From positions 1-48,574 of IMG/VR virus record IMGVR_UViG_3300025886_000042: a stretch of 48,574 nt of DNA; one strand, written 5' to 3'. The notes below the pieces were generated by a model. That model searched no databases and was not told the DNA's origin. It saw only the letters and a list, made by a program, of their open reading frames with translations. This document shows, piece by piece, positions 1 through 48,574 of the stretch. Made by a program: the position numbers and the translations under genes. Position 1 is the first letter of the stretch; each line of letters begins with the position of its first letter. The stretch comes from a virus.

Positions 1-122
1 ATACGGCCTGTTAAATACATTGCTCCATTGGAGATCTCTTTCTTCTCTCTTTCGGTGAGAAGGTCGGGACACATACCATCGGGGCATAGTTCGTAATATT
101 CTTGTAAAAGTTTCTTAGACAT
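1..122 (-). CDS. Probable prohead core protease, N-terminal fragment (gp21-like)
   Basis: Only the first 40 codons lie in the window; the gene runs off the left edge. Read from the ATG at 122 the peptide begins MSKKLLQEYYELC and continues to EISNGAMYLTGR. The last part resembles the opening strand of T4 gp21-type prohead proteases, where a phrase like MYLxGxxQxADxxNxNGRxYP is expected next; that catalytic part is outside the window. The gene starts one base after the stop of a head-leader protein (124-468) and follows the portal gene. In T4-like phages the order portal, small core proteins, protease, scaffold, major capsid is standard. In that family the protease cleaves scaffold and internal proteins after (I/L)-x-E. 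The call rests mainly on position plus a short resemblance. Confidence 0.55.
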   Translation of the reverse strand, partial: MSKKLLQEYYELCPDGMCPDLLTEREKKEISNGAMYLTGR

Positions 123-123
123 T

Positions 124-468
124 TTATCGCTCTAAATCATAAGCTGGATTACCAAATTCATTGTTGCGTCCTGATTGTCCCAAAAAGTCTTTCATTACAA
201 GTTTTTTTGTTTCATCATCCAACTTACTCATAAGATCTACAAGCTCATCAGAAGTCATTAGTCTGACTATAGATTCTAGTTGTTCTCTTTCATCAACAGT
301 AATTTCTCGTGGAGCATTCGGCTCAAGATCGTCTTGCGGAGCCTTGCCGTAACCCATATCAGTATTTCCGGGTGCTGTCTCACCGGGAATATAATTACCA
401 TATACTTCAGTAACCTTGCTTATTTCTTCTTTAATAATTTGTTTAAGTCTTTCTTTTGTAAGTTTCAT
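124..468 (-). CDS. Small head-associated protein with putative capsid-targeting leader (leader protein 1)
   Basis: This 114-aa acidic protein starts MKLTKERLKQIIKEE. The same leader type opens the products starting at 6751, 9642 and 10078, while the rest of each protein differs. After the leader comes a Gly/Pro-rich stretch (residues about 24-48) and a helical acidic C-terminal half. The leader contains I-K-E, matching the (I/L)-x-E rule of T4 prohead protease sites, and the probable protease gene begins one base after this stop. By analogy with T4 internal and core proteins I infer delivery into the prohead followed by leader cleavage. GAGAG upstream of the ATG is a plausible ribosome site. 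No domain is recognised in the mature part; it could also be a small scaffold protein in the gp67/gp68 position. Confidence 0.6.
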   Translation of the reverse strand: MKLTKERLKQIIKEEISKVTEVYGNYIPGETAPGNTDMGYGKAPQDDLEPNAPREITVDEREQLESIVRLMTSDELVDLMSKLDDETKKLVMKDFLGQSGRNNEFGNPAYDLER

Positions 469-492
469 TGTTAGTCTCTCATAAAATTCAAA

Positions 493-509
493 CGGGCGCT
501 ACCCGCCCG
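493..509 (-). terminator. GC-rich hairpin, possible weak terminator or attenuator
   Basis: CGGGCG at 493-498 pairs with CGCCCG at 504-509 around a 5-nt loop. On the minus strand the stem is followed by TTTGAATTTT, a broken U-tract. It stands out in an AT-rich region and lies between a 17-codon mini-ORF and leader protein 1. It may reduce readthrough or protect an RNA end in the head operon. The weak U-tract keeps confidence low. Confidence 0.35.
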
Positions 510-511
510 AG

Positions 512-565
512 TTAGGACCCGCTGCAACAGCGACGAACTGGTTGTAACATCCATTTCTTAGTCAT
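512..565 (-). CDS. Candidate 17-aa mini-ORF in the head operon
   Basis: The reading frame MTKKWMLQPVRRCCSGS starts at an ATG that overlaps the TGA of the upstream membrane protein gene (ATGA). A strong AGGAG lies 5 nt before it, inside the last codons of that gene. This is the best ribosome site nearby, yet the next large gene starts almost 100 bases further on, so the site seems dedicated to this short frame. The GC-rich hairpin follows directly. The peptide could be a real micro-protein, a leader peptide, or chance. A second frame here reads NQFVAVAAGPNSGG then stop but has no start codon of its own, so a sequencing indel or frameshift is possible. Confidence 0.35.
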   Translation of the reverse strand: MTKKWMLQPVRRCCSGS

Positions 566-903
566 GATTGCTCCTTAGTGTTAATCTTTATTCCGTCATC
601 GTTCACAAGCATACTCAAAAAATACGATGTTCCTGATGCCATCCACCCGCAAATTAAAAAGTTTGCGAATGTATAATCAAATGTAAATAGTTCGGTAAAG
701 CCGTTTAAGGTGAATAAAAGGGCACCAACCCAAAAACCCATACACATAGGACAATGCCAAACTTTACCCCAGCCACGATAAGCATCCTTAGCAGGACGGA
801 TTTTATCAAAGACTGATCCATAAACAAGAATTTGTGTGAGGCCGTATGCGGCGAGGATAAACCAAAGCCAGCCTGCGTCAAATTCTAAAAAGCTTATATT
901 CAT
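562..903 (-). CDS. Small membrane protein with CPMC motif (DUF1360-like)
   Basis: A 113-aa protein with three likely membrane segments at about residues 11-31, 53-70 and 80-100. Between the first two lies HCPMCMGFWVG, with C51 and C54. The CPxCxGFWVG pattern resembles DUF1360-type small membrane proteins found in phages and bacteria; their biochemical role is not established. The gene lies two bases after the preceding stop and within the head gene block, so it is late and co-transcribed with portal and protease. I see no clear ribosome site. It may act in the host membrane, but nothing in the sequence shows a specific function. Confidence 0.5.
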   Translation of the reverse strand: MNISFLEFDAGWLWFILAAYGLTQILVYGSVFDKIRPAKDAYRGWGKVWHCPMCMGFWVGALLFTLNGFTELFTFDYTFANFLICGWMASGTSYFLSMLVNDDGIKINTKEQS

Positions 904-905
904 CT

Positions 906-1523
906 CTAGTAATAGCCCCCGTATGGATAGGCGCCGAAAATGTAAGGGCGGATTGAGCCTTTCTCTGCTTTTTCGGGGACCTTGCCAAGTGCTGTTGAAT
1001 CTTCAGCATCAGGATGGGTTAAATAATCATCATACATTTGTTCATAATCTTCCATGCTAACCCATGCCGGTCGTTCTTCTTCAATCCATTCTGAAATCTG
1101 GTTGAGAACTAGTGGAATTAAATTATCTTTCTTTTCAGTGTTTTTCATTTCTAACATGATTCCCTCTAGAGAACCATAGATATTCCCACCCTGTATGGTG
1201 TCAAATTGAAGTATTCCTTTTCGTCGAAGTCTTTCCATAAGACGACTAGAAGTTCCATAAACTGTATCTGTTGCTAAATCTTTAGCAAATGTCATAACCT
1301 TTTTTTGCTCTACCATAACCACAATATCAATTTCAGGATGATCAAAAATCATTAAATCACCATTATTTGCTTCACGAATATTTAAATTAAATTTAACTTC
1401 ATTTATTTTTGGGTTGTTTAAGGCAACTCCAATTTTAGGCGAAGAAGGATTAATTGAGACACTGATTGAAGTATCGGGAGGAGGCAGTTGGGAACTACCT
1501 GCTAATTTAACATTAATTGCCAT
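906..1523 (-). CDS. Head-region protein of unknown function (205 aa)
   Basis: I do not recognise a domain. The N-terminal 60 residues are rich in Pro, Ser and beta-forming residues (PPPDTSISVSINPSSPKIG), the middle is mixed alpha/beta and basic (SSRLMERLRRKG near residue 95), and the C-terminus is aromatic and Gly-rich (YIFGAYPYGGYY). The start overlaps the preceding gene by 11 bases, which suggests translational coupling. Its place between portal and prohead protease suggests a structural or assembly role in the head or neck, but that is from position only. Confidence 0.5.
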   Translation of the reverse strand: MAINVKLAGSSQLPPPDTSISVSINPSSPKIGVALNNPKINEVKFNLNIREANNGDLMIFDHPEIDIVVMVEQKKVMTFAKDLATDTVYGTSSRLMERLRRKGILQFDTIQGGNIYGSLEGIMLEMKNTEKKDNLIPLVLNQISEWIEEERPAWVSMEDYEQMYDDYLTHPDAEDSTALGKVPEKAEKGSIRPYIFGAYPYGGYY

Positions 1524-2316
1524 TTTTCTTTACCTCATAGACTAAATCTTGGATGTAAAAGAGATCCCTAAGCATTTGTTCGTCTATGCGCCTTTTGCTA
1601 AAATTATTGAGTTTATCGACAACTTTTTGAGCATTATCGACATATGTATTATTTTCAAGATTTAATAAAGATTTTTTCAATCTTCCTATCTCTTCATTCA
1701 TATGAGATTTTAAACCTAAGCCATTGTCCGAGAAAGACACAATAAAATTAGTTAATAAATCTCTTTGTTCCGGTCTCAACGATTCGGAATAGGTTTCGTT
1801 AAATTTGTTGACAAAAGTCTTATAAGTAAGATTGTCTATGTGTTGCATTTTGGATTCATTTAATTTTTCAATACGAAACTCTATTACACGCTTTTCAATT
1901 AAAAGTCGCTTTTTGGCAGGGAGCCTTGATTGATTAAAAAATAGCCCAGCAGTAGCTATGTTTTTATAATTGGGCACAAAATTAGAAAAGATTTTTGGAG
2001 TGAATGTTTCGTTTATTTGTTTAATCAAGGTAGTCTGTACATTGAAGACTTTCTTGCGATCTAAATTTTCATAATCTTTCTTGATCTCGTAGATTACCCT
2101 AAGAGATTGAGAATTATCTGTGTGACCTGTTCCCTCAAGAAGAGAACTATAAATTTTTAATTCCTCTTTAAGGACTGTTCCTGATGAAAAATAATTCTTT
2201 AGTATCTCTACTATTTTTTGTTTTCTTTCATCTTGATTTCTAACAATTGCCTTTGTTAATTCTTTAACTAAGCACTCGTAAAGAAAAGCGGTATTTCTTT
2301 TCTTATTATGTTTCAT
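1513..2316 (-). CDS. Head-region alpha-helical protein of unknown function (267 aa)
   Basis: The likely start is the ATG at 2316 (MKHNKKRNTAFLYE), which has AGGGA about 8 nt upstream; an in-frame ATG at 2325 is too close to that site. The product is almost entirely helical and Lys/Asn/Leu-rich with no signal peptide or membrane segment. It overlaps the 3' end of the portal gene and the 5' end of the next gene. No catalytic motif is visible. From its position directly after portal it is probably an assembly or core protein, or a neck component. Confidence 0.5.
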   Translation of the reverse strand: MKHNKKRNTAFLYECLVKELTKAIVRNQDERKQKIVEILKNYFSSGTVLKEELKIYSSLLEGTGHTDNSQSLRVIYEIKKDYENLDRKKVFNVQTTLIKQINETFTPKIFSNFVPNYKNIATAGLFFNQSRLPAKKRLLIEKRVIEFRIEKLNESKMQHIDNLTYKTFVNKFNETYSESLRPEQRDLLTNFIVSFSDNGLGLKSHMNEEIGRLKKSLLNLENNTYVDNAQKVVDKLNNFSKRRIDEQMLRDLFYIQDLVYEVKKNGN

Positions 2317-4243
2317 CTTCGTCATCCCTAATAATTAAGCTTTCTAGTAAACTTTTAATCTCATTGTTTGTTTTAAATAGTTTTTTCTCTTCTAAATCCT
2401 CATGCACTATTATTTCTTCAAACATTCCTTTAGTTAAAGAGTCAAGACCGCTATCTCCCATCTTACCCGGAAAGGTGGTTCTTTTGGTTGATCCACGGAC
2501 TTCACCCGAAGTAGCGACATTCTTATAATTCTTTGTTAATCTTCCTTTATCATATGAAGATTTGTGTCTTTTATAAGGTCCTCGCTTGCCATCATCTCTG
2601 TTGGCGGGAGGTGTGGCTAAAAGGGTTGTTTCCTCGTCACCACCAGCATCTTCTGTTTCACCTTCGTCACCAGCACCTAAGTCAAGATCACCTAAATCTT
2701 CATCACCACCAAGGTCATCTCCACCAAGGTCGCCAAGATCTCCAAGGCCACCACCGCCGCCTCCGGCTTCTTCATCTGGTTGTCCTACATTTTCAAGAGC
2801 AACAGAAAATTTCTTATCATGGAAAATCTCTCGTTGATTACGAACAAATTCGTCTGCGGACATTCCAAACATATTTTCTGCGACCCAGCGCTTTGAAAAG
2901 TATCCTTCAGTAGCAGCAGCGGCAACTTCAAACTTCTGTTTCCAGTGTTCTAGCTCTTGAAGTTCAGCTATCTTTGATGGGTTGTTAAGAGATAGTTTAA
3001 AGCTAAGAAGATCATCGCCTCTAAATCCTAAAGTATATAAGTGAATAATTCCAATTTTTTCTAATTCAGAAATAGCCACTCTCTGTAGTCTTTGAATTGT
3101 TCTAGCAAATCGAATATCTTTTTGAGCTAAGGTTGTTTTATCTTCAGTTGCTCCTTCTCCCATCGATAGATATGATTGAGGTACCTTTAAAGCTGAAAAG
3201 AGTTTGTCTCGTAAATATTTAACATCTTCTATCTGAGCAGTAAATTGTCCTCCGGGTAAATTAGAGATTTCTGAGGTACTGCCGCCTCGGACAGGAATAA
3301 AATAATCTTCTTCAATTGAAAGAGGATTGTAGCGAAGGTCTACACGACCAGTTGATGGATCAACAACTTGGTGTCTCTTCATCTGAGTCATAACCTTCTG
3401 CATGTATTGTTCTACATCTTCAGGTGCGATGTTACCAACATCGATTTTAAAAACACGACGCTCAGGAGATCGAACAATTCGATATGCCATCATCGCATCT
3501 TCAAGTAAAATCAATTGTCTCCAAATCCTTCTAGCTGGTTCTAATACAGAAGTTCCATAAGGCACAAATTTGTCATTACCTAAAATACGAAAATGAGCAA
3601 CTTGCCAGTTTTCAAGGGTAAGTCCACCGGAATTCCATTGGTATTGAACATAATTAGGATTAGCAGGATCTTCGCCTTCTAATCTTTCGATCTCTTGAGG
3701 AGGTAAGCCAATTACATTTTGGATTCCCATTTTATCATCAATGTCTAAATAAAGAAATAGGTCTCCGTATTTACACATGGTACGACACCATCCAAAAAGG
3801 TTGTAATCTATATTAAGAACTTTGTGATAAAGGTTTTGAAGAAGATAGTTAATTTCTTCGTTAGTACACTTAACATTAAGCATGGGCTGTAAGGCTGAGT
3901 GTGTTGTCATTTCATCCGCATAGATGTCTAATGACGAAGCAATCTCTGGTGTATACTCCATCTCGTCAAAATCTATATATCTTTCGGATCGGTTGCGATT
4001 AGCAACCATATTGGCTCCGAGTTGAGTTAGTGGACTATACTGATCAATTTTTTTAAATTGTTGTCCAGAAGGTGTACGGAACTGACTGGCGTAGACATCT
4101 AAATGTCGTCGTCGTAAATCACGACCCGTTTGAGTCCGTCGAGTTACAATAGGTCCTGAAAATAATCTAGTCAGCGCTTTGAATAATTCATTATTTTCGT
4201 TGTTTGGGTTTTTACCATTTCTTGTTTTTTTTCGTGGTGCCAT
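2306..4243 (-). CDS. Portal protein (T4 gp20-like)
   Basis: A 645-aa protein encoded directly after the terminase large subunit. It forms the dodecameric DNA gateway at one head vertex, to which the terminase docks. Supporting features are the opening with basic residues and RRRHLDVYASQF, IASSLDIYADEMTT near residue 98, and the central stretch KVPQSYLSMGEGATEDKTTL, typical of gp20-family portals in which a DKTTLAQ.D.RFARTIQRLQ helix follows. T4 gp20 is 524 aa; the extra length is a C-terminal low-complexity Gly/Asp/Leu/Glu segment at residues about 488-535 and a basic linker after it. AAGGA precedes the ATG. The call is firm from motif and context. Confidence 0.88.
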   Translation of the reverse strand: MAPRKKTRNGKNPNNENNELFKALTRLFSGPIVTRRTQTGRDLRRRHLDVYASQFRTPSGQQFKKIDQYSPLTQLGANMVANRNRSERYIDFDEMEYTPEIASSLDIYADEMTTHSALQPMLNVKCTNEEINYLLQNLYHKVLNIDYNLFGWCRTMCKYGDLFLYLDIDDKMGIQNVIGLPPQEIERLEGEDPANPNYVQYQWNSGGLTLENWQVAHFRILGNDKFVPYGTSVLEPARRIWRQLILLEDAMMAYRIVRSPERRVFKIDVGNIAPEDVEQYMQKVMTQMKRHQVVDPSTGRVDLRYNPLSIEEDYFIPVRGGSTSEISNLPGGQFTAQIEDVKYLRDKLFSALKVPQSYLSMGEGATEDKTTLAQKDIRFARTIQRLQRVAISELEKIGIIHLYTLGFRGDDLLSFKLSLNNPSKIAELQELEHWKQKFEVAAAATEGYFSKRWVAENMFGMSADEFVRNQREIFHDKKFSVALENVGQPDEEAGGGGGGLGDLGDLGGDDLGGDEDLGDLDLGAGDEGETEDAGGDEETTLLATPPANRDDGKRGPYKRHKSSYDKGRLTKNYKNVATSGEVRGSTKRTTFPGKMGDSGLDSLTKGMFEEIIVHEDLEEKKLFKTNNEIKSLLESLIIRDDEDET

Positions 4244-4246
4244 CTT

Positions 4247-5830
4247 CTATCCTTTAAAAATCCATACAAAGTCTTTAGTCTGTTGTATAGAATCTTTATG
4301 CTTATTATAAAAATCTTCTTTATGAGCCGATTGGCCCTTAATGGTGGTTTGCATTTGAGTTTTAGACATCATCATGCCGCCCATCATTGCTTTCTTATAG
4401 GCTACATCTCGTTGGTCTACTTCTATCGCTGTATCTCGAACCCAGCATGCGATTGATAACGCCATAACCAGATCATCGTGGTATGATCGCATTGCTTGTG
4501 GTCTCCCATTATGCCAAATAAAAGTCTTGAATTCATGAAAAAGTCGTGAAGATCTAACAGTAATTAGTTTGTTTCTTATGTACTCTTCCATTTTCGCTAT
4601 AATTAGTGGCCTAGTTTTTGAAGAGTTAGTAAAGCCGGGAACTGAATTGGATACATAATCCGCCTTATGTTGCTCGATGAATTCGTGCGATCCTTTAATT
4701 GAATAGTAGAGATTAGAGTAATTTTTTAAGATTAGCTTTTCTAAAACCGAAATGCCAATTCCATTGTTCTCGACAACTAAAAGGCATTTGCCGTATTCAT
4801 TACCAGCATCAAAGAGAATGTCGGAATATAAGTCAAGAGATGGCTTACCTTGATACTCCGCAACTATTTCCATTGTCCCAAGCTTGATGATATGAAAAAC
4901 CGAATAATCTGCTCCATCACCACGAGCCACATCAGCCACCAGCAAATATTTAGAATCATCTTGATACTTCTCCCAAATCCAGAAATTTCTATCAAAGCCT
5001 ACCCGATAGACAGGATCGCTCACACAAGTGTGGACCCATTCCATATCTTCGGAATTAAGAACATTTTCACCAGATGAGTTGAAGTTACATTCAAGCTCTT
5101 GTGCTATCTGACGACGCGACATGTTTTTGGTTTCATTTCTAAACCATTCTTGATCTCGCTCTGGGTGTACCTCCCATGGGAGTACGACAGATTTGAAATC
5201 GTTTTGATTGTCCTCAGCATCAACAAAGGTCTTGTGAAACCAGTTACCGACACCGTTAGGCGTTGAAAGGGCTATACAACGACCACCAGTTGATAGAGTA
5301 GGATAGAGAGCAGTCCAGAGTTCATCAAGGCCATCAACAAAAGCAGCCTCGTCAATTACGAGGAGGGAGAGGGCTTCCGAACGACCAGCATCACCAGAGG
5401 TTGACGAGGCTTTAATCTGTGAGCCATTGGTTAACTCAAACGAAGTTCTGTTATCAATTGAGATATCTGTGATGCGAATCCAGTCTGGTAGATTCTTCAT
5501 CATTGCTTTTACTTTCTTTACCAAGTTGGCAGCCGTGGCAAATTTCGTTGCCAATACCATGACATTCTTATCACGGTGAAATAAAATAAGCCAGACAATG
5601 TAGGCGGCAGTAATCGTTGAGATGCCTAGCTGTCGGGCTTTGAGAATAACCGAAAAACGGAAATCATTAAAATCTTGTACCAAATCATCTTGGTAGGGGA
5701 AGGTTTTGAAAGGTATCAGTCCTCTAAGGGGATGGGAAATACGACAATAGTTGTTTATAAAGTAAACCGGATCTTTACCAGATTTTACAATTTCCTTTAC
5801 AATTTCCTTCTTTGATAACTCAAATCCCAT
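4247..5830 (-). CDS. Terminase large subunit (TerL, gp17-like)
   Basis: A 527-aa ATPase-nuclease that powers DNA packaging and cuts the concatemer. The ATPase domain shows a Walker A region KARQLGIST at residues 64-72, Walker B VIDEAAF at 158-164 and coupling motif STP at 189-191. The RNase H-like nuclease domain shows D300 in LLVADVARGDGADYS, E354 in LVVENNGIGIS and D452/D453 in SYHDDLVMALS, matching the three acidic positions of T4 gp17. The usual lysine of Walker A is missing (GIST rather than GKST); K64 may substitute, as in deviant Walker A terminases such as lambda gpA. The start shares a base with the preceding stop (TAATG). No small terminase was identified. Confidence 0.95.
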   Translation of the reverse strand: MGFELSKKEIVKEIVKSGKDPVYFINNYCRISHPLRGLIPFKTFPYQDDLVQDFNDFRFSVILKARQLGISTITAAYIVWLILFHRDKNVMVLATKFATAANLVKKVKAMMKNLPDWIRITDISIDNRTSFELTNGSQIKASSTSGDAGRSEALSLLVIDEAAFVDGLDELWTALYPTLSTGGRCIALSTPNGVGNWFHKTFVDAEDNQNDFKSVVLPWEVHPERDQEWFRNETKNMSRRQIAQELECNFNSSGENVLNSEDMEWVHTCVSDPVYRVGFDRNFWIWEKYQDDSKYLLVADVARGDGADYSVFHIIKLGTMEIVAEYQGKPSLDLYSDILFDAGNEYGKCLLVVENNGIGISVLEKLILKNYSNLYYSIKGSHEFIEQHKADYVSNSVPGFTNSSKTRPLIIAKMEEYIRNKLITVRSSRLFHEFKTFIWHNGRPQAMRSYHDDLVMALSIACWVRDTAIEVDQRDVAYKKAMMGGMMMSKTQMQTTIKGQSAHKEDFYNKHKDSIQQTKDFVWIFKG

Positions 5831-6366
5831 TATTTCCTTGTATCGTTGCTCGGTCGTTTAGCTTTTGCTTGTTTTAAAAACTTCTTTGTGACCTCACGAA
5901 CTGTTGGCTCAGATGGCTGAAGAATTCCTTCAGCATCAATTTTACCAATTTTATAAACTTGGGTCGCTTGAACCCAAGAGTGTACACGAGATGAAGATTG
6001 AACAAGAATATTGCTTTCTCCATCTTTAGTCAATGTGATTGGGTTGCCTGTTATAACTTTATATTCTTTTTGTAAAAACTTTTTGATTTCGTTTAGTTGT
6101 CTGTCGATGTCGTTTTCAAACCCACCAGCATAAACTTCTTTCAGTTTGATCTCAGACTGATAGGTTAAGATCATCGTTGGACCAGAAAAGCGAACTTTGA
6201 AACCATCAATAACACGACTATCAATAATTGGGTTTCCTTCTTCTCTTTTGAGACCGGCAGATCTTTCACGGCCATCGTCGTTGTAATCAGCGACATGAGC
6301 GCCATCGTATGCTCTTGAGGCTGCTTGAGCAAGACCTTGTATAATTTCTAATGTTGTTGAACTCAT
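5830..6366 (-). CDS. Conserved-looking protein upstream of terminase (178 aa)
   Basis: The start is placed at 6366 (MSSTTLEIIQGLAQAAS) because AGAGGA lies just upstream; a longer frame to 6396 would overlap the previous gene and has no ribosome site. The protein has a helical N-terminus, a central alpha/beta part (FKVRFSGPTMILTYQSEI, about residues 58-75) and a basic C-terminus (KKFLKQAKAKRPSNDTRK). No known domain is recognised. It lies where small terminases often sit, and its size is compatible, but I see no helix-turn-helix, so I do not call it TerS. It is translationally coupled to terminase by TAATG. Confidence 0.5.
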   Translation of the reverse strand: MSSTTLEIIQGLAQAASRAYDGAHVADYNDDGRERSAGLKREEGNPIIDSRVIDGFKVRFSGPTMILTYQSEIKLKEVYAGGFENDIDRQLNEIKKFLQKEYKVITGNPITLTKDGESNILVQSSSRVHSWVQATQVYKIGKIDAEGILQPSEPTVREVTKKFLKQAKAKRPSNDTRK

Positions 6367-6367
6367 A

Positions 6368-6751
6368 TTATAATTCCTCTTTAACCTTCGTTTCATCTAA
6401 TCCGGCTTCTTGATCAATTTCAGCTTTCCGTCCCATGATTTGTTTATAAACTGCTGACCCTGTTACAGTAGCCATAATTGCTGGTCCAAAAATACCAGCC
6501 ATTTTTACTACGGCATCCAGAACAAGTTCTAAATTCTCAGGAGTAATATTTTCCATACCCTCGGACAATTGCTGTTCGTCTATAGGGAAAAGCATATCAG
6601 CTATTCCAAGAATGTCTTCGCGACTAAGGCTGTACTCTTGTACTAAATTTTGAAATTCACCCAAGGCTTCTTTATAACCTTCTTTAATAGGTGCCGCATT
6701 GTTCATCTCTTCAGCAATCATTTGCTTAAGAATTTTTGTTGTAAGTTTCAT
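6368..6751 (-). CDS. Capsid-leader protein with hydrophobic C-terminal segment (leader protein 2)
   Basis: The product is 127 aa from the ATG at 6751, which overlaps the upstream stop as ATGA. It opens MKLTTKILKQMIAEE, the shared leader, here with I-A-E as the possible cleavage site. The rest is acidic and helical, with a hydrophobic stretch at about residues 76-102 (VVKMAGIFGPAIMATV) that could be a membrane-active helix. If the leader is removed in the prohead, the mature protein would begin near residue 15-16. A longer frame to 6814 would give a basic N-terminus lacking a ribosome site, so I prefer 6751. The function of the mature part is unknown; a role in DNA ejection or in the virion interior is an inference. 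Confidence 0.55.
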   Translation of the reverse strand: MKLTTKILKQMIAEEMNNAAPIKEGYKEALGEFQNLVQEYSLSREDILGIADMLFPIDEQQLSEGMENITPENLELVLDAVVKMAGIFGPAIMATVTGSAVYKQIMGRKAEIDQEAGLDETKVKEEL

Positions 6752-7122
6752 TTGCTTGGTCTCCAGCCGGTTTTCCATCTTTCTTCTCGGCCTTCTACCC
6801 ATTGTACATAACACTTAAAACAACAACTAAACTTAGTAAAATAAAGATCGTCTTGTGATTTAGTAGTATAAACAGAACAAACAGGACATGAGCGATTAGA
6901 ATCACTATTAAGTAGTTTTTTTGGTATTAAAACACCATTTATTTCTTTCTTCTCAAATTCTTCATCGCTACCAGATGGAGAATAAAAATCCTTAAGCTGA
7001 GATATATATTGTTTTTCTTTCTCATCGGTCCAAGTTTTTTTAGGATTTTGGATTGTTTCTTCACCGTATTTTTCAGCTATCGCTTGTTCTATTTTTACAA
7101 CATAATTTGGATCTTTCGACAT
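6748..7122 (-). CDS. Small zinc-ribbon-like protein
   Basis: A 124-aa protein starting at 7122 (MSKDPNYVVKIEQA); GGAGGA sits four bases before this ATG, which also overlaps the upstream stop as TAATG. Four cysteines in two knuckles, C79-P-V-C82 and C101-F-K-C104 (with an extra C100), are 18-21 residues apart and look like a metal-binding ribbon. The C-terminus is aromatic and basic (YVQWVEGREERWKTGWRP). The N-terminal part is helical with a small acidic linker. The fold suggests nucleic-acid or protein binding. It lies between another Cys-rich gene and leader protein 2, suggesting late expression. No specific family is claimed. Confidence 0.55.
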   Translation of the reverse strand: MSKDPNYVVKIEQAIAEKYGEETIQNPKKTWTDEKEKQYISQLKDFYSPSGSDEEFEKKEINGVLIPKKLLNSDSNRSCPVCSVYTTKSQDDLYFTKFSCCFKCYVQWVEGREERWKTGWRPSK

Positions 7123-7532
7123 TAGTCCTCCGATTTTTTCTGCCAATCATTTGATATTTTATCTTCTTTTATCGGACCACCATCGGCCCAAGTGTAACAT
7201 GTGCGAGCACTATGGCATTTGAAATGATGCATCCAACAATAACCAAGTTTTCCATCTCCGTCAGATACTTCACCGGGCATGCACTCTTCCATACGAGGGC
7301 TAATATCAAATGCAACGCAATTGCCGCACAATGATTGTTTGGCTGTCTTTACATCGGTGTTCCAATGATCTGCTGCTCTTTCCCAATAGCCTTCGTCAGT
7401 CAAGTTTAGAGGTCCGTATTGTATGTGCTCTGCTTCAATAGAAGCATCTCTATTTTTTGTATTTAATTCTAAATCTTGTGTTGCCTTTGGGCATGCAAGT
7501 TTGCTAGATGATCTTATTATTTTTATTCTCAT
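7122..7532 (-). CDS. Cys-rich protein, possibly HiPIP-like Fe-S binding
   Basis: The 136-aa product has seven cysteines: C14, C69, C72, C84, C99, C106 and C112. The segment CGNCVAFDISPRMEEC, followed by GKLGYCWMHHFKCHSARTC, recalls the C-x2-C ... C ... C layout of high-potential iron-sulfur proteins, but the spacing is not diagnostic and I cannot exclude a zinc or disulfide fold. Proteins with this CPKATQDLELNTKNRD opening and YCWMHHFKCHSARTC end seem familiar from marine T4-like phages. The N-terminus MRIKIIRSSSK resembles that of the preceding gene product. The start overlaps the upstream stop as ATGA. A virion-interior or redox role is speculative. Confidence 0.5.
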   Translation of the reverse strand: MRIKIIRSSSKLACPKATQDLELNTKNRDASIEAEHIQYGPLNLTDEGYWERAADHWNTDVKTAKQSLCGNCVAFDISPRMEECMPGEVSDGDGKLGYCWMHHFKCHSARTCYTWADGGPIKEDKISNDWQKKSED

Positions 7533-8065
7533 GATTCTTCTGCCTTAAATTTCGCTCGATAAACATTGCCGAGGTCTTTAAAATCAATTTTAGAGTCTGC
7601 TCTCAGAGAGTCTGCTCTCAGTCTATCCCAAATTTCTTTACCGCCGGGAGTTTGTTGGCTATCGCTGTATAAGATACCATTTGGGTTTATATCTTCTTGT
7701 TCCATGAGGAACTTATAGAAATCACTAGCTTTGAATTCACCTTCAGCACCTTTGGTCTTGCGGATGTTATTTATTTGTAATCCATACTCTGACGATTGTG
7801 GATCGCCATAGCCGGAGAACTTAACAAAAAGTTTTGGCTCTCCATCATCGTATAAGAACCATCTGTGTGTATTATCAAATTTACCAACTATCTTGCGAAG
7901 TTCATAGCCTTTCCATTCGCCTATCTCTTCAATGCCGCTGTATCTTTTCTTTTTCGCATAGAACTCTTCTATCTGTTTGGCTATCTTGTCTTGTGTATTA
8001 GAAAGCTTAAACGGAGTCAGTTCTTTGGGGCCTTCTTTAATATTTCTTTTTATTTTTACTCTCAT
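7529..8065 (-). CDS. Unknown 178-aa protein with short basic leader
   Basis: The N-terminus MRVKIKRNIKEG is basic, contains I-K-E, and partly matches the start of the next gene product. The middle is alpha/beta (RWFLYDDGEPKLFVKFSGYG). The C-terminal part contains LYSDSQQTPGGKEIWDRL, a pattern I loosely associate with acetyltransferase-like phage proteins, though no acetyl-CoA loop is evident. An exact tandem duplication of 15 bases adds a second LRADS pentapeptide near residue 150. The gene begins two bases after the spanin-like gene and overlaps the next one by four bases. Function is not assigned. Confidence 0.45.
   Translation of the reverse strand: MRVKIKRNIKEGPKELTPFKLSNTQDKIAKQIEEFYAKKKRYSGIEEIGEWKGYELRKIVGKFDNTHRWFLYDDGEPKLFVKFSGYGDPQSSEYGLQINNIRKTKGAEGEFKASDFYKFLMEQEDINPNGILYSDSQQTPGGKEIWDRLRADSLRADSKIDFKDLGNVYRAKFKAEES
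7592..7621 (-). repeat. Exact 15-bp tandem duplication inside a CDS
   Basis: The unit agagtctgctctcag occurs twice back to back (7592-7606 and 7607-7621). It keeps the reading frame and adds a duplicated LRADS pentapeptide. It is most simply a recent replication-slippage event. Confidence 0.9.
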
Positions 8066-8067
8066 GG

Positions 8068-8463
8068 CTAATCCTTAACAGAATGGTAAATTCCTAACGA
8101 AGATAATGTTCCAACGATAAATCCCGTTGTGATCCAAATAAATGGCTTCGCTGGTTTAACTTGTTGTTGGAGATATACTATTTGTTCTTTTTGAGACTCA
8201 ACAAGAGCTTCTGATCTTTCGATCTTTCCTTCAAGGGTTAGCTCTTGAATTGACATTCGATAGCTCCATTGAGCCATAGCAATGTCTAGCTCATAGTCCA
8301 CCGCAATTTGGCATTCATCGCCAGCTAATTGTTGATCTACTAAAAGCTTTGAAATTGCTTCATCGTTCAATAAGCGACCAGCAAACGGAGCAACATCACC
8401 TTCTTCTAGTTGGGTGAATTGTGCTTCGCCCCAAGCAAGAGATGCCCATAATAATAAAATCAT
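8068..8463 (-). CDS. Spanin-like protein with N-terminal signal and C-terminal membrane segment
   Basis: The 131-aa product starts with a short hydrophobic signal-like sequence (MILLLWASLAWGEA, likely processing near residue 10-14). A helical region follows containing APFAGRLLNDEAISKLL, one cysteine in GDECQIAVDYELDIA, and a coiled coil (about residues 60-98). It ends in a membrane segment, PFIWITTGFIVGTLSSLG, at about 107-124. The protein would therefore sit mostly outside the cytoplasm and be tethered at its C-terminus. It follows a holin-like gene and an N-anchored coiled-coil gene, which suggests a role in envelope disruption at lysis. It is not a classical lipoprotein o-spanin. It overlaps the previous gene by four bases. 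Confidence 0.5.
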   Translation of the reverse strand: MILLLWASLAWGEAQFTQLEEGDVAPFAGRLLNDEAISKLLVDQQLAGDECQIAVDYELDIAMAQWSYRMSIQELTLEGKIERSEALVESQKEQIVYLQQQVKPAKPFIWITTGFIVGTLSSLGIYHSVKD

Positions 8464-8861
8464 ACTTTCTTTATCCCTAAGCTGTCCTCAAGAATTCGAT
8501 CAATCTCATCAGGGTCGGACTTGGCTTTCTTAATCATTTTCTTTAATTCTGCTGCCTTTACTCTGTCAAATTCATCGGTTGCATTTTTTCTAGCTTCTTC
8601 GGCCTTTAGCATGGCGGCATCATATTTTTCTTTGGCTTTGGCTTTCTTGGCCATTTCAGACTCATAAGATCTTTCAATTTCTTTTTTGTCTTTATCCCAT
8701 TGAGCCAAGGCCATGGCTCTATCTAACTTCATTTTCTTTTCTACTTTCTTTCCGTAGAAATAGCACAGCAACATCGCAGCACCCACAACTAACCCTCTCC
8801 AATGCGCTTTGGCAAAAGAGCAAGTAAGTTGCCAGTACTTACGAAGCTTGAGTAGGTTCAT
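8460..8861 (-). CDS. N-anchored coiled-coil protein, i-spanin-like
   Basis: The start at 8861 gives 133 aa; GGAAGA precedes it and the ATG shares a base with the upstream stop (TAATG). An N-terminal basic stretch is followed by one membrane segment at about residues 24-42 (GLVVGAAMLLCYFYG) and then a long charged helix rich in Lys, Glu and Ala. This is the topology of inner-membrane spanins (Rz type): short cytoplasmic end, one membrane span, extended periplasmic coiled coil. The neighbouring holin-like and spanin-like genes support a lysis function. No peptidoglycan-hydrolase motif is present. The family cannot be proven by eye because such charged helices are easily confused. Confidence 0.5.
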   Translation of the reverse strand: MNLLKLRKYWQLTCSFAKAHWRGLVVGAAMLLCYFYGKKVEKKMKLDRAMALAQWDKDKKEIERSYESEMAKKAKAKEKYDAAMLKAEEARKNATDEFDRVKAAELKKMIKKAKSDPDEIDRILEDSLGIKKV

Positions 8862-9193
8862 TATCTTCCATGTCGCCACATCTTCATTGTATCGACGACA
8901 GATTGTCCGCCGATATAAACAATAGCAATCATTCCCCAAGTGTCTGGATCAAGGCCGTATTGTGCGAGAAGTACAGTTGCTGTAACAAATACAAGCAATT
9001 TACGAGAGATAATTTTCCCAAGCATTTTGTCTAACAAAGAATTTTTAGTTGATACTTTTTTAGCAACCTCTTTGACTTTTTCTTTTGCTAGAGAAACTCC
9101 ATCGCTCTCAAGTCGTTCTTTGACATCTTCCTTGAGTTCGTTGAGTTCTTCTTTAGCTTTTTCACCAAGTTCTTTTATTTGTTCTTTATCCAT
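8861..9193 (-). CDS. Holin-like small membrane protein
   Basis: A 110-aa protein with a charged amphipathic helix at residues 1-60 (KEQIKELGEKAKEELNEL) and two membrane segments at about 65-80 (KLLVFVTATVLLAQYG) and 86-103 (WGMIAIVYIGGQSVV), ending basic. This two-span layout with a short loop around LDPDTW matches many small phage holins, which form pores in the inner membrane and time lysis. It shares a base with the stop before it and with the start after it (TAATG at both ends), forming a tight cassette with the two coiled-coil membrane proteins. No endolysin is adjacent. The long charged N-terminus is unusual for a holin. Confidence 0.55.
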   Translation of the reverse strand: MDKEQIKELGEKAKEELNELKEDVKERLESDGVSLAKEKVKEVAKKVSTKNSLLDKMLGKIISRKLLVFVTATVLLAQYGLDPDTWGMIAIVYIGGQSVVDTMKMWRHGR

Positions 9194-9642
9194 TATTTTT
9201 TGTCCTCTTCAAATGGACCACGGAGCTTCATGCTTGAAGACGGGGTTTGCGTTTTTCTAGTTTGCATCTTTTGTTGACGGACTTTTGCGTCCTTCTTATC
9301 TTTTTCAGTTTCAGGTCCCATGATAGCATCTCTAAATTTCCCCAGCATACCTTCTTCCACTTCTGGCTTCTTCGCCTTCGCGACAGCATCACGAAGTTTA
9401 GTTTTGCCAATGTCGGCTTGCCTTTTCGCCAAGGCTTCTATTTCTTGCCTTTGATCTTCCTCAAGCTCATTCCATCCGAAAGATAATAATTTGAAGGCTA
9501 GATCAGGGGCCATTCGTGCTTGTTGACCCGATGGCTTATAGCCGCCTCTTCCTCGTGGTCCCATTGGTCCCATATACGCTTCAAGAACTCCTTCAAGTTC
9601 TTCTTTGATTATTTGCTTTAAAGCTTCTTTTGTTAATTTCAT
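9193..9642 (-). CDS. Capsid-leader protein, basic cargo (leader protein 3)
   Basis: The gene is read from 9642, where AAGGA lies upstream and the product begins MKLTKEALKQIIKEELEGV; an in-frame ATG at 9744 would overlap the preceding gene by about 100 bases. The 149-aa product has the shared leader with an I-K-E site, a Gly/Pro/Arg patch (GPMGPRGRGGYKPSG, about residues 24-38), a helical acidic middle and a strongly basic C-terminal third (KDAKVRQQKMQTRKTQT). A basic tail suits contact with packaged DNA. It starts two bases after the previous stop and overlaps the holin-like gene by one base. Targeting to the prohead is inferred from the leader and the neighbouring protease. Confidence 0.55.
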   Translation of the reverse strand: MKLTKEALKQIIKEELEGVLEAYMGPMGPRGRGGYKPSGQQARMAPDLAFKLLSFGWNELEEDQRQEIEALAKRQADIGKTKLRDAVAKAKKPEVEEGMLGKFRDAIMGPETEKDKKDAKVRQQKMQTRKTQTPSSSMKLRGPFEEDKK

Positions 9643-9643
9643 T

Positions 9644-10078
9644 TTACCAATCCTTACATGACCAATAGCCAGCTTTTGTTTTATCTTTTTTGTCTTTACA
9701 ATTATGTCTTTTTCTAAAGTTTGTTTTATTTTTAGGTTTATCACTATTGTTTCTCATGTTAGCATCACCAAAACGAACAATATTTTCTTTGCCCTTATCG
9801 CAAGCTTTTACAACCTTTTGCTTCTTACCGTGGCCCGGTTCACCCTTTTTTATATAACGAGGTTTATTACAAGCCATACGATCTTTGTCGGTTTCTTCAT
9901 CTATGGTTTCTGCTTCTTCCATCTTGACGCATTTATCTTTTCCATCTTCGGTTCCAGCATGCTTATAGCCGTCCCAACAAGCTTTGCCGTCAGCACCTTT
10001 CTCTTTTTCATATTCTGCAAGACAAGCTGCTGTTTCTTCTCTGATAATGTTAGAAAGTTCTTCTTTTGTTATTTTCAT
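9644..10078 (-). CDS. Capsid-leader protein, Lys/Cys-rich cargo (leader protein 4)
   Basis: The start at 10078 gives 144 aa beginning MKITKEELSNIIREE, aligning with the other leaders; AAGGG lies about 10 nt upstream. An ATG at 10087 is in frame but too close to that site. The mature part is very Lys-rich with five or more cysteines: CWDGYKHAG, KDKCVKM, VVKACDKGK and the C-terminal RHNCKDKKDKTKAGYWSCKDW (residues about 124-144). A similar closing pattern (FGDxNM ... RHNC ... TKAxYWSCKxW) is familiar from marine T4-like phages, where its role is not defined. A nucleic-acid-binding internal virion protein is the simplest idea. This is the first gene after a possible late promoter. Confidence 0.6.
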   Translation of the reverse strand: MKITKEELSNIIREETAACLAEYEKEKGADGKACWDGYKHAGTEDGKDKCVKMEEAETIDEETDKDRMACNKPRYIKKGEPGHGKKQKVVKACDKGKENIVRFGDANMRNNSDKPKNKTNFRKRHNCKDKKDKTKAGYWSCKDW

Positions 10079-10110
10079 TGTAAGCATACCCTTATTTTAC
10101 ACTAAATAGT

Positions 10111-10118
10111 CATTTATA
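10111..10118 (-). promoter_or_regulatory. Possible T4-type late promoter box (TATAAATG)
   Basis: The minus strand reads CTTATAAATGAC here. It differs at one base from the T4 late consensus TATAAATA and lies in the 56-base gap between the nuclease fusion stop and the leader protein 4 start, the first gene of the lysis and head block. No sigma70-like TTGACA is present in this gap. I did not find other clear copies, and in AT-rich DNA one near-match is weak evidence. Confidence 0.3.
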
Positions 10119-10134
10119 AGAAGTAAAGCCGTAT

Positions 10135-13100
10135 TTAAATATTTACAAAAGCATAGCCATCTTTCTTTTGTATATCAATAGTTTGTTCAACACAATCTTT
10201 AAGAGAATCTAGATGCGAGATTAATAAGACAGTCTTGAATTGACATTTGATCATTTCTAACATTTTAATAAAACCATCCATATGCTCTTGATCTAAAGCT
10301 GTTGCTGGTTCGTCTAAGATGAATAATTCTGATTTTGGTAAATTTGTTATTGAAATCAGAGCTAATCGTATTGCCATTGCTGATAATGTCTTTTCGGCGC
10401 CAGAGCCCATTGATAATGGTCTTCCATCGTATTTGGGATGCTTAAGCATGATGTCTAATGATTTTCCGTTGTCAACAAAGAATACTTCAAAATCAACGAT
10501 GTTGGTTAAGATTTTGGCAATCTCTTCGTTAAGGACCGGAAGCATTTGACGAATGACATTGTAGGCAATGCCGTTTGAATGCATACATTCTAGAAACAAA
10601 TCTTGAGCAATGAATTCTTTTTCTTTGTCCTCAAGCTCTGCTTTTCGCTCAGTATAACCATCAATGGCTTGTTGCGTTGAGCCTTTCTCAATATAAAACT
10701 CTTGAAGAGAAACTTTACATTGTTCATTCTCTTTTTGAAGATGTTGCTTCTTTTGGACATAATGATCTCGCTGAGTGAGATATGACTCTTTATTTTCAAT
10801 GGCTTCTTTATTTTCTTCATAGAGACTTTGAGTTGAGAAAAGGGTTTCAAGATCATTATTTATAATTTTAATTTGTTTTTTATTGTTCTCGACTTGTAAT
10901 TCGTCTCGTTCAATTTCTGTTTGTAAATTCTCTTTGCGAGATACGATTGAATAATAAGAAGCGATTTTCTCTTCAACCTCATCAATGTTGAGAGTTGAAA
11001 TTTTGGCTTCGATGTTTTCGCTAACCATTTTTAAGTTTGCCATTCTCTCTTTCAAATCTGATATTCCTTCTTGAGCTTTTACGGCATCAGCAATAAATTT
11101 ACAGGTTGGGAAAGAATCCCCGCAGGGTATGCCATCGAGGAGTTTCATTTTCTTCTCCTCGTTTAAAATTGTGGTAGATAGTCCACGAATGTCCGAAGAA
11201 TTTGAAGATTTTTCACAAACAAGGTCATTATGCCTTTGTTTTTCTTGGTTCAGTACTTCAAGGTCGAATGTATCAACGAAGGTAGTTACTTGTGATAAAG
11301 TTTGCTTATTATCATAAGTTTTAGCCATCAAAGCGAAGTTTTTAGAGGTCAGTGATGCTATTTGATCTTGCTTTCTAGCAATCGATGCGTTAACTTTATT
11401 AATATCAATAATTTCAGCAGGGATTGCGTTAATTGCCTCTTCTAGTGCTTTAAGTTCTGCGCTTGTGAGCGTAAGATCAGAATCAATTTGTTTACATCTT
11501 GTATTATTTGCTATAATATCAATCTCGATATCATCAAGAATGTCTTGTTTCTTCTGAATCTCAAGATCCCAATTCATTGAGCGAAGATGCTTGATAACAG
11601 ATTTTGTTTCCGTTGTATCTTTTTTTGCTAATTTAAATTTAGCGTCAAACAAATCAAGGTCAAGGAACTTTGCGAGAATCTCTTTTCGTTTGGTCGAGCC
11701 CTCTTTAACAAAAGACAGAGAGTCCATCTGAGAAGCCATCGAGGTCAAAAGAAAATCTTCAATGGTCCCGAAGTGTCTTCTAATATTAGCATCAGTTTCA
11801 TTGCGTGTTGTTCCATTCAATGGTTGCCATTCGGTGCCATCAAAGACAGCAAAGTCAAGTTCCACTTTGGCTGATACTTTGTTCGAACTAGAGGTAATCT
11901 TTGCCAAATCGCGGGTAATTCTATAGAGGTTGTCACCAACTTGGATGTCAATACGGCCTCGGGCTTGGTCTTTATTTTGATTGATAACATGGACATTTTT
12001 TCGCTCACCTTTGGATGTATCGTTGAAGATAGAATAGAGAGCGGAATCCACAATAGAGGACTTGCCTGAATAATTCTTTCCGAAGATCCCGACGATTCCG
12101 TTGAGGTTTTCAAAAGAAATCTTATTCTTCTCTCCGTAGTTAAAAAGATTATCCCATTGCATTTCTTTAATGGACCATATAACATTACGAGAGACATCTT
12201 CTTGTTCCTCTGCGATTCTATTATAGTTTTTATTGTGCTCAAGGACTTTCTCTAATACTCCTTCACCCAACTCTTTATCGGCAAGGAATTCTTCAATCAT
12301 CTCTTCTTGAACCTGAATGTCTCTAAGATTTTCAAAGCGACCATCGGCAAGCATGCCTTGGTTCTGGCTGTTAGAACCTGCGCCTTTGTTTACAAAAGTA
12401 ACACTGAATGGTCGCCACTTAGTTTCTGCGGCATCAACTGCTTGTCTTAGCTTTGTAAGCGGAATGTTATATCGTGATACAACACGAAGCCGAGCATTCG
12501 GAGGAATGTGTGTCTCTGGTAGTTCTCCATCTTCTGTTAGGTTGATTGTAAGAAATGGCCTTGGATTAACAAGAACCTCGTGCCTTACGGAGAATTCATC
12601 TTTGCTTTGAATGTTCCAAAGAAGATAACCTTTTCGTGGGTCTTCGCCATAATTCTGTTGGCAAGTCGAACCAGCATATCTGACACGACCTTCTCTATCC
12701 ATAACCTGTGGTTTATGAATGTCGCCAAGGAAGGCATAATCAAAATCCTTAAAGATTTCGGATGTATCATCACCATCTCTTATTTTAAAGCCTTGTCCTG
12801 TCTCACATCCTGAGATGGAACCATGGTAAAGAGCAATGTTGATTTTTGATAAATCTGTGGGTTGAACCCAATTCTCTCGGTCAAAGACAGAGAGGACATT
12901 GAATGTGATTTCATTGTTAAACTGGTACTCACCGGAATTCTTAAGAAATGTTAAGTTCGGATGTTGAAGAGCAGTTACGATAGGTGTGATCGCATCTTGG
13001 CGATCTGGGTTCTTGAGGTTTCCATCGTGGTTACCTGCGATTATAATTACAGGAGCAATGTCTGCCAATGTAGACAAGAACTCTGCTGTTAGCTCAAAAT

Positions 13101-13266
13101 ACTCCGGAGAGAGTTGAGTTTTTGTGTGTGCGATGTCTCCCGTATGGATAATGACATCTGGTTTTTGGTCTCGCAATTTGTTGTATAGATCGGCAAAAGA
13201 TTGCCTGTATTCCCAGTGGTATTTTAAGTTTCGTATATGTGTGTCACTAATATGGCAAGCTAGCAT
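10135..13266 (-). CDS. SbcD-SbcC (Mre11-Rad50, gp47-gp46) single-chain fusion nuclease
   Basis: A 1043-aa protein joins both subunits of the recombination exonuclease, normally two genes (T4 gp47, 339 aa, and gp46, 560 aa). Residues 1 to about 330 are a metallophosphoesterase: SDTHIRN, GDIAHTK, GNHDGN, a lone HG and GDIHKP supply the metal ligands. From about 366 an ABC-type ATPase begins: Walker A GIFGKNYSGKSS near 395, long coiled coils, a hook-like CGDSFPTC near 714, signature SMGSGAEKTLSA near 952 and Walker B LFILDEPATALD near 982. It processes DNA ends for recombination-dependent replication and host DNA breakdown. AAGGAG precedes the start, downstream of a good sigma70-type promoter. 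The two halves are in one uninterrupted frame. Confidence 0.93.
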   Translation of the reverse strand: MLACHISDTHIRNLKYHWEYRQSFADLYNKLRDQKPDVIIHTGDIAHTKTQLSPEYFELTAEFLSTLADIAPVIIIAGNHDGNLKNPDRQDAITPIVTALQHPNLTFLKNSGEYQFNNEITFNVLSVFDRENWVQPTDLSKINIALYHGSISGCETGQGFKIRDGDDTSEIFKDFDYAFLGDIHKPQVMDREGRVRYAGSTCQQNYGEDPRKGYLLWNIQSKDEFSVRHEVLVNPRPFLTINLTEDGELPETHIPPNARLRVVSRYNIPLTKLRQAVDAAETKWRPFSVTFVNKGAGSNSQNQGMLADGRFENLRDIQVQEEMIEEFLADKELGEGVLEKVLEHNKNYNRIAEEQEDVSRNVIWSIKEMQWDNLFNYGEKNKISFENLNGIVGIFGKNYSGKSSIVDSALYSIFNDTSKGERKNVHVINQNKDQARGRIDIQVGDNLYRITRDLAKITSSSNKVSAKVELDFAVFDGTEWQPLNGTTRNETDANIRRHFGTIEDFLLTSMASQMDSLSFVKEGSTKRKEILAKFLDLDLFDAKFKLAKKDTTETKSVIKHLRSMNWDLEIQKKQDILDDIEIDIIANNTRCKQIDSDLTLTSAELKALEEAINAIPAEIIDINKVNASIARKQDQIASLTSKNFALMAKTYDNKQTLSQVTTFVDTFDLEVLNQEKQRHNDLVCEKSSNSSDIRGLSTTILNEEKKMKLLDGIPCGDSFPTCKFIADAVKAQEGISDLKERMANLKMVSENIEAKISTLNIDEVEEKIASYYSIVSRKENLQTEIERDELQVENNKKQIKIINNDLETLFSTQSLYEENKEAIENKESYLTQRDHYVQKKQHLQKENEQCKVSLQEFYIEKGSTQQAIDGYTERKAELEDKEKEFIAQDLFLECMHSNGIAYNVIRQMLPVLNEEIAKILTNIVDFEVFFVDNGKSLDIMLKHPKYDGRPLSMGSGAEKTLSAMAIRLALISITNLPKSELFILDEPATALDQEHMDGFIKMLEMIKCQFKTVLLISHLDSLKDCVEQTIDIQKKDGYAFVNI

Positions 13267-13287
13267 AAGTTCTCCTTTGTTATCTAT

Positions 13288-13316
13288 AATGTATCCTGTT
13301 TAGGAAAGGTTGTCAA
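13288..13316 (-). promoter_or_regulatory. Sigma70-type promoter for the nuclease fusion
   Basis: On the minus strand TTGACA (13311-13316) is followed after 17 nt by TACATT (13288-13293). Transcription should begin near 13281, 15 bases before the fusion gene ATG and just ahead of its AAGGAG. The -35 box lies in the last codons of thioredoxin. Confidence 0.65.
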
Positions 13317-13620
13317 GTATTTCTTGAATTTGGGCTGCATTTTTATATCCAACTGCCGAGTGTATAGGCTTTCCATTACGATAAAAAACTAGAAAAGGTA
13401 TAGAACGAACTGAAAATTCTTCTTTTACTTTACTCCAAACTCCTACGCCTTTATCAACATTAAATTTATAAACGCCTATATCTGCGTTAGTCTCATCGAT
13501 ATGGCTTACTTCCTTATCCATTATCTTACATGGCATACACCAATTCGCATAAAAGTCAACAACACATAAGTCTTGGTTATTGATTGCTGATATAAAATTT
13601 CCGTCACTGATTTCTTTCAT
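13300..13620 (-). CDS. Thioredoxin
   Basis: A 106-aa thioredoxin-fold protein with active site W27-C-M-P-C-K32 and the cis-proline loop SIPFLVFY near residue 74, the normal thioredoxin length. It would reduce protein disulfides in the host cytoplasm; phage versions can support ribonucleotide reductase or DNA polymerase processivity, but neither partner is in this window. Met replaces the usual Gly in the CGPC motif, which can change redox potential. GGAG lies upstream of the ATG. The gene sits directly after a strong terminator and has no obvious promoter of its own, so it probably depends on readthrough. Its 3' end carries the -35 box of the next gene. Confidence 0.92.
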   Translation of the reverse strand: MKEISDGNFISAINNQDLCVVDFYANWCMPCKIMDKEVSHIDETNADIGVYKFNVDKGVGVWSKVKEEFSVRSIPFLVFYRNGKPIHSAVGYKNAAQIQEILDNLS

Positions 13621-13631
13621 TTGTTCTCCAT

Positions 13632-13662
13632 AAAAAAAGAGCGGCTTTTGAAGGGAGCCGCT
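13632..13662 (-). terminator. Rho-independent terminator after the lipoprotein genes
   Basis: AGCGGCT (13640-13646) pairs perfectly with AGCCGCT (13656-13662) across a 9-nt loop. On the minus strand it is followed by a CT dinucleotide and seven T residues (13632-13638). It ends the transcript from the promoter at 14141-14169, 12 bases after the stop of the second lipoprotein gene. Confidence 0.85.
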
Positions 13663-13673
13663 AACCCTATAAA

Positions 13674-13919
13674 CTACTCGTTAACTATTGTAGTTTCGTT
13701 ATCGCCATTGGTGACTTCTGTTGTACCTTCATTTACGGTTGTTACACCTTCGGTTTCAGTAGTACCAGTTGTTTCAGTTGTAACCTCTTCGGTTCCACCA
13801 TTATCAGTTGTTGTTGTTTCAACAACTATGGTTGTTTCCGTCGTGGTTGTTTCCGCAACTTCAGTTGTCTCAGTAGCGTCTCCGCCACATGCGATTAGGA
13901 TTGATAGTAAAATACTCAT
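13674..13919 (-). CDS. Small Thr/Glu-rich lipoprotein
   Basis: An 81-aa product opening MSILLSILIAC-GGD. LIAC fits a lipobox with the lipid-carrying cysteine at residue 11; the signal is very short and lacks the usual basic residues. The mature chain of about 70 residues is almost all Thr, Glu, Val and Gly (for example TTTTETTIVVETTTT), so it is disordered and acidic, perhaps a surface brush. Gly after Cys would allow outer-membrane sorting under E. coli rules. A perfect GGAGGTGA ribosome site lies in the end of the upstream gene and the ATG shares a base with its stop. It resembles the next lipoprotein at the signal. A superinfection-exclusion or surface-masking role is a guess. Confidence 0.65.
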   Translation of the reverse strand: MSILLSILIACGGDATETTEVAETTTTETTIVVETTTTDNGGTEEVTTETTGTTETEGVTTVNEGTTEVTNGDNETTIVNE

Positions 13920-14113
13920 TATTCACCTCCTGAGTCTTGTGCTGTATCTTCAGCACCTGTATCTTCGCCTGTGTCTCCAGAATCAACTGGTTCTACTGCT
14001 GGCTCTGTCGCAGGCTCTGTCGCTGGTTCGGTTGCTGGTTCATCAGCAACTGCTGTGTCGTCGGCTTTGTCGCCTGAGCATGCAAACAACATGCTATAAA
14101 GTAAAATACTCAT
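13919..14113 (-). CDS. Small Pro/Glu/Ala-rich lipoprotein
   Basis: A 64-aa product starting MSILLYSMLFAC-SGD; C12 is the likely lipidated residue. The mature chain has TEPA repeats (about residues 28-40) and an acidic DSGDTGEDTGAEDT tail. It is the first gene after a strong sigma70-type promoter with a leader of about 20 nt and an AAGGAG site. Short Pro-rich lipoproteins are typical of o-spanins (Rz1), but early-type regulation and distance from the lysis genes argue more for an early surface function such as superinfection exclusion. The signal sequence and the DNA around the start match the downstream lipoprotein gene, suggesting duplication. Confidence 0.65.
   Translation of the reverse strand: MSILLYSMLFACSGDKADDTAVADEPATEPATEPATEPAVEPVDSGDTGEDTGAEDTAQDSGGE
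13998..14045 (-). repeat. Four tandem 12-bp units encoding TEPA-like repeats
   Basis: Units gctggctctgtc, gcaggctctgtc, gctggttcggtt and gctggttcatca run in phase with the codons of the 64-aa lipoprotein. The first two differ by a single base. Copy number could vary by slippage without breaking the frame. Confidence 0.8.
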
Positions 14114-14140
14114 TCTAGTCTCCTTTTGTTGAGTGTTTAT

Positions 14141-14169
14141 AATATAACCGATTGGTTATAATTTGTCAA
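14141..14169 (-). promoter_or_regulatory. Sigma70-type promoter for the lipoprotein operon
   Basis: On the minus strand TTGACA (14164-14169), a 17-nt spacer and TATATT (14141-14146). Predicted transcription start is near 14134. The TGA inside TTGACA is the stop codon of the upstream small gene. The sequence around both boxes (CTTGACAAA and GTTATATTAT) is nearly the same as at the two promoters near 15313 and 15889. Confidence 0.8.
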
Positions 14170-14360
14170 GAAATTTTCATTAAAATTGGTTTAGCAATCG
14201 ATGTTGAAACCTCTTTATTAATCCAGTAAACCGTACAGGAATAAACCATAACACATGTTATAATTCCTATATCATCAAATGAATGCTGGGCTGTTAAATA
14301 GTATGTTAACTTAGGATTTCTAAAATCATTGTTAATTGTAACCAAATCTCCTACTTCCAT
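14166..14360 (-). CDS. Small beta-rich protein of unknown function (64 aa)
   Basis: The product opens MEVGDLVTINNDF and continues with DDIGIITCVMVYSCTVYWINK. The VGDLV ... GIIT ... VYW layout is common in small phage proteins with an SH3-like beta barrel, for which no function is established. It shares a base with the primase stop (TAATG), so it is probably co-translated from the primase promoter. The stop codon lies inside the -35 box of the lipoprotein promoter. Coding is likely but the function is unknown. Confidence 0.6.
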   Translation of the reverse strand: MEVGDLVTINNDFRNPKLTYYLTAQHSFDDIGIITCVMVYSCTVYWINKEVSTSIAKPILMKIS

Positions 14361-15295
14361 TAAATTGCTCTTAATTTGTCAAAAATCATTATTTCATCTA
14401 AGTCTGCCAAGATTGCTTTCTCTTTCTTTTCAAGAAACTGCTCACGAGTCATAGAGCCAACATCATCGTAATCAGATGTGTCAATTATATACAACTCGAT
14501 GTCATACCTCAAAAAGGACTTGATTATCCAATTCCTTTTGCTTTCAACATCTTTGTCAAGTGCTAAGTAGACTGGAGTATCGTTTAACACAATCTGTTGA
14601 AATAAGCGAGAGTTTTCACGCAAAGTAGACCCTAAAATGGGTATTGCGTTGGAACCTGCGATAATAGCGTCAAAAACGCCCTCAACTAACACAACTTCCT
14701 CATCCCAATCAACATAAAGTTCATTAAACACAATATCTCTGCCTACTGGTGGGTTCAAGTATCGTCTCCAATCGCCCAGAAAAGAACGAGCAATAAAATA
14801 ATTAGCATCACCTTCCCAATTATAACTGGGAATAATAATCCGGCCCCCATATTTACCTCCTGTACTGTATCCAATTTTCCAATTTCTTATGTCTTTCTGG
14901 GTTATGCCCCGAGAATTTAAATATTTTAAAGCCTTCCTTGAAGACGATGGGAGGCGCTTGTTGCAAAGAGAAACAAATTCATCTGGTAATGAGATTGTTT
15001 GTTTAATCTCTTCATCGTTAATCTCAGCAAAAAAGTTATCAAACTCTGTGAGATCAAGCCGTCCATCAAGAAGAAGATATTTTTGTCGTTGATCATAAGT
15101 TCCAAATCGACGAACAATGCGGTAGATGTTTTTACCACGAGCGTCACAAACCCAACATTTCCAATAATTCTTTGAGAAATTAATAGAAAGTTTCTTCTTA
15201 TGATGATTACAAAAAGGACAAGAATAAAGATGTTCATCTTTTGATTTATAACTTGATCCAAGAATATCATTTATAATCTTTCTTTTCTCACTCAT
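14360..15295 (-). CDS. DNA primase (zinc-binding plus TOPRIM, gp61-like)
   Basis: A 311-aa primase that would make RNA primers for lagging-strand synthesis. The N-terminal zinc domain has C26-P-F-C29 and C47-W-V-C50 with flanking HH. The TOPRIM core shows VVLVEGVFDAIIAGS near residue 200, the conserved Glu motif, and LALDKDVES near 246, the DxD metal site. T4 gp61 is 342 aa, so length fits a stand-alone primase rather than a primase-helicase fusion; no helicase is present in the window. GAGGTG lies just before the ATG, and a sigma70-type promoter ends about 18 bases upstream, leaving a very short 5' leader. Confidence 0.92.
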   Translation of the reverse strand: MSEKRKIINDILGSSYKSKDEHLYSCPFCNHHKKKLSINFSKNYWKCWVCDARGKNIYRIVRRFGTYDQRQKYLLLDGRLDLTEFDNFFAEINDEEIKQTISLPDEFVSLCNKRLPSSSRKALKYLNSRGITQKDIRNWKIGYSTGGKYGGRIIIPSYNWEGDANYFIARSFLGDWRRYLNPPVGRDIVFNELYVDWDEEVVLVEGVFDAIIAGSNAIPILGSTLRENSRLFQQIVLNDTPVYLALDKDVESKRNWIIKSFLRYDIELYIIDTSDYDDVGSMTREQFLEKKEKAILADLDEIMIFDKLRAI

Positions 15296-15312
15296 TAAGC
15301 ACCTCTATTAAT

Positions 15313-15340
15313 AATATAACACAGTGCTTTTATTTGTCAA
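15313..15340 (-). promoter_or_regulatory. Sigma70-type promoter for primase
   Basis: On the minus strand TTGACA (15335-15340), a 16-nt spacer and TATATT (15313-15318). The TGA in the -35 box is the stop codon of the resolvase gene. Predicted start is near 15306, giving a leader of roughly 10 bases that contains the ribosome site. Confidence 0.75.
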
Positions 15341-15882
15341 GTGGTTTCCTTAAACTTTTTTGCTCCTGCTAATGCAACAACAACCGCATCGGCCTTATCA
15401 TTTGTGCCGGGCTTGGGATTACCAAAGCGAGTTAGCTCATATGTAAAGTCTTTTGGATATTTGGCTGAGACCCAATCAATAATTAACTGCTTTGTATTTG
15501 ATCCTCGGGGGATCTTAATCTCATTGAGAGAACGACAGGTTCGTACTGGTAGGAGAGTGGAGTCTTCACCAAAGATCTTTCTTGTCGCGAGACAACACAT
15601 TCCGTTAAACCTTTGGAGTTTGGCCATTGTATTAGCAGAGGTCTTGCCTCCGCCAAAGGCTGTGAATGGCTCCTCAATGTATACGGCAATTGGGTTGAGC
15701 TTTTCTATCTTTAAAATCTTTTTTAATGTGTTCTCGAACAATACCGCTTTGTCTTCAAGAGAAAGTTCTTTATTCTTGTATGTGATTGTGTCACAGTATA
15801 TTAGTTTTTCGTCTGGGGTCACTGCTGCGATGCCAATGCGAGAGGTACTAATATCAATACCTAGGATTATATTATTATTCAT
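15337..15882 (-). CDS. RuvC-like Holliday junction resolvase
   Basis: A 181-aa RNase H-fold nuclease. Visible catalytic acids are D10 in ILGIDIS, E70/E71 in VYIEEPF and D162/D165 in NDKADAVVVA near the C-terminus. The pattern and size match RuvC-type or poxvirus-like resolvases encoded by phages. It would resolve recombination branches before packaging, the role of endonuclease VII in T4. There is no ribosome site in front of the ATG, and the -10 box of a consensus promoter ends only 6 bases upstream, so the mRNA is probably leaderless. It is the first gene of the early module after the tRNAs. Confidence 0.85.
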   Translation of the reverse strand: MNNNIILGIDISTSRIGIAAVTPDEKLIYCDTITYKNKELSLEDKAVLFENTLKKILKIEKLNPIAVYIEEPFTAFGGGKTSANTMAKLQRFNGMCCLATRKIFGEDSTLLPVRTCRSLNEIKIPRGSNTKQLIIDWVSAKYPKDFTYELTRFGNPKPGTNDKADAVVVALAGAKKFKETT

Positions 15883-15888
15883 AATAAT

Positions 15889-15917
15889 AATATAACATGT
15901 TATACTAAGTTTGTCAA
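15889..15917 (-). promoter_or_regulatory. Sigma70-type promoter for the resolvase gene
   Basis: On the minus strand TTGACA (15912-15917), a 17-nt spacer and TATATT (15889-15894). Predicted transcription start falls at or next to the A of the resolvase ATG at 15882. It lies in the gap between tRNA-Gly and the gene. Confidence 0.8.
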
Positions 15918-15933
15918 GTTTTTATTTTAAAAG

Positions 15934-16005
15934 AGCGGGTGACTGGATTCGAACCAGCGACAATCTGATTGGCAACCAGAGACTCTACCACTGAGTTACA
16001 CCCGC
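15934..16005 (-). tRNA. tRNA-Gly (anticodon GCC)
   Basis: A full cloverleaf of 72 nt. The acceptor stem GCGGGTG pairs with CACCCGC, the D arm includes AGTGGTAGA, the anticodon stem TCTGG/TCAGA encloses loop TTGCCAA with anticodon GCC, and the T arm has GGTTCGAATCC. CCA is not encoded and must be added. It reads GGC and GGT codons. It follows tRNA-Ala by 12 bases and is probably cut from the tail-gene transcript. Confidence 0.95.
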
Positions 16006-16017
16006 AAATTTTAAAAA

Positions 16018-16093
16018 TGGTGGAGATGAGGGGACTCGAACCCCTGACCCCTTGCGTGCAAGGCAAGTGCTCTCCCAACTGAGCTACACCCCC
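16018..16093 (-). tRNA. tRNA-Ala (anticodon UGC)
   Basis: A full cloverleaf of 76 nt including an encoded CCA. Acceptor GGGGGTG pairs with CATCTCC through two G-U pairs, the D arm has AGTTGGGAGAGC, the anticodon stem CTTGC/GCAAG encloses loop CTTGCAC with anticodon TGC, and the T arm has GGTTCGAGTCC. It lies five bases after the last tail gene. Confidence 0.96.
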
Positions 16094-16098
16094 ATAAC

Positions 16099-17283
16099 TT
16101 ATATATCCAACTTTAGTTTAAAAGTATAATTATTTTTTATAGTCTTTTTTACTGGTGTTGCTAATTTCGCAACTCCAATTAAGTTTCTATTATCGTCGTA
16201 AATTCCTACTTTAGAAATGTAAGTAATCTGTTCAAACTGTGGCACAACATCCGTAAAAGAAGAATCTACATTATTGCTCAAGACAGTTGATCTCTCAGCG
16301 AACTGATAATTTCCAGTCATTGCGCCACGATAACTTGACTGGTCATACTTTAAAAAAGTTGGGTTATTAGAATAGTTTAACTGCGCTGGGTCTGCGTGAG
16401 CTAGCATTGTCATCGTTTGAATAGTCTGAGTTCCTTGATAATCAATAGAGAAGCTAGCAGATCCAAAATCAGCATCTCGGCTAATTCCATCGTTTGCTCC
16501 AGCACCAAAATGAATCCATGAAGAAGTTACATAATTTGATGAGCCGCTGCCTAAGAAATCGTAGGCGCCCTTGGCTAGGTCCCACGAGCCTGTTAAAATA
16601 ATAAAGCCCTCTTTATATAAGATAGAACCTGCGACTTTTCCATCATTGGCTGAGGCATAACCGGTGGTGCCCGAGACTTGAATTAAATCTCCGTTATATC
16701 TAGTGTCTTGTAACTCTGCCAACATAGTGCCAGAAATATAAAATTTTAGTGACACTGATCCTTTTTTAATCGTAGAGCCATAGAGAATCGACGGTATAGA
16801 AATGAAGTTTGTATTGAGCGAGTTTTTGTTCGAGAACGAAGAAGAATACGCATAATAAGGCGAGATATACTTATAATAATTTAAAGTGTTTTGTAAAGTA
16901 TATAACTTTCGTCTGGTTGAACCACTAGACACGGCAGCATAATAATACCGAGTTATACTGGAGGACATGTTATAGGAGGAGGTTATAACAGCACCCATTT
17001 GTGCTTCTCTATAAGATGCTGTTGAATAATTTTTAAATGTATTCATTAATCCATCTTTATACATAAAGGGATAAATGCGCTGCCCAGTTGGGCGATCAAT
17101 GTTATATTCATACAACGATACATAACCATCTGGAACGCCATAAATATTAGATAAAAAGGCTCCTGATTGGATTGGTTCGTTGTTAACTAAAACAACATCA
17201 TCTTTGACATAAAAAGAATATTCTGGATATGCTTTTATAGTGTTTGTAAATAAATCATCATCGGTGAATTTATAAAATGACAT
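16099..17283 (-). CDS. Tail or fibre structural protein A (394 aa)
   Basis: A Ser/Tyr/Asn-rich beta protein without a recognised domain. Its C-terminal third closely parallels that of the gene immediately upstream: NYSNNPTFLKYDQ, then YISKVGIYDDNRNLIGVAKL, then PVKKTIKNNYTFKLKLDI here, against NYSGNPTYL, VTTVGLYSENNELLAVGKL and PLKKTPANEFTIRTRLDY there. Both also have a central IKKGS(F/V)(A/S)L segment. They are therefore paralogues with divergent N-termini, probably surface-exposed tail or fibre subunits. It is the last protein gene of the tail operon before the tRNAs. Confidence 0.6.
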   Translation of the reverse strand: MSFYKFTDDDLFTNTIKAYPEYSFYVKDDVVLVNNEPIQSGAFLSNIYGVPDGYVSLYEYNIDRPTGQRIYPFMYKDGLMNTFKNYSTASYREAQMGAVITSSYNMSSSITRYYYAAVSSGSTRRKLYTLQNTLNYYKYISPYYAYSSSFSNKNSLNTNFISIPSILYGSTIKKGSVSLKFYISGTMLAELQDTRYNGDLIQVSGTTGYASANDGKVAGSILYKEGFIILTGSWDLAKGAYDFLGSGSSNYVTSSWIHFGAGANDGISRDADFGSASFSIDYQGTQTIQTMTMLAHADPAQLNYSNNPTFLKYDQSSYRGAMTGNYQFAERSTVLSNNVDSSFTDVVPQFEQITYISKVGIYDDNRNLIGVAKLATPVKKTIKNNYTFKLKLDI

Positions 17284-17289
17284 AACATC

Positions 17290-18432
17290 TTAATAGTCGA
17301 GTCTCGTTCGGATTGTGAATTCATTTGCCGGTGTTTTCTTTAATGGTTCACTTAATTTACCAACAGCAAGAAGCTCGTTGTTTTCCGAATAAAGGCCAAC
17401 CGTAGTAACATAAGAAACTGGTTGATCTGTTGAAACTTGCTTAACTCTTATCTGAGAGCTTGATAAGTAAGTTGGGTTTCCTGAATAATTAAATTCGTTG
17501 TGATTCATTCGACAAAAATAAATGGTTGAGTTTAATTCAACAGTATTATTAAATTGTAGATTATCAAATCGATGTCTCAAGTTATCTGCTGAACTACTAA
17601 TGCTTGATCCCGTCAATGCTTCGCTAATTGTTCTCGCTGCTGCGGCACCTGCTGCTGTAGACATAACACATGAACCGGCACTGTTTTTAAGAAGCCCACC
17701 TACAGCTAAATCGTTGAAGAGCGATCCGCTCAATACAACAATTCCTGCTTGATAATAAATAAGCCCACATACGGACGCTTTGTATGTGGAGTTGAATTGG
17801 TCTGTGGTTTCATCAATGAGGGCGTTATCATCAACTGAGGCTGTCGCATAAAGAAGCCCGTATTCTCCCAAAGGAGAATTGACTCGATAATCATTCACGC
17901 CACCGAAGTCTTTTATAATTGCTTTGGTCTCATTAGATGTAGCATAAGCAGCCTCTAGACCAAGAGTTAAAGCAAAGCTTCCTTTTTTAATTTCGTCTTT
18001 CATCAAAAGTCTAGTAAGGTTTATAAAATAGCCTGACTGGATTTTATTGCCACCAGCAAGGATATCTCCGTCCTCGTCAAATTGAAGGATACCACCAGTA
18101 ATATTATAACCAACGGCAACTTGGGCCATTTCATTATACATATTTACTTTCTTTGATTGCTGTATGTGGGTACTTAAAACAGTAGAAGATAAGGGGCTTT
18201 GGTTAGCATAGCCAACACTAAGATCAAAAATGTGGTTAGCAGAAGAACTAAGATAGGGATAATCATAAACTGATTGAAACATACCATGTCCATAATTCTT
18301 AATATTTTCCTCATTAGGGAAAGTACCATAAGTTCCTTGAACAATAGTTCCTGTTAGCGGGATTGCTTCATGTAATAAAGTCCGAGTAGAAACTCTGTCG
18401 TCTGGTTTAATTTGTTTAAAGATATTGGCCAT
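17290..18432 (-). CDS. Tail or fibre structural protein B (380 aa), paralogue of A
   Basis: A beta-rich protein sharing a C-terminal module of about 90 residues and a central IKKGSFALTL segment with the next gene product. The N-terminus MANIFKQIKPDDRVSTRTLLHEAI differs from that of protein A and may be a baseplate or fibre attachment region. The middle contains an Ala/Ser/Thr-rich low-complexity stretch (MSTAAGAAAARTISEAL). Six bases separate it from the next gene. Function is inferred only from its place among tail genes. Confidence 0.6.
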   Translation of the reverse strand: MANIFKQIKPDDRVSTRTLLHEAIPLTGTIVQGTYGTFPNEENIKNYGHGMFQSVYDYPYLSSSANHIFDLSVGYANQSPLSSTVLSTHIQQSKKVNMYNEMAQVAVGYNITGGILQFDEDGDILAGGNKIQSGYFINLTRLLMKDEIKKGSFALTLGLEAAYATSNETKAIIKDFGGVNDYRVNSPLGEYGLLYATASVDDNALIDETTDQFNSTYKASVCGLIYYQAGIVVLSGSLFNDLAVGGLLKNSAGSCVMSTAAGAAAARTISEALTGSSISSSADNLRHRFDNLQFNNTVELNSTIYFCRMNHNEFNYSGNPTYLSSSQIRVKQVSTDQPVSYVTTVGLYSENNELLAVGKLSEPLKKTPANEFTIRTRLDY

Positions 18433-18441
18433 TGTTTAATC

Positions 18442-19395
18442 CTATATTTTGATGAACCGAAGAGGAATATCAAGTGTGTATCCCGTTGTCATGCCTGTAC
18501 ATTTAATAATAGAATCAATGAACTTGGTTGTAGTACCAGTGCCACCAGCATTTTCCAATGTCGTCGTTGACCCCAATTGAGTAAACAAATAGGTGCTTGT
18601 ATTTAATTCTAATGATGCGCCGATTGAAAATTCAAGAATTGTTCCACGGGGACCGTTTATGGCTTGATCAACAGATACTTCAGTAGAAGTATTTTGTTTT
18701 ACAAATACTTGATCTGTTCCAAGCGAAAGGCTATAATAAGCAATGTTATCATCATCAACATAATCTGGAACGGCTTTTGTAACTCCGTCTTTCGAAATAA
18801 TACTTCCGAGTCTATTATCAATTTGTAACATGTAATCAGTCTCAACAAGAGATGGAGACAGATTTTGTCGTGGGGATACCTGAGTGGTATTTAATCCTTG
18901 ATCTACTCTAACATAATTGCTAGTCTCAGCACCGGAACCTAATGATTCCCCAAGTATAAATCCTGTTCGTAAAAGCCCATCGGCATTAAAGCCAACGGAA
19001 GTTGTTAACCCTTGGGCTGAATTGTCCTCAGTATTTCGGTCAACGCATACGAAAAAAGCACCAGAAACATCCATTTTGGTAATTCCGGTTGCTTGGTTAA
19101 GAACTAAAGAAGGCAAAAACAATAAATCTTGATTTTCCATAGTTAAAAGCTTGCTTTTTAAAGAGCCAGCATTATCTGTAAACGCTTCTAAAATGGGTGT
19201 TTGCAGAATTTCAAGATCGTAATATGAACTTCCGCTTGGGTGATTCGTATTATATAATTGATAATTAATCTCATCATCACCAACGGCAAATTTAGTAACA
19301 TTAAAAGACCCATCGCCTTTAGCTAACATCTTTCTTCCGAGGTCTGTTAGCACTACATCTAAAATAATATCACCGCTATTATCTAAAAAACCCAT
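18442..19395 (-). CDS. Tail protein with collar-type N-terminal adaptor motif (317 aa)
   Basis: The N-terminus reads ILDVVLTDLGRKMLAKGDG followed by FAVGDDEINY. The (L)TxxGRxxLAxG ... FAxGDDEI pattern resembles the N-terminal domain of phage tail-collar or fibre proteins that plug into the baseplate, and it recurs in the product starting at 25493 (LTPYGRHLLSLGK ... FYDDDILY). The remainder is beta-rich and ends in an immunoglobulin-like stretch. A 55-base gap upstream, one of the few in this region, contains an imperfect inverted repeat. I infer a baseplate-attached tail or fibre component. Confidence 0.6.
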   Translation of the reverse strand: MGFLDNSGDIILDVVLTDLGRKMLAKGDGSFNVTKFAVGDDEINYQLYNTNHPSGSSYYDLEILQTPILEAFTDNAGSLKSKLLTMENQDLLFLPSLVLNQATGITKMDVSGAFFVCVDRNTEDNSAQGLTTSVGFNADGLLRTGFILGESLGSGAETSNYVRVDQGLNTTQVSPRQNLSPSLVETDYMLQIDNRLGSIISKDGVTKAVPDYVDDDNIAYYSLSLGTDQVFVKQNTSTEVSVDQAINGPRGTILEFSIGASLELNTSTYLFTQLGSTTTLENAGGTGTTTKFIDSIIKCTGMTTGYTLDIPLRFIKI

Positions 19396-19450
19396 TAATT
19401 TACCTCTCTCTAATTTCTCTTATAAATAGTATTCTATGTGAAAGTATTCA

Positions 19451-21523
19451 CTATTTGTCTGTTTTACTTAATAATAAATCAAACTTGACATTAAAATCAA
19501 TCATCTTACCTGTTGTTTTTGAAGTCATTCTAATCTTAAATGTGCGTCCCCAGATACTCTCGTCAGCTATGCCTAATTTAACATTTGCTAATGTAGCATC
19601 AGCCGAGGTCTTATTAAATAGTCCGGGCTGGTCATTATCAAAAAATGTCTGTTCGAATACGGGTTCCACTTGAAAAAGTGAAGTAAAATCAATTGTATTT
19701 TGAAAAGCGGGAGGGTCTTCAAATATAAAGGGCTTCACAGTTACTTTTGAGTCATCAGAGTCCCGTATAAGCTCAACTTCATAAACTATGGTTGGATTGG
19801 ATTTAAGTTCATGAGCATTTACTGAACGGAACATATAATAATATTTATGATTAGGAACTACGAAATCGTTGACCGTTATTTTAGAAGGATTCTGTCGAGT
19901 CTTTTGAAGATACATTTTCGCATCTTTAAGTTTATTGTTGGTAAAATCGGCGTATGATTTAGGCTTCTCGAATACTCGATAAATTTCAAAGTACTCTGGG
20001 TACTCTCCAGATTCAAAAAATACTTTGTTTTCTAAAGAGAAATTATTTTTAGTAAGCTCCATCAAATTTCGCTGTGTTGTATCAATCGTTTCAATGGGAA
20101 GAAAAATGCTGTCACTAGACCCAATCGTTCTGTTCAATGTTATTTGTAAAGAAGGATCTCCGTCTTTCTTGGTTGTGAACTTAACTTGGGGAATCATTGG
20201 GGGATTCTGTAGTACTGATGTTCTATCAATGATGTAAGGAATTTCTACTATTTGAACCGAAGGTCTATTGTTGACATCTATTTGCGCTGTAAATTCTTTA
20301 TCGCTGTCGCTTAAACGAATATTGCCAAAAGAATATGTATTTCCCACAACTACGGTTATAGCCTTAATATCATAAGAATAGATTTGCTGATGTTTAATCT
20401 GAGTGTCTACAAATGAAATCATATCTTCGGGAGATGAAATCCACAAAGTTTGTGCGGGGTTCCCAATAATATTTCCTACATATTTATCAACCTTGTAGAA
20501 CAAAACTTGACTATAACAGGGAGCATTAGATAAAACTTCTTCATAACTTCTTAAATATTTTTTGACAATGTTTTTAATAATACCAATCATTATCATTTTT
20601 TTCATTCTAAAAGAATAAAAACTTGAGTATCCTTTTGGGCTAATCGCCAAGGAATCTCCATCATTCTGTTGATAATTTTGGTTTTCTAACCAGCCCAATA
20701 AAGAAAAAACCTTATAATTAGGAAAGGTCTCCACTTTGGAAACACCAGTAGAAAAATTAATATCAAAACTTCGTTGAGTTGTATTAGATTCGCTTCTAAA
20801 GTCTTGTATTAAATTATCGATAAGTCCAGATTCATTTAGAAATTCAAAGGCATTATCTCTTACTTCATTATAAAAAGATCCCTCAATATACATAGGATAT
20901 TCTTCAGCCTTTGATTGGATAAATTTAGAGTCGGAAATAATAATATTTTCCAATTCTTCATTGTTCCGAGCAGGATAATTAATAGAAATCTTATTTCCTA
21001 TTAACTTAAATGTTTCCTCAATATTGGGACGAATGAATGCTTTATTATTTTCGTGAATACTATCTTGAACATAATAATTAGGTAATGTTCTCTCTGACTT
21101 ATTAATAATTTGTTCTTCGTAGTTACGCACATAATAATTGTAGCTAGATTTTAAAGAGTATGAAAAATCAGAACTATTATTGGACGCAACCTTTTGTGGT
21201 ATATTCATTTCTAAATAATGATTAGAAAAACTTCCAGAAATTCGTGAAGCAAAATAATTTAAAAATTGATGTTTAGTAACGAAGGCACCGGGTATGGCCT
21301 TTACTTCAATAGTCTCCAAAAGACCACCATAGGAAGGAGTTGTATTACTCTCTCTTCCGCTTGGAAAATCAATATTAATTTTTTGTAATACATTATCGGC
21401 ATCTACAAAAGTGGTATTAACAGGAGAAACTTGCTTTTTTTGCTGTCTTAAATTAATAGCTGCTTGAAAAAAGTCACTATAGTCTGTATCCACCGCATAA
21501 ATTTTATAATTTACTTTTCCCAT
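19451..21523 (-). CDS. Large tail protein with possible Fn3-like region (690 aa)
   Basis: The N-terminus is MGKVNYKIYAVDTDYSDFF. The bulk is mixed alpha/beta and Asn/Ser/Tyr-rich. Residues about 510-610 include YPEYFEIYRVFEKPKSYADF, VPNHKYYYMFRSVN and NPTIVYEVELIRD, a spacing that resembles a fibronectin type III repeat (YEIYR ... YYYMFRSV ... YEVEL). No enzyme motif is seen. It shares one base with the upstream stop (TAATG). Its role in the tail, most likely structural, comes from context. Confidence 0.55.
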   Translation of the reverse strand: MGKVNYKIYAVDTDYSDFFQAAINLRQQKKQVSPVNTTFVDADNVLQKINIDFPSGRESNTTPSYGGLLETIEVKAIPGAFVTKHQFLNYFASRISGSFSNHYLEMNIPQKVASNNSSDFSYSLKSSYNYYVRNYEEQIINKSERTLPNYYVQDSIHENNKAFIRPNIEETFKLIGNKISINYPARNNEELENIIISDSKFIQSKAEEYPMYIEGSFYNEVRDNAFEFLNESGLIDNLIQDFRSESNTTQRSFDINFSTGVSKVETFPNYKVFSLLGWLENQNYQQNDGDSLAISPKGYSSFYSFRMKKMIMIGIIKNIVKKYLRSYEEVLSNAPCYSQVLFYKVDKYVGNIIGNPAQTLWISSPEDMISFVDTQIKHQQIYSYDIKAITVVVGNTYSFGNIRLSDSDKEFTAQIDVNNRPSVQIVEIPYIIDRTSVLQNPPMIPQVKFTTKKDGDPSLQITLNRTIGSSDSIFLPIETIDTTQRNLMELTKNNFSLENKVFFESGEYPEYFEIYRVFEKPKSYADFTNNKLKDAKMYLQKTRQNPSKITVNDFVVPNHKYYYMFRSVNAHELKSNPTIVYEVELIRDSDDSKVTVKPFIFEDPPAFQNTIDFTSLFQVEPVFEQTFFDNDQPGLFNKTSADATLANVKLGIADESIWGRTFKIRMTSKTTGKMIDFNVKFDLLLSKTDK

Positions 21524-24513
21524 TAGTATCGCCTCGTTGTATTATTTCTTTGATTTCTTCCGCGTGTCCTTCTGCCTTGTCGAGTTTGGGTGGGCGTTGT
21601 ATCTTCGGGGGCCGACTGGATGGCTGGGTCATTAAAAGTTCCTTTGATTTTCCGTGATTGTGTTACAACATTGCTTGTTGTATAATCAAGCGGGGTATCT
21701 CGGTTTTCATTAAAGCCAATCAATAAATTATTCTCTGCGTTTTCTATTAAAGGTTCTTCGGGATCTTCCACATTTAAAACGAATATCTTATTAAAAACTT
21801 GTAATTCTAAATAATCAGGCAATTTAATCCCAATTATTTCATCGGAATATCTTCGCATTCTACAAAGGACTTTCTTATTTTTAAGCGTATCAAAAGCATT
21901 TTTATCTAACATTTTCCACACGGGCTTATTCATAAGTGGCTCGCCATCAAGACCAAACTCATATCCATCAAAAAATTCTATTATCTGAATCGCAAAGTAT
22001 TGTATCATCATTTTATTGGCTGTTTCATCACTCGCGAACAAATCAACTGGTGAGTTAAGTACAGTTGCGCGGATAGTATTTGACCGTGAACTAATAATGG
22101 CCTTAATGTGATTAGGCATTTTTCTAATATTAGAAAGAGTATTGTCGTTTTTGTTTCTAAGGAGGTTATAAATATTGTTGTCTTTCTTAGTTAAATCAAA
22201 ACTATTAATAAATGTTTGTTGTCTTGGTGGAGTCACCATAGGAAATAATAATTTATTATTAACATATGGTATTTGATTTGTCTCTAGTTCTTCTAAGGTA
22301 AATTGAAAATCAACCCCTTCTATTAAAGAGCCGCTGCCCAAATAGTTAGCGACAGGAGGGTAAGCATAATTTATGGTATCATTGACGAGAGAAGTGCTGA
22401 CCACTTGTAATAATTGTGGATTTATAATATTGGTATTGACTGGATTTAAAATAGCGCTAACTGATTCAATTTGGTTAAGGGCTTGGTTTAGATTGGTGTC
22501 ATCAACCAAATCAGTACGCGAAAGGTCAATCATCATTGCTTTGTTTCTTAAACCAATAGGGCTCATATAAGAGCTAACATAAGTATTGGTGTCCATTAGG
22601 GCTGAATATTCTTCATTAGTAAAAATTTGTTTATCAGCTTGTTCTAAGGCTGGGTCTGAACGGAAAAACCTCACTTTTTCAAAATCTATTCTTTCACCAA
22701 ATTTCTTTCTGCTTAGCTGTACAAGATTTTTTTGTTTTTCATTAAAATCAATTATATTATAACCAATATTTAAATTATTTGATGTAAAAACTTTATGGTA
22801 TAAATAACTTATTTTGATTGTCTGTGGCCAGTTTGCCACAAAAGTTTCTTTTCTTGAGGAAGCTGCCTGAAATGCTCCCATTTTTTTATTTAAATCAAAT
22901 CTTCGTTGGAAGATTCCTGCTTGGTTTTGGTAATTTTCGATAAAGGATAATATTCCACCGGGTGATCCAGATTTTGGATTAATAGAATTAAAAAGGTCAT
23001 GGCTCATTACCACTCGTTGATCTGGTGTTATAATATTTAAATAATTTAGTAGATCTAAATAATTAGCAATGGGCTTGTTCCATGCTATTTCATTTTCTGT
23101 TCCAGTTTCTATTAGTATGAATTTATCACTAAATGTATTAGTTAAAGTACTAAACACTCCCTTTTTTATAGAGCGGTTATAATATCTTTGAAGTATAACA
23201 ATATCTAATCTATAAGCCTCCAATAAAGAAGCTAAAAAATCTTTTGTTCTATCAATAAAGTGGAGTTCAATTTGATAAGCATATTTCCCATACTTTATAT
23301 CTTTAAATTCATAATCAGTATAAGAATAAAATTTAAATCTATCGGATAACAGGTCAACTTTTTGTAAGTCAGCGTTAAAAGTCTGTAAATTATTACTTTT
23401 ATTCCCGAATGTTTTAACAATAGAAGTTTCTTGGTTTGCTTTATCTATAATCAACTTGCCGGATTTTATTAGTGAGACTTCCGTGGAGTCTCCACTTACA
23501 GTAAAATCTTTTCCACTAGTTAAAAAAGCGTCTTTATATTCATATCTTTTAGCATAAGATCTAAGGATTTTTACATATTTAACTTCAAAATTTTCAATAG
23601 ATTTAGCGAATAGCGAAGGACTTAAGTTGAAAATTAAATTTCCATATTTAGTGGTCTTGCGATAAACATTATACATGTCCACAGGAAATACAATCTTTAA
23701 GTTCCCAAATTGATCAAAAGTATCAGAGGGAATTCCAAAATAATCATTACGATTATCATTGTAGGTAACTTTTTTTTCTTTAACGCTCTTTTCTCGTCTA
23801 TCTTTTAATTTATAATTAACAATTTCTTTTTGTTCTAAAACTGGATGAGGCATTGTACTGTGAAAAGCTCCAGCCATGAATTGGTCGTTGTGTACATGAA
23901 CGGGGCCGTTCCAGTAAGTTCCATCTGGAAGTAAAAAGACGAAACTCTTTTTTGTTACTCGTGAATTGCTGAACACAACTTCGGAAGAGATAGGGCCTTG
24001 ATAAAAGATGTAATCACTTTTTGTCGCATCGATTGGGAATTTTTGAACTAAATCTCCAAAGTCTACTGTAACCGCCGCAAAGTAAGTAATGTTTTGTAAA
24101 TCATCATTTGGAATGAGCATATCAAAAGTATAGGGTATTTCATAAACATCATTACCGTCGGAATCAATGTGAGAAAAAAAGCTTTCGACATCTCCGTTAA
24201 TTTTAACACTTTTTATTTGTGATCGTACTGCTTCTTCTGAGAAGATCGGGGATGAGGAATAGTCGCTTTTATTTAAAGTATAAGTACCATCTGTAATACT
24301 ATCAGAAAAAGCCACATTAGATGATTGTACCAATGTTAAACTAAGATAGTTATATAAAATAGGATCGTCAATCCATTGAAAGATTCTATCTTTGCGGATG
24401 TCTTTTAAAATTATTGTTATACGAACTAAAGTGTTTGGGCCGTTATCATTAATCTCCAAAGATCTAAAGTAAGCATTAGGTAAGTTCTCGGCTCCTATTT
24501 CTTTTAATAACAT
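21523..24513 (-). CDS. Large tail or baseplate protein (996 aa)
   Basis: I recognise no family. The N-terminal region holds a possible recognition motif, TYWNGPVHVHNDQFMAGAFH followed by PHPVLEQ, at about residues 200-228. The middle is helical and aromatic, and the last 40 residues are a disordered Thr/Gln/Arg tail (RQGRRTRGRNQRNNTTRRY). It shares one base with each neighbour (TAATG at both ends), so it is likely translated together with them in fixed ratio. Its size and position suggest a baseplate or fibre-network component. Confidence 0.5.
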   Translation of the reverse strand: MLLKEIGAENLPNAYFRSLEINDNGPNTLVRITIILKDIRKDRIFQWIDDPILYNYLSLTLVQSSNVAFSDSITDGTYTLNKSDYSSSPIFSEEAVRSQIKSVKINGDVESFFSHIDSDGNDVYEIPYTFDMLIPNDDLQNITYFAAVTVDFGDLVQKFPIDATKSDYIFYQGPISSEVVFSNSRVTKKSFVFLLPDGTYWNGPVHVHNDQFMAGAFHSTMPHPVLEQKEIVNYKLKDRREKSVKEKKVTYNDNRNDYFGIPSDTFDQFGNLKIVFPVDMYNVYRKTTKYGNLIFNLSPSLFAKSIENFEVKYVKILRSYAKRYEYKDAFLTSGKDFTVSGDSTEVSLIKSGKLIIDKANQETSIVKTFGNKSNNLQTFNADLQKVDLLSDRFKFYSYTDYEFKDIKYGKYAYQIELHFIDRTKDFLASLLEAYRLDIVILQRYYNRSIKKGVFSTLTNTFSDKFILIETGTENEIAWNKPIANYLDLLNYLNIITPDQRVVMSHDLFNSINPKSGSPGGILSFIENYQNQAGIFQRRFDLNKKMGAFQAASSRKETFVANWPQTIKISYLYHKVFTSNNLNIGYNIIDFNEKQKNLVQLSRKKFGERIDFEKVRFFRSDPALEQADKQIFTNEEYSALMDTNTYVSSYMSPIGLRNKAMMIDLSRTDLVDDTNLNQALNQIESVSAILNPVNTNIINPQLLQVVSTSLVNDTINYAYPPVANYLGSGSLIEGVDFQFTLEELETNQIPYVNNKLLFPMVTPPRQQTFINSFDLTKKDNNIYNLLRNKNDNTLSNIRKMPNHIKAIISSRSNTIRATVLNSPVDLFASDETANKMMIQYFAIQIIEFFDGYEFGLDGEPLMNKPVWKMLDKNAFDTLKNKKVLCRMRRYSDEIIGIKLPDYLELQVFNKIFVLNVEDPEEPLIENAENNLLIGFNENRDTPLDYTTSNVVTQSRKIKGTFNDPAIQSAPEDTTPTQTRQGRRTRGRNQRNNTTRRY

Positions 24514-25493
24514 TAGTCACAATCCTCGATGTCGTCTGGTGTGATCCGAGAGGAATAAATATTAATATCTCGCCCAACTAAATCAGGACACTCGACATCA
24601 AGGTCAACAAAAACATTTTCAGATTTTAATTGAGTTACGCCTTCGCAGATATCTGCTACTGCTATCTCATCATCCACTAAGAGATTAAAATAATATTCTA
24701 CATAGTTTTTGTCAACCATAACATTGTTCACTGTTTCTTCATCCACTAAAAGATTATTTTTGATGTTAGATCCTCGTGGTAAAAATTTTAATTGTTGCAT
24801 TTTATTCACATTGTTGTCATCAATTTTAAATACCTCAACATCAAAGTTATTGGTATAATCAAATGAATTATTTTCCAATAATTGTACAATCATCTTTTCA
24901 AATTCCACATTAAGATAGGTCTGGTCTTGAAAAACCTTGGATTTAAATTCTGGTTTTACATAAACTACATTTGACTTAGAAGCCTCATCATTACGCGACA
25001 TTATACTCAAAGTATAAGAAAAATTTACATCTATTTGAGGAGTTTGACCAACGCCGCCTTGTGGGTTGGCTGCGTTGCTATTATAAAATTTACTACTTGA
25101 GCTTATTTCGTTTTGAATAAATGTAGCTTGAAAAGCTGGGTTTGTTATCGCTGAATAAGCCATTGTTCCCATTGGTTTCTGTAAATAATAAATCTTATTA
25201 TTAGAAGAAGGATAGCGAATATGATCGGAATCTAAATAAGTTTCTGATTCAGTTATAATTTTGTCTAGGCTTTCGTAAATGTATGTAGGCTTTAAGTAAG
25301 AAGTGTCTGTTAAAATTCGATCTTTTATCTCAGCACTTGAGGTTAGTCCACCAGCAGATTCAGGATTATATAAAATATCATCATCATAAAAAGCATAATA
25401 AGAAGGTTGAAGCTTTCCTAACGAAAGGAGGTGCCTACCATAGGGAGTTAGCTCGATTGAAATTACTTCTTCTTTTTTATTAAAAAATGACAC
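24513..25493 (-). CDS. Tail protein with collar-type adaptor motif (326 aa, GTG start)
   Basis: Translation starts at a GTG at 25493 with AAGGAG just upstream; the product begins MSFFNKKEEVISIELTPYGR. The first 45 residues carry the LTxxGRxxL motif, followed by YYAFYDDDILYNP, parallel to the protein starting at 19395. The C-terminal half is acidic (DIEDCD end) and Asn-rich. The non-ATG start is the only one seen among the large genes here and may lower expression. I infer a protein that docks on the baseplate or tail end through the shared N-terminus. Confidence 0.6.
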   Translation of the reverse strand: MSFFNKKEEVISIELTPYGRHLLSLGKLQPSYYAFYDDDILYNPESAGGLTSSAEIKDRILTDTSYLKPTYIYESLDKIITESETYLDSDHIRYPSSNNKIYYLQKPMGTMAYSAITNPAFQATFIQNEISSSSKFYNSNAANPQGGVGQTPQIDVNFSYTLSIMSRNDEASKSNVVYVKPEFKSKVFQDQTYLNVEFEKMIVQLLENNSFDYTNNFDVEVFKIDDNNVNKMQQLKFLPRGSNIKNNLLVDEETVNNVMVDKNYVEYYFNLLVDDEIAVADICEGVTQLKSENVFVDLDVECPDLVGRDINIYSSRITPDDIEDCD

Positions 25494-25507
25494 TTATTCT
25501 CTCCTTA

Positions 25508-28500
25508 TTATGGGTACTTGGGTAAATTAGGTGGAGGTATGACTGTAATGGTGACCTCATTTAGATCAATAACATTTTGCGTTGCTTGATAGAAAGCGTT
25601 TACTTGGGCGGCTGTTTCTTCATACAGTACTTGGCCCGTTCCTAGTGCTTGTTTGGCTTTCATTATGCCTACCATGTCTTTTTTATTTTCTTGGTAGATA
25701 TTATCAAGGCCCGAGCTGTATTGGGTTGGTTCGGAGAGTTCTCGTGTTTCCTGTCCTACTCTTTCATAGCCTATCGGATCATTGATCGTTGTATTACCAG
25801 CAACCGTGATGTTAGAATATGTAAATTCTACATCTAGTTTGCCTAATTCTACTAAAGAGAAATAATCATATGGCCAGTTATATGTCTCATGTTGTCTTGT
25901 GGAACTAACAACCTCTGAAGCATCACCTGAAGCAATTTTACTAGAGTAATTTTTCTTTGCTCTTCTCTTAACTTTAAAAACCATCCATTTAATTTTACTT
26001 GGCAGAAACCCTCCTGTTCTTGTTTCATCACCCGGATGGCCACCGCCTAAGAGTTCTTTTGCTAAAAGAGGGTGACTGATTGAAGCTTGAGATTCTACCA
26101 TTTCGCTTGCGATTGATGGAGGCAATCCCTGCCAGATGTCCGCTAAATCTTGCTTATTTAAAACATGCGAAAATTCAAAAATATACATAGCAAAGGGTTT
26201 CATTGTTTGATCTCTAATAAAATCAAAATTAGGTGGGAAATTATAAGTACCAATTTTTCTTACCATATCAAGGATAGAAAATCCGACATCATTGGAGACT
26301 CCTGCTGCGACGCGAGCCGAGCCAATTGTTGGCAAAGGGCTATCTTGTGCTATACTAATAATTTTATTCATAGCTAGATTTATTGATTCTCTCGTAAATT
26401 CAAAGAACCTTTTTTCGCCCTGTATCTCGATGAATGGTACAGCCACCACCGCTTCGGATATAAGCTTGCTATTGGCTATTTCACCCAGTCTTTGAGGTGT
26501 TCTACTCATACCAACAGCATTAGCTAAAGATCGATTGTTTGAGGCATTATCATCCAGCCTATTATTTATCCACGACTCAGGAACTTCGGCAACTTCTAAA
26601 AAAATCCCTGTATCTCCTTGTGGTACTTCTCCGTATTGATGCCACATACCACGAGGTGTTTGAGCAGTGAACAAATTAGCTGAGGCTGTTGTCAATGAAG
26701 CGTTGTTAAAATTTAAAATTGGTGATTCAAATCTAGGTTGAATAACCCATCTAGTGTCACCGGGATCATCTGCGGAATTTATAACGAAGGGCAACAGACC
26801 TCCCTGTGAAAACGAAAACGATGTTGCTTTGTTGGTCGTTCCTACTAAATTAACGCTAGCGCTCAATTGCATAGCATTATTTTGAATATTAACATAGCCG
26901 TTAGCAATGTCTGAGGCTTGAGGTCCGTGTGGATAGGATGGGATTTTCCAGATGCTTTCCCATGCGTATTGATCTACTCTCCAATAATCGATAGTTGCGC
27001 CATTAATAATTTCTGAGACAGAATGTTTTCGGCTTTCTGAAGGAGTAAATTTGAAATCTGCCCATGATTCTCCATGATAATAAGGAGGTGTAAATGGAAA
27101 ATTATAGCCGTTAAGAGCACCTGCTGACTCATAGGGCGCCGTTGGGATCCCTACTGCAAAGTTTCCTCCGAAACATGGTGGTCCAAAAGCTGACGGTCTA
27201 GAATACATGGTCATAGTTTCTCTAGGACCGTCTGTTACTTTCCAAGGGGGTTCAATATTTGGATCAGAGCTTGTATAAGCTGTTGCCATGTTAATCATAT
27301 CTTGTGGAGGCAGGTAGAGGCCATCTCCTTTATCAAATGATAAATTTGGACCATCCATAGTACGGTACATCTTAACTCTCATACGGTAATCTTTTCCTGC
27401 TTCTAATTGTCCAAACAGGGGATCTTGTTGCTCGAGAGATTGTATTTGAGTAAAACCGGCATCTTGTAAATAAAAATCAGCTACTTCAGCAAAAAAGTTA
27501 GATGCCATTTCGCTATAAAGATTATCTCCCCCGCCTGCCCAAAAGCATGTATAATCAGTATTACCGGATGGATTTGGTTCGTTGCTGACTAGCTCTAATC
27601 CCACCAAATGAGCTTGTGGGCTGATAATGGCCTCGAAAGGTATTCTAATATCAAAATTGTCATTTAATATCTCATACTCTGGGTTTGTAATAAGGAGTGC
27701 AGCTTGGGCTTTATCCCTCAAGGCATGAGTTCCATATGTTCTATAAGGACCAATTAAGCTTCCGGTTATGAGGGGATAATCTACTGCTACACCAGATTTG
27801 ATACTATTATATAAAATGCCGGGAGCAAAAAGTGGAGCATATAAATTCATTGCCGCTGCTGCTGTCTGGAGGCCGGGATTTGCCGAGGGCGCACCAGCCC
27901 AAGGAGCTTGAGAACTTGAAATATGATCATTAAAAGAAGCATAGAACTGATCTGCCAAATCTACGGTTCTTTGTGATGGATAAAATGAATCATAAGCCAA
28001 GAATTTTTTAATTGCGGTAAAACTTAGCTTAATCGTTGAAGGATCAACAAAACCTTCATGGTCTTTTTTAATCTTTCCAAAATACTTCATAAAATCAGAA
28101 GTGCTATAGGTTTTATAAAAATTTTCCTCTGATGAATTTTGGGCATTTGCGGCACCGCCAGTCATCTCAAAAACATCATAAATGTCTATATTGTTTCCCA
28201 ATGTATTAAATCTATCTATAAAATTATGAACTCGGTATTCCGGTATAATAGAAAAATCTTGACCTTTGAGACGGACATTTTCTGCCCAAACATCATAGCT
28301 AGTATCAAAAGGATTCTTTCCGGCTTGAGAACCTGCTTCCCACAAGGCTGTTCCTTGGAATAAAGCACCCACGCCTTGTGGCACAACAGGTGAGGTACCC
28401 TCAAAGGTTTCATCAATCCATAGGCCACTCAATGACATGACTGATAATGAAGAACTTAAAGTATGTAATCTTGTATAGATAGGGGCTGGTCTTAATTTAA

Positions 28501-29464
28501 CATTAGCTGACATGGAACCACTAGGAAGCATACCAAACATATTGTATTGATTTTGAAGTACACCTGCGCCCGACATATAAGTAGAAGATATATAGCCTGT
28601 ATGAACATACGCTTTGGTTGCCCAACTTTCACCAGCATCAAGAGCCCACATGCTTTGGCTTACTGTACTTCCAAACCCATTGCTTACATTGCCTTGGGTG
28701 CGTTGGATTCTGCTGTCTCTCCAATAATTATTTACATAAGTTGTTCTCGACCTAACCTCAGCACTGTAGGTGTTAATTTCACGAGGAAATACTTTTTCTC
28801 CATACTTTAAATATTCAAAGTTAGATACAGGGCTATCCGCAGCATCGATACCACCGCTTAAATAAAAGCTAGTGACCTTATCATACATTGGATCTGATGG
28901 TTCGAGCAAGCCAAGATAATTGTTAAGAGAAGTATTGACAAAATAGCCAAGTTCATTGGCATATGTATTATTAACCATTACCCGTTCGATTGTCGGAACA
29001 GCTAAGTCAGTTGGATTCTCAATGCGAGAACTAAGATTGTCAATACCAAAAATCCAGTTTAAAGGTCTATATTTATCAGTTACTGGTGGTTCTTTGTAAG
29101 ATAAAATATTTCCATACCTCGAACTAATATAATTCACAAAAGGTTGGCTTGTTGCCAAATAAGGATTGATTATCTCAGATGGCTCTTCAACTATGGTAAA
29201 AATGTTATTATTATTTTGATAGCGAGTTAGAGGATTTTGATGAACCCTAACTTGCTTAAACGATGAATTGCCTCCGGGACCATTCCGATGGAGCATTAAT
29301 CCGTTAAACCACTCAGGACGATTATCTATTCTCCAATGCGGATTTGCGTAGGACGAAGATGGGCTTCCGGATGGATACCCAATAATATTCTCTCCGCCGA
29401 TTGAACCAGATACTGCATCTTGCGCTAATGTATTTAAACCTACAAAATCTATAAATAAGCTCAT
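25508..29464 (-). CDS. Very large tail structural protein (1318 aa)
   Basis: A 1318-aa protein with no recognised domain. It is rich in Pro, Tyr, Asn and aromatic residues with many short conserved-looking turns (for example NPHWRIDNRPEWFNGLMLHR near residue 40, and YHGESWADFKF near 800). The C-terminal region includes KWMVFKVKRRAKKNYSSK and a final Pro-rich PPPNLPKYP. The start overlaps the upstream stop as ATGA, linking its translation to the LamG protein. Length and composition suit an extended baseplate or fibre protein. No catalytic site is visible. Confidence 0.55.
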   Translation of the reverse strand: MSLFIDFVGLNTLAQDAVSGSIGGENIIGYPSGSPSSSYANPHWRIDNRPEWFNGLMLHRNGPGGNSSFKQVRVHQNPLTRYQNNNNIFTIVEEPSEIINPYLATSQPFVNYISSRYGNILSYKEPPVTDKYRPLNWIFGIDNLSSRIENPTDLAVPTIERVMVNNTYANELGYFVNTSLNNYLGLLEPSDPMYDKVTSFYLSGGIDAADSPVSNFEYLKYGEKVFPREINTYSAEVRSRTTYVNNYWRDSRIQRTQGNVSNGFGSTVSQSMWALDAGESWATKAYVHTGYISSTYMSGAGVLQNQYNMFGMLPSGSMSANVKLRPAPIYTRLHTLSSSLSVMSLSGLWIDETFEGTSPVVPQGVGALFQGTALWEAGSQAGKNPFDTSYDVWAENVRLKGQDFSIIPEYRVHNFIDRFNTLGNNIDIYDVFEMTGGAANAQNSSEENFYKTYSTSDFMKYFGKIKKDHEGFVDPSTIKLSFTAIKKFLAYDSFYPSQRTVDLADQFYASFNDHISSSQAPWAGAPSANPGLQTAAAAMNLYAPLFAPGILYNSIKSGVAVDYPLITGSLIGPYRTYGTHALRDKAQAALLITNPEYEILNDNFDIRIPFEAIISPQAHLVGLELVSNEPNPSGNTDYTCFWAGGGDNLYSEMASNFFAEVADFYLQDAGFTQIQSLEQQDPLFGQLEAGKDYRMRVKMYRTMDGPNLSFDKGDGLYLPPQDMINMATAYTSSDPNIEPPWKVTDGPRETMTMYSRPSAFGPPCFGGNFAVGIPTAPYESAGALNGYNFPFTPPYYHGESWADFKFTPSESRKHSVSEIINGATIDYWRVDQYAWESIWKIPSYPHGPQASDIANGYVNIQNNAMQLSASVNLVGTTNKATSFSFSQGGLLPFVINSADDPGDTRWVIQPRFESPILNFNNASLTTASANLFTAQTPRGMWHQYGEVPQGDTGIFLEVAEVPESWINNRLDDNASNNRSLANAVGMSRTPQRLGEIANSKLISEAVVAVPFIEIQGEKRFFEFTRESINLAMNKIISIAQDSPLPTIGSARVAAGVSNDVGFSILDMVRKIGTYNFPPNFDFIRDQTMKPFAMYIFEFSHVLNKQDLADIWQGLPPSIASEMVESQASISHPLLAKELLGGGHPGDETRTGGFLPSKIKWMVFKVKRRAKKNYSSKIASGDASEVVSSTRQHETYNWPYDYFSLVELGKLDVEFTYSNITVAGNTTINDPIGYERVGQETRELSEPTQYSSGLDNIYQENKKDMVGIMKAKQALGTGQVLYEETAAQVNAFYQATQNVIDLNEVTITVIPPPNLPKYP

Positions 29465-32400
29465 AATTTAATTCCTGTTATTGCTGAACTGGTGGGATAG
29501 TTTAAGGCAGTATCAAAGCCATTACTTCTCCATGGAACATTGGCAGAGGCGCTTAAAGTGCCATCAACCGGCCAATAACCAAATACAAGTTGTTCTCCCG
29601 CAATGCGAGGAGATAATTCTTGACCTAGCGATGAAGTTACCCACGCATATCCATAATCTTGTGCTGGTATGGCTCTTGTAACATATTCGTTATCATAGTT
29701 CGCTTTAATAATTAGTGAGCCGGTTCGGACAACGACCATTGTATTTCTTGGAATCTTAGTGTAAGAAGCAGAAGGCGCTGATGTGTTGTAGCTCGCAGCA
29801 AACTGTGAGTCAATACCAAATTTCCCCATATGTCTCCGGAGCATGGTTTGTAATCCATCCCTCTTTCCAAGTTGGCTGTCAACTCTAATAGTGCCATGTT
29901 CGCCACTTCCTGAGCTTAGAACAGTTAAATTTCTATAAGGCATCGCATTATAAGCTGAGAATTCTTGTGATCCAATGTCTAAGTACCCTCTTGTGTTTAT
30001 CTCAGGACCACCGGGAGCAGAGAACCTAGTTCTTATAATTGAGTCAGAGCCGGTTAAATCGTCTCTTTGTATTTCTATAATGTTGGATTGAGCTTTAATC
30101 TCAGCTATAGGTGAGACACCATTTGTTAAAGACCCTAAATCATACCAACCAGAATCAGAACTAGTTCCATTAAGAATCATGGTTGTTCCAACAGTCAACA
30201 ACGCTCCATTAATTAGAGAAGTTTTTGATGAAGCAGTCAGCGTAAACGAAGCTGTTGTTGGAGTTCGGAGGTTTTCAACCGTACCAGAAAGAGCGGTTGT
30301 TCGTTGTGTTACAAAAGTCAACGGAGTGTTGCCGGGATCAACGCCGCCTGTGATATTAAACCCGTTGCCAGTTTGATCATAAATTGTGGTTCTAGTAGAA
30401 ATAGTGGCATCGGTCCCTACGGAGCCTGTTCCACCCATCATCCAATGGGCACCGAGCCCCGGAACAGATTGGGCAGACATTCCCGACTCCCATTGATAAC
30501 CAAAGTTATAAAGGCTTTTCATCGTGGCAGAGTTGGGAGCACCACCAGTCATAAAAGACCACTCGCTAAAAGAGCCGGTCCATTGTTGTCTTTGGGGAGG
30601 GCTACCACCAGCAAAACCATTTTGTCCTGCGTACATAGTCATGGATGAACCAGAATAAAATCTAGCTACCCCAGTGAATGACGGAGTGGCTATTGAAGCA
30701 GATACTCCGTTAATATACATTGTAAGACTGGTATCTGTAGGCACAGAGGAAGAATTTAATACTATTCCAACATGCGTCCATTGATCGTCATGAACATTTT
30801 CAAAGCCTTCTTTGTTTGGTCCCCAATAAGTCCATATGGAAGACCCTAAATAAGAACCGGCACCATTTTCTGTTCCTACTTGTACAGCTAGGAAATCTCC
30901 GCCACTGTTGATGTAGGATGTCATTTTTGAACGACCATCAGCAATGTTTTCAATCGCAAAAATTGTTCGCTGTTGGGCAGCTTGATTGCTTGGGCGTAGA
31001 ATCCACCCTGACCAAGCGTAGCCATCGGTATTCGATGGGCTAAATAAATTTAAAGGATTGTCTACTTCCAAATCATTACGAAGTGCTGCTCCGAATCCAG
31101 CTTTAATAAGTAAAGCATCAGAAATAACACCGCCGCCTGAAACATAGGTAGTATTTGTATAATCTCCGCTGTCAACAGCAGATACTATATCATCCCAGAA
31201 TCCTTCGTTGCTAGATCCGGTTCGAACCAATACTGGTCCTGTTTCGACTCCACCACTTATATAGATGTTATAGGTACCGCCAGAGGCAGTTTTTAATTTT
31301 AATTGATCATCAACAGTTACTACATCATAAGGAGCAACTGAGAACACTGTTCCCGAGGCGTATTGACCAGCAACACCTGATGTTCTTTTTTTAACATACT
31401 GACGATTATTCTCAGCGCTTCCAGTTCCAAAAGGTGAAGCAAAGTTTCCAAATACATTTCCATAAGCGCCGGTTGTTTGGGCCATCAAGGTTTGATAGTT
31501 GGTGGTGGCAGGTAGATTTTCCGCTATTGGGTGAGGAAGCAAAGAGCCAGTAGCTTCTTTTAAGATTGGACTATTTCCATAAGTTCCAAAGGTACTTATA
31601 ACCTCATAGTTATTAGTAAAGTTTCCTTGGACTACCGATGCGGTTGTAGTTTGAATATTTTTTAAATTTACGGGTCGTTTAACTCGTTCTTCACGATATC
31701 TAACAGCATATTTTCTGTTATAATCAGGATAAGGACCACCATAATCAGGACCAACAAAACCCATTGCGCCATCGGCTGAGCCAGAAAGAGATCCTGAAGC
31801 GACGGAGGCATTACCACATTCTCTGAAAAGAAGTCTCCAAGCTTCGGGGCGTGTGTCCCAAGCATCAAGATTATTGGGCGTCGTGTTTAAAGAAGAATAT
31901 TTATTTAAATCAACATGTCTTGATTGATGACCTCCGACCCAAGCATTAGTGAAAGGAGATTGTAGTCCAATTTCATTAGTAGGCGAAAAGGTGTCTGCGT
32001 GAATGTTTGTAATGATGGTACCAGATTTAAAGGTCTCAACAACTTTTTTCTGATATCCGCTCTTTACATTACCGGACATTACATTGGTTGGCCAATAGAT
32101 GGAGCCTTTAACTTTGTATTCGTAATCGAGTCCTGCTCGGGCTTCTGGTTTAAATCCAGTAGCAAAGCGGCCCATGACAGCATCAAAATTCCATTTTCTT
32201 TTTTGATTTGGAGCGAGTTCATCACTACAATTTACAAATGGTTCGACCCCTTGACCGTCTCCGACACCGACGACCATTACATTTTGCGGAATTCCTTTTG
32301 GATATTCTAAACTAACTGGTCCATGGATATAGGTGGCGTTATAGACAAATTCTCTATCTTTGCTCTCGTTGTAGTTAATTCCGCCATGAACAGGGGCATC

Positions 32401-35400
32401 GAGACCAAGATTGAGCTTGTAGGGCTTCGCCAATGTATTAATGGCATACGCTGATCCAGAATACGATCTAGCAGCGCCGGACATAGAATATAAAATTGGT
32501 CCTTTGGCATTATTGTAATTTGTTGCTATATCAAGGATTGATTGTCTATCTTCGGCGTTAGACCGTTCTTTTCGTTGATCTTGCCATAGACAATTAGCGC
32601 TGCTTGTCGCTGGAATGGGCGCATGGCCAAACTTCCAATTATATTGAAGTTCGCCTATCCCTAGTGCGTTACCCTCTGTAGAGCTAAGTCTAGTCGTCAA
32701 AGGAAATTTGTTTTGATATTTATTTCTTTCAAGGATATGGCTTTCTATAGTATTGGCTATTCTCTCTGAATGTCGGACAGATGCAGGGAAAAGCTGGGTT
32801 ACCATGTCAGTAATAGCGTCATCAATCCATTTATAATAATTTGTGAATCGATCAAAGTCTAAATCTGATTGTACAGTTCGGAAAAAGGTTTCTCTCATCT
32901 TTTCCAAATGCCTATAGCGTCCGCGATAGCGTTCTACAGATTGTCCAATTAAAGTATTAAATTCTACTGCTGATGAAAAAAGATCCAACATTTCTTCTGA
33001 TACAATTTGATACATGCTCTTTTCAAGAGAATAAAAGTTGTCGCTTACATCATCATCGGTTATGAAATAAACTTGCTTTTCATCTTGTATAAAAATATTA
33101 TCTGAGGTAAAAGAAAATTCTGGTAGTTCTTTCTTGCTGGTATATACTAACTCTTGTTTTACGAAGGAGGTTTGAGTAGCACCATAGCTAATTCCTGTTC
33201 CTTCGTGGTTTCTGCGTATGATGCCATCAATCCAACCATAAATGGTGTTGGTGGAACCAGACGATAAGTCAGCCACTTCAAATCTTGTGGAAGCGTTAGA
33301 GCCAGTTACTTGGTCAAAGTCCCAATTTAAAGCCAATAAATCAGAACGAGGTATAGCTGTTCCGGTTAAATTTAATGTCCAGAGAGTAGCATTTCTTGTG
33401 GGGTTGTCTACTCCAAAATTTGTTACATCTTGAGCATGAGCTTTAACATCTGCGTCGCTAATATAATCAAACCAATATTTACAAGCACCAAACTTAAGAT
33501 CAGTTGCCGCAAGAACAGAACCAGAAAAGTTTTGTCGATGAGCGCCAACATAAATTCTTTTGGCATTTGAAAGGAATGAAGAGCCCGAGGCATAATTCAA
33601 ACTGGCTGTGGCATTAAATGAATGCCTTACACTTCCAAACGCATTGTTAACACCATAAAAAGATAGTTCATAAGTAGGATTTGATGAGGTTAAAGCAGAA
33701 CCAGCCACACCATAGTTAACAGGTTTGACTCTAGCGGCTAAAACCCATCGATTATTGTCATAAATGTCATCGTAGTAGCTTGAACTAAGGTTGATAGTCC
33801 CATCTTGGTTAGTAAGTAAAAACTTTGCTCTATTTGAGTTAATTTCATCTCTAATGAGATACATTTGTAGGTTGGCGACTTCATTTTCAGCCCAATCATA
33901 ATCATTGTCGTTTGCTTGGTGAAATCCACCGATAGAAGCTGAAACAAATGGAGTGCCAAAATATCCTTGATCAATTGATCTCACTTTGTAGGGGATGACA
34001 GTATCAATCTCTAATGTAAGAGCATTAAATCGTTCTAATTTTGGAGCCCCAGAGCCAGTTATAAATGATCTAGCAATGACAGAGGAACTTTGGAATGAAG
34101 ATCCACTAAAATAATTGATAGCATTATTATTGATATAAGTCTTTGTAATACTCGAATCTTTGAAATTGTCATTAAAATAATGAGTGCCGCCGTCCGTATA
34201 GACGCTCAGCTTTACTAATTCATCATCAATGCCGAAACAACGCAACAGGTTTCGGAGTGACTGTTCGGTTCCTTTAGATTTATAAATGCCATCGAGATTA
34301 TTATAAATATTGTGGTAGATTAGATTTTTAATATTATCTACATTGTCCTCAAACTTTATGTTATTTAAATCATTATTGTCGTAATATTCAATAACATCCG
34401 AATCTACAAATAATTCGTTTGTAATAAAGCCTCTGCTTTCCAAGAGCCGATTGGCGAATGGTAGGGGTTTTAACGATGAAGATAGATAATTTTTCTGTGT
34501 AAGTTGAGGTAAAATTTTAATTTGAGCATAAAGAGTATCAAAATAAGAAGAAATAATTTGATATAAAAACTTAATATCTTTATTGGTCATCTCATCATTA
34601 GATCTCAAAAATGACGGAACTCTCTTATAAAGATAGGTTGTATTTCGAAGATCGTATTTACTACCACTGGTTTGCATTTCGCTGTATAGAGAACTTACCA
34701 AAGGATTGGTTCGATAAATAATTGGATCGCCGCGCTCAACTGAAACAGAGGCTGATGTGAAACAAGACCCAGTATTTCTACCAGCGGCTGTATAACCTGT
34801 CCATGCGCCGTTAGTTAAGCGTCCTGAATAGTCTAAAACCTTGCTATCGATTGAAGCAGTTGTGGTTATACCTTCATTGAATTTATAATAGCAGCCTAAC
34901 GCTGTATTATTAAGTTCGGTATTTGCTCCACCGTCTACTGGTCGGTACCAATGTAAATTAATTTCTCTTGAAGTCCTTCGGCTTTTCCAAAACCTAAATT
35001 CATCCATATCAGCAATCAGCTTACCAGCATATTTTAAATCGTTTTGGTCTCCGGTTGTTCCCGAGGGAGATGATTGGAGTGCTCCGACATAGGCATTTGT
35101 TCGGCCAGTGAAAGCACTTACTCCATATGGACCCACTCTTTGTTCATTATTTAAGACTCCATCAACATAAAAATAAAGCCTTACACCAGCAGATTGTGAT
35201 AAGATAGACAAAGCATAATGATGCCAGTTGCCGTCTGCTAGCGAAGAAGTTGTAAATGATGATGATGCGAGACTTTGATTTACAAAACCTGTGGTTCCAC
35301 TCATAAAATTTAAACGAATAGGGTTGGTACCACCATCGGCGGGGCCTGAACCAGTAAGATAAATGGTTAAACGACCATAGTCAGCGGATGAAGAGAGTTC

Positions 35401-36030
35401 ATTATTCCAAATATCTACAATAGTTTCTTTTTCAGTTGATCCAACAATGAATTGATCTTTGTTTAACCACCACTCTATAGTTGTACCTGACATGGGGTTG
35501 ATAAGAAAATTTTGTGTTTGGTCGGTTGAAGCATTATAAATAACAGATTTATCAAAGTTTTTATAAAGCTGGCCGGTAGCCATACCTGCTGAAGCTGTGT
35601 GGAGACCACCAAAGGCAGAAATATATTCATAATCTGAAGTAGATGAGGGTCGTCCCCAACCTTCAGTTAAAACACTAGTTCCATAGCCACTTGCGTTAAA
35701 GGTAATATACCCAGTTGACATGGGATATTTCTTTTCAAAAAGCCATCGGTCTAAATAGGATGAAGAAAGTTGGAATGATAATTTTTCTTTACCTGAGCCA
35801 TCGTAGGGATACTCTTGATAAATTCGATTTATTGAACTAGAATAATATAACTCTGCTGATCCAAATTTTATAAAATTATTAGGGTCTGAAAAATCCAGTA
35901 AAGGTACAAAAGTTGCATTATCTTCTATCTTAGTATCTAAAAATTCAGGAGATTCTATGTTTATACTTTCTGAATTATAGGAACTAACTGCTGCGATTTT
36001 ATTTTTATCAAATAAACCCTTAATAGTCAT
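29461..36030 (-). CDS. Giant tail/baseplate protein with LamG-like domains (2189 aa)
   Basis: This protein carries at least two concanavalin/LamG-like folds: one at about residues 175-350 (TIEWWLNKDQ ... GNWHHYALSILSQS ... LYFYVDGVLNN ... DEFRFWKSRRTSREI) and one at about 1665-1840 (YAWSGWILRPSN ... DQWTHVGIVLNSS ... LTMYINGVSAS). A third candidate lies at about 700-860 (NRWVLAARVKP ... RIYVGAHRQNF). Such domains usually bind glycans or proteins. Residues about 470-615 (SNDEMTNKDIKFLYQII ... DGIYKSKGTEQSLRNLL) resemble the P2 gpI / T4 gp7 type segment that joins wedge to tail fibres. It follows gp6 by one gene, where T4 has gp7. It likely serves both baseplate assembly and host contact. Confidence 0.7.
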   Translation of the reverse strand: MTIKGLFDKNKIAAVSSYNSESINIESPEFLDTKIEDNATFVPLLDFSDPNNFIKFGSAELYYSSSINRIYQEYPYDGSGKEKLSFQLSSSYLDRWLFEKKYPMSTGYITFNASGYGTSVLTEGWGRPSSTSDYEYISAFGGLHTASAGMATGQLYKNFDKSVIYNASTDQTQNFLINPMSGTTIEWWLNKDQFIVGSTEKETIVDIWNNELSSSADYGRLTIYLTGSGPADGGTNPIRLNFMSGTTGFVNQSLASSSFTTSSLADGNWHHYALSILSQSAGVRLYFYVDGVLNNEQRVGPYGVSAFTGRTNAYVGALQSSPSGTTGDQNDLKYAGKLIADMDEFRFWKSRRTSREINLHWYRPVDGGANTELNNTALGCYYKFNEGITTTASIDSKVLDYSGRLTNGAWTGYTAAGRNTGSCFTSASVSVERGDPIIYRTNPLVSSLYSEMQTSGSKYDLRNTTYLYKRVPSFLRSNDEMTNKDIKFLYQIISSYFDTLYAQIKILPQLTQKNYLSSSLKPLPFANRLLESRGFITNELFVDSDVIEYYDNNDLNNIKFEDNVDNIKNLIYHNIYNNLDGIYKSKGTEQSLRNLLRCFGIDDELVKLSVYTDGGTHYFNDNFKDSSITKTYINNNAINYFSGSSFQSSSVIARSFITGSGAPKLERFNALTLEIDTVIPYKVRSIDQGYFGTPFVSASIGGFHQANDNDYDWAENEVANLQMYLIRDEINSNRAKFLLTNQDGTINLSSSYYDDIYDNNRWVLAARVKPVNYGVAGSALTSSNPTYELSFYGVNNAFGSVRHSFNATASLNYASGSSFLSNAKRIYVGAHRQNFSGSVLAATDLKFGACKYWFDYISDADVKAHAQDVTNFGVDNPTRNATLWTLNLTGTAIPRSDLLALNWDFDQVTGSNASTRFEVADLSSGSTNTIYGWIDGIIRRNHEGTGISYGATQTSFVKQELVYTSKKELPEFSFTSDNIFIQDEKQVYFITDDDVSDNFYSLEKSMYQIVSEEMLDLFSSAVEFNTLIGQSVERYRGRYRHLEKMRETFFRTVQSDLDFDRFTNYYKWIDDAITDMVTQLFPASVRHSERIANTIESHILERNKYQNKFPLTTRLSSTEGNALGIGELQYNWKFGHAPIPATSSANCLWQDQRKERSNAEDRQSILDIATNYNNAKGPILYSMSGAARSYSGSAYAINTLAKPYKLNLGLDAPVHGGINYNESKDREFVYNATYIHGPVSLEYPKGIPQNVMVVGVGDGQGVEPFVNCSDELAPNQKRKWNFDAVMGRFATGFKPEARAGLDYEYKVKGSIYWPTNVMSGNVKSGYQKKVVETFKSGTIITNIHADTFSPTNEIGLQSPFTNAWVGGHQSRHVDLNKYSSLNTTPNNLDAWDTRPEAWRLLFRECGNASVASGSLSGSADGAMGFVGPDYGGPYPDYNRKYAVRYREERVKRPVNLKNIQTTTASVVQGNFTNNYEVISTFGTYGNSPILKEATGSLLPHPIAENLPATTNYQTLMAQTTGAYGNVFGNFASPFGTGSAENNRQYVKKRTSGVAGQYASGTVFSVAPYDVVTVDDQLKLKTASGGTYNIYISGGVETGPVLVRTGSSNEGFWDDIVSAVDSGDYTNTTYVSGGGVISDALLIKAGFGAALRNDLEVDNPLNLFSPSNTDGYAWSGWILRPSNQAAQQRTIFAIENIADGRSKMTSYINSGGDFLAVQVGTENGAGSYLGSSIWTYWGPNKEGFENVHDDQWTHVGIVLNSSSVPTDTSLTMYINGVSASIATPSFTGVARFYSGSSMTMYAGQNGFAGGSPPQRQQWTGSFSEWSFMTGGAPNSATMKSLYNFGYQWESGMSAQSVPGLGAHWMMGGTGSVGTDATISTRTTIYDQTGNGFNITGGVDPGNTPLTFVTQRTTALSGTVENLRTPTTASFTLTASSKTSLINGALLTVGTTMILNGTSSDSGWYDLGSLTNGVSPIAEIKAQSNIIEIQRDDLTGSDSIIRTRFSAPGGPEINTRGYLDIGSQEFSAYNAMPYRNLTVLSSGSGEHGTIRVDSQLGKRDGLQTMLRRHMGKFGIDSQFAASYNTSAPSASYTKIPRNTMVVVRTGSLIIKANYDNEYVTRAIPAQDYGYAWVTSSLGQELSPRIAGEQLVFGYWPVDGTLSASANVPWRSNGFDTALNYPTSSAITGIKL

Positions 36031-37465
36031 ATTTATTTACCTTGAATTTAAATTCTGAAGGTTGTTCTACATACGATCCAATTGCCGAATCATAAAGCGA
36101 GAAATGGATTCCATAACTATACCCAGCTTCAAGCATTGACATATCAAAGTCAAAATAATTTCCCGATACATCGTAAGAAAGCATTGTTGAATATTGGCTA
36201 CCTGTTCCATAGGGGACCACAACTTGATCATCTACGGTACGAGTAATTTGATATGAAGCACTTTCAAAAACAAGTGTAGGAACTGTAGATTGAGCTACAG
36301 TGTAAATATTTGGAGACCAGCCCTTAGTTCTGGCAAAAAGTCTAAATCGAGCGTTCTGGGTTGGATAATATAGGGTCTGTTGGTTAGTTACGCTTAAAAT
36401 ATAAGTATTTGTAAGCGAATAATCTTGGGCCACTAATTGATCGGTTGAAACAGATCCAGTATGATACTGCGTATAAGATCCTACAGATCCAGTATACCAT
36501 ACATCATAAAGTAAAGAGGAAGTGGTTTCTATACATACGGAGGCTGAATAAATCCCAGTAGATACCCATCCGCCAGTGACTGGTGTACTTAAACATAGAG
36601 TTTCTGCTGTTGTTGTGCTACCAGTAGAAGCATAAAGATCTAGAAATAATTCTCCCTGTTCTACTCCGGGAATATTAGTTAAGTTGCCACGCACAAAGTT
36701 ATATAAATATAAGGTGTTTAAATTATCATTCGCTGGAGCAAGTGATGAAGAAGTATAAAAGTTACCTCTATTATCTTTAATAGATGAGTCCCATCTTACC
36801 TCTAGAGTGGGTCGCTTAAACCAAAACTCTGAGTCTCTTCCAAAAAACTTCTTAGTATAGTAAGAGATTTGTGAGTCTTCAAGGCTAGGTGGTAATTTAA
36901 TATGAAATCCATAATTGTCTTTTGTACCAGCCAGCCATTGTTCAACTAAAGTAGTAACATCCACTTTCATGTCTTCGGTTCCAATAGGAAACTCTGCTGT
37001 AAATGCTGGGTCTGCGTGGAAATCTCCACCCTCCGCTGACCAAGAAGTAGAACCAGATCGTCTAATCCAGTTAGATCCTACTTGATCATAAGTTAAATCA
37101 GTATAGTTTACCATGTCTATACCATTTCCCTCTTGCCATGGACTAGAAACAGCATAAATATTAAGATTATAATCTCTTGGAAGACTCTGGGAGTGTCTCG
37201 CATTATATATTTGTAAGTAAAACTTACATTCTCCCGAAACTGGTATAGAATTTGAAGCTCTATCGGCAGCGATTGCCGTTGTATCAAACTCAAGCATAAA
37301 TCTACATAGCTCAGAAGATGATGTGGACTCTTGACCATAAATAGAAAAAACTTCTAATATGTCAGCTTGGCCCATAGATGAACCAGTTCCTCTGGTTACT
37401 AGGTTAAATTGGTAAGCATTGGTAATGGTATTGTCTTTTGTAGCAAAATATCTTTTTATAGCCAT
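36020..37465 (-). CDS. Tail protein with DNRLRE-like carbohydrate-binding fold (481 aa)
   Basis: The N-terminal 230 residues are a beta sandwich with LCRFMLEFDT, YLQIYNARHSQSLPRDYNLN, VSSPWQEGNGIDM and VTTLVEQWLAGTKDNYGFHI. This order, a stabilising strand, W(x)EG and a closing VxxWxxGxxxNyGf motif, is typical of DNRLRE/CBM96-type domains found in cell-surface and phage adhesins. The C-terminal half is Ser/Thr/Tyr-rich beta structure. It overlaps the LamG giant by 11 bases and shares one base with gp6. I infer a surface or baseplate-peripheral protein with possible glycan binding. Confidence 0.6.
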   Translation of the reverse strand: MAIKRYFATKDNTITNAYQFNLVTRGTGSSMGQADILEVFSIYGQESTSSSELCRFMLEFDTTAIAADRASNSIPVSGECKFYLQIYNARHSQSLPRDYNLNIYAVSSPWQEGNGIDMVNYTDLTYDQVGSNWIRRSGSTSWSAEGGDFHADPAFTAEFPIGTEDMKVDVTTLVEQWLAGTKDNYGFHIKLPPSLEDSQISYYTKKFFGRDSEFWFKRPTLEVRWDSSIKDNRGNFYTSSSLAPANDNLNTLYLYNFVRGNLTNIPGVEQGELFLDLYASTGSTTTAETLCLSTPVTGGWVSTGIYSASVCIETTSSLLYDVWYTGSVGSYTQYHTGSVSTDQLVAQDYSLTNTYILSVTNQQTLYYPTQNARFRLFARTKGWSPNIYTVAQSTVPTLVFESASYQITRTVDDQVVVPYGTGSQYSTMLSYDVSGNYFDFDMSMLEAGYSYGIHFSLYDSAIGSYVEQPSEFKFKVNKYDY

Positions 37466-39264
37466 TATCTTGCGACTCCTCTGATGTCTGAGTTCGGGTA
37501 CTTTAATTCAAAAATAGCATTGCCGGGCGCCTTATAAAAGGTTCCATCTCTAGAAACCAATTGTTTAAAAGGGACTGACGACGCAGAGTAAATACCACCA
37601 GATTTATTAAAAACTTTAACCTTTATAACATCAGCTACGCCTTCAACTTTATTAATAACACTAAATAATTGAGAGACATAAATTGGCTCTCCAATATAAA
37701 ATTGTAAATCGTAGTCATTTAAGATTCGAGATTTTACTCGATTAATAACATCTGTAGGATCACTCGTTCGAGTCACAGAGATTTCAAAGTCAATTCCAAA
37801 ATTAATTATCTTAGTATCTAAAATATCAATTACATCATTAAGCATCTTATAATCTTGCATCCAAAATTTTAGATTAGATTTAATGGTGCTATTAGTTGTT
37901 ACCAATTTTCCATTTGCGTTTTCTGAGATGACATATAAAGAAAGTCGCCTATTTGTTGCGCTTGGGTCATTTACCATATTAATTCGCTTTATTGTTCCAA
38001 ACTTAGCTGGCATTTTATAACAAATTGTTTCATAATCTTGTTTAGTAACTGCTCTATTCTGAGTAGCATAATAATTTTTAGATCTTATTTTAAGTTCTTC
38101 ATTAGTTACGCCGGTTGTACCTGCGCTTATTGGCTCTGGATTACTAACTTCTAATGAAGAAGCAACATCTTGCTTCATGCTATTATTTAATGAATCTGTA
38201 TTGGTAAATTCTACAATTCTACCAATAACTGTATTTAAAGAATTAACTGGGACGCTGTTTGTAATAGCGTCGTTAAAACGATAAACAATATTTAAAGTGG
38301 TTCCATTCGGAGAAAGGCCGAGCTTATTTGTTTTTAATAATTGTGAAGGATCGAAGGAACGGCTTGAAATATATCTTTTTCCGTGCATTTGAATAGCAAC
38401 ACGAGAAGGCTCTACAATTCCTGTAGTATCATCATCTTCGGAACCAAATCCAAATTGAAGATAAGTTCCAGTATCATCTTGATCTAAAATAAATCTTCTT
38501 GCCGCAACATAGGGCTTTAATATGTTTCTAACACCATCTGCCGCAGCATTTTGGTTTGTTGTTTCCAAATAAACTACTTCTTGAGATAAATAATCCACTT
38601 GATAATATTGATTTCCATTAGAATCTTTTACTGAAATCACATCTGATACTTCGGGGCCTCCAATTCTTACGCGGCGGAACCGCTGAAAGCCCGAATCATT
38701 TAAGTTAGCTGTTGAAATAGCATACTTTCCTGATGAGACTTGTCCATAGGCGCGAATAGCAAAATAAGTTGTTGCGCCCGTAGTTACATTAAATCGAGCA
38801 GCAACAACTTCATTTATGGGGTCATCAAATCTAACATCTTCAGTTAAAATAAAGTTAGCTCCATTCGCAGAAGAAAATTCAGTTCCTCTTTTGACAGTAG
38901 GATAATAAGCTGTATCAGGGGCCGTTCCGTTCGCATTGGCGGGAACTAAAACAAATAATGAAACAGTCCCAAAAGCAATGGGTCTTCCAAAGAATGAATA
39001 GCCTAGGCTTTTAGCATGTTTACGAATATTGTCAAATTCTATAGATGTATCAATAAAAGACTCGTTTACTTGATAATCTAGATAATACGAGAGGATATCA
39101 CACCCGTAAGAGACCGAATCTAATACCAGTGAACCAAAGGCAACTGAACTAAAATCATTATAGTTATCAGGGTAGTATCTTTTGGCATGATCAACTAAGT
39201 CTTCTTTAATTGTTTTAAAATCACGACTCGTGTATTTAATCGGTACTATTTTCTTATTGGCCAT
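37465..39264 (-). CDS. Baseplate wedge protein (T4 gp6 / baseplate J-like)
   Basis: A 599-aa protein with the hallmarks of the gp6/J family: N-terminal KYTSRDFKTIKEDLVDHAKRY with FSSVAFGSLVLDSVSY and YYLDYQVNESFI, and a C-terminal LRIKSRNYYATQNRAVTKQDYE-like segment (NEELKIRSKNYYATQNRAVT, about residues 385-405) plus DVINRVKSRILNDYDLQFYI. T4 gp6 is 660 aa. Gp6 dimers form the inner ring of the baseplate that triggers sheath contraction. AGAGGA precedes the ATG. Its gp25-like partner is the gene just upstream, the usual arrangement. Confidence 0.88.
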   Translation of the reverse strand: MANKKIVPIKYTSRDFKTIKEDLVDHAKRYYPDNYNDFSSVAFGSLVLDSVSYGCDILSYYLDYQVNESFIDTSIEFDNIRKHAKSLGYSFFGRPIAFGTVSLFVLVPANANGTAPDTAYYPTVKRGTEFSSANGANFILTEDVRFDDPINEVVAARFNVTTGATTYFAIRAYGQVSSGKYAISTANLNDSGFQRFRRVRIGGPEVSDVISVKDSNGNQYYQVDYLSQEVVYLETTNQNAAADGVRNILKPYVAARRFILDQDDTGTYLQFGFGSEDDDTTGIVEPSRVAIQMHGKRYISSRSFDPSQLLKTNKLGLSPNGTTLNIVYRFNDAITNSVPVNSLNTVIGRIVEFTNTDSLNNSMKQDVASSLEVSNPEPISAGTTGVTNEELKIRSKNYYATQNRAVTKQDYETICYKMPAKFGTIKRINMVNDPSATNRRLSLYVISENANGKLVTTNSTIKSNLKFWMQDYKMLNDVIDILDTKIINFGIDFEISVTRTSDPTDVINRVKSRILNDYDLQFYIGEPIYVSQLFSVINKVEGVADVIKVKVFNKSGGIYSASSVPFKQLVSRDGTFYKAPGNAIFELKYPNSDIRGVAR

Positions 39265-39306
39265 TTCGTGATCCTCTTCTCTGTAATTAGTAAAAGACTA
39301 AATTTT

Positions 39307-39723
39307 CTATTCTATTTTTAATCTAATGGCATCAAATTGGTCAATTTGAGGAACATAATAAGAAATTGCCAGATAAAGAGAACTTAAATCATCGGGATTG
39401 GATTCGGTGGTAATATTGTTTATTGTTATTGCGGGTATGTAAGTGGCTACTTGTTGGTAGATACGAGCAGAGATTTGAGATTGTGTGGCTCCGCTATTAA
39501 ATTCAAAAAGAAATTGTTGGATTCCAATGCCTCTTTGAAGATCTGTGTTTATTTCTCCCGGTATTGTAAAGAGCAAAAGTCTAAAGTTTTGTTTTAACTC
39601 TTCGCGAGCATCCCTTATATCATCATCGGGTGATGTCGCATTATTCATATTTGGCCCATAAGTGATGTCGCTTAGCCAATCATTTTTTTCATAAAAATCT
39701 TTTAAAGTTTTTGAAGTTCCCAT
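39307..39723 (-). CDS. Baseplate wedge protein (gp25 / GPW-like)
   Basis: A 138-aa protein of the gp25 family (T4 gp25 is 132 aa). Recognisable features are DAREELKQNFRLLLFTIPGE, then the Arg-Gly motif LQRGIGIQQFLFEF and the C-terminal strand pair ITINNITTES ... LYLAISYYVPQID. Gp25 joins the wedge to the sheath and forms the nucleation point for contraction, working with gp6 and gp53. The gene starts directly after the 2458-aa protein (ATG adjacent to its TAA). A 42-base gap separates it from gp6. Confidence 0.93.
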   Translation of the reverse strand: MGTSKTLKDFYEKNDWLSDITYGPNMNNATSPDDDIRDAREELKQNFRLLLFTIPGEINTDLQRGIGIQQFLFEFNSGATQSQISARIYQQVATYIPAITINNITTESNPDDLSSLYLAISYYVPQIDQFDAIRLKIE

Positions 39724-42700
39724 TTAATCATCCTCCGGAGTAAAAAAGCTTCCGTATTCTCCCGCACAGTCTTTTCCATCTTTATCAAATGGTCTATCTC
39801 TCATTCTATTTCTTCTCCACCATGGGACTAAACTTCTATTAACACCAAATATATTTGGCATTACATTTTTAAGAAATTGTCTTAGTGTAAAGTCTTCATC
39901 ATCAGTAGATTCAAAATCATTAGATCGATAAAATCCTACAAAGAGCCGTCGTGCCTCGCCCTTAGAATCTGTTAATACCTCTCCTTTCCAAGACTCATCA
40001 AATCTTTCCATAACATCGTCAAAACTTCTTTCGCTAGCGTCAGTTCCGATGGCTGGTATAAAAGAGTGATTCATATAAATTGAAGCAATACTGGATACTT
40101 TTTGGATTCCAAAAATGTAATTCATAAGTAATTTGTATTTAGGGGTCAAAACAAGCTTATCAACATAACACTTTAAATCTTCGCCCATGTTTGGTTCATT
40201 AAACTTTAATTCTTGGAATTTAACATCTTTATAATCATATTCATAAGATACTAATGGTATTACTGGATTTCCGCCAATAAGGTAAGATTTTTCACGCTTT
40301 ATAACATCTCTATCAAACGAAGCTGGGTTCATTTGAGAAGCTAATGTAGCATTCGGTATTAAACTAAGTCGGACACCGAATTTTAAACCTACTGTTCCGG
40401 CATAAGGTTCTGGAGGAGGTGCTACTGTAGCATTACCAAATAAATCAGAAATGTTTAAGTCTGAAGAGATAGTTTGGCTAAAGGGTTGAGCCCATGCGAC
40501 AAAATCATCTATATTACAAACTCCTTTCAAATTCTCTGGTCTTTCTCTAACTAACCTTACATATTCAGGTTCGTCGGCAGAAGGTGTTTTATCAACAGTT
40601 CGTATATACTTTTCAATGAGAAAACCACTAGAGGCTTCTTCAGGAAGTAAATCTGATAGTTGTACAACACTTGGGTCACTAAAAGATTGTATAATGTCTC
40701 CGTATTGAAGGTCCAATTCGCCATCTACTATAGGTTTTTCAATATCATAAAGACCAGCTTTTATATTAGAACCACCGGTGAGTTTTTTATTACTTAAAAT
40801 GTATTTTGGAAGATTAGAGACATAAGGTCTTAGCGCTGTATTCTCAGCTAATCTTACAGAAAGTTTTTCAAGCTCAAGCTGTATCAAAGCTTTAAGTAAT
40901 ACCATGCTCGCTTTTCTGCCCTTATTGAGAGCATCCATTTTAGTCGCAAATCGCAGTTGTCTCAATGACATTAATCCAAGACCAACTCCAATAGTTCCCA
41001 AAACTGCGCCACCAACGCCAATCACGGCTGGGAAAGTTAAAGCGGCAATTCCGCCAATGAACGCATTTAAAACGGTAGCCTTTTGAATTTCGGGATCTTC
41101 AAAATCTATTTCTTTTACTCTTCTAATAACCTCAAGATCATCTTTATTAGGATACCTATAATCTTGTTGTATGGTATTTATTACTTCACGAGCTTGATCA
41201 ATTTCGGGAGTTGAGGATATTTCTCCGCTCTTTATTTTTCTAACTGCTGATTGTACTGCTTGCTCTAAGAAAACAAGCCAATAATTAAATGCCTGATATC
41301 TTCCCACATTAAAAAAGGTTGTTTCTTGTGAGAGACCTTGTTCCATCTCTTCGGCTATCATTTGGGCAAATCCAGCATCATAATTATTTTCGTTATATTC
41401 TAAAAAGGAAAAAATAGATGTTGCCTTTAAAAGAGCCTCTGAACAATAGATTCTTATGGTTGCTGCCACCGTTACATCTAAGTAAGCTAGTGTATTTGGG
41501 TCAGCAATATGATCATATGGTATGTGCTTTACGCAATCTGGGTCTGACCCTAATCGGCTATCAGGCTCTATGCTACTTTCAATCTTTGAGACTTCTTTGG
41601 ACATTGCGTTAAAATCTACCAAATCAGTTCTTTTGGGCTTACAACCATCAATCTCAGGAACAATAACTTGAGCTAGGCCAAGCCATCCTTGATAAGAGCC
41701 CGGCTCAACATAAAAAGCTGGGTTAGTATAGGAGCCGCCATAAGCGTTTGGATCAAGAAAATGAACACGAGGATTCTCAGTAGCAGATTTTCCTAATACC
41801 ATGTCATCATTTTCATAAGTATATTCCCATGTATCCTCATCATCGGGATCAGCCTCGGGGTTTACATAAAGAAGATCAGATGTTGTAATCGGATCAGCTT
41901 CATATCCAAATTGAAACCCTTGGGGTATTTCGCCATCTTGAGTTTCTACAAGAGAATCAGATATATCTTTAAAAATCTTGCTTTCGAATTGATTATAAAA
42001 AGAGGCAACCGCACCAAATTGTAAATTAGGATGAGAAGCAGATGCTAATGACTCATTTAAGTAATTGGTCAAAAGCATGCTTTGATAGGTGTGTTTATGA
42101 GTTTGAAGTTCTTTGTTGGTTACATCATAGTTTTGAATAAGAAGTGATGATGTAACATCAGGTAAAATAGAATTTATAACTCGATATTGAGGTATTTTTA
42201 CTATTTTATCTTTATCTTTCCTGTCGGCGTCTACACTAGCGTCGGTTTGTTGTTCTAGAGTGTTATTGGACCCTTCATAAATAATTCCTACTTTATACCC
42301 AAAGTTTTTCTCAATAAAAACCTTCTGATCACTTTGAACAGTATAGGCAGTTTCAATGTTGAAATTAACTTTGAGATCATTGTCATTATTAAATGTTAGC
42401 TTTAAATCAGGCTTTTTTACATAAGGTTTGAACATAGAGACTTGTCTAGTTCCAAGGCCAAGCCACCCGACCTCGATTGATCGTGTTAAGTTTCTTCGTT
42501 TACGAGAAAACTCAAAATTGGTGGTAAGCATAAAATCATTATCTAAAAAACTATTCCTAGCGTTTATGCCAATAGTCTCGGGGAAAACACCAATCGCTTC
42601 ACCATCGGAAAGCGCTGTAAAATAGAACTCACCAATTCGAGTTTCTTCAAAGCGAGTCTTTTTATTTTCCCAATCTGTTTCTGAATTGGCGTAGTCTATT

Positions 42701-45700
42701 TGAAAAATCAAATTATCTGTTTTTCTTTCGTGAACCTTGAGTGGAGCATTGAAAGTATCTGCTAAAATATTATCTAAAAAAGAGTCTCTTTTACCAATCA
42801 TATCGTTTATATATGAGATTTGTAGACTTCTATAGACTCCATTAGCATCCTCTATTCTTTTTGCCTTAGCTTCTTCCGGTAAAAATTTAGTAATGGCGTT
42901 GCCGTCATCACAATCCGGATCAGCCTTAAGTGCTTCATCTATCGCATCTTGCATAGCTGAGGTAGGACCAGCAGCCATAACAGAAGCAATTTCAATTAAG
43001 TCATTATTTGCTCGGTCATTTACTTTGTCAAGATATTCACTAGCTTCTTCTGGAGACATTCCAGCATTTGTCAAAGTATCTTGTCTTACTTGGTTCCACT
43101 CGTCAAGCTGATCTTTAGTTAAACAAATACTTGGGTCAACTGGTATGTCTACCGGAAAGGTAGAAAGTTGATCTTTTATTTGTTGTCTCTGGGATGGAGT
43201 CATGAAGTTGCCCAAAGAGCCAAATATTTGTGCTACCTTAGACGGGTCATCAAAAGCAAACGCATATTCAGGATGACGCAAAGTAATTGTTGAAGAAATT
43301 CTTTTTAAAGTCTGTGGATCTTGCTGTCCATCGTTAGCAGTAATCAATAATTTTAATTCTCGACGAGACACAATATTAGAAATGTCTTGAGACAATTGTT
43401 TATGAGACCCCTTGAGACTGGTCGGAGTAACTTGTTTAGCTAATGTATCAAGAGCTTCTGGTGTTAACCCTATAGATGTTAATAATGAAGAAGTTATATC
43501 ATCTAATTCATCATCATCTGAGGCATCTCCGCAAAATAGCTCATTTACCACAGCATTAAAATTGGCATTTGGGCCTTTGACTGCTTCTGCCGCAAACCTA
43601 CCGGTTGCTTCAAGAGCTTTACAAAGAGCATTTTCTAATGTTAATAATACTTTTAAAACAAAAGCACTAAGAACCTTTACAATCGTTTCTTCCATGGCAG
43701 CTTCAATGGCATCTCGCAATAATTGAAAAATTAATTGCTTGATAGAAGTAACATTCGGAAGATTACGAAGGTTTGGTATAGCTATTCTTCCTCGTTCCTT
43801 ACAAACATCAAAAGATAGGGTACTTAAGAAAGATTTAATTGGAGGATAAACAAAATGAACATTAGGACAATCAAAAGAAGCAATCAATCTCGCAATCAAC
43901 TTAGCTCCGGGAACCTTATCAAGAGCAGCAAAAAGCTCTTGGATTTCAGCAACATCCATAATTGCTTCAATATAAGCATCAAAAATAGCTTCTTGAGCAG
44001 ATCCTAATACTTTTCCAATTGATCCTTGCTCAAATTGATCAGGACTGTTAATTGCCACTATTCTTTTAGCATTCTGATCTTCAATCATTTGGTCCTTTTC
44101 TTCAGAGGACATATTCTCCCATACAGCTAATTGGCCTGTATTTTCAAGACCCGTGGTTTGGATTTTTTCTTCTTTTAATTTCTCAAGCTCAAGTTTGGTT
44201 TTAACTAATAATTCATCCAGTTCTCTTGTCAACTCATATGTGTCTCGGTTTATTTGGCCCCTAAGATATGAAAGTTGTTCAGGCCCTAATGATGCTCCTG
44301 TTTCCATCTGATCTAAAACATCTGTTTCAACTATCGGATGGCCGCTATAAGTGGCCCCAAGATCGATTGTGCCCCAGCCTTTATCTTGATAAATATACAC
44401 AGCCTCTAAGTTGGTTGGGATTGTTATATTAATCTCATCCTCTGTGTTTCGAATTTTTTGATTAACTGATTCTACACTACTTTCTAACGAGGTCATTAAG
44501 GAGGTTTGTTGTTCTTCGTTGCTAATAACACCACCAGCAACATAACCCTCTTCCCATGGGGCTGGCATATTTTTAAAATCTTGTTGTACTTTTGCTCTAA
44601 TTTCTTCTTGAACTCTTGGATCTAATCCTGCCAACAAAGTTTGCATACCGTTTGGGGCCATAGCGTTAAGGGCTGCTCTAACAATTGCTCGAAGCGCCGT
44701 ATCCAAATCCATGCCGCCCAAAAGGCATTGAACTGCTTTCTGGCCTAATTTATTTAATCCACAAATACCTAATCGAGCTAAAAAGTTTCGAAATCCTTTC
44801 GCGGCTTCTCCTTTTAATGCGCCTTTGCCGGGACCAATACCATCCTTCATTTTTTGTACAGGATTTGTAATGTCAAATCCTCCAAGCCCATAATCTTCAA
44901 AATCTTGTTGAGACAAGAAAAGAGAAACTAAAGAATTCTCAAAATCAAATGAGTTTAAGACAGCTTCTCGACCTGCTTTGACAAAGGGGTCTTCTCCCCT
45001 AAAAGCTCCTCTTTCTCGGTGTCTATTTTGTCGTCGCTGTTGTCTTTGATCTCTCTTAAGGCCACGAAGCGCTTGATTAAAACTTCGCTTATTAAGGGTT
45101 GCTTCTGTAGGATCTATTTGGTATGTACTAAGTTCATTGAAATTAGAAATTTCCTCTAATTGTTCCTCAACAGATTGTTTTGTCCTTTTCTGCGATTGTA
45201 TTTCTTGTCGTGCTAATTTGTCACCCGCTTTTTCACTAGGTCTTGATGAATCAATAGAACTTTGTAATTCTTCTCTTTGGTCTGAGCGACTGGCTTGGGC
45301 TGCTCTTTTATCTTTTTCTAGATCTTTTATTAAATCTCTGTTAAAATCAATGGCGTCTTCTTTAGTTTTTATACTTACTTCAAACTGTGTAATTACAGCT
45401 TCAAGGGACTCAATTATTTCTTTCTTTTGTTCTCGGGGTATATCTTGCTGTTGAACCGCATTTATTTCTAATTCAGTGGCAGCAATAGCATCCTCATCGC
45501 CCTGTTTAATGTCGGCTTGTATATCTATAATTTCTTTTTGTAATTCATTGATGTGATTACTAATCTCGATTGAAGCATCAGTAGCGAGCATGTCGCTTCT
45601 TTGATCGGATAAGCTTTGTTCCCCTTGTTCCGCCAATTGAGCATCTCGGGATTGATAATCGCCCGTCAATGTTTTACAAGCGTTTTGATTCCATTTATAT

Positions 45701-47100
45701 GAAATGGCGTCGAAAAAACCAAGGGTAGTCTCTAAGAAAAAGTCTCTCAATCCGTTTACGCCACCGAGATTATCTACTACACATCCGAGGATACTTTGAG
45801 GCATACCCGGATTGGCTGAGGGAACACCCTTTCCATATTGAATTGACAAGTCAGGAAAAGTATATTTAACAACAAAATCAACCCAAGGGGGTGTTACTTT
45901 AGCTGTTAAATCATTATCCATTGCTATGATGTTGGCTATATAGCCCATCAATGTTTGGTTACTAAATGGTGTTTTATAAGCCATCTCTTTGCCGAAATGG
46001 ACTTCTGGTCTCTCCAGTGAGGTCAATGAGATATTCTCGAATTGACAGCCCATTCCTTTGACTTTAATTTTGTCAATATGATATGGTCTCGATGGATTGC
46101 TTTGATCAAAGAAAATTTTTATGTCCTCGACACTTCGAGGAGTACTAATGGATCTCAATTTCCATCGGGTTTGGGATTCAATAAGATATTCAAGCCCTTC
46201 AATGAATTGATCTAATTTGGCTGTGTAATTTTTACAATAATAGTCTTGGAATGCTTCTCCGAGCCCTCCAAGGCCCTCTGCATCTTGCTGTACAAGAGTT
46301 CGTTGAAAGGCTAATCGTCCTTTTTCTGTTTGCCACCAATAGGCTTGATATTTTCCAAAGATTCCTAACGCTTGCTTAAGCCGTGAAATCTGTCCTTTTA
46401 GCTTTACACCATCTAGAGTAATTGTTTTTGGTGTATCGGGTTTTTCAACCGGTTGCGCTTTCGGAACTCTGTCAAAAATAAAGGCTGGGATTGTAACTTG
46501 AACCAAGATAGGGTCGCCGCCTAAAGCAGTTTGATAATCCGAAATATAATAATCATTGGATTGCGCGTATAATTCCAAAGCAGTAGGATTAAATACCTCT
46601 CCGCCCTGTATTTCTAAATCTTTCGCTACAGGTCCGGGAATGTCGTATACATTAGAAACGCCATTAGGAAGTACAGTTTGTAATACCTCAATCGCTCTAG
46701 CAATATCTCTATTTGACTCTCTCATAAGATTTTCAAATTTGTCAGGATTATTTGGAAAAGCAAATATAATCTCATTAGAAATTTGTTTATTATAAAATCT
46801 CAATAATTGTAATACGCCAAACTGTTTATATGTATCGATTAACTGTTTTACCGTTAGATCGGCTTCTCGCATTTGAGCCACATCGTAAGATAGGCCATCA
46901 TTGTTAACTGCTAATGTAATTGAATACATACAGTTCGATTCATCTAAAAAGGGTTCTTCTTGTTCCCACCAATTAGGAGAAACAAAATCTGGATTTGGAA
47001 TACAAGTCGGACAAACCTTCGCTGATTCTTCATCTTCAGGAAGAGTTTTACAAACATTAATATACTTATCTACAAATTCTGAGTTATTTTCTGTGCTCAT
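39724..47100 (-). CDS. Giant structural baseplate/tail protein (2458 aa)
   Basis: I do not recognise a whole-protein family. The N-terminus contains VCPTCIPNP and a tryptophan cluster. Residues about 483-657 form a coiled coil (NELQKEIIDIQADIK ... EAVITQFEVSIKTKEDAIDF), followed by an Arg/Gln-rich stretch (RDQRQQRRQNRHRERG). The middle is helical with Leu/Glu repeats. A Gly-rich hydrophobic stretch at about 2015-2043 (FPAVIGVGGAVLGTIGVGLG) looks membrane-capable. It lies between a spike-like baseplate protein and gp25, where T4-type phages keep hub or wedge proteins, so a hub/wedge scaffold is likeliest. Coiled coil plus hydrophobic segment would also suit a tape measure, but the position in the baseplate cluster makes that less likely. 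Confidence 0.6.
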   Translation of the reverse strand: MSTENNSEFVDKYINVCKTLPEDEESAKVCPTCIPNPDFVSPNWWEQEEPFLDESNCMYSITLAVNNDGLSYDVAQMREADLTVKQLIDTYKQFGVLQLLRFYNKQISNEIIFAFPNNPDKFENLMRESNRDIARAIEVLQTVLPNGVSNVYDIPGPVAKDLEIQGGEVFNPTALELYAQSNDYYISDYQTALGGDPILVQVTIPAFIFDRVPKAQPVEKPDTPKTITLDGVKLKGQISRLKQALGIFGKYQAYWWQTEKGRLAFQRTLVQQDAEGLGGLGEAFQDYYCKNYTAKLDQFIEGLEYLIESQTRWKLRSISTPRSVEDIKIFFDQSNPSRPYHIDKIKVKGMGCQFENISLTSLERPEVHFGKEMAYKTPFSNQTLMGYIANIIAMDNDLTAKVTPPWVDFVVKYTFPDLSIQYGKGVPSANPGMPQSILGCVVDNLGGVNGLRDFFLETTLGFFDAISYKWNQNACKTLTGDYQSRDAQLAEQGEQSLSDQRSDMLATDASIEISNHINELQKEIIDIQADIKQGDEDAIAATELEINAVQQQDIPREQKKEIIESLEAVITQFEVSIKTKEDAIDFNRDLIKDLEKDKRAAQASRSDQREELQSSIDSSRPSEKAGDKLARQEIQSQKRTKQSVEEQLEEISNFNELSTYQIDPTEATLNKRSFNQALRGLKRDQRQQRRQNRHRERGAFRGEDPFVKAGREAVLNSFDFENSLVSLFLSQQDFEDYGLGGFDITNPVQKMKDGIGPGKGALKGEAAKGFRNFLARLGICGLNKLGQKAVQCLLGGMDLDTALRAIVRAALNAMAPNGMQTLLAGLDPRVQEEIRAKVQQDFKNMPAPWEEGYVAGGVISNEEQQTSLMTSLESSVESVNQKIRNTEDEINITIPTNLEAVYIYQDKGWGTIDLGATYSGHPIVETDVLDQMETGASLGPEQLSYLRGQINRDTYELTRELDELLVKTKLELEKLKEEKIQTTGLENTGQLAVWENMSSEEKDQMIEDQNAKRIVAINSPDQFEQGSIGKVLGSAQEAIFDAYIEAIMDVAEIQELFAALDKVPGAKLIARLIASFDCPNVHFVYPPIKSFLSTLSFDVCKERGRIAIPNLRNLPNVTSIKQLIFQLLRDAIEAAMEETIVKVLSAFVLKVLLTLENALCKALEATGRFAAEAVKGPNANFNAVVNELFCGDASDDDELDDITSSLLTSIGLTPEALDTLAKQVTPTSLKGSHKQLSQDISNIVSRRELKLLITANDGQQDPQTLKRISSTITLRHPEYAFAFDDPSKVAQIFGSLGNFMTPSQRQQIKDQLSTFPVDIPVDPSICLTKDQLDEWNQVRQDTLTNAGMSPEEASEYLDKVNDRANNDLIEIASVMAAGPTSAMQDAIDEALKADPDCDDGNAITKFLPEEAKAKRIEDANGVYRSLQISYINDMIGKRDSFLDNILADTFNAPLKVHERKTDNLIFQIDYANSETDWENKKTRFEETRIGEFYFTALSDGEAIGVFPETIGINARNSFLDNDFMLTTNFEFSRKRRNLTRSIEVGWLGLGTRQVSMFKPYVKKPDLKLTFNNDNDLKVNFNIETAYTVQSDQKVFIEKNFGYKVGIIYEGSNNTLEQQTDASVDADRKDKDKIVKIPQYRVINSILPDVTSSLLIQNYDVTNKELQTHKHTYQSMLLTNYLNESLASASHPNLQFGAVASFYNQFESKIFKDISDSLVETQDGEIPQGFQFGYEADPITTSDLLYVNPEADPDDEDTWEYTYENDDMVLGKSATENPRVHFLDPNAYGGSYTNPAFYVEPGSYQGWLGLAQVIVPEIDGCKPKRTDLVDFNAMSKEVSKIESSIEPDSRLGSDPDCVKHIPYDHIADPNTLAYLDVTVAATIRIYCSEALLKATSIFSFLEYNENNYDAGFAQMIAEEMEQGLSQETTFFNVGRYQAFNYWLVFLEQAVQSAVRKIKSGEISSTPEIDQAREVINTIQQDYRYPNKDDLEVIRRVKEIDFEDPEIQKATVLNAFIGGIAALTFPAVIGVGGAVLGTIGVGLGLMSLRQLRFATKMDALNKGRKASMVLLKALIQLELEKLSVRLAENTALRPYVSNLPKYILSNKKLTGGSNIKAGLYDIEKPIVDGELDLQYGDIIQSFSDPSVVQLSDLLPEEASSGFLIEKYIRTVDKTPSADEPEYVRLVRERPENLKGVCNIDDFVAWAQPFSQTISSDLNISDLFGNATVAPPPEPYAGTVGLKFGVRLSLIPNATLASQMNPASFDRDVIKREKSYLIGGNPVIPLVSYEYDYKDVKFQELKFNEPNMGEDLKCYVDKLVLTPKYKLLMNYIFGIQKVSSIASIYMNHSFIPAIGTDASERSFDDVMERFDESWKGEVLTDSKGEARRLFVGFYRSNDFESTDDEDFTLRQFLKNVMPNIFGVNRSLVPWWRRNRMRDRPFDKDGKDCAGEYGSFFTPEDD

Positions 47101-48041
47101 GTTATATACACGCTATCGGAAAGAATAAAATTAGATCCAAAAATTGGAAGGTCGTCTTTTACATAGTTAAATTCATCTATTTTATAGTTGATATTGTCTA
47201 TAATACCCCTAATCTCAGTCAAAATAACTTGTGGTAAGGTTTGAGCATTTAGTCCGTTAAGAATAGTGCTCGGTAGAACCACACCACCCGGACTCGGATG
47301 AGTATGAGCAGCCAAAACAATGCTGGTTGCTCTCATTCTATCATTGAGTCCATCAATTTCGCCAGCTAATCTCTGAATATATCCAAGCATTTTGTGTATA
47401 AATTCAACTAAATTCTGTCCTTTGACAGCAGGTTGTAAACCTTCATAGTCATCTGCTATTAAATCAATGCGTCCACGAGCGGAGATAGTTCCACCTGATG
47501 AATTTTTTTCATCTTCAATCTCGGGAGCTAGAGCAGAGCCAGCATAAATTTTGACATGTTCTCGCCCAATAATACGCACATGGTCAGCTTTTATTCCTAT
47601 TCCAGAGCGATTCTTTGAAGACATACCAGAACCAACTGGAATGCCAAAAATTTCATCTATGTTGGTTCTTTGCGATACATATACGGTTGCGGCATCTGTT
47701 ATTAGGTTTGGGCCAGTTAATGAATCTTGGCCTTTGGCTATTGAAGATCCGGCAGCTAATCCAGCAATTAAGTGAACACGGCCACAGCTTCCACCGCCAG
47801 CACCTTTACCAGAACCAAGAGAATAGGGTCTATCTCTTCCTAAAATAACAAAAGCATTGTTCTCTCCATACATAACATTTTCACAAATTGCCTCATCGTA
47901 AGTTGGAAAAGATTCTTGTAATTTTGTATGATACGGACCAGAAAACTCGCCTGATTGAATAATTGCTTTGGTTTTATTGTTCGCAAGCGAAAGATCTTGA
48001 GCGTCAATTGCTTTCTTTTGTGGTGTTGATGTTTCTGCCAT
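47097..48041 (-). CDS. Baseplate spike-like or hub protein (314 aa)
   Basis: The middle of this protein is repetitive beta structure with short strands, NRSGIGIKADHVRIIGREH followed by VKIYAGSA and ISARGRIDLIADD, typical of beta-helix or spike-type baseplate proteins such as gp5 C-terminal or gpV tips. A following helix (EFIHKMLGYIQRLAGEIDGL) and a VLAAHTHPSPGG motif resemble tail-spike proteins with metal-binding histidines. It lies next to the tail lysozyme gene, as T4 gp5 lysozyme and spike are joined in one protein. Here the enzyme and spike functions appear split. It overlaps the giant protein by four bases (ATGA). Confidence 0.6.
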   Translation of the reverse strand: MAETSTPQKKAIDAQDLSLANNKTKAIIQSGEFSGPYHTKLQESFPTYDEAICENVMYGENNAFVILGRDRPYSLGSGKGAGGGSCGRVHLIAGLAAGSSIAKGQDSLTGPNLITDAATVYVSQRTNIDEIFGIPVGSGMSSKNRSGIGIKADHVRIIGREHVKIYAGSALAPEIEDEKNSSGGTISARGRIDLIADDYEGLQPAVKGQNLVEFIHKMLGYIQRLAGEIDGLNDRMRATSIVLAAHTHPSPGGVVLPSTILNGLNAQTLPQVILTEIRGIIDNINYKIDEFNYVKDDLPIFGSNFILSDSVYIT

Positions 48042-48574
48042 TACGGAGTTCCTTTGTCAGCTATGTAAGCATCATAAATTTTTTGAGCGGCTTCTGCTCT
48101 TCTCTCAGCTTGGATTTCTTTATTTCTGGGTCTTTCAAAGTCTAGTGTCATTTTACTCGCAAATGCTTTGGGATCAGTGGTGGCTATCCCAAATGTAGAT
48201 AGTTTTTGGGCAATATAAGTTAATTGTTGCGCTCCATTGTCCTGACTTATAAATAACCCAAAGCTTTCTCTTCCTGTTTGTGTCCATTGGCCATTAGAAA
48301 TCCACCCCTTATCTTTTGCTATATTAAATCCTGCTCCATCCTCGGGGCAAACATTCAATTGAAAGAAACCGTGAGAGCAGTTGCCATCGATGTTGCGAAG
48401 TGCTTTGGTTTGATCTGCATAAATACTAGAAGGATCACCGTGAGCATCATGATTGAATGCTGATTCTGCTGCTGCGTTAGCCGCAATACCTGCCAAAGCC
48501 GCATCCGAATATCCATTAAAAACAGTCAATGCTCTCAATCTCTTCATAAAACGAAGCGCAGCAGCAGCGTCAAA
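48041..48574 (-). CDS. Tail-associated lysozyme, C-terminal part (5' end outside window)
   Basis: The frame is open up to the window edge: upstream of the Met at 48547 it continues as FDAAAALRF, which fits the same helix, so the gene is probably truncated by the window rather than starting there. The visible 178 codons show the tail-lysin pattern ALAGIAANAAAESAF (catalytic Glu in AES), CSHGFFQLNV, FISQDNGAQQLTYIAQKL and DFERP near the end. The family (phage lysozyme2-type) cuts peptidoglycan locally during DNA injection. It shares one base with the spike gene (TAATG). It is the most 5' gene here and the upstream part of the operon is missing. Confidence 0.78.
   Translation of the reverse strand, partial: FDAAAALRFMKRLRALTVFNGYSDAALAGIAANAAAESAFNHDAHGDPSSIYADQTKALRNIDGNCSHGFFQLNVCPEDGAGFNIAKDKGWISNGQWTQTGRESFGLFISQDNGAQQLTYIAQKLSTFGIATTDPKAFASKMTLDFERPRNKEIQAERRAEAAQKIYDAYIADKGTP

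Follow-up and report, generated by a model that had tools for sequence, protein, structure and literature searches.

The window analysed here, the whole of an IMG/VR virus record, is 48,574 bases long. Among its large minus-strand open reading frames (ORFs) is one of 2458 aa at positions 39724 to 47100, whose product we call protein X. The plus strand of this interval is crowded with stop codons. The original prediction had proposed the ORF with no strand given; the ORF is real and is read from the minus strand. In the order of transcription the genes are a tail lysozyme gene cut by the window end, a gene for a 314-aa protein, X, gp25, a gp6-like wedge gene, and ORFs of 481, 2189 and 1318 aa. 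The genes around X are as follows.

48041..48574, minus strand: tail lysozyme, cut by the window end (Phage_lysozyme2, 1.6e-13)
47097..48041, minus strand: 314-aa gene upstream of X, putatively spike-like (a homologue precedes X in all 44 loci with flank)
39724..47100, minus strand: protein X, 2458 aa, ATG start (ORF calling and 48 distinct complete homologues)
39307..39723, minus strand: gp25, baseplate wedge (Pfam GPW_gp25, 35.1 bits against a cut-off of 27.2; PHROG search)
37465..39264, minus strand: gp6-like baseplate wedge, 599 aa (PHROG baseplate wedge families; 53% identity to the homologue in relative G001)

The 314-aa gene overlaps the start of X by 4 bases. The gp25 gene starts at the base right after the X stop codon, so that the two adjoin as had been predicted. 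The 314-aa product has no match in Pfam or PHROG. A weak likeness of its C-terminal motif to the same-slot genes of Flavobacterium phage vB_FspM_immuto_3-5A (Immuto) and Microcystis phage Mel-JY01 (hhalign probability 2-3%) suggests that it may be spike-like. These two are the nearest annotated phages by gp6 and terminase. Downstream of gp6, the 2189-aa ORF (29461-36030) bears a weak likeness to Laminin_G_2 (E 0.0033, below the cut-off). Two adjoining tRNA genes, for Gly (gcc) and Ala (tgc), lie at 15933-16093. The T4-type late promoter TATAAATA gave no useful sign, with 9 occurrences in the window against 5.4 expected and 8 of the 9 on the strand opposite the genes.

The X family and its place beside gp25

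Relatives were gathered by seven IMG/VR scans, in which the best-segment identity to the query used was mostly 25%-48%. The last scan matched 196 stretches, of which 111 were confirmed and 80 kept. A profile search of the loci yielded 113 X ORFs; 78 are complete and 48 of these are different, with lengths of 2016-2703 aa. Forty homologues were left at 93% identity. The alignment is full-length, with N- and C-terminal halves both conserved, and identity is 42-48% for close and 20-32% for distant members. Across its 49 rows the family has conserved ends and variable inserts. Two complete members, L125 (2703 aa) and L130 (2682 aa), have 2416 and 2407 residues outside the two arm regions described below, against 1831-2097 in the others; the excess is about 300 residues or more, and Pfam recognised no domain in L125.

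The whole of X has no match in Pfam or PHROG (best E 0.11 and 0.17). Pfam was run on whole X, 40 N-terminal halves and three whole relatives, and the PHROGs on whole X and 40 C-terminal halves. The C-terminal halves returned only eleven one-member PHROG hits (best E 0.018). Apart from the peptidoglycan-binding models considered below, the N-terminal halves gave mostly one-member Pfam hits, many of them to coiled-coil models (best E 2.3e-4), which are taken as chance or coiled-coil likeness. Tblastn with five full-length members found no relative in 50,697 phage records, and the best 60 of 202 matches of a sixth query (L008) lay only in or around its peptidoglycan-binding domain. In bacteria and archaea, at one genome per species, 40 stretches matched the pattern and none was confirmed as a relative of X. 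The sequence search of the PDB found no relative either. Among the titles and abstract openings consulted, none had a title about an X-like protein.

A likeness was found among the viral structure models of BFVD. Both pieces of the unnamed viral protein A0A516M7H3 match both halves of X: the C-terminal half at E 5.5e-48 (TM 0.63/0.68, 22% identity) and the N-terminal half at E 1.2e-15. This protein, presumably from an uncultured prokaryotic virus, carries no named function, so the X family is already present in a public protein set under no visible function name. The remoter BFVD matches, A0A1B1IUZ9 (E 2.7e-6 and 1.5e-5) and A0A516LBU8 (E 3.9e-5, C-terminal half), are unnamed as well.

Gene order links X to the baseplate. 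A gp25 gene lies directly downstream of X in all 48 loci with flank, and a 314-aa-type gene directly upstream in all 44 (profile searches, E 0.001 or better); seven of these loci served as seeds for the gp25 profile and nine for the 314-aa profile, window included, and both counts include near-identical contigs. The window is largely collinear with three relatives (G001, G003 and G004). That X is a baseplate-locus protein is supported by its adjacency to gp25. X has no PHROG, Pfam or PDB sequence match to the wedge proteins gp6, gp7, gp8, gp10, gp25 or gp53 and no clear fold match; as far as these comparisons go, it is not a recognisable wedge protein. The case for a baseplate role is built on gene order, because no solved baseplate protein matches X in sequence or fold.

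The nearest annotated phages show the same neighbourhood with a different occupant. Immuto and Mel-JY01 have gp25-like and gp6 homologues in the same order (the Mel-JY01 gene annotated as 'tail lysozyme' is read as gp25-like). Their gp6 proteins are 29-31% identical over 98-99%, and the large terminase of G001 is 45% and 43% identical to theirs. However, the slot before gp25 holds no X in either phage; it holds small proteins of 371 and 139 aa in Immuto and of 343 and 176 aa in Mel-JY01. Compared with the X profiles, these gave no convincing match. The 139-aa Immuto protein reached an hhalign probability of 11% and a profile E of 0.096, and a 416-aa frame of Mel-JY01, which holds the 1242-base gene after gp6, gave E 0.055. 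For want of a convincing profile or hhalign match, the same-slot proteins were rejected as homologues of X. The 371-aa Immuto protein that fills the slot (L137, 18021-19136) is annotated as RecN-like; by eye it has a coiled-coil look with hydrophobic stretches, and its similarity to X is not convincing. The uncultured, unannotated LR756508 is about as near (gp6 29%, terminase 39%), and the 41.9 kb of it that were searched with the X profiles gave nothing better than E 0.29. Because the slot lacks X in Immuto and Mel-JY01, X belongs to one uncultured clade and not to T4-like phages at large. It is clade-specific and found so far only in uncultured T4-like phages. The wedge protein gp7 of cyanophage S-SM2 (about 4150 aa; T4-type wedge gp7/gp8) is likewise very large and lies in the gp25-gp6 neighbourhood. 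However, gp7 follows gp6 whereas X precedes gp25, and the S-SM2 stretch contains no X profile match at E 1 or better.

The small separate proteins in the slot of the annotated phages bear on the suggestion that X is a fused hub, that is, the central hub itself, joining hub functions that are separate in other phages. Hub genes often sit between spike and gp25 genes, and X follows a spike-like gene and precedes gp25. However, no hub similarity was found by sequence (PHROG, PDB) or by fold search, which a diverged hub fold could escape. A hub gene of the family phrog_150 is present elsewhere in the 185-kb relative G001, in a module of sheath gene, two tube genes, hub gene and then an ORF of 847 aa. 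The fused hub is therefore not supported, and we consider it unlikely.

Conserved cysteines and predicted arms

X is rich in conserved cysteines. Of the 22 in the window protein, nineteen are each shared by at least 46 of the 49 rows, despite an identity of the N-terminal half to the window protein that falls to about 20%. They are residues 17, 30, 33, 57, 352, 440, 475, 780, 792, 1078, 1100, 1160, 1190, 1326, 1397, 1820, 1856, 2311 and 2445. Losses occur mainly in one group (L105, L108 and L131). Cys makes up 1.09% of X in G001 and 0-0.74% of the eleven other listed ORFs of that genome. The first four form a motif, and each is Cys in every covering row (50-51 rows).

46930..47052, minus strand: N-terminal four-cysteine motif, residues 17-57 (C17, CPTC at 30-33, C57), from the alignment

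A metal or a disulfide role may be envisaged for this motif, and both are possible for the cysteines of X.

Structure was predicted with AlphaFold2 in two models that leave out residues 1201-1258. Each alignment paired the relevant part of the window protein with 39 of the 40 non-redundant homologues (L006 was omitted, being close to L001). The features of the protein, in the order of its residues, are as follows.

45841..47013, minus strand: predicted N-terminal alpha/beta domain, residues 30-420 approximately (AlphaFold2, most blocks pLDDT 64-91)
45133..45612, minus strand: arm 1, predicted antiparallel coiled-coil hairpin, residues 497-656 (AlphaFold2 and PDB fold search; confident at 511-600)
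44998..45087, minus strand: Arg-rich patch, residues 672-701 (10 Arg in 30 residues, net +9)
44140..44520, minus strand: arm 2, predicted second hairpin, helices 861-906 and 940-987 (AlphaFold2, block pLDDT mixed, 44-83)
44284..44415, minus strand: arm 2 tip, about residues 896-939, the site of PG_binding_1 in relatives, with none here (alignment, Pfam, profile)
43579..43743, minus strand: predicted long helix 1120-1174 with a second hydrophobic peak at 1140-1158 (hydropathy, AlphaFold2)
39727..43326, minus strand: C-terminal half, residues 1259-2458 (AlphaFold2 pLDDT 78.1, pTM 0.76)
40963..41079, minus strand: hydrophobic Gly-rich loop, residues 2008-2046 (alignment, AlphaFold2, shuffles)

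The model of the N-terminal half is weak overall (pLDDT 65.3, pTM 0.39), and the weaker blocks of its alpha/beta domain are 141-160, 271-280 and 361-370. For the C-terminal model the best PDB match has E 0.56 and the best match against VIA has Z 4.6. The 1200-residue models were searched whole, and the absence of a convincing PDB fold match for the predicted structure is not proof of a new fold.

Arm 1 is a region of 160 residues with two long predicted helices, 497-551 and 556-656. Block pLDDT is 86-93 at 511-600, 62 at 501-510 and 72 at 601-610; beyond 610 it is 61-71 up to 650 and 41 at 651-660. In the PDB fold search, residues 493-656 resemble long-helix and coiled-coil proteins of a generic kind (Z up to 11.4), and this helical-hairpin likeness may reflect only a common arrangement. 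The heptad signal in the sequence itself is modest, with p 0.01 at 505-590 and p 0.04 at 560-640 (ten stretches, uncorrected); stretches 480-560, 600-700 and 650-710 were not significant. The predicted coiled coil of 170 residues thus reappears as the AlphaFold2 hairpin, and sequence periodicity taken by itself would be weak ground for it. The Arg-rich patch of the same prediction is real. Its binomial tail is 3.6e-7 for one of the 2429 30-residue segments. Eight close rows agree fully on several of its Arg residues, whereas 11 wider rows do not.

Both arm regions vary greatly in length. Between C475 and C780 members of the family have 70-440 aa, and at positions 853-1029 they have 9-430 residues; the remainder of the protein comprises 1831-2416. 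In nine of the 49 rows arm 2 carries a PG_binding_1-type domain (profile seeded from six of the nine), and Pfam on 40 members identified PG_binding_1 in five and PG_binding_3 in four. The domain matches a solved cell-wall enzyme fusion at E 1.4e-10. It aligns opposite residues 895-935 or so of the window protein, which are the end of helix 861-906 and the gap before 940-987. The nine rows fall in two groups of the tree (2 changes), and the branch of L015 and L016 is long. In these two members the domain is followed by a long helix-rich extra stretch, so that positions 853-1029 span 430 residues; their arm 1 is just 72. The window protein has no PG_binding_1 domain, by Pfam or by the profile of the relatives' domain, and its arm 2 tip is modelled at low confidence. 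The insert in the nine relatives is like the PG_binding_1 of cell-wall hydrolases, but in X it is an optional module only. In the nine relatives, we infer, arm 2 has an exposed tip that faces the cell wall.

The Gly-rich hydrophobic segment that had been noticed near residue 2030 is present. Residues 2008-2046 are 39 in number with no D, E, K or R and include 9 Gly. A run this long was obtained in 3 of 1000 composition shuffles, whereas the hydropathy peak of 1.97 (Kyte-Doolittle, 19 residues) was equalled or passed in 340 of 1000; what is unusual is therefore the lack of charge over such a length, and not the hydropathy by itself. The peak reaches 1.6 or more in eight of the 49 rows (the window, L012, L013, L014, L060, L078, L085 and L115). 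It stays below 1.6 in the other 41, many of which are clearly polar there. Gly/Ala-rich hydrophobic loops also occur in L012, L013, L060 and L078. The window clusters with L012 and L013 (SH-aLRT 94), and the trait requires 6 changes on the tree at a threshold of 1.6 and 3 at 1.85 (five rows). This tree was quickly built and has long branches, among them those of L060, L078, L014 and L120, whose places are unsure. With 3 changes at 1.85 the trait is patchy and not unique to the window. The C-terminal model renders this stretch (model residues 750-788) as two helices of 14 and 5 residues plus short strands, with block pLDDT 61-72. The second hydrophobic peak, at 1140-1158, is often the hydropathy maximum in relatives.

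These observations bear on the proposal that residues 2008-2046 carry X, or its C-terminal half, into the host membrane at injection. The rarity of the uncharged run and the similar loops of L012, L013, L060 and L078 speak in its favour, and one of the 40 N-terminal halves weakly matches Gly-zipper models (E 0.0093). However, the 41 rows below the threshold and a hydropathy peak within chance oppose it, and AlphaFold2 predicts short broken helices rather than a single membrane helix. A conserved membrane-spanning segment, as in a membrane-inserting ejection protein, was not found across the family. Because the stretch is a variable loop, hydrophobic in eight of 49 rows, membrane insertion cannot be the general mechanism of the family. 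It is the weakest part of the original prediction. Insertion may occur in the window's own lineage, which we judge quite unlikely. Residues 2008-2046 are most likely a lineage-specific loop that is dispensable for the shared function.

A probable baseplate protein with proposed envelope-facing arms

With moderate confidence, we read X as a structural component that an uncultured clade of T4-like phages builds into the baseplate of its contractile tail, with arms that face the envelope. It would be made from an operon of spike-like gene, X, gp25 and gp6, and would probably sit at the junction of the central spike complex and the wedges. X would be a cysteine-rich, largely helical scaffold from which the predicted coiled-coil arms project. 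The arm tips may be where lineages add envelope-binding modules, as the nine relatives do with a peptidoglycan-binding domain on arm 2. Most likely the arms would fix the baseplate to the cell envelope, or stabilise it there, as the tube pushes through. Presence in the virion, a place in the baseplate and an anchoring role are all inferred.

X could instead be absent from the virion and act as a non-structural factor in baseplate assembly. A giant assembly factor is conceivable, but the size of X, its strict place in the operon and the peptidoglycan-binding domains in nine of 49 rows fit a virion part better. This makes the assembly factor distinctly unlikely.

The original prediction also entertained a tape-measure-like component in an unusual place. 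X lies beside gp25 and not in the tail tube and sheath module, where G001 offers a likelier gene. The 847-aa ORF that follows the tube and hub genes there is Gly-rich, poor in Pro (1.2%) and free of Cys, and has eight hydrophobic segments (1.6 threshold). It has a homologue in G003 in the same order (31% over 781 columns). It has no PHROG match, so its naming comes from place and composition. It is likely the tape measure, and in G001 it lies about 70 kb from X. A 1532-aa ORF in the same module, with no PHROG match and no hydrophobic segments, is the less likely candidate of the two. A search for phrog_9570 in the records of eight relatives produced two marginal hits, both from a single record, and is not relied on. 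The search for the true tape measure thus gave a likely gene in G001 and G003; the window ends before its own tube module, and for its own phage the tape measure is extrapolated from these relatives. X itself was rejected as a candidate. That X is the tape measure is very unlikely and need hardly be retained: it has a long coiled-coil region and sub-threshold likenesses (PF06791 at E 0.11 for X and at E 0.019 for one of 40 N-terminal halves; phrog_1272 at E 0.04 for one of 40 C-terminal halves), but large portions of it are alpha/beta and globular, the two arm regions account for much of the variation in its length, and the likelier gene, itself with no PHROG match, has its homologue in G003.

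Returning to X as a structural baseplate protein with envelope-facing arms, a bolder version can be imagined, which we think improbable as a whole. X might be a new baseplate part, a giant adaptor between spike and wedge that grips the envelope by arm tips and loops that can be exchanged. A peptidoglycan-binding tip would serve some lineages and a membrane-touching Gly-rich loop others, the window among them, and the scaffold would be re-tooled for each envelope.

X, about 2000-2700 residues long across the family and with 19 near-invariant cysteines, adjoins gp25 in every relative with flank. It would be a large baseplate part, used by a group of uncultured T4-like phages, that the libraries searched do not describe. 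If its arms reach the cell wall, X would offer a direct way into the question of how contractile tails are held steady at the envelope.
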